Of a DNA stretch of 26,497 bases, positions 1 to 26,497 are shown piece by piece. Below the pieces are notes generated by a model. It was not told the DNA's origin, searched no databases, and saw only the letters and a program-made list of their open reading frames with translations. Position 1 is the stretch's first letter, and every line of letters begins with the position of its first letter. The position numbers were made by a program, and so were the translations under genes. The DNA is taken from contig JAOZRC010000002.1 of NCBI GenBank assembly GCA_029940345.1, forward strand, positions 1 to 26,497. Direction: 5' to 3'. Source of the DNA: Desulfobacterales bacterium. GTDB taxonomy: Bacteria > Desulfobacterota > Desulfobacteria > Desulfobacterales > JAUCGF01.

Positions 1-99
1 TATCATAAAAACGGAAAATCTTTAATTATGGAAAAACTAATTACTGAAAAAAAATCCGGGGGATGCAGTTGTGCTGAAAAGAACCCTAAGGGGAAATGA
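1..99 (+). CDS. C-terminal end of an unidentified protein (partial at window edge)
   Basis: A reading frame is open from the first base and stops with TGA at 97-99. Its last residues include a Cys-x-Cys motif (SGGCSCAEKNPKGK), which looks like a genuine charged, thiol-bearing tail. Only about 32 residues are visible, so no family can be named. An 18-bp near-perfect palindrome (112-129, arms GTTCACCA/TGGTGAAC) lies just downstream. It could be the end of a transcript or an operator. Chance open frame is a real alternative. Confidence 0.3.
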   Translation, partial: YHKNGKSLIMEKLITEKKSGGCSCAEKNPKGK

Positions 100-212
100 T
101 GCCTCAGTGATGTTCACCAGGTGGTGAACGAAGCAAAATCAGCAAATGGTGGTGCAATCAACCCGTTTATCAATTAATCTACAGGTGTTAACCAAAAATA
201 GAAGGACTGAAT

Positions 213-323
213 ATGATTGAGTTTTCAGCGAATTCAACCGCACCGCTAAGAGAATACTTTAATCAAAATAGAGATAAAGTGCGGTTTTCCGCTCGTTACG
301 AGGCTCCGCCTCGTAACGGATAA
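213..323 (+). pseudogene. Truncated small gene, start resembling a HesB/IscA-like protein
   Basis: The ATG at 213 is preceded at good spacing by GAAGGA (201-206). The first 25 residues (MIEFSANSTAPLREYFNQNR...) resemble the start of the small HesB/IscA-like proteins common in sulfate-reducing bacteria (pattern: MIE-hydrophobic-T/S-x-x-A, then L-x-E/D-YF). The frame then runs into a dispersed palindrome (294-318) and stops at 321-323 after 36 codons; the family is about 100 residues. The likely story is a gene whose 3' part was replaced by repeat and transposase debris. The family assignment rests on a short stretch and is weak. Confidence 0.3.
294..318. repeat. Dispersed GAGGC palindrome, copy 1
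   Basis: Arms CGTTACGAGGC (294-304) and GCCTCGTAACG (308-318) are perfect complements around a 3-base loop. The same core occurs at 6485-6513, so this is a dispersed palindromic unit and not a gene-specific hairpin. Here it lies inside the truncated ORF that starts at 213. Confidence 0.7.
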
Positions 324-327
324 TCTG

Positions 328-372
328 AGGCTCTGCCTCCTGCGCAAGACGACGTTTCAGCAGGCAGAGCCT
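328..372. repeat. Inverted repeat of the GAGGC-type sequence
   Basis: AGGCTCTGCCT (328-338) and AGGCAGAGCCT (362-372) are exact reverse complements separated by 23 bases. The core matches the palindromes at 294-318 and 6485-6513, so the left edge of the window carries a small cluster of this repeat type, next to a transposase remnant. Confidence 0.55.
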
Positions 373-477
373 TCCACAACTGCGGACTTTGCCAATGGCC
401 AGATAACGATTACCATTGCCGTAAACACGGCTCTGCTCGTTCAAGCCCTTCAGACCGGCTTCACAAAAAACCTCTGA

Positions 478-618
478 TGCACCAGAAGGGCGCCTTCTGA
501 CCTCATGGATTATTTCCGGACGATTGCCCGTCGCAAGGTGGTCAAAGACAGAACTGCCACCCTCAATGGGCGGCTCTATGAAACTCCCGTAGCGCTGATC
601 GGTAAAAGGGTTGAATAA
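478..618 (+). pseudogene. C-terminal fragment of a DDE-type transposase
   Basis: The plus-strand frame through 505-618 reads DYFRTIARRKVVKDRT, then LNGRLYETPVALIGKRVE and a stop. This is the beta-barrel-like segment found after the catalytic core in Mu/IS481-type DDE transposases (pattern RKV-x-K-D-R-T-x-x-L-N-G-R-L-Y-E-x-P-x-x-L-I-G-K-R-V). Upstream the frame closes at 475-477, and the remainder expected beyond GKRV is absent, so only about 45 codons survive. This is remembered family resemblance only; a profile search would settle it. The reading on the opposite strand (259-669) is taken to be a shadow. Confidence 0.5.
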
Positions 619-669
619 ACGGTAATACGGTCTGGGGGAATTTAATTCCGGGTCATTATGATATCTCAA

Positions 670-2943
670 TTATGATAAAGTTTTCTTTTTCAAAACTGCT
701 TTTATTTTATTTTCCTGCGTCCATTTTTTCCTGGCAGCTACTTTCACTTTGCTGACAAGCTGTTCAATATCAAACGGTTTGGTCAAATAATCAAACGCCC
801 CCAGTTCCATCAAAGTCGTTGCCGATTCAAGCTTGGTATGTCCAGTTAGCATAATGACTTCAGTCAGCGGAGCTATTTTATTAATTTCTTTGAGCGTCTC
901 CAGTCCGTCCATACCCGGCATTTTGACATCCAGGATAATAACATCCGGCTTTATATTCGTTTTTAGTTTAGCCACACATTCAGCGCCGTTAAAAGCCTGA
1001 ATGGTCTTGATATTTCTTCGTTCCAACCGTTTGGCAACAGCTTTCACATACGCAACTTCATCATCCACTAGCATTACGGATGGAGATTTGATGGTGATTT
1101 CCTCTTTAACACTACTGTCCGTTGTTTTCGTCCGGCCTTTCATATCACTGACTTTTGCGTTGTACAAAGCGATCACTGCCCGACGATTGAGCATTCCGAG
1201 CAAGATACCAGGATCATCGCTTTGCACCACCGGCAGGCTGTCGATATTTTTCATCGTAAATTTATTCAGAACAGAATTCAAATTTTCTTCAAAAGTAGTG
1301 GAAATAATCTCCGAATTTCCAATATCTATCATGCGTATGACGTCGTTTAACTCCGGTTTAAATAATATCCCGCGGATATCGTTAATGGAAAATATCTGTA
1401 CGAGCCGCTTTTCCTTATTCACCACCGGAAAGTAATGTTGGCCAGTCTCGCTAAAAAACTTTTTAAAATCGGAAAAGCTGTAATGGTACGGTACGGTTTC
1501 CACCTTATACACCGAATCAACGAGGTCATGTACATGGATATCCTGCAGGATATCTACAAAAAATTCGCCGGTGTGGGCGGGTGAAGCCACTTTGTTTTGA
1601 ACCTGTTTTTCATAGATGGTCCATCTACTGCCGAGGAGATACGTAAGAGAACATACCAACAGGCTCGGAAGCAGGAGATGGTAAGAATTGGTCATTTCAC
1701 TGACAAATATGATGGTCGAAATGGGGGTGTTGGAAACTGCCGTGAAAAAACCGGCCATACCGACGATGACAAAGGCTCCCGGTTGAGTGACGATACCAGG
1801 CATCAGGTAATGGAAAATCTTGCCGACCACCCCTCCCATAGCTCCCCCGATGACCACCGAAGGCCCGAACACGCCGCCGCTGCCGCCGGATCCGATGGAA
1901 AAAGAAGTGGTCATTACTTTGCCGACGGCCAGTAAAAACAGAAAGGGGATGGTCAGTTCATTGTTGATCGCGCCTTGGGCAAAACCATATCCGAACGCCA
2001 GCGTTTGAGGTAGAAAAAACCCGATGATCCCTGTGCAAAGCCCGCCGATGGCCGGTTTGATGTGATTGGGGACATTAAAAGCCTTGAAAAGTCTTGAAAC
2101 GCCGTAAAATGCTTTGACATAGAATACACCTGTGGCCACCAACACAAACGCCAGCACGATATAGGGACCTAGTTCAACCGGATTTTGAAATTTAAAATCA
2201 GGGGAGTCAAACAATGTTCCCCATCCAAAAAACAGGCAAAACACGCAATAAGCCACTACCGATGAAATCCCGGCCGGGATAATAATTTCGGATTCGATTT
2301 CAGGGTCTTTGTACAGCACTTCGGCCGCGAACAAGGCGCCCGCCAAGGGCGCCCGGAAGATACTTCCCACGCCGGCGCTGATTCCCGCAGCCATCATAAT
2401 GCGCCGTTCCCGTGAGGTGAGATTTAATTTGGTGGCCAGAAAAGACCCGAAACCGGCTCCGATTTGCGCAATCGGGCCTTCCCTGCCGCCTGAACCGCCG
2501 GTTGTTAATGTAATGGCCGAGGCGATGGTTTTGATAATAGGCACACGGCCGCGGATAAAACCGCCCTTGTGATGATAGGCCTCAATAGCGGCGTCGGTTC
2601 CGTGCCCTTCCGCTTCAGGAGCAAACGTATACACCAACCATCCGCTAAAAATCCCACCGATAGCCGGCAAAAATAGTAATATCCAACGGTTGAAAGGTGT
2701 ATGGGTAGGAAGCAAAAAATGATGTTCACCGGCTGGCGAGGGTGGGCGGTATCCGGCTATAAAATCCATAAAATAATGACTGCCCAACACACACAGCGTA
2801 TGAAACAAGACGGATCCGAGCCCTGCAATGATTCCAATAGCAACAAAATAGAAAACCCATTTACCGCCATGAACGATTTTTTGCGATTGCTGAGGCCCGA
2901 AGGCCCTATTCAAATGCTGTTGTATTTTTTCCTTAAGTTTCAT
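670..2943 (-). CDS. ClC anion channel/transporter fused to CBS pair and response-regulator receiver domain
   Basis: Membrane ClC protein of 757 residues. Residues ~25-450 are the ClC fold: gating glutamate E155 in GGREGP, GSGGSGGVFGP at 351-361, and Y444 in the last helix where the pore tyrosine sits. The first ion-site motif is GHGTDA (113-118) instead of GSGIP, and the internal proton-glutamate position reads FAAEVL (E208 followed by V). A CBS pair follows at ~465-600. Residues 621-757 are a complete REC domain: acidic pair D627/D628, phospho-acceptor D672, T700 and K722 are all present. That REC aligns without gaps to residues 4-140 of the stand-alone regulator at 2987-3433, with 91 of 137 identical by hand count. 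ClC-CBS is common; ClC with a C-terminal REC is not an architecture I know as standard. It follows the regulator gene by 43 bases in the same direction, so co-transcription is likely. The substrate is unknown; GREGP argues against the fluoride-specific subclass. Confidence 0.93.
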   Translation of the reverse strand: MKLKEKIQQHLNRAFGPQQSQKIVHGGKWVFYFVAIGIIAGLGSVLFHTLCVLGSHYFMDFIAGYRPPSPAGEHHFLLPTHTPFNRWILLFLPAIGGIFSGWLVYTFAPEAEGHGTDAAIEAYHHKGGFIRGRVPIIKTIASAITLTTGGSGGREGPIAQIGAGFGSFLATKLNLTSRERRIMMAAGISAGVGSIFRAPLAGALFAAEVLYKDPEIESEIIIPAGISSVVAYCVFCLFFGWGTLFDSPDFKFQNPVELGPYIVLAFVLVATGVFYVKAFYGVSRLFKAFNVPNHIKPAIGGLCTGIIGFFLPQTLAFGYGFAQGAINNELTIPFLFLLAVGKVMTTSFSIGSGGSGGVFGPSVVIGGAMGGVVGKIFHYLMPGIVTQPGAFVIVGMAGFFTAVSNTPISTIIFVSEMTNSYHLLLPSLLVCSLTYLLGSRWTIYEKQVQNKVASPAHTGEFFVDILQDIHVHDLVDSVYKVETVPYHYSFSDFKKFFSETGQHYFPVVNKEKRLVQIFSINDIRGILFKPELNDVIRMIDIGNSEIISTTFEENLNSVLNKFTMKNIDSLPVVQSDDPGILLGMLNRRAVIALYNAKVSDMKGRTKTTDSSVKEEITIKSPSVMLVDDEVAYVKAVAKRLERRNIKTIQAFNGAECVAKLKTNIKPDVIILDVKMPGMDGLETLKEINKIAPLTEVIMLTGHTKLESATTLMELGAFDYLTKPFDIEQLVSKVKVAARKKWTQENKIKAVLKKKTLS

Positions 2944-2986
2944 GATTACGATTTATGTTTTGAATTTGGGTGCTGCCGGACAAAAT

Positions 2987-3433
2987 TTAAGCGTAATAGA
3001 AAGGGCCATATTTTGACAAGGTTTCCTGTTTCAAAGCTTCCTCAATCTTTTTTTCATGCTCATGTTTTTTTTTGGCCGCTGCCTTCACTTTGCCGACAAG
3101 CAGTTCAATATCAAACGGTTTCATCAGATAATCAAAAGCTCCCTGTTTCATGCCTTCAATGGCTGACTCCATCGTAGCATGTCCGGTAAGCAAGATAACT
3201 TCTGTCATGGGAGTTGTCTTTTTAATTTCCTTTAACGTTTCATGCCCGTCCATGCCCGGCATCATGACATCCAGAACAATGACGTCAAGATTTTGATTTG
3301 ATTTCAGTTTTTCGAGTCCTTCGGCCCCGCTAAAGGCCGTAATGGTCTTAATGTTTCTATTGTTCAGCCGTTCGGCCATGGCTTTGACATAAGTTACTTC
3401 ATCATCCACTAACATAATGTATGGTTCTGTCAT
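2987..3433 (-). CDS. REC-only response regulator with conserved C-terminal tail
   Basis: Single receiver domain of 148 residues with no DNA-binding or enzymatic output domain. D10/D11, phospho-acceptor D55, T83 and K105 are intact, so it should accept phosphate from a histidine kinase or phosphotransferase. After the domain (~residue 122) comes a Lys/Glu-rich helical stretch and a hydrophobic/aromatic tail ending KYGPFYYA. The paralogue at 4082-4528 has the same tail and is identical at 114 of 148 positions (hand count). The REC on the ClC protein immediately downstream is also closely related but ends before KYGPFYYA. The start is supported by AAGGGAG upstream of ATG 3433. Its likely role is to signal to a protein partner, perhaps the neighbouring ClC proteins; this is inference. 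Confidence 0.92.
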   Translation of the reverse strand: MTEPYIMLVDDEVTYVKAMAERLNNRNIKTITAFSGAEGLEKLKSNQNLDVIVLDVMMPGMDGHETLKEIKKTTPMTEVILLTGHATMESAIEGMKQGAFDYLMKPFDIELLVGKVKAAAKKKHEHEKKIEEALKQETLSKYGPFYYA

Positions 3434-3589
3434 AAATATTCTCCCTTACTGTTGTTCTGGTATAACTGTGTATTTAATTTTTTATTATCGTTATTCTCGT
3501 TTCAACAATCCGGCACTGGAACATTCTCTCACGGACGCTCTTACATCAATCTGGAATATAGGGTGCCAATGGCGACTTGTAAGGCAAGG

Positions 3590-3814
3590 TTATTTCGCAT
3601 TTAACAGTTCATCAACACAAAGCCCTATATCTTTTGCAATTTTTTGCAATAGAATTGGCGAAATATCTCTACCCTTATGAAAAGAAACAGTAGTTACTCT
3701 TCCGTCTGTATGACGATACTGCTTATGAGAACCACGTTGCCGTGCTTCCTGGAAACCCAGTATTTCAAGTAATCGAGTTACCTTTTGCGGTTTTAGTGAA
3801 GGTGTTTGAGACAT
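3590..3814 (-). CDS. hicA: HicA-family toxin (mRNA interferase)
   Basis: A 74-residue protein with the HicA pattern: an N-terminal helix, LGF, RQRGSHKQYRH with catalytic His30, then GR-x-T-T-V and FHKGRDISP, ending in the I-A-x-D-I-G-L-x-x-DELL helix. HicA proteins fold like a double-stranded RNA-binding domain and cleave mRNA; the partner HicB blocks them. The start codon overlaps the stop of hicB by one base (TAATG), so the two are translationally coupled. Antitoxin-first order is the reverse of the classical hicAB layout but is seen elsewhere. The module sits between two paralogous response-regulator genes. Confidence 0.9.
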   Translation of the reverse strand: MSQTPSLKPQKVTRLLEILGFQEARQRGSHKQYRHTDGRVTTVSFHKGRDISPILLQKIAKDIGLCVDELLNAK

Positions 3815-4020
3815 TAAGCCACTGCTATCTGTTGAGTTCCAACAAACTCAGATTCCAGAGGAGGTTCTCCGTCCTCAAGCATCATTTCGATAACTTCTTT
3901 TAAGTTTTTATAGAGCTCATCCAAAGTCTCTGCTTGTGAATGCGCTCCTGCAAAATTTGGCACATAGCCTACATATAGTCCCGTATCTTTACAATGTTCG
4001 ACAATAGCTGTAAAGTTCAT
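3814..4020 (-). CDS. hicB: HicB-family antitoxin (short form)
   Basis: A 68-residue protein with the degraded RNase-H-like HicB core: a first strand MNFTAIVEHCKDTGLYVGYVPNF, the conserved GAHSQAETLDELYKNLKEVIEMML segment (positions ~25-48, broken here by function, not sequence), and an acidic GEPPLES end. It lacks the C-terminal helix-turn-helix or ribbon-helix-helix found in longer HicB proteins, so autoregulation by direct DNA binding is not obvious from the sequence. AGAAGGAGG precedes the ATG at 4020. It is the first gene of the hicBA pair and would neutralise HicA encoded directly downstream. Confidence 0.88.
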   Translation of the reverse strand: MNFTAIVEHCKDTGLYVGYVPNFAGAHSQAETLDELYKNLKEVIEMMLEDGEPPLESEFVGTQQIAVA

Positions 4021-4081
4021 TTTATTGCCTCCTTCTGGTTCCTCAAATCATTTGATATAACTGCCATTGTGTACAAAAAAA

Positions 4082-4528
4082 CTAAGCGTAGTAGAAAGGA
4101 CCATATTTTGACAAAGTTTCCTGTTTCAAAGCTTCCTCAATTTTTTTTTCATGCTCACGTTTTTTTTGGGCCGCCGACTCTACTTTACTGACCAATTCTT
4201 CAATATCACATGGTTTCATCAAATAATCATAAGCCCCTAATTTCATGCCATCAATGGCCGATTCCATCGTGGCGTGTCCGGTCAACATGATGACCTCAGT
4301 CAAGGGAGATGCTTTTTTAATTTTTTTGAGCGTCTCCAGCCCATCCATTCCCGGCATTTTGACATCCAGAACAACGACATCAAGCGTATCGTTCTTTTTC
4401 AATGTTTCAAGGCCTTCTTCCCCGCTAAAGGCCGAAATGGTCTTAATGTTTCTTTTTCCCAGGCGCTTGGCTATGGTTTCCACAAAAGGAACCTCATCAT
4501 CAACCAGCATAATGAATGGTGCCGTCAT
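4082..4528 (-). CDS. REC-only response regulator, paralogue of the 2987-3433 protein
   Basis: A 148-residue single receiver domain with D10/D11, phospho-acceptor D55, T83 and K105. The last 22 residues, through KYGPFYYA, are identical to those of the paralogue at 2987-3433, and the two genes are also very similar at the DNA level over their 3' ends, so they arose by tandem duplication. One difference in a functional spot is Cys instead of Phe two residues after the conserved Lys (KPCD versus KPFD). AAGGAGG sits just upstream of the ATG at 4528. It lies 104 bases downstream of the ClC gene at 4633-6396. Each ClC gene in this block therefore has one REC-only neighbour on the same strand. Confidence 0.92.
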   Translation of the reverse strand: MTAPFIMLVDDEVPFVETIAKRLGKRNIKTISAFSGEEGLETLKKNDTLDVVVLDVKMPGMDGLETLKKIKKASPLTEVIMLTGHATMESAIDGMKLGAYDYLMKPCDIEELVSKVESAAQKKREHEKKIEEALKQETLSKYGPFYYA

Positions 4529-4632
4529 GGTTATTCCTCCTTATTACAAAGTCAGTTTACATTTTTTCCTTGGTATTTCGGTTTCCAATGTTAGGGTGTT
4601 GCTGCTGAACACTGAAATCTAAAACCCGGCAT

Positions 4633-6396
4633 TCAAGTAATCGCTTTTTTAATCACAGCCTGATCGTAAGCTTCCAGGATATCCCGGCGCGTCAGGACGC
4701 CTAATAATTTCAAAGGTTCGTCCGGTGACACAACGGGAAGGATAGCGAAATCATCCGAAGTGATTTTTTCAAAAGCGGTGTTCAGATTATCCTCTATCGA
4801 CACGGTAATCGGGTCCGGCGTCATAATATCCCTGACGGTCATCTGTTCATCAATTTTTTCGACAAACAAGGCGTTATAATAATCAAGAAATGTAAGCACA
4901 CCAGTCATTTCCTCCTTTTTATTCACCACCACGAAATTGTTGGATCTGCTTTTGGGAAGATTTTCGGCAAACATTTTCAGGGGCAGATGCTCCGGAACGA
5001 TTTCTACCGTGTGATACATCACATTTTTTACTGGCATTGAAGCTAATATATTAACCTCCTTGCCCTCCCTGATATTTATCCCTCGTCTTATCAGTTTAAA
5101 GGTATAAATGGATTCACCACATAACCGTCTGGCAACCAGGGTGCTGATGATGCATGTAATCATAAGCGGAAGGATAATTTTGTAGTCACCGGTCATCTCA
5201 AAAATAATCAATATCGCTTGTAAGGGCCCATGCGTGGTTGCAGCAACAACCGCCCCCATGCCGACAACAGCATAAGCTCCGGGCGAGAGTACGATGGTCG
5301 GAAAGAGTTCGTTAACGATCAACCCAAAAGCGCCTCCCGCCATGGCGCCCATGAAAAGCGAAGGAGCGAAAATACCGCCGGAACCTCCTGATCCGATCGT
5401 AATCGCTGTGGCCAGAATTTTAAAGAGAACCAGAAGACCCATGAACCACCAGGACAGCTTTAGCATAAGAGCCAGATCGATACCACCGTAACCGACTCCT
5501 AATACCTGGGGAAAAGCAAGCCCTAACGCTCCCATCATCAATCCCCCTATAACAGCCTTGAGATATTCAGGAAACTTAATGGCGTCCCAGGCATCTTCGG
5601 TGCGATAGAGGAATAGAGTGAAACCTACGGCGACCAGGGCGCAAAGGACACCCAAAATAGCATACAAAGGAAATTCCAGGGGGCTGTGCAGGATATATTC
5701 AGGGAGAATAAATGCAGGGACATCCCCGAGATAATGCCGTGAAATAGCCGTGGCCGAGACGGCCGATATAATGATGGGGCTAAATGCGGCAATTCCAAAT
5801 TCACCGAGAATAATTTCAAGGGCAAAAATGGAACCGGCAATAGGGGCGTTGAAAGTGGCTGCAATACCGGCAGCAGCACCGCAACCGACCATGATCCTGA
5901 TTCGATCGCCCGAAACCTTGAACAGTTGCCCCAAAGACGAACCTACTGCGGATCCTATTTGAACGATGGGCCCCTCTCGTCCGACTGAACCGCCTGTTGC
6001 GATACAAACCGCGGATACAAAGGCTTTAATAAACACGATCCGCATTCTTATGATTCCCTGTTTAAGGGCAACGGCGTACATGACTTCCGGAACGCCGTGT
6101 CCCTTAGCTTCGCGGGCATAAAAATAAACGATTGGCCCCACAATCAATCCGCCAAGGGCCGGAATGAGAAGCCGCCAATACCAAGAGAACGATGTAACTA
6201 CGTCAAGCAATTCATCCGGTGAGCCATACGCAATCGTCTGGATGAAGTTTATAAGATAGCGAAACCCAACAGCTCCATAACCACCCGCCACCCCCACAAA
6301 AAGACCCAGTGCGACCATAGTCGTATGTTCATCTGAAAACAGGCGTCTGAGAGTTGAATGTAAGACTGAACTTTTTTTAGAAATTTGGGAGTCCAT
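4633..6396 (-). CDS. ClC chloride channel/transporter with C-terminal CBS pair
   Basis: A 587-residue ClC membrane protein. Motifs are GHGVPEV (99-105; His replaces the usual Ser of the central anion site), GREGP with gating glutamate E141, GGSGGIFAP (337-345) and a tyrosine in the final helix (Y431). The internal proton-glutamate position reads FALEII (E194 followed by I), as in some other bacterial ClC proteins. CBS domains occupy ~455-580, with the second ending in GVLTRRDILEAYD. Unlike the second ClC protein (670-2943) it has no receiver domain. GAAGGAAAG lies upstream of ATG 6396. Anion specificity and channel versus H+-exchanger mode cannot be read from the sequence. CBS pairs commonly bind adenine nucleotides and gate such proteins. 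Confidence 0.94.
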   Translation of the reverse strand: MDSQISKKSSVLHSTLRRLFSDEHTTMVALGLFVGVAGGYGAVGFRYLINFIQTIAYGSPDELLDVVTSFSWYWRLLIPALGGLIVGPIVYFYAREAKGHGVPEVMYAVALKQGIIRMRIVFIKAFVSAVCIATGGSVGREGPIVQIGSAVGSSLGQLFKVSGDRIRIMVGCGAAAGIAATFNAPIAGSIFALEIILGEFGIAAFSPIIISAVSATAISRHYLGDVPAFILPEYILHSPLEFPLYAILGVLCALVAVGFTLFLYRTEDAWDAIKFPEYLKAVIGGLMMGALGLAFPQVLGVGYGGIDLALMLKLSWWFMGLLVLFKILATAITIGSGGSGGIFAPSLFMGAMAGGAFGLIVNELFPTIVLSPGAYAVVGMGAVVAATTHGPLQAILIIFEMTGDYKIILPLMITCIISTLVARRLCGESIYTFKLIRRGINIREGKEVNILASMPVKNVMYHTVEIVPEHLPLKMFAENLPKSRSNNFVVVNKKEEMTGVLTFLDYYNALFVEKIDEQMTVRDIMTPDPITVSIEDNLNTAFEKITSDDFAILPVVSPDEPLKLLGVLTRRDILEAYDQAVIKKAIT

Positions 6397-6484
6397 ATTG
6401 TATGCTTTCCTTCACAGCCCGAGCAGGCTTGAAAAGTTAAAATTAAAACACAGTCTACCAACATAAACTGGGACGCAACAACAT

Positions 6485-6513
6485 CTCATTACGAGGCAGA
6501 GCCTCGTAATGAG
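6485..6513. repeat. Dispersed GAGGC palindrome, copy 2, in the 6397-6692 spacer
   Basis: A perfect 13-bp inverted repeat (CTCATTACGAGGC / GCCTCGTAATGAG) with a 3-base loop AGA. It shares TTACGAGGC/GCCTCGTAA with the copy at 294-318. It lies in the 296-base spacer between the DASS gene (6693) and the ClC gene (ATG 6396). No gene or convincing T-tailed terminator is seen elsewhere in that spacer. The symmetry could form a bidirectional RNA hairpin. Confidence 0.7.
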
Positions 6514-6692
6514 CAACGCGGTTAATTTATCTCACTTTTGTTGGCGGCAAAAAACAATACTGCCCGGAAGACCTTACCTGGTTTGAGCGATAAGCCGTTG
6601 GCTAATCACTCAATCCAAGTCTTTTCTTCTTCAAGACCATAAGCCTCGTTTCGACCAGTTATCCGACGAGCTACACCTTCGGAGCCAGGCAA

Positions 6693-8294
6693 CTATTGAG
6701 CAGTGCTTTGAAGCACCTGCGTGGCCTGCTCAAGAATTCCTTCCGGGAAACCGACGATGGGGTAAATCACGAGGAATCCGACGATCCAGAGCAGCAGCAT
6801 GGAAATGATAAAAAAGCCAAAACCGTATTTTACAAAATCAATCGCTTCAAGGACTCTCTTATTGGTGTCCGGATAAATGCCCAGAGCAAAGGTCAACGCA
6901 TTGGCAGGCGATCCCACGATCAGAAAATGAGCAAACGAAGACGCCAATGCCACGGCCATGCCGATGGCCCATGGTTCGCCGGCCACTCCGGTCATAATCC
7001 CCATGGGGACGACAATAGGTCCGATCAGGGCGACCGTAGCGGCGTCGGACATAAAGTTGGTGACCAGACCGGAGAAAGCGGACATCCCAACCCATAGCCC
7101 ATACCCTTTATCCATACCGATCTGTGAAAGTCCGTCCAGGAAAGTTGTTGCCAGCCACAGGGCACCGCCGCTTTCTTTAAGAAGGGCGCCCAGGGTCAGC
7201 GCTCCGCAGTACATGAACCAGGCGTTGAAGGATATACGTTTCAGTATATTTTCAAATGGAACGGTCTTGAATAAAACCGGTATAACCAGTGCCAAAAGCG
7301 CCGGACCGCCAAGACCGGTGGCTTCCCCACCAAAAATCCAGAGGGCTACGATGAGCACAAGCGATCCGCCCGTAATATACTCGGCATAACTCATATTGCC
7401 CATTTTGCGCGTTTCGTCCTTAATATATTCCAGTCCGGGGGTGAGGTCCCGTGTCTTTATATTTTTACTGAAAAAGGCCCACATATAGAGTATCAACAAG
7501 CCGCTGCCGAGCGGCACCAGCGGCCATCCGTATTTCATCCAGCCGGCATAAGAAATCGGTATACCATACTCGGTAAAGAATCCCATCATGATCACATTAC
7601 GTCCCCCTGCCGATGGTGTTCCCGGACCTCCCATATTCAGGGCGAAGCAGAGGGAAAAAAGCAAAAATTTGGCCAAGGCGGGATCATGAACTACCGCCTC
7701 CCCCTCCGGGCTGTTGGCCTTCACCGACCCGTAATAAACCGCCATCATCACCGGCACCATAAAGGAACACATGGCCGGAGCCGACATAAATGACCCCACG
7801 ATCGACATGCTGAAACACAATACGATCATGGGAACCCAGAATCCTTTGGTCCAACCCAGCAGCCAGACGGCCAGGCGTTTATGGAAACCGACTTCCACCA
7901 CCGTGGCTCCCAGGGCAAAAACACCTAACATGAACAACGGCGCATCACCTGCAAAGGTCTTTCCGATCGCATTGAAAGGGAGAAGTCCGAAAAAGTAAGC
8001 CATAAGCGGCATCAGGATACCCGTTGCCCCGATGGGGAGGGCTTCAACGGCAAAAAAGATAACCGCCATGGGAACAATCCCCAATACGATCATCGTTTTA
8101 TGTGAAGCTTCCTCGACGTTATGAGCGATCTCCCACTCGATCATCTTGTTGACATAACCATATTTTTCCATCACATCAATAAGAGACTGAGGCGTTGGCA
8201 GAATAAAGGCAACCAGTATAAAAATGCCGACGCCAATACCGATCCATAGCCCCTTTTTGGCGAATATTCCCGTTTTCTCACCGTGGGTGTCCAT
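6693..8294 (-). CDS. DASS/SLC13-family sodium:divalent-anion symporter
   Basis: Polytopic membrane protein, 533 residues from the chosen start, with the two-repeat organisation of the SLC13/DASS family. The first ion/substrate hairpin region carries GGPGTPSAGGRN (an SNT-motif variant), and the second carries TNFMSDAATVALIGP. These proteins couple Na+ to uptake of dicarboxylates, sulfate or similar anions. Sulfate is an attractive guess given the SulP gene nearby but is not proven. A longer frame begins at 8333, but AAGGAGG lies directly before the ATG at 8294 (protein start MDTHGEKTG), so that start is preferred. It is preceded on the same strand by a CBS-pair gene, with a large hairpin between them. 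The C-terminal codons end with TAG at 6693-6695. Confidence 0.92.
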   Translation of the reverse strand: MDTHGEKTGIFAKKGLWIGIGVGIFILVAFILPTPQSLIDVMEKYGYVNKMIEWEIAHNVEEASHKTMIVLGIVPMAVIFFAVEALPIGATGILMPLMAYFFGLLPFNAIGKTFAGDAPLFMLGVFALGATVVEVGFHKRLAVWLLGWTKGFWVPMIVLCFSMSIVGSFMSAPAMCSFMVPVMMAVYYGSVKANSPEGEAVVHDPALAKFLLFSLCFALNMGGPGTPSAGGRNVIMMGFFTEYGIPISYAGWMKYGWPLVPLGSGLLILYMWAFFSKNIKTRDLTPGLEYIKDETRKMGNMSYAEYITGGSLVLIVALWIFGGEATGLGGPALLALVIPVLFKTVPFENILKRISFNAWFMYCGALTLGALLKESGGALWLATTFLDGLSQIGMDKGYGLWVGMSAFSGLVTNFMSDAATVALIGPIVVPMGIMTGVAGEPWAIGMAVALASSFAHFLIVGSPANALTFALGIYPDTNKRVLEAIDFVKYGFGFFIISMLLLWIVGFLVIYPIVGFPEGILEQATQVLQSTAQ

Positions 8295-8342
8295 AAAAAA
8301 TTCCTCCTTAATTTTTTTAATTTCGGTTTTCAAATCATGAAT

Positions 8343-8449
8343 GAAATAACTTTCCCCTTTTCATACTCTTAATCGTACGCTTAATCTGGACGATTAAGCG
8401 TACGATTAAGAGTAAGAATTTAATTTTATCTAATTGGGTAAGTTATTTC
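8343..8449. repeat. Nested inverted repeat with 23-bp hairpin arms between the CBS and DASS genes
   Basis: Positions 8364-8386 and 8392-8414 are perfect reverse complements (23 bp) around a 5-base loop TGGAC. Each arm contains the heptamer CTTAATC twice around GTACG, giving four copies in 51 bases. An outer pair, GAAATAACTT (8343-8352) and AAGTTATTTC (8440-8449), frames the whole. No T-run follows on either side, so it is not a typical intrinsic terminator. It could be a small non-autonomous mobile repeat, a strong transcript hairpin separating the two genes, or a protein-binding site. Confidence 0.8.
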
Positions 8450-8501
8450 TTCCAGGTTCTAGTTAAATTTAAACTGTTCTCAATAAAATCCGGAATTCAA
8501 A

Positions 8502-9050
8502 TTAACAGGTCTTGATCTTATCGCAAATTGTTGTGAATACATCGGTCAATCGCAATAGTCCCACGACATCACTTCCCCGGTTTACAAGCAGAGATTGATG
8601 TTTTTGTATGACAATCTGATGAATCGCCTCACCCAGTGTGGCCGTTTCATTTATATACACGCCATCAGAGAGAACCGCCATGAAATCATTCACTTTAAGT
8701 TTAAGCGCTTTGCTGCAAATAAACTCGAACGGTTCATTCCATAGAACATTGTCTTTGAGCATTGAGTTGATTAATTCCGTGCTATACCCTGAACGGGATA
8801 GCGCGCCTTCCGCTTCCAATTGCCCATACTTGGGTTCAAGGGCGATCAGGATATCAAATATGGCCACTTTGCCGACAACCTTGCCGCTCTTGTCAAGCAC
8901 CAGGATGGCACGGTGTTTATGTTTCTTCGGGTCAAATGCCGTTTGCGCTTTTTCCAAAGCAAGGATCGCATCGTAGAGCGTCGCATCCTCAAGAACCGTT
9001 GCATACTCTTCGAGGGGTACCATTAAATCCTTTACAATTATCGTTCTCAC
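8502..9050 (-). CDS. Stand-alone CBS-pair protein
   Basis: Soluble protein of about 182 residues with two CBS motifs: CBS1 ~5-70 (VKDLMVPLEEYATV, then GKVVGKVAIFDIL) and CBS2 ~120-175 (VNDFM, then SDVVGLLRLTDVF). CBS pairs bind adenosyl ligands (AMP, ATP, SAM) and act as energy or ionic-strength sensors, often regulating transporters. I chose GTG at 9050 because GGAGG lies six bases upstream and the family typically starts just before VKDLM; an ATG at 9065 would add five residues and would contain the ribosome-binding site itself. It lies upstream of the DASS symporter on the same strand, separated by the large hairpin, so a sensor/transporter pairing is plausible. Confidence 0.88.
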   Translation of the reverse strand: MRTIIVKDLMVPLEEYATVLEDATLYDAILALEKAQTAFDPKKHKHRAILVLDKSGKVVGKVAIFDILIALEPKYGQLEAEGALSRSGYSTELINSMLKDNVLWNEPFEFICSKALKLKVNDFMAVLSDGVYINETATLGEAIHQIVIQKHQSLLVNRGSDVVGLLRLTDVFTTICDKIKTC

Positions 9051-9636
9051 ATTGAGCCTCCACACAAGTTAAAAATTATTAAATCAGGTTTCGCCGATTC
9101 AGATGATTGGGGGTAATAACAGCAAAGCAAAAATATTGCTTTGAGCGCCGATGCCTGCGAATATTCCCTCCTTTATAGGTCTTTGGCAATAAGGACAAAT
9201 TAACTTATCTATTCAGAATAAAAAGTAAGATTATGAAATTGAGCAGCCCTTTCATCCCTGATACTATGGCAGTTTAACATCGGTTTGAAGGTTATGGCGA
9301 TTTAACAGAGCCTTTTATCAATCGTACAAGCGCTATGACTTTAAAATTCAATTAAAGTCATAAAATCCTCTATTTTATACCATGACGTATTCAAATGCAA
9401 CAACTTTCTATAATCAATCATAGAATGCAAGCTTTCACTCACAGAAATTGTAAGGAAAAATTGGTATCCTTCAAAATAGCTTAAAAGCGATTTACACTCT
9501 TTGGGCACCAACATTAGCTGGACAGCATGTAAAGCGGAACAGCTTTCCACTTTTCATTTGACCCGCCTTATGGTGGCAGCCAACGATCAAATCATATTTT
9601 AGCTGAATTATTCAGATAGAAAAGTTAATGAAACTA
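9051..9636. other. 586-base spacer with no convincing gene
   Basis: This region separates the CBS gene from the signalling operon. A 69-codon minus-strand frame at 9341-9550 has no good ribosome-binding site or family resemblance, and I do not call it. Two small inverted repeats are visible: CAAAGCAA/TTGCTTTG (9123-9143, loop of 5) and an 11-bp AT-rich hairpin at 9334-9344/9352-9362. The promoter of the CBS gene should lie here, but no strong -35/-10 pair stands out. Confidence 0.6.
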
Positions 9637-10080
9637 TCAGGATGAAAATCCTTGCAAACCAAATTTTTCAAGCACCTCATCCACTTTCTTTTGGTTTTGC
9701 TTGTCAATAACGATCATTTTATTGTCATGGGCTTCTTTGATTTTCTGAGTGATTTCATCCATATCAGCCGGTTTTTCTATATAATCCAGCGCCCCCTCTT
9801 TCATGGCCTCCACCCCTTTTTTAACACTGGCGTGTCCTGTGAGCAGAATAATCTGCAACTCCGGTTTTTTGGCCTTAATCGCTTTCAGGGCTTCAATGCC
9901 ATCCATACCGGGCATCTGAAAATCCATGATAATGGCATCAAATGATTCTTGTTCAATTTTTTCCAGCGCTTCCCTGGCTGACATGGATGTGGAAACATCC
10001 ATCCCGCGAGCGCTTATCCTTTCTCCCATCGCTTCAAGAAACTCTTTTTCATCATCTACAATCAGTACTCTTGCATTCAT
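9637..10080 (-). CDS. REC-only response regulator (last gene of signalling operon)
   Basis: A 147-residue receiver domain with D9/D10, phospho-acceptor D53, T81 and K103 present, followed by a Lys/Glu-rich helix and a short tail ending LEKFGLQGFSS. There is no output domain. The tail ends in the same helix-plus-aromatic style as the REC-only proteins at 2987-3433 and 4082-4528, though the sequence differs. AAAGGAGG precedes the ATG. It follows the REC-only gene at 10115-10489 by 35 bases and resembles it along the domain (VDDE-x-EFLEAM, MDF-x-MP-x-MDGI-x-ALKA), so these two are also paralogues. It is probably a phosphate-accepting partner in the relay encoded upstream. Confidence 0.92.
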   Translation of the reverse strand: MNARVLIVDDEKEFLEAMGERISARGMDVSTSMSAREALEKIEQESFDAIIMDFQMPGMDGIEALKAIKAKKPELQIILLTGHASVKKGVEAMKEGALDYIEKPADMDEITQKIKEAHDNKMIVIDKQNQKKVDEVLEKFGLQGFSS

Positions 10081-10114
10081 AACAATCCTCCTTTAAAATA
10101 AATAGTATTTTTAG

Positions 10115-10489
10115 TTATTGATTTCGATTTTGAGAATGCACCCTTTTAATAATTTTGGTCAGCAATTCAAGATTGGCCGGTTTTTCAAACAGTGCGGCGG
10201 CGCCAAATTGCAGGGCTTCTTTTTTTTTTTCAACGGTCGCATAACCGGTAAGCATGAATACATGTAGTTCCGGATTTATCTTTTTTAGCGCTTTTAGCGC
10301 TTTGATGCCATCCATATCCGGCATCATAAAATCCATGACCACCGCATCGAACGTTTCAGTTGCCACCATTTGCAACGCTTCATAAACCGATTCGGCGGTT
10401 GCCACTGTCATGCCTCGCATCACCAATCGCTCCGCCATCGCTTCCAAAAACTCGGTTTCATCATCTACCAGCAAAACTTTTGCAGACAT
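10115..10489 (-). CDS. REC-only response regulator
   Basis: A 124-residue minimal receiver domain (D9/D10, phospho-acceptor D53, T81, K103) with only a few residues after the last helix, and thus without the long C-terminal tail of the other REC-only proteins here. Tyr follows TG in the T81 region (LTGYAT), where the paralogues have His. CAAGGAG lies upstream of the ATG. It is encoded between the kinase-like protein (ends 10549, 60 bases away) and the REC-only gene at 9637-10080, all on the same strand, so co-transcription is likely. In size and simplicity it resembles single-domain relay or CheY-type regulators. Confidence 0.92.
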   Translation of the reverse strand: MSAKVLLVDDETEFLEAMAERLVMRGMTVATAESVYEALQMVATETFDAVVMDFMMPDMDGIKALKALKKINPELHVFMLTGYATVEKKKEALQFGAAALFEKPANLELLTKIIKRVHSQNRNQ

Positions 10490-10548
10490 GCTTCAACTCC
10501 TTGAATAAACGCCGCTTTTTATATTGTTGCAGCCAACAATTTATGTGT

Positions 10549-11211
10549 TTATTGCATCTCGTCTGGTAGCGTAATAACGAGTTCCCCAGATTCAGTATCA
10601 GCAAGAAGATCGGCCTGAAGTGCGGATGCCAGCGACGCGGCGGCATCGTCCGGAAAACCGGCCGCCAGTTCGCCTGAAAATTGGCCTGGTTGTTCAAACC
10701 GGATCAGTGCGCCCTTTTCTGTTTTCGCGCACCCCAATTTGAGGACACTCTCTTCTTCCATCTGATCCAGGGCGAATTCAAGACACAGCCAGATGAGATT
10801 TTCCAGGATAAAAGGCGCTGTTGTAATTGACACCGATTCAGACACGGCCGACAATTCCAATTTTATACTTTTAATGGCAGCCAGTCTCTCAGCCAGGGCA
10901 ATCATCAATTTGAGGGTGGCGTTCAGATCAGTTTTTTGTCGGTCCTGGTCAATACTGTGAGCAAAAAGATTCATCTTTTTGATAATTGCGTCGGCGCGCG
11001 CCACCTGTGCCGTAATTTTGTCGGCTTTAGCGCCTACCTGATGCGGGTTCAGCTCCAGCCCTTTTTCGACCATTAACGTGTAATCTTTGAGCAGTCCGGC
11101 ATTCTCATTGATTATGGCCAGCACATTTTTAATTTCATGGGAGATCGAAGCGGACATTTTCCCAAAAAAACGTAAACCGGCAACGCCAATCGTGTCTTCA
11201 ACAGATTGCAT
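10549..11211 (-). CDS. Histidine-kinase-like protein with H-box but no recognisable ATP-binding boxes (candidate phosphotransferase)
   Basis: About 220 residues. Near the start is a clear dimerisation/phospho-acceptor helix, FFGKMSASISHEIKNVLAII, with His25, closely matching the H-box of the full kinase encoded just upstream (LASGVAHEINNPLAIMNEK). The C-terminal half has the hydrophobic spacing of a kinase catalytic domain, and a degenerate N-box may be FILENLIWLCLEFALDQM, but the DxGxG and GxGLG nucleotide-binding boxes and the F-box are missing. It is cytosolic with no membrane segment. This layout resembles the histidine phosphotransferases ChpT and Spo0B, which keep the phospho-histidine helices and have a non-ATP-binding pseudo-catalytic domain. 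ATG 11211 is preferred (AGAGGA upstream) over an upstream TTG start. It sits directly between the kinase and two REC-only genes. Confidence 0.8.
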   Translation of the reverse strand: MQSVEDTIGVAGLRFFGKMSASISHEIKNVLAIINENAGLLKDYTLMVEKGLELNPHQVGAKADKITAQVARADAIIKKMNLFAHSIDQDRQKTDLNATLKLMIALAERLAAIKSIKLELSAVSESVSITTAPFILENLIWLCLEFALDQMEEESVLKLGCAKTEKGALIRFEQPGQFSGELAAGFPDDAAASLASALQADLLADTESGELVITLPDEMQ

Positions 11212-11298
11212 GACAATTCCTCTTTGGGAGTTTGAAATTATAGCGTTCCCACGCAAAGTATACGAACCCCTTCAATTTTAAATTTGTTTTGATAAACT

Positions 11299-13068
11299 TC
11301 AAACTTCAGATTTGCAAGTAATATCTTTTTCCTTGTTTATTTCCTTATTTTTTATTTTTAAAGGTAGCCGCACTATAAAACAGGTGCCTTCATCCAACTG
11401 ACTGGTAACGTTGATTTTTCCTCCCATCTCTTCAACCAGGCCGTAAGTGAGCGACAACCCCAAGCCGGTGGCGCCCTGCCCAAATTTCGTCGTGAAAAAG
11501 GGATCAAACACTTTTTTCAAATCTTCCCCGGAGATTCCGCAACCGGTGTCCCTGAAGGTAACCAGGATAAAATCCTCTGTTTCACGACGAATTTTTATTT
11601 CCAAACGGCCGCCGTCATTCAAAGCGGAAAACGCATTATTGATAATATTAAGAAAAATTTGATGGATGTTGCCTTGATCACTTTCCAACTGCGGAAGATC
11701 ATCCGGAATATCAATGACAATCTCCAGCCGGCGATATTCCGCATCTTTTTTCATAAAAGCCATGATTTCATCAATCACATCGCTCAAATTTACAATCTCG
11801 ACATTTATTTCCATGTGGCGGGCAAAATTCAGCAAGCGCCGGGTGATATCGCGACACCGTTTTATTGTGGTGAGAATTGAATCTACGAGACCCAGGAGCT
11901 TCGGATCCTGCTCGTAATCCTGATGAAAGGTAAATATATCCTTAATTAACCCGGCTTTTTCATTCATAATTGCCAACGGGTTATTGATTTCATGGGCCAC
12001 ACCCGACGCTAAACGCCCGATAGAGGCCATTTTGTTACTGTATTCCACTTCGTGTAAAGCAACAATGCGTTTTTGATCCGCGGTATAGATTTTATTCACC
12101 AGGTAAGTCGCCATTCCTAAAATGACGCACAAAATGATAACAATACTGATAAACAAAAAAACAAAAAACGTTAAGCGGACATCATGCCAGGGCTGCATAA
12201 GATGGTCTTTCTTGCCAACGACCATCAGGATAAAAGATGTTTCCGGGATATAGACATACCCTACCAGTAATCTGAGGCCCGTTTTAGCGGTGGTTTCAAA
12301 TACACTGGCTTCATCAGTAGGTTGCGGAATCGGCAGCGGGAGTTTATCAGATACCTCACCGAAAAAACGCGATTGGGTTTGCAGGAATCCATCCGTGTTG
12401 ACCAGGAAAGCGTCACCGCTTTTATCCAGGTCCAGTTTTTCGAGAAGTCTGTTAATATGCCCGGCGCCTAAAGTGGCTCTTAAGACAAAGAATGAACCGT
12501 CCGGCAACGGATGCCTGACCGCCATGACAAGATGCTTAAAACGGTGTGAGCCTAGGATCAAATCGCTGATATACATACCTTTCTTCACGACTTCTTGAAA
12601 GCATTGGTTATCACAGTAGTTAGATTTTTCTAAACCGAAAGGCCCGACATAAGATTGCTGCAATCCTTTGGCATTAATAACGCCAAGGTCTATAAATTCG
12701 CCTACGCCCACTTTACGCAGACTTTCAAAAATGTTGCCAAGCCGCTGTTTATCACATAAATCCTGGTACGGATTATCCTCAAGGATAAAATCCATGACCT
12801 GCTTATGTCCTGACAAAAAGTAGGAAACGGCTTGATGGGTTTTGGATACACTTCGCACCATTTGAATACGAATTTCGGATTCCACAGCCTTGAGGGTGAT
12901 ATCATACTCCAGCCAGGTCATAAAAAGCAGCGGCACGAGCGCTATTGGCGTTGTCAGCAGGATAATCAGTTTCCATTTACGACGAAAATTAAACAGAGAC
13001 TGGTACGGGCCGGCGGCTACGTCGTGGTGATCCCAAAATTTCGGTTTTAATCTTGCGAAGATAGTCAT
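11299..13068 (-). CDS. Membrane sensor histidine kinase with dCache-like periplasmic domain
   Basis: 589 residues: TM1 ~33-52, a large periplasmic Cache-type sensor ~55-295, TM2 ~300-324, then HisKA with phospho-acceptor H359 (SGVAHEINNP) and HATPase_c. N-box IFLNIINNAF (471-480), G1 DTGCG (507-511), F-box FDPFFTTK and G2 GATGLGLSL (532-540) are all intact, so this is the one complete kinase in the window. Four Cys occur in the sensor region (near 105-156, including YCDNQC). Translation is coupled to the upstream gene: its ATG follows the TGA of the 13070-14305 gene by one base. It is probably the phosphate source for the REC proteins in this operon. The signal is unknown; Cache domains bind small molecules. 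Confidence 0.95.
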   Translation of the reverse strand: MTIFARLKPKFWDHHDVAAGPYQSLFNFRRKWKLIILLTTPIALVPLLFMTWLEYDITLKAVESEIRIQMVRSVSKTHQAVSYFLSGHKQVMDFILEDNPYQDLCDKQRLGNIFESLRKVGVGEFIDLGVINAKGLQQSYVGPFGLEKSNYCDNQCFQEVVKKGMYISDLILGSHRFKHLVMAVRHPLPDGSFFVLRATLGAGHINRLLEKLDLDKSGDAFLVNTDGFLQTQSRFFGEVSDKLPLPIPQPTDEASVFETTAKTGLRLLVGYVYIPETSFILMVVGKKDHLMQPWHDVRLTFFVFLFISIVIILCVILGMATYLVNKIYTADQKRIVALHEVEYSNKMASIGRLASGVAHEINNPLAIMNEKAGLIKDIFTFHQDYEQDPKLLGLVDSILTTIKRCRDITRRLLNFARHMEINVEIVNLSDVIDEIMAFMKKDAEYRRLEIVIDIPDDLPQLESDQGNIHQIFLNIINNAFSALNDGGRLEIKIRRETEDFILVTFRDTGCGISGEDLKKVFDPFFTTKFGQGATGLGLSLTYGLVEEMGGKINVTSQLDEGTCFIVRLPLKIKNKEINKEKDITCKSEV

Positions 13069-13069
13069 T

Positions 13070-14305
13070 TCAGTCAGTCCTGTTCACAGTTATTGCATCT
13101 TGACAAATTTTCGCATTCGCTTGCTTGAGAACCAAGCTCAATTCTTCAATATCCACCGGCTTTTGCATGTAGGCGAAAGCGCCCAGGTCCATGCAGGTTA
13201 AACGATCTTCTTCCGATCCGTGGCCAGTCAGTACAATCACTTCAATCTCAGGATGATCGGCCTTCACTTTTTTCAATACCTCAAAGCCATCAACATGGGG
13301 CATTTTCAAGTCAATGACGATGACTTCGGGTTCATCATCCTGCACGAGGTTTAACGCCGCCTGGCCATCATATACAACCGCCGATCCCATGTCGCGCATG
13401 ATAAGCCGCTCAGAAAGCGTTTGAACAAATTCCCGTTCGTCATCCACCAGGAGGACTTTGGACGGCATTTGAAAATTGGTCTTGCGGTAGATATTGGATT
13501 GATGAAAATCCTTGCCCACGGTGGTGGTCACTGAATTTACACCAGGTAAAGGCGCTACGATCTTCTTAAGTTCTTCATCCAGGCGGTTGAGTCGCAGTAC
13601 ATTTTTATTGGCCACCAATGTTACCACCCCTTCCAGAGCGTTTACCTCGATATTGTGACCTTCTTTGGCAAGTGCGACGCTGATTTGGGCGGCCAGCAAA
13701 AAATCCTGAACAGCCTGTTGCGACTGCCGACTCGGCCGCAGGATATTCTTGAGAAGATTTTCTTCAATAGCCGATGAAGCGGAAGCGGCCCCGAGTTTAT
13801 CCATTGGCAGGACAAGATCGTAAACAGACTCACTCCAGGGATCTGTAAGGCCAAAGAGCTTTTCGGTCCAAGCCCCGTAATCGCCATCTTTTCGACGGAT
13901 TTGTTTAAGCGCTTCCTTTTGAGAAAGCTGGTGTTGGGACGCGGCCACGGAATAGCGATATTTCAAATCGCCGATAAGGCAGACGCGTAAAACATGACTG
14001 ATTGTTTTGGGAATGAGATGGCTCGTGCAGCCGGTAATGATAAGATTATCCTCGGTCAATTGTTGCGCTAAAGCCAGTTTCAGATAGGCGATCACGCGTT
14101 CTTTCTCTTGGGTGAATTTATTAAAAACAGACGTTTTGGCTGTAAAGGCCCTGGTAATTTTAGATTCGGCCAAATCGGAAATGGTACTCGCCTGGATGAC
14201 AATCTCTTCTTCGGTGAGCTGTTTGTAGCCAATGCCGGCTACCAGATCATCAACCACAGCTTCCTGTTCACAGAAAATTCCGCTAAAAATGGTAATCACT
14301 GACAT
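13070..14305 (-). CDS. Pseudo-cytidylate-kinase-like / BON-like / receiver fusion protein
   Basis: 411 residues in three parts. Residues 1-~200 match the 266-residue cytidylate-kinase-like protein at 15102-15902 in order and spacing (MS-I/V-ITI start, LG-Y at ~27, two-helix middle, L-R-V/I at ~106). The P-loop, however, is lost: the paralogue has GSYSKGKE where this one has GIFCEQEA. Residues ~215-265 form a BON-like segment (VNALEGVVTLVANKN, then LPGVNSVTTTV). Residues 281-395 are a complete REC domain with D288/D289, phospho-acceptor D332, T360 and K382. GGAAAGGAG precedes ATG 14305. It is the first gene of the signalling operon and is coupled to the histidine kinase. The N-terminal part probably no longer phosphorylates nucleotides and may act as a ligand or protein-binding module; this is inference. 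Confidence 0.82.
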   Translation of the reverse strand: MSVITIFSGIFCEQEAVVDDLVAGIGYKQLTEEEIVIQASTISDLAESKITRAFTAKTSVFNKFTQEKERVIAYLKLALAQQLTEDNLIITGCTSHLIPKTISHVLRVCLIGDLKYRYSVAASQHQLSQKEALKQIRRKDGDYGAWTEKLFGLTDPWSESVYDLVLPMDKLGAASASSAIEENLLKNILRPSRQSQQAVQDFLLAAQISVALAKEGHNIEVNALEGVVTLVANKNVLRLNRLDEELKKIVAPLPGVNSVTTTVGKDFHQSNIYRKTNFQMPSKVLLVDDEREFVQTLSERLIMRDMGSAVVYDGQAALNLVQDDEPEVIVIDLKMPHVDGFEVLKKVKADHPEIEVIVLTGHGSEEDRLTCMDLGAFAYMQKPVDIEELSLVLKQANAKICQDAITVNRTD

Positions 14306-14344
14306 TTATTCTCCTTTCCAATGAGGTGGCTCCCTGGCTTATTT

Positions 14345-14821
14345 TTAGGGTCTGATTTTTAACGGATAAAATCTATTCGGTTCCATTAGGTAAAGCGCCA
14401 AAGCGCCAAATGATTCGATCAAGATAGTGCAACTTACAATCTTAACTAAAAATTTGCTGAGATGGAATTTCGGATCATATAATAGTGTTTGGGCGACCGC
14501 TATCCAGTCGGTGATTGTGACACTGTTTCGCCAAAGATACAATAATAAACTTGTAAAGGTCATTATACCCAAACCTCCCACCTGCATTAAACATAGAAGA
14601 ATAAAATGGCCCTGACGCGTAAAATATAAACCTGTATCAACAACGCTAAGGCCTGTTACACAAGTTGCGGAGGTTGATGTAAAAAATGAATCGGTCCATG
14701 ACAGCGAATTTCCCATGCTCTTTTCAGAACTATGCAATAAGATAGCGCCACATAAGATCACTATTGCAAAAAAAATAATAGGTAACACTAAAGGTGATAT
14801 GGGTTGAATAATCCTGTTCAT
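14345..14821 (-). pseudogene. N-terminal third of a TrkH/KtrB potassium transporter (truncated)
   Basis: 158 residues matching the first part of Trk/Ktr membrane subunits: two hydrophobic helices around the first selectivity-filter loop (SATCVTGLSVVDTG), then MQVGGLGIMTF and the IESFGALALYL helix. The family is about 440-490 residues with four filter repeats; only the first survives here, and the frame stops at 14345 shortly after LYLMEPNRF. The remaining three repeats are not present nearby; the next gene's ribosome-binding site follows within 40 bases, pointing to a deletion. No strong Shine-Dalgarno sequence precedes ATG 14821. It cannot form a K+ pore alone. It may be an inactive relic of a K+ transporter that once belonged to this ion-transport neighbourhood. 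Confidence 0.82.
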
Positions 14822-14843
14822 ACGGAAAGATTAATGTATTTCA

Positions 14844-14972
14844 GGCATCCTTCATTTGCCGTTTGACAGTTTGTAGTTCCGCCGTAAGGCGGGAATAAGA
14901 GCCTCCTTACGGCGGAACTACGAACCGGAGATAAAAAGTGTCTGCTACTTTCAGCGCTATATGAAGGATGCC
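14844..14972. repeat. 129-bp MITE-like nested inverted repeat
   Basis: Terminal arms GGCATCCTTCAT (14844-14855) and ATGAAGGATGCC (14961-14972) enclose a second inverted repeat at 14869-14889/14905-14925 (21 bp, one mismatch, core TTCCGCCGTAAGG). GTATTT occurs just outside both ends (14836-14841 and 14973-14978), a possible but imperfectly placed target duplication. It lies immediately upstream of the truncated trkH, in the 14822-15101 spacer, where nothing else is recognisable. It is probably a small non-autonomous mobile repeat. Confidence 0.7.
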
Positions 14973-15101
14973 GTATTTTTAAATATTATTACTCAAACTA
15001 CGTAATATTGCGCTTGACCGTCGTCGCCATCGCCGTTTCCTGGTTGAAGCGCCAGTTAGATAAACCGCTCGTAAAAATAAGCCGGCATTCTTAATCCAAT
15101 A

Positions 15102-15902
15102 TCAAACGTATACCGGAATAACATTTACTCTGACTTCTTTGATTCCATCAATATCTTTAAGAATATTTCTGATCTTGCCAGTAATCTCCTCTTCCAGGGA
15201 CAGAGCTGTCTCAAGATTTACATAAATTACGGCATTTTTGCATTTAACTTCAACTAAACGAACCCGGCCGAATAAAGCTTTCTGAGCTTTGGCAGCTAAA
15301 TAATAATCTTTTATAATCCTTTGAGATTCCGGTGTTGTTTGAAAACAGGGTCGTCTGGCAATATCTGTCAGAATTTCAGCCGCATCGTTCACCTTTAAGT
15401 TATTAATATGCAAAACAGTATCATAAAGGCTTGAGTCTTTGGTATCAATCCCATAAATTTGCATGCTCCATTTTCTTCTCTCTTCATCATCTTTTACCAA
15501 AAGATGCCGAGCTTCCTGTTCAGTAATTTTTTCACGGTTCATTTCCTCTTTCACACGGTCCTCAATATTTGCAATTATTCGAACCTTTAAGATATTTGGA
15601 ATCCCCTTGATGAAAAATTGACCTGACAATCCATGGTAGACAATATTGTCCTTTTGAATATGCTTTAAAAATGATTCCCGAATAAAGATGATATATTTTT
15701 CTTTGCCGTGCGCGAAGCGCTCAAAAATATTAGGAGCATCATGGATTGCACGAACAAGCTTTATTTCCGGGATATTGAACTGAACGGATGTTTCCAAAAG
15801 AATATCTCTTGAAAGACATTCATATCCCAAATTATGAGCAAGTTTTTCAGCAATCTCCTTTCCCTTACTATATGAACCTCTTGAAATTGTAATTATACTC
15901 AT
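15102..15902 (-). CDS. Cytidylate-kinase-like family protein with C-terminal BON-like segment
   Basis: 266 residues. The start MSIITISRGSYSKGKEIAEK contains a P-loop-like motif (G9 to K15; Glu replaces the usual Ser/Thr after GK), followed by LGYECLSRDIL, the order seen in the cytidylate-kinase-like family (Pfam Cytidylate_kin2), whose members are small P-loop nucleotide-binding proteins of mostly unproven function. Residues ~215-266 form a BON-like tail (VEVKCKNAVIYVNLE, then DIDGIKEVRVNV). AAAGGAGG lies upstream of the ATG. It is the paralogue of the REC-fused protein at 13070-14305, which has lost the P-loop. The pair sits on either side of the truncated trkH, suggesting an old link between this family and K+ or anion transport here. 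Nucleotide substrate unknown. Confidence 0.82.
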   Translation of the reverse strand: MSIITISRGSYSKGKEIAEKLAHNLGYECLSRDILLETSVQFNIPEIKLVRAIHDAPNIFERFAHGKEKYIIFIRESFLKHIQKDNIVYHGLSGQFFIKGIPNILKVRIIANIEDRVKEEMNREKITEQEARHLLVKDDEERRKWSMQIYGIDTKDSSLYDTVLHINNLKVNDAAEILTDIARRPCFQTTPESQRIIKDYYLAAKAQKALFGRVRLVEVKCKNAVIYVNLETALSLEEEITGKIRNILKDIDGIKEVRVNVIPVYV

Positions 15903-16054
15903 ATTGTCCTCCTTTTATTTGCTTGGGCAATCGCCCATCTCTTTTTGGGTTTCCTTTATTTATCAGTGAACTCTTTTCATTAAAATTTGTCGAAGATTGG
16001 GTTAAGCGGCGTTATTGTTGGGTTGTGCTTATTTGCTGAATATTTTTCAGGTTG

Positions 16055-16130
16055 CCAATTTGGGTTTTTCCATAATAGCGGAGTGCGAAGCTCACAGCTT
16101 GCGGGCTATATAATGGAAAACCAAAATTGG
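16055..16130. repeat. 76-bp imperfect inverted repeat downstream of sulP
   Basis: Left arm 16055-16079 (begins CCAATTTGGG) and right arm 16105-16130 (ends CCAAAATTGG) are reverse complements apart from small bulges, with a smaller AAGCT/AGCTT stem inside the loop. It lies in the 278-base spacer between the sulP gene (stop 16181) and the cytidylate-kinase-like gene (ATG 15902). It may form a strong RNA hairpin at the end of the sulP transcript or be a dispersed repeat. Confidence 0.65.
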
Positions 16131-16180
16131 AATACTATCATCGGTTTAAAATAAAACCTTTGGGGGTTCCTTGAAATGAT

Positions 16181-18340
16181 TCAGTTACCAATTTTTAGTG
16201 ATTTGATAACCGCCAGGGGGCACCTCTTTTCATCACTGCGCTGGTGAGTCGTTTGATAGACGCCGTTGATTGCGCTTTCCATCGTTGGGAAAAAGTGTTC
16301 TTCTCCGATCTTTACACGCAGATGGGTGCGTTCAAGCACCGCTTTGACATCGCGGTGCATGCCGCTAAAGGAGATATCCAATCCGGCGCTGCGAATCCGT
16401 TCCACAATCAGAGACAAAACTTCCTCCCCGGATGCATCCATATCATTAATACCGTTGCATACGAAAATAATATGTTTTAAGTCCTTTTTGGAGCGCCGAC
16501 GGTCTCTGATCTGGTCTTCGAGGTAAGCGGCATTAGCAAAGAAAAGCGGTCCGTCAAAACGAACGACATCAATATATTTGCACTCTTTAAGACCGGACGC
16601 CACTGCATTGCGAAGATTATGGTGAACGTCAAGGGACAGATCAACCACCGCCGGACGCATATTCTTATAAAAAAAGACCGACAGAGACAGAATCACGCCC
16701 ACCATGATTCCTTTATCCAGATGGGGCGCAAACGCCAAGGTGCAGCCAAAGGTGACAACTGAAATGACGCCGTCGTACCAGCGCGCTCTCCAGGCATGAA
16801 TAAAGCCCCGGATATTGATCAGTCCGAAAACCGCCACCATGATCACAGCAGCCAGAACTGATTGGGGAAGATAATATAAAAGCGGTGTGAAAAACAATAA
16901 AACAATAACGACTGCCAAGCTGGTTACAACACTGGATAGCCCTGTCATGGCGCCGGCTTGAAGATTAACCGCTGATCTGGAAAAAGAACCCGAAGTCGGG
17001 TAGCTCTGGCCAATGGCTCCCAGTATGTTCCCCAAACCTTGGCCGATAAGTTCCTGGTTGGGATCGATCCGCTGTCCCGTTTTCCCGGACATAGCCTTAG
17101 CAATGGAAATCGCTTCCATAAATCCCAAAAGCGAAATAATCGCCGCATATTCTAATAAATGTTTAAAAGCAGCGAAGTTAAAGGTCGGTGCTCGTAGAGC
17201 TGGCAACCCGCCAGGTACTGCACCCACCACCTGACCGCCGCCCATCATCGTCAGTTGATTAATATCAAGCGGCTTGTTTCCTACGATGACACGCCAGATA
17301 TGACCATCATCTTTTAACTCCGCGATGCTTTTATCGTCAGGAGTTTTATCATTGGGATCAAAGTGATCCGCGCCGTCAGGCGTTTGAACGCGCCTGAATA
17401 AAACGCTTCTGATTTTTTTTCGCAGACGCAATTTGTCATATTTCAATTCGGCGTTGTACAGGTCAATTAAATCAAGTTCAAATTTGACGTCTAACACAGT
17501 GGGCGTATCATCACGTTTTTGTGCTTCTTCCAATTTGCGCCTAAACAGCGCGCGCATGGAACTCAACGGCGCCGCATCAAGAAAAACCTGATTGAATTCC
17601 AGAATCGCCTGACGGACAGATGGCGATTTAAGCGCCTCAAATTTGATGTTGCAGTTGTTTTCAAATCCCAACGTTTGAGATAGAATTGTCGCTATAACCA
17701 CGGCCACCAAGACATTCGGGATTGTGGGCAAAAGGCGCTTCAATGTGTACATAATAGCGAAAGCCAAAATTCCCATTAGCAACGTAGGCCAATGGATGTA
17801 AACAATCGCAGCATGAATGACGCGTATAATGGTTTCATAATGGTGGTCGGCTTTATCCACATAAACGCCAAACAGTTTTGATAGTTGGGAAGAAGCGATG
17901 ATAATCGCCGCCGCATTGGTAAAGCCATTGACCACAGGATGAGAAAGCAGATTCACAATCATACCGAGTCTTAAAACCCCCAGGGAGAACTGGAAAAGGC
18001 CGACCAAAAGGGACAGCATAATCGCATAAGCGATGTAGCCTTCGGAGCCGCTCGCAGCCAGGGGTTCTAATGCCGCTGCCGTCATTAAAGACACTACGGC
18101 CACGGGTCCGGTGGCCAATTGACGGCTTGAACCAAACAGGGCCGCAATCATCGGCGGCAGAAAAGCGGCGTATAGCCCATAAAACGGTGGTAGTCCCGCC
18201 AGTTGCGCGTAGGCCATTGATTGGGGAATCAATACCATGGCCACAGTCAACCCGGAAATGATGTCCATACGTAGGTAATAAGCGTTATACTTATCAAACC
18301 ATTTTAGAAATGGTAAAAATTTTACAAGCAATGAAGGCAT
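16181..18340 (-). CDS. SulP-family anion transporter with STAS domain and large extra insert
   Basis: 719-residue SulP/SLC26-type transporter. The N-terminal signature QSMAYAQLAGLPPFYGLYAA is at ~40-59; the core motif GQSYPTSGSFSRSAVN is at ~443-459; a STAS domain is at ~570-700. In the STAS domain the SpoIIAA-type phosphorylation region reads DASGEE, so the first Ser of the usual DSSG is Ala. Most unusual is a soluble, charged stretch at ~228-368 between LSQTLGFE and VGAVPGGLP, where most family members join almost directly; it is rich in Lys, Arg, Asp and Glu and predicted helical by eye. SulP proteins carry sulfate, bicarbonate and related anions. A weak GGAAGAA precedes ATG 18340. It is transcribed divergently from the 18553 gene. 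Confidence 0.93.
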   Translation of the reverse strand: MPSLLVKFLPFLKWFDKYNAYYLRMDIISGLTVAMVLIPQSMAYAQLAGLPPFYGLYAAFLPPMIAALFGSSRQLATGPVAVVSLMTAAALEPLAASGSEGYIAYAIMLSLLVGLFQFSLGVLRLGMIVNLLSHPVVNGFTNAAAIIIASSQLSKLFGVYVDKADHHYETIIRVIHAAIVYIHWPTLLMGILAFAIMYTLKRLLPTIPNVLVAVVIATILSQTLGFENNCNIKFEALKSPSVRQAILEFNQVFLDAAPLSSMRALFRRKLEEAQKRDDTPTVLDVKFELDLIDLYNAELKYDKLRLRKKIRSVLFRRVQTPDGADHFDPNDKTPDDKSIAELKDDGHIWRVIVGNKPLDINQLTMMGGGQVVGAVPGGLPALRAPTFNFAAFKHLLEYAAIISLLGFMEAISIAKAMSGKTGQRIDPNQELIGQGLGNILGAIGQSYPTSGSFSRSAVNLQAGAMTGLSSVVTSLAVVIVLLFFTPLLYYLPQSVLAAVIMVAVFGLINIRGFIHAWRARWYDGVISVVTFGCTLAFAPHLDKGIMVGVILSLSVFFYKNMRPAVVDLSLDVHHNLRNAVASGLKECKYIDVVRFDGPLFFANAAYLEDQIRDRRRSKKDLKHIIFVCNGINDMDASGEEVLSLIVERIRSAGLDISFSGMHRDVKAVLERTHLRVKIGEEHFFPTMESAINGVYQTTHQRSDEKRCPLAVIKSLKIGN

Positions 18341-18552
18341 TGTTTTCTTCCGGATAGTAAAAGCATTGTCTTCAGATATCGACTTTAATAGTCAATCCAA
18401 GGTAAAAATAAATTTGTATTATAGGAGCTTTCTCTTTAAAAAATCAAGAAAAAAAATAAAATTCTATTGAAATAAAAGTTGTTGTTCGCTATTGATATAA
18501 AATTATAAAAATTTCATTCAAAACATCAAAACTTAAAACCTGGAATTATGCA
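18341..18552. promoter_or_regulatory. Divergent AT-rich promoter region
   Basis: This 212-base, strongly AT-rich spacer lies between the divergent sulP (minus) and PPDK_N-like (plus) genes, so it must hold both promoters. For the plus gene a possible pair is TTGAAA (18467-18472), 17 bases, then TATTGA (18490-18495). It is a modest match. No convincing operator is seen. Confidence 0.35.
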
Positions 18553-19794
18553 ATGAAAACCCAATTCCCTCAAAAAGCGGAGCTGTTGATAAAGCTCAAA
18601 CAAGGCGATTTTAACGTGCCTGATTTTATTTATCTTGCGGCGGAAGACTTTCGTAATGACAATTTTGAAAAGCTGGAACAGTTTTTCAGTAAAAACAAGC
18701 ATGAATGTGACTATAAAGTGATTGCCAGAAGCGCCCATCCTTCGGAAGAATTTTACAAAGGAGGCACATTTGATTCCATCGACACCTATGCGGATGTCGG
18801 CGGGGTTAAATATGCCCGCAAACGAATGATCAAATTGGCTAAATCGGCCAAACGCTTATCGATTTTAAGACAACAGAAATTTAACAATGCACCCGAAATT
18901 GATCCTGAAGATATGAATGTCATTGTCATGCCTTTTATTGAGGGGTGCCGCGTAATGGCCAAAATGATTGGGAATCACTGGGAGTTTGGCTTTTCACGGG
19001 ACCGAAGCTGTAAGGTGCAAAACGAACCGTATATCACTCAAATCCCCTATAATCGGGAGTTGTTAGAAGTATCCCGAGCGATACAGCAATATTTGGGCTT
19101 CAAATGTGAAATCGAATATATTATAACGGAAGAAAATAAACTGCACGTCGTCCAGGCCAAAGATATTTCCAATATTGAAATGCTTGAAGAGGAGGAAAGC
19201 GCCAGATCAATCCGGATGGATGGTTTGCATCGGATCAGGAAAAGACGGAATTATCGCGAACGACCCGTTTTTATAATGGATAATAAGACCTTTTTATTAA
19301 AAGTTATCAGCAAATGTGAAGACCTGGTGCTGGGTTGCGAAGATCCTGCAGCAGGCATTGAAGACATTCTGATGCTGATCTCCGATTATGAAAACGAGAT
19401 GGAACAATTTGCCTTGCGCAACCATCGCTATGCGGTGATCGGTTTGTGTATTATTGTTACTGAAGAGATCCGTCAGATCGCTTTCCACTATTTAGATGAC
19501 ACGCCCGACCTCCAAAAAAAACTTTCCAAAGCCCTTTTCGAAAATAGCTACAAAGTGGATAACTTTTTAAGTGAAGCCGACACCATTATCGCCAGGGAGA
19601 AAATTCGCCTTAGTTTTTGCAGCCATGACGCCTACGGCATCGATACAGTGCGCAATCCTTTATGGTCTGTCTATTGGCTGAATAAAAAACATGCTAAGGT
19701 CGTCAATGAATTACGACGGCTGGGTTATGAAACAGGGGACACCGTTGGCATTGAAATCGATACGGAGGGAAAACCGGTCATTTTCAGGCTTTAA
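18553..19794 (+). CDS. PEP/pyruvate-binding (PPDK_N-like, ATP-grasp) domain protein without phosphohistidine domain
   Basis: 413 residues. The first ~215 follow the pyruvate-phosphate dikinase N-terminal pattern: a VPDFIYL segment near 22, VIARSAHPSEE at 56-66 (the RSS-x-x-x-ED nucleotide-binding region) then GGTFDSIDT, MNVIVMPFIEG near 121-131, and LHVVQAKDIS near 197, equivalent to the LYILQ-R-P-I end of the ATP-grasp. The central phosphohistidine (TSHAA) domain and the C-terminal PEP barrel of PpsA/PpdK are absent. A helical C-terminal half (~225-413) is not recognised. It may therefore phosphorylate or ligate something else, or act as a nucleotide sensor. It is transcribed alone on the plus strand, divergent from sulP; the ribosome-binding site is weak. 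Confidence 0.75.
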   Translation: MKTQFPQKAELLIKLKQGDFNVPDFIYLAAEDFRNDNFEKLEQFFSKNKHECDYKVIARSAHPSEEFYKGGTFDSIDTYADVGGVKYARKRMIKLAKSAKRLSILRQQKFNNAPEIDPEDMNVIVMPFIEGCRVMAKMIGNHWEFGFSRDRSCKVQNEPYITQIPYNRELLEVSRAIQQYLGFKCEIEYIITEENKLHVVQAKDISNIEMLEEEESARSIRMDGLHRIRKRRNYRERPVFIMDNKTFLLKVISKCEDLVLGCEDPAAGIEDILMLISDYENEMEQFALRNHRYAVIGLCIIVTEEIRQIAFHYLDDTPDLQKKLSKALFENSYKVDNFLSEADTIIAREKIRLSFCSHDAYGIDTVRNPLWSVYWLNKKHAKVVNELRRLGYETGDTVGIEIDTEGKPVIFRL

Positions 19795-19855
19795 AGATCA
19801 GGCACGCTATAACGTCCCCATTTCTTGATCTTAATCTTAATCTGGCATTATTCAC

Positions 19856-19971
19856 TGTCTGAATTAAGATTTGTAAGATTAATGGATTAATGAGTTAATG
19901 GATTGGCGGACAATAAAGATTATCAAAAATAATCTTAAAATCATTTAATCCTAAAAATCCTAATTCAGACA
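19856..19971. repeat. Nested inverted/direct repeats abutting the comEC start
   Basis: TGTCTGAATTA (19856-19866) and TAATTCAGACA (19961-19971) are exact reverse complements; the right copy ends at the base before the ATG of comEC. Inside lie a perfect 8-bp stem AAGATTAT/ATAATCTT (19916-19936) and a 10-bp direct repeat TTAATGGATT (19879-19888, 19895-19904). It may be a regulatory structure or a small inserted element. No Shine-Dalgarno sequence is visible before comEC. Confidence 0.55.
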
Positions 19972-22491
19972 ATGGTAGAGAGAACGTTAGACACTTATAC
20001 CCATCCTATCATTCTTTTACTGCTATCATTGATAATCGGCATTATCCTGGGATATGCTTATCCCGGATTCGGAAAATATATGTTATGGGGCGCTGTCATC
20101 AGCGCCTTTTTTATTTTATACCATATTATTAAAGACAATGCCGCCAGTATCGCGCCGTTTCCATTGTTTGTCGCCCTCGGATATCTTACGATTCAATATC
20201 AGACCGCACCCTCCTTGCCTTGGAATCATGTGATCCGTTTCGCCGGCAAACACCCCTGGACAATCACCGGCGTTATCACAGATGATCCGCTCATCTATCC
20301 CCATCGCGTTAAATTGGATCTGAATGTCCAAACGCTTGAATATCAAAACCAGACTCATTCGGTTACCGGCAAGATACGCGTCACCGTCGCGTATGATCCA
20401 CCCCAATTTATCAAAGGCGACCGCATCCGTTTTAAAGGTAAAATACGCAAAATACGCAATTTTAATAATCCGGGCGGCTTTGATTACGAACGCTATATGG
20501 CGTATAAAGGTATTCGCGTCAGCACTTATGCCAATAGGAAAAGCATCAAAATATTGGGCAACCACCCTTGTGGAAAAATCGCCGCAATGGTTAGCACAAT
20601 GCGGCAAAAAGTTATCCGCTTTCTCAACATACATGCAAGGGGCCAACCTCGCGCCGTATTAAAAGCCCTTCTTGTGGGAGATCGGAGTGAAATCCAAGGA
20701 CCGTTGCGCAATGCCTTCCAGCGCGTAGGTGTTGCCCATATTTTGGCTATTTCAGGGCTTCATATCGGTATTATCGCGATGGTATGTTTTTTTGTGCTAC
20801 AAAAACTGCTGCGATTAATCAAACCGTTGTTATGGTGCGCCAGGTCAGATAAAACGTCCGCCCTTCTGACAATCGTACCGGTGATTTTTTATGGTCTTTT
20901 AGCGGGCATGTCGCCATCCACGCAACGCGCGGTTGTGATGATCACACTCTTTTTGATAACTTTTTTAGGCCGCGATGAACATGATCCCCTGAATACACTT
21001 GCCTGGGCCGCGCTTTTAATTCTTATCATTTCTCCGCCGCTGCTTTTTTCAATTTCCTTTCAACTCTCATTTGCCGCTGTTTTTTCCATTTTATTTGGCA
21101 TTCGTCAACTTGAACCGCAACGGACATCGGAGATATCCGGGAGTCTTTTTAAACGGCTGAAATACAGGGTCCTACTTTTTATTTTAATATCCTTATTGGC
21201 TATCTTGGGTGTGTTGCCGTTAACGATGCTATATTTCAATCAGATCGCAATCATCGGAATTTGGGCGAATTTATTGATCATTCCATTGATCGGCTTTATG
21301 GCCGTTCCATTGGGCCTTGCCGCCGTATTTTGGCTACCGATTTATCCGTGGGTCGCTGAAATAAGTATTTGGGCGAGTGCGGCCATACTTTCCGCAGCGC
21401 TTCATATCATACTCGGTTTGGCTTCATTTTCGTGGGTCGCGGTGAAAACATTTACACCGACGCACCTGGAAATTGCCTGCTACTATGGATTGCTCGCCGG
21501 AATTATCAAACTGATCGGTTGGCGGCGCCGTTATCCGGATAATAACCCGGATGCTTCAGAACTAAAACCCGCGGCTGTGGTTATGATCGTGTGTTTGCTT
21601 ATTTTGACTATCGACACGGTTTATTGGCTTAAAGATCGTTTCTGGCACGATGATCTGCGTGTTACGATGATTGATGTGGGCCAAGGCAGTTCCTATCTCA
21701 TTGAGTTGCCGGGAGGCGATTGCTTTCTGGTTGACGGCGGCGGTTTTTCAGATAATTCCCATTTTGACATTGGCGCTCGCATTGTGGCTCCTTTTTTATG
21801 GCACAGAAAAATTATGACGGTTGATACAGTCGTCTTAACCCATCCGGAAAGCGATCATTTAAACGGTCTGGTGTTTATCATTGACCACTTTAATGTGAAA
21901 CATATCTGGCGTACGAATGATACGGCTGACACCAGGGGATGGGAGCGGTTTGCCGAGATGGCGGCTAAAAAGCGGTTGCCCCTGGACACATTTCAAGATT
22001 TACCGAAAAAAAAATTTCATGACGGAGTGACGTTTAAAATCCTTTACCCACCTGGGGATTATGTCGACAAGCGTCAGTATGAAAAATGGCGTGGTAAAAA
22101 TAACAATTCCCTGGTGGTCAAAATGGAATTCGGTCGGGTCTCTTTTCTTTTCACCGGAGATATCATGGCGCGCGCAGAAAAGGAACTCATCCGTTTAGCG
22201 GGCAATGAACTGCGCAGTTCTGTGCTTTGTGCGCCCCATCACGGCAGCCGTTCTTCAAGCACTGAACATTTCATTGACTGTGTGCGCCCCGCCGTTGTGC
22301 TTATTTCTTGTGGTCATCAGAATAAGTTTGGCTTTCCGCATTCGAGCGTGCTGGAGCGCTATTATCGTAAAGGGTGTAAGGTGCTGCGCACCGACTTTCA
22401 CGGCGCCGTCCAAGTGATTACGAATGGCCATTCGCTTCGGATCAACCCCTTGGTCAACAGCTTTACTCCGCAAGAGATGCAAAAACAATAG
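19972..22491 (+). CDS. comEC: ComEC/Rec2-family DNA-uptake membrane protein
   Basis: 839 residues, full length for the family. N-terminal membrane helices with a DUF4131-type soluble region (~30-190), the Competence membrane domain (~225-510, with the hallmark HILAISGLHIGI and SPPLLFSISFQLSFAAV), and a C-terminal metallo-beta-lactamase-like domain (~560-830). In that domain MIDVGQGSSYLIE, THPESDHLNG (H624, D628, H629) and APHHGSRSSS are visible. ComEC forms the inner-membrane channel for single-stranded DNA during transformation, and the lactamase-like domain is thought to degrade the non-transported strand. Other competence genes are not in the window; comEC is often isolated in genomes. The start codon lacks an obvious ribosome-binding site and abuts an inverted repeat. 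Confidence 0.95.
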   Translation: MVERTLDTYTHPIILLLLSLIIGIILGYAYPGFGKYMLWGAVISAFFILYHIIKDNAASIAPFPLFVALGYLTIQYQTAPSLPWNHVIRFAGKHPWTITGVITDDPLIYPHRVKLDLNVQTLEYQNQTHSVTGKIRVTVAYDPPQFIKGDRIRFKGKIRKIRNFNNPGGFDYERYMAYKGIRVSTYANRKSIKILGNHPCGKIAAMVSTMRQKVIRFLNIHARGQPRAVLKALLVGDRSEIQGPLRNAFQRVGVAHILAISGLHIGIIAMVCFFVLQKLLRLIKPLLWCARSDKTSALLTIVPVIFYGLLAGMSPSTQRAVVMITLFLITFLGRDEHDPLNTLAWAALLILIISPPLLFSISFQLSFAAVFSILFGIRQLEPQRTSEISGSLFKRLKYRVLLFILISLLAILGVLPLTMLYFNQIAIIGIWANLLIIPLIGFMAVPLGLAAVFWLPIYPWVAEISIWASAAILSAALHIILGLASFSWVAVKTFTPTHLEIACYYGLLAGIIKLIGWRRRYPDNNPDASELKPAAVVMIVCLLILTIDTVYWLKDRFWHDDLRVTMIDVGQGSSYLIELPGGDCFLVDGGGFSDNSHFDIGARIVAPFLWHRKIMTVDTVVLTHPESDHLNGLVFIIDHFNVKHIWRTNDTADTRGWERFAEMAAKKRLPLDTFQDLPKKKFHDGVTFKILYPPGDYVDKRQYEKWRGKNNNSLVVKMEFGRVSFLFTGDIMARAEKELIRLAGNELRSSVLCAPHHGSRSSSTEHFIDCVRPAVVLISCGHQNKFGFPHSSVLERYYRKGCKVLRTDFHGAVQVITNGHSLRINPLVNSFTPQEMQKQ

Positions 22492-22527
22492 CATTCGGCT
22501 TAATCATTGCTTGCGATATCTATACTC

Positions 22528-22556
22528 TTGACACATCTTTTATTTTCAGCCATAAT
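22528..22556 (+). promoter_or_regulatory. Strong sigma-70-type promoter for the REC-DUF4388-Roadblock gene
   Basis: A perfect TTGACA (22528-22533) is separated by exactly 17 bases from CATAAT (22551-22556), one mismatch from TATAAT. It lies ~110 bases upstream of the ATG at 22668 in the right orientation, giving a leader of roughly 100 bases. This is the best promoter match seen in the window. Confidence 0.65.
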
Positions 22557-22667
22557 TCAAATAACTATGATTAAATTTCAGATTAAATGCTGTTACCTGC
22601 AAAAAAGGTGAATTACGCTTTTGCCCGCCAACAGATGTTATGTTGTGATTGAATAGGTTAAGCTAAA

Positions 22668-23912
22668 ATGAAAAAGGTTCTGATCGTCGATGATGAAACA
22701 CGGCTTGTATCCACGCTGATCTCAGGCTTGGAAATCTTATATCCTCAGGAATATGCTTTTTTGTCAGCCCCTGATGGCCAGGAAGCCATTCATATCTTAA
22801 AATCGAACGCTATAGACTTGGTGGTCACCGATCTGAAAATGCCGGTGATGAATGGCTTTCAACTTCTCGTTTATATGCGTTCCCACTTTGTTTCCATCCC
22901 TGTCATTGTGTTAAGCGCTTACGGCACCGGGGAAATTGAAGCACGCCTGAGAAAATTAGGGTGCATGATTTTTTTGGCCAAACCAGTGGATTTTAAAGCG
23001 TTGGGCGATGCGATCAGGGAGGGTTTGAAGGGACACACCACCGGCGGCATTGTCCAAAATATATCGGTTGCCGGTTTTTTACAGCTCATCGAAATGGAAA
23101 ATAAAACCTGCATGGTTGAGGTTCGAAACCAAAAAACCGGCCATAACGGTTTTTTCTATTTTGAAAAAGGCACTCTCTATGACGCCATTTGTGGCGAAAT
23201 CAGAGGTACATCAGCAGCCAGGTTAATTATCGGTTGGGAGGATGTCGAAATCAAATTTGACGACAGACCCAAGTTTAAGCTTAAAAGGTGCATCAATGAT
23301 CAACTGATGACGTTGCTATTGAATGCGATGAAACAAAAGGATGAATCTCCGGATGATTCGCAAAGCTTGGGGAAACCTGTTGAGTTTGATGAAATTGCAG
23401 ATGAAATATCGAACATGTATAATCATTCCGATGACAGACCTAATTGGGATGATCAAACAAACGCAGTTGAAACCGGATCAAAATCCGGCAATACAGGAAA
23501 AAGTCAGAATAATACAAATCAAGTCAGGAAGGAGCCAGATATGAACGTACAAAAATTGAATCAGGCAGTTGAAATGATGAAAAAAGACTTGGGCGATGGG
23601 TTGTTAGCGACTGATATTTGGATCGTTGCCGATGGCGTGTCAATTGCCGCTTACAATCCGCAACCCAAAGCCACCGCTCTCTTTAACAAACTGACCAGTT
23701 ACCTTACAGAAACATTACGGGACAGCGGCTTTCCCGGTTTGGGGAAATATTATCTTTTAGATTTGGTGGATAACAATATGGTCATTATTCTGCCCATGGG
23801 GGAATACCGCTGGGGCATGATGGTCGACAGTTCGAAAATTCAGTTAGGTCTGCTTTTGAATATTGTTATCCCTAAAATCATTGACGCTTTTGAAGAAGCA
23901 GTGACGGAGTGA
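22668..23912 (+). CDS. Response regulator with DUF4388 and C-terminal Roadblock/LC7-like domain
   Basis: 414 residues in three parts. REC at 1-118 has D8/D9, phospho-acceptor D55, S83 (in place of Thr) and K105. A DUF4388-type domain at ~126-222 contains GFLQLIEMENKTCMVEV, then GFFYFEKGTLYDA. A hydrophilic, Asn/Asp-rich linker at ~224-291 is followed by a Roadblock/LC7-like alpha/beta domain at ~292-414. Roadblock proteins bind small Ras-like GTPases such as MglA and regulate polarity or motility; DUF4388 is often coupled to REC in gliding and social bacteria. No GTPase gene is in the window. A strong internal ribosome-binding site precedes Met292, so a separate Roadblock protein may also be made. 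The gene has its own sigma-70-like promoter and is followed by a 64-residue protein gene 26 bases downstream. Confidence 0.85.
   Translation: MKKVLIVDDETRLVSTLISGLEILYPQEYAFLSAPDGQEAIHILKSNAIDLVVTDLKMPVMNGFQLLVYMRSHFVSIPVIVLSAYGTGEIEARLRKLGCMIFLAKPVDFKALGDAIREGLKGHTTGGIVQNISVAGFLQLIEMENKTCMVEVRNQKTGHNGFFYFEKGTLYDAICGEIRGTSAARLIIGWEDVEIKFDDRPKFKLKRCINDQLMTLLLNAMKQKDESPDDSQSLGKPVEFDEIADEISNMYNHSDDRPNWDDQTNAVETGSKSGNTGKSQNNTNQVRKEPDMNVQKLNQAVEMMKKDLGDGLLATDIWIVADGVSIAAYNPQPKATALFNKLTSYLTETLRDSGFPGLGKYYLLDLVDNNMVIILPMGEYRWGMMVDSSKIQLGLLLNIVIPKIIDAFEEAVTE
23526..23543 (+). promoter_or_regulatory. Strong internal ribosome-binding site and start codon before the Roadblock domain
   Basis: AGGAAGGAG (23526-23534) lies six bases before the in-frame ATG at 23541 (Met292). 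It is a better Shine-Dalgarno match than that of the full-length start at 22668. It falls exactly at the linker/Roadblock boundary, so initiation here would yield a free 123-residue Roadblock protein (23541-23912). Confidence 0.6.
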
Positions 23913-23938
23913 TTATTAAGTTTTAAGGAGAAGCCAAA

Positions 23939-24133
23939 ATGGGTGTTAAACTCGGGAAAATATTTGATATTGTGGCAAACAAAAAAGGATACGAAGGTCG
24001 GATGCAATTTGCTCAAAAAACCGGTGTGTCCAAAAACAAAGCCCTTAAAATCAAAGACACCGACGATATCGTCAACAAATTTAAAGCGGTGGCCTCTGAT
24101 TTTCTCGGCGAAAACATAGATAAATTTCTTTAA
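23939..24133 (+). CDS. Small conserved-looking protein of unknown function
   Basis: 64 residues, Lys-rich (MGVKLGKIFDIVANKKGYEG at the start, FLGENIDKFL at the end), predicted mostly helical by eye, with no membrane segment or Cys. AAGGAG precedes the ATG at ideal spacing, and it follows the Roadblock gene by 26 bases on the same strand, so co-transcription and a functional link are likely. I do not recognise the family. A strong inverted repeat lies 20 bases after its stop. Confidence 0.65.
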   Translation: MGVKLGKIFDIVANKKGYEGRMQFAQKTGVSKNKALKIKDTDDIVNKFKAVASDFLGENIDKFL

Positions 24134-24153
24134 CTATAGCCCATCTCTTCGTT

Positions 24154-24216
24154 TCGGACTTTGGACAAGTAATTTTATAATTAATTTAACCCCTTCTAAT
24201 TTTGTCCAAAGTCCGA
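24154..24216. repeat. 15-bp inverted repeat after the Roadblock operon
   Basis: TCGGACTTTGGACAA (24154-24168) and TTGTCCAAAGTCCGA (24202-24216) are exact reverse complements with a 33-base AT-rich spacer. It begins about 20 bases after the stop at 24133. It could terminate the Roadblock transcript or be a small mobile-element remnant. The rest of 24217-24405 shows nothing recognisable. Confidence 0.65.
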
Positions 24217-24405
24217 GATCGGTATATTACATTCGTTTATAAATCAATCTATATCATTCACCTGAATAAGCTTTGCATCCACAAATCTAATCATCATCAA
24301 TTGGCAGTAGAAAAAAATCGTCGTTATTAACGCAACGCGAATTATGGGAATCCTCTTTGCCTCTGAGTATGCACTTCAAGCCTGATGACAGCTTCAAATC
24401 GCATT

Positions 24406-24947
24406 TCAATGTTCCCTTGTTTTATTTATTTCCTGCTGCCGAATCCAGGCGTTAACCTTTTCATAAGAATTCCACTTCAAAATTATTCCGCCCAGTTCCA
24501 GCAGCGCCTTGGCGCTTAATTTTTCTATATCAGCGTTTAATTGATCAGGCGTTAGGTTATACTTTTTTGCAATCAGACGGCATAGCAGATTTGTTTCACC
24601 CTGCCGGATTCCCTGCTGCATTCCCTGTTGCATTCCTTGCTGCATTCCTTGCTGCATTCCTTGCTGCATTCCTTGCTGCATTCCTTGATCCCTGATATAT
24701 TGAGCAAGCATGGCTGTCTCCTCATGTTTTTTCAGTTCATTGTATAAACGCTTACGTTCTGTTTCCTGAATATTCGCATATACGTCAATAAAATCAACAT
24801 ATTTGTCAAATAACCCGGAAGACACCAGTTGAAATAGTCCAAAGAGGGTTTCTGACTTAAATCATTCATAACTATCAGATATCGCGCATCCAGCCCGGCA
24901 TCACCTATCCCTGATGTTTCCAATTCCATGTCTATCCAGTCTTGCAT
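24406..24947 (-). pseudogene. Frameshifted Rpn-type (PD-(D/E)XK nuclease/putative transposase) gene remnant
   Basis: Two overlapping minus-strand frames together look like one protein. The upstream frame (to ~24840) reads DMELETSGIGDAGLDARYLIVMNDLSQ. The downstream frame (from ~24850) reads SETLFGLFQLVSSGLFDKY, then a Lys/Glu-rich helix, seven G-x-Q-Q/R-G repeats and a C-terminal domain (CRLIAKKYNLTPDQLN, then LSAKALLELGGIIL). Repeats of this kind followed by a short alpha-helical end are typical of Rpn-family recombination-promoting nucleases. The nuclease N-terminus is missing and the frames do not join, so the gene is dead unless frameshifting occurs. It occupies the start of a mobile-DNA scrapyard. 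Confidence 0.65.
24608..24691. repeat. Tandem 12-bp repeat, seven units
   Basis: Seven consecutive 12-base units, consensus ATTCCTTGCTGC, encode the GMQQ repeats of the Rpn-type remnant on the minus strand. Four central units (24632-24679) are identical, indicating recent slippage. The length is likely to vary between strains. Confidence 0.9.
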
Positions 24948-24990
24948 TGCATTTCTCGGCTACCAACATAAGGCGGGACACTTTGTAAAT

Positions 24991-25233
24991 TCAAGAGGTT
25001 AGCTTCATAGGTGAATTTGCAGAATTTCGAGGTGTTGGTAATTCTCCCATCCTCTCTATCACCCATTCTGAAATATCAGAAAAATCTCTCCTAAATAACC
25101 TTTCTGCCGCAGTTGTGCCATCACTCCTTCTCAGACCAAAATTGTGAATAGCGGTTAATGCTCGAAGGCGGTTACCGGACAATCCTCTCCCATTATGGCG
25201 CAATTGAGACAGACATCCGTCACTTCCTTCCAC
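24991..25233 (-). pseudogene. C-terminal fragment of a DUF6399-type transposase
   Basis: About 80 residues: GCLSQLRHNGRGLSGNRLRA, then TAIHNFGLRRSDGTTAAERLF and EWVIERMGELPTPR. This closely follows the end of the DUF6399-type transposases (NGYLS...GL...L.ALTA.HNF.LRR.DGTTAAERFF). Most of the protein is missing: upstream the sequence changes character near a run of nine C residues at ~25271-25279. There is no ATG; a GTG at 25233 begins the longest open stretch. It is a non-functional remnant. Confidence 0.65.
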
Positions 25234-25309
25234 CGAGGTAAAAATAATAATTTGTCTGGTTTGTTATTACCCCCCCCCAAATCCGTTATAATCAGAATAA
25301 AATGATAGA

Positions 25310-26250
25310 TAGTGTCCATCCAGAAATCTAACTGCTTGAAATAGCAAATTTAACTCACTTTTTCTTGACAAAGACGAATTGCTATCCCATTCGGCTATTG
25401 CAATTCGACCATTGAAATCCTCAGAACGCAACCCCCTTATGAATTCGAAGCGCATGGTCTCGCCTCCGAAATCGAAAGGATCGCAGTACAGGTAATTGAC
25501 CAGACCGTAAGACGGGTGATCAAAGGCGAAAGCGTACCTGCATCCGAGAAAGTCGTATCGATTTTCGAGCCTCATACAGATATCATTATCAAAGATCAGC
25601 GCGACACTTTGTTCGGTCATAAGATCAGCCTGACAGGCGGCTGGTCGAACTTGATATCAGACTGCCTGATCCCAGAGGGAAATCCTGCGGATTCAACGCT
25701 TCCGGTTACCATGGCTGATCGCTTGGATGACATATACTGACGATACCCTATTAAAATGTCGTCAGACGGCGGCTTTTCCTCTAAAGCTGACCTTTCAGTT
25801 TTAAAGGACAAGGGGATAAAGGACATCAGCTTTTCCAAGCACCGTGGCATGGAAGAAGAGGATATGTGTCGCAGTAAATGGGTATTCAGGCGTTTACGTA
25901 AGTTTAGAGCCGGCATAGAATCCGGGATATCCAGGCTTAAGCGTTCATTCGGTTTGGGCGTCTGCATCTGGAAAGGACTTAAATCCTTTAAAAGCTATAT
26001 CTGGTCGTCTATTGTATCGGCGAACCTAACGACTCTGGCGAGGCTTCGTCTCAAACCAGTCAAAGCGGAATAGCTCTCTTTTAGGGTTACACGTTGCAGC
26101 CTTGACAGGATAGGTGCGCCTAAAATCACTAGTTTTTAGTGCTTTTCCCCGTACTAGTGCTCTCTGCAAAATCGAATGATAATTCATATAATGAAGACCA
26201 TTCACTGTCACGCCTATTTTGAAAAATCGCCGATTTATGGATGGACACTA
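25310..26250 (+). mobile_element. Internally deleted ISNCY-like insertion sequence with both terminal inverted repeats
   Basis: TAGTGTCCATCCAGAAATC (25310-25328) and the reverse complement of 26232-26250 (TAGTGTCCATCCATAAATC) match at 18 of 19 positions, defining a 941-bp element. AGAT occurs at both edges (25307-25310 and 26250-26253), a possible short target duplication. Inside is the 3' half of a transposase gene (25369-26073) that begins about 40 bases from the left repeat, so the 5' half of the gene is gone although both ends are kept. Such an element could move only if a related transposase acts in trans. Confidence 0.75.
25369..26073 (+). pseudogene. ISNCY-type DDE transposase, 5'-deleted and with an in-frame stop
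   Basis: One continuous frame runs from 25369 to the stop at 26071-26073, interrupted only by TGA at 25738-25740. Family hallmarks: VIDQTVRRVIKGESVPASEK, IFEPHTDIIIKD, GHKISLTGG, GNPADSTL, SSDGGFSSKADL (catalytic Asp), FRAGIESGISRLKRSFGL (catalytic Glu) and FKSYIWSSIVSANL. The TGA falls in DIY-stop-R, where relatives usually have Gly (GGA), so a single base change explains it. The first half of the protein is absent. The minus-strand frames over this region are shadows. Confidence 0.8.
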
Positions 26251-26497
26251 GATAAAGTGACACTGAACGAATTATGGGAGGAGATTCAAATGTTGGATAT
26301 TCTTGAACTTGCCAGAGAAAAATGCGAAGAAGAGGAATTTAAAAAAGGCGAGGAAGAGGGATTGAAGAAAAGCAGGGAAACACTCCAAGAAATGGTGCTT
26401 GATACAATCTTCGAATTATATGGCAAACTTCCCATTGATATGATTGAGAAAGTCAAGTCGATTTCTCATTTCGAAATTCTCAAAATAATCCACAGGC
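26251..26497 (+). CDS. C-terminal part of an Rpn-type protein, cut by the IS element and by the window edge
   Basis: The frame DKVTLNELWEEIQMLDILEL continues through EEEEFKKGEEEGLKKSRE to MVLDTIFELYGKLPIDMIEK and is open at the window end. The charged, G-x-x-x-G linker followed by a VL-x-x-x-x-E-x-x-G-x-x-P helix is typical of the tails of Rpn-family nucleases. The sequence upstream of 26251 belongs to the insertion element, so the native N-terminus was probably removed by that insertion. ATG 26290 has GGGAGGAG ahead of it and could still allow translation of the tail; ATG 26191, inside the element, is also in frame. No stop codon is seen because the window ends. Confidence 0.55.

Follow-up and report, generated by a model that had tools for sequence, protein, structure and literature searches.

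A ClC-family protein of a Desulfobacterales bacterium continues, after its CBS pair, into a complete receiver (REC) domain, whose counterpart in a sister species is encoded as a protein of its own. The gene lies in the window, by which we mean the whole stretch of DNA that was analysed (26,497 nucleotides, the entire contig C52). The sequence facts and the origin of the fusion are firm. ClC-CBS proteins and receiver fusions are known, and the type of gene cluster has been in print since 2025; what appears to be new is the joining of a ClC protein to a receiver, and the open-access papers that we searched do not name such a fusion.

Because what is a free-standing receiver in the sister species forms part of the transporter chain here, ion flow may be under the direct control of a sensor kinase. 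In the explanation that we prefer, and to which we give about an even chance as a whole, a ClC-CBS gene (ClC1) came to lie among several stand-alone REC genes, arranged as an array within a cluster of the sulfate-uptake type, and was fused in frame with the REC gene next after it. A histidine kinase of the cluster, most likely the one linked to the array, would phosphorylate D672 of the receiver, and the activated receiver would alter the conformation of the CBS pair or of the dimer and hence anion flux. The unfused receivers of the cluster would work in trans on nearby transporters or CBS proteins, in which case the fusion reveals what these receivers, which otherwise have no output, act on. 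With a receiver built into the transport protein, ion flux could respond rapidly to an external signal, without new protein. The main rivals of flux control are a role of the ClC part as a membrane anchor, with the receiver as a phosphate sink, and a near-neutral fusion.

The fusion protein

The fusion gene occupies positions 670..2943 on the minus strand (reading from 2943 to 670) and encodes a protein of 757 aa (P0001), with an ATG start and without an internal stop. The sequence-only reading had described this open reading frame, giving no strand, as one unbroken ClC-CBS-REC chain with an intact receiver site, and the Pfam domains and the named residues bear it out. The Voltage_CLC membrane domain (1633..2658, minus strand; residues 96-437; Pfam E 4e-94) is followed by the CBS pair (1144..1551, minus; residues about 465-600), in which the best Pfam CBS match covers residues 540-592 (1.9e-10). 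Then come a linker (1093..1143, minus; residues 601-617) and the REC domain with its tail (673..1092, minus; residues 618-757), an orthologue of the stand-alone REC1 of the sister species. Response_reg (PF00072) matches residues 623-733 with E 4.6e-28, and the Voltage_CLC, CBS and Response_reg matches all exceed the curated Pfam cut-offs.

The receiver active site is complete, with D627, D628, D672, T700 and K722, and with E629 and Y719 adjoining; the fused REC thus has the acidic pair, the phospho-Asp, the Thr and the Lys of a phosphorylatable receiver. The nearest solved sequence, by alignment, is the NtrC receiver (E 5.7e-21). The active site is the same as in receivers of the NtrC-N, Spo0F and CheY type, but here it is covalently within an ion-transport protein, while receivers mostly drive transcription, enzymes or motors. 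In the AlphaFold model, the ClC-CBS part is well modelled, with strands and helices in the CBS region at residues 490-600, and a fold search aligned the model with PDB 3org over residues 22-591; that this search listed no receiver carries no weight, given how little of the REC was modelled well. The surroundings of the linker (residues 602-629) have low pLDDT. The REC part of the underlying alignment (A2) is two sequences deep, and this domain is modelled poorly (block pLDDT 26-60); that AlphaFold does not place it counts against our explanation.

The ClC family assignment is supported by the Pfam match (PF00654, above the curated cut-off) and by the ClC fold. "Anion transporter", as the protein had been called from the sequence alone, holds as a statement about the family, but the ion and the mode of transport are not fixed by it. 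We take E148 of CLC-ec1 (GREGP) to be the gating glutamate, E203 the internal proton glutamate, and S107 (GSGIP) the central serine. The gating glutamate is kept in the aligned GREGP motif as E155, while valine 209 stands at the E203 position and His114 (GHGTD) at the S107 position, all three being invariant in 35 aligned sequences. Since the last two positions hold valine and histidine, chloride/proton exchange of the CLC-ec1 type should not be assumed. Its surroundings would fit a part in balancing charge or handling anions while sulfate is taken up, which is a reasonable guess only.

Origin of the fusion

The sister species (G001) belongs to the same genus, its genome is 94% complete, and it is the only other genome of the family that was compared. 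ClC1 was not found in this genome, and its REC1 stands alone, with 137 bp between it and the second ClC gene, ClC2, upstream. In a tree of 82 REC rows, which has few columns and in which the bootstrap has not settled, the fused REC groups with REC1 (support 99/92), and RECa, a stand-alone receiver of the window, is the next sister of this pair (99/96). Matches below 42% identity (window rows excepted) or shorter than about 95 columns had been dropped from the tree.

The start of REC1 in the sister species reads AAAGGAGAGTCACC followed by ATG; the same place in the fusion reads AAAGAGGAAATCACC followed by ATC. We therefore recognize a relic ribosome-binding site of the once-separate REC gene, AAAGAGGAA, at 1099..1107 (minus strand; codons 613-615), and, by comparison with REC1, the former start codon at 1090..1092 (minus strand), now ATC (Ile618). 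Judging from this comparison, the ribosome site and the former start of the REC gene are now translated as codons 613-618. The relatives of ClC1 end near residue 606. Together with the relic site and start, this makes it the simplest account that the ClC1 gene came before the REC gene, that the intervening stop was lost, and that the REC start was lost as well. The origin by fusion follows from both units being whole, the frame passing the stop of the relatives, the ATG having become ATC, and the receiver being conserved. No remnant of a REC was found in the gap at 3434-4081 of the window.

The fusion gene lies 669 bp inside the edge of its contig, in a genome of 6.05 Mb that is 93% complete and consists of 1024 contigs, so that a chimera, assembled from one contig with a ClC and another with a REC, had to be considered. 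However, a second protein (P0002, 759 aa), encoded on a separate 2573-bp ENA contig, has the same three domains, 95% identity to P0001 and the same junction, which contradicts an assembly error; in addition, the join has codon precision and retains the relic ribosome-binding site. An assembly join, which had been named from the sequence alone as one of the findings that would overturn its reading, is thus extremely improbable.

The two copies are identical at 423/440 positions in residues 1-440, 153/160 in the CBS residues 441-600, 12/18 in the linker (601-618), 116/122 in the REC (619-740) and 14/17 in the tail, the linker being the part most unlike between them. Fisher tests, which rest on this single pair, show less change in the REC than in the linker (p 0.0011) and a similarly small amount in the REC and the membrane part (p 0.61). 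The receiver therefore looks constrained since the fusion. This bears on the rival by which a young read-through fusion is near-neutral, the ClC and REC parts acting as they did when separate and the covalent link having no role. The relic ribosome-binding site and start codon point to a recent origin of the fusion, as this rival would have it, and among the matches listed the fusion is confined to one lineage. On the other hand, the active-site residues of the REC are unchanged in two sequences that are 5% apart, and the linker, although it drifts, has not regained a stop. We consider such a fusion unlikely, though well worth weighing. For our preferred explanation, in which phosphorylation of the receiver controls flux, the intact active site, the constraint on the REC, the stand-alone REC1 of the sister species and the relic site and start are all favourable. 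Against it, the fusion is seen in only two closely related sequences and so gives no evidence of recurrence.

Rarity of the fusion among ClC relatives

The ClC1 family is widespread: with the full protein as the query, it was matched in 265/389 genomes at the order level (E up to 1e-150) and 208/395 at the phylum level (E up to 1e-60). Among the matches listed in both sets, no open frame but the window's own runs through into a REC. A fused close relative should top such a listing, while a distant ClC with a separate, weaker REC piece would escape it. The fusion is thus rare, being confined, among the matches listed, to the window and P0002.

A plasmid search yielded one ClC match over half of the query, without a REC. 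With the REC as the query of a protein search, PF00654 was found only in P0002 among the best 120 of 177 matches, and these included no other recognised transporter accession, so fusions of this receiver to other transporters were set aside as a candidate. In the protein search that gave P0002, 8000 candidates were scored and 120 listed. The closest named relatives of the ClC, among the matches listed, come from metagenome-assembled genomes (MAGs) of Desulfobacterales and other Deltaproteobacteria. The protein searches require shared exact words, and ClC-REC fusions of unrelated sequence could escape them.

Four matches (G024, G233, G104 and G130) pass residue 630 only through stops, and neither a whole REC nor the remains of one turned up in these loci by tblastn. 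Long open frames of ClC relatives were further candidates for REC fusions; we read 35 of them (9 + 20 + 6 from three rounds), and none had a REC match. At the C-terminal end, 17 of the 35 carry a second CBS pair (recognized by eye and by its match to ClC2), 16 have no extension, one has a TrkA_C-like end by eye (L186), and one is masked (L197). In the TrkA_C-like case (L186:1258-4947, G443), the ClC relative is 1229 aa long and has some 515 additional residues at its N-terminus. A 36th locus (L216, G593) had no readable ClC frame, and no REC was found there by tblastn.

Compared with other CBS-bearing ClC proteins, such as the eukaryotic CLC of PDB 3org, a REC occurs in no listed ClC relative except P0002, whereas many long members carry a second CBS pair where P0001 has its REC. 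As the second pair stands there in 17/35 relatives, the end of the CBS pair is a place where regulatory modules get added. The same count weighs against the rival in which the ClC part is mainly a membrane anchor and the REC is a phosphate sink or docks on ClC2, on the anion symporter of the cluster or on a kinase, the ClC1 flux being unchanged: the receiver is joined directly after the CBS pair, the usual regulatory end. Still, ClC1 homologues function without a REC, and the fused receiver derives from an array whose members are paralogues, stand alone and lie close to a kinase, as would suit an anchor or sink, which we regard as a minor possibility comparable to the near-neutral fusion.

The neighbourhoods of ClC1 in other genomes were considered as a source of the REC and rejected, because none of 35 other loci has a REC ORF within 1.5 kb. 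This count leaves out ORFs below 80 aa, matches that score less than 400 bits and entries repeating the same residues 100-160, and at least 500 bp downstream were present in 32/35 loci. In two loci (L013 and L014), a REC-bearing ORF lies about 2.3-2.4 kb from ClC1. It follows that the ancestral ClC1 was probably not regulated by a REC, which counts against our explanation. As a second finding that would overturn it, the sequence-only reading had named many relatives with a stop between CBS and REC together with a REC that is never phosphorylated. This applies by half: the relatives listed either stop after the CBS pair or continue into a second one, but apparently because their gene never had a REC, and the REC of the sister species is stand-alone.

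The gene cluster, the candidate kinase and known systems

The genes of the window from RECa to the SulP transporter that are described in this paragraph are on the minus strand. RECa (2987..3433), which stands alone, stops 43 bp short of the start codon of ClC1. Beyond it are a second stand-alone receiver, RECb (4082..4528; 88% to REC2 of the sister species), and ClC2 (4633..6396), an unfused ClC-CBS protein of 587 aa. The next gene (6693..8333; 96% to the sister species) encodes an anion symporter of the DASS/CitMHS type, with the Pfam domains CitMHS and Na_sulph_symp above cut-off and the NCBIfam model dass below it (129.6 bits against 198.6). It is followed by a CBS-domain protein, CBS2 (8502..9065), whose relatives in G115 and G071 are fused to a REC, by two more stand-alone receivers identified with Pfam, RECc (9637..10080) and RECd (10115..10489), and by a short HisKA-like protein (10549..11256; Pfam match below cut-off). 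A sensor histidine kinase (11299..13068) has HisKA, HATPase_c and a weak dCache_1, and CK-REC (13070..14305; Pfam) combines a cytidylate-kinase-like domain with a REC. A SulP-family anion transporter with STAS (16181..18340) completes the set. The sister species has the same cluster, in the order SulP, CK-REC, kinase, short kinase-like gene, RECd, RECc, CBS2, DASS, ClC2, REC1, REC2, REC3 and a cache kinase.

By Pfam, all six REC proteins encoded from 670 to 14305 lack a DNA-binding domain. A REC of the same clade lies 67-164 bp downstream of ClC2 in five of its seven orthologues with at least 79% identity (the window, G001, G071, G099 and G115). It is absent beside ClC2 in the other two (G081 and G117) and was not found in the 18 that were fetched of 32 more distant ClC2 relatives, which is a point against our explanation. 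In G115 and G071, clusters of the same type encode REC-CBS proteins of 344 aa (L111:6144-7178) and 341 aa (L109:13344-14369), respectively, in which a REC of the RECb clade is joined to a CBS2-family protein. With the ClC1 fusion, this makes two arrangements in which the receiver clade has been joined to a CBS-bearing partner. The stand-alone RECs of the clade (2987-3433, 4082-4528 and relatives) have in common a C-terminal tail, charged and some 25 residues long, that may be a docking peptide. The tails of RECa and RECb end in KYGPFYYA; as a regular expression, this ending pattern is present in 4/30 relatives, with near forms in others.

The kinase at 11299-13068 had been proposed as the phosphodonor to be assayed, and it is not the best candidate, as in both species it stands with the other REC set (RECc, RECd and CK-REC). 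By eye, RECa, RECb and the fused REC resemble one another in the first helix more closely than they resemble RECc, RECd or CK-REC. The kinase beside the REC array of the sister species has a 90% orthologue on contig C1022 (604-2367) of the window's own genome, in a gene run largely collinear with that of the sister. Its dCache_1 match in the sister species is 67.5 bits, against 22.6 bits (below the cut-off of 45) for the window kinase. Given that the latter keeps with the second REC set and the orthologue adjoins the array in the sister species, the array-linked cache kinase seems the likelier kinase for the fused REC, the kinase at 11299-13068 being a possible second choice.

Contig C1022 probably continues the window to the left, and no overlap between the two was found. 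Its locus L209 contains, largely in the sister order, the kinase, a REC, an 844-aa PEP-synthase-like protein, a REC protein, a CBS protein and a second DASS-like transporter, all names except that of the kinase being judged by eye. Tandem GMQQ-coding repeats precede these genes at the start of the contig, and similar repeats are present in a DUF4351 protein of the window (24406-24825); they may have broken the assembly. Just past the fusion gene, at 259-669, a stretch of 48 bp matches the beginning of the array kinase of the sister species with 79% identity, after which the frame turns unrelated; this may represent a kinase remnant or an insertion.

By gene content, the window resembles a cluster described (PMC11887813, 2025) in 26 species of sulfate reducers, Desulfosarcina variabilis among them. 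That cluster has a DASS-type sulfate transporter, many two-component genes, cache kinases and CBS proteins, and a SulP cluster also stands beside two-component genes. CBS proteins are present in the window as CBS2 (8502-9065) and as the CBS parts of both ClCs. In this source, WalR-type regulators are proposed to act at promoters, and the CBS proteins to add another layer of regulation; the legend of Fig. 5 also draws putative protein-protein links, and the word chloride does not occur in the main text as consulted. By contrast, the RECs of the window are not of the WalR type, having no DNA-binding domain, and one of them is part of a ClC. The modelling of regulators at promoters in PMC11887813 counts against our explanation. 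To that model the fusion offers an alternative that can be tested directly, and it gives a handle on what output-less receivers in transporter clusters act upon.

The best reading of this REC set seems to be that its members act on transporters or their CBS modules, and that the fusion would make this link covalent. The RECs adjacent to ClC2 in 5/7 orthologues, the REC-CBS fusions, the absence of DNA-binding domains in all six REC proteins and the 90% kinase orthologue on C1022 are further points for our explanation. Tentatively, and with less confidence than for our preferred explanation, we suggest a whole class of two-component systems in sulfate reducers and their kin with outputs to transporters and their CBS modules and not to promoters. 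Stand-alone RECs would bind anion transporters and gate them in trans, and ClC-CBS-REC and REC-CBS (G115 and G071) would be the covalent form by which this shows.

A transporter and a two-component part also share one chain in the CbrA-type fusions of SLC5 and a histidine kinase (PMC8871633, as far as consulted). There, the transporter is fused to a kinase, on the input side, whereas in P0001 it is fused to a receiver, on the output side. This published precedent, a sensor kinase, lends something to the idea that signalling runs in reverse, with ClC1 as the sensor and its anion occupancy or CBS ligand state setting the rate of REC phosphorylation or dephosphorylation; a sensor role has likewise been proposed for the transporter-kinase CbrA. 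However, a REC is the acceptor part, and the fused one has no downstream output domain, which leaves this idea with little probability. If the preferred direction, from kinase through D672 to flux, is true, aspartyl phosphorylation would join the nucleotide regulation of ClC proteins (PMC10423218 and PMC7271328, in the parts consulted) as an input at the CBS end.

The host organism likely reduces sulfate. Its own genome (G000) has aprA (938.6 bits, above cut-off), and the sister species has both dsrA (603.3 bits) and aprA (935.6 bits). No dsrA above cut-off was found in the host genome (best 26.8 bits); as the assembly is 93% complete, the gene may be absent from the assembly only, so this may be either an assembly gap or a real loss.

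Cytidylate-kinase-like proteins are encoded within the transporter cluster at 13070-14305 (fused to a REC) and at 15102-15902. Between these two genes, at 14345-14821, there is a TrkH fragment of 158 aa (profile positions 52-126 of 502), at the place where SulP directly adjoins CK-REC in the sister species.
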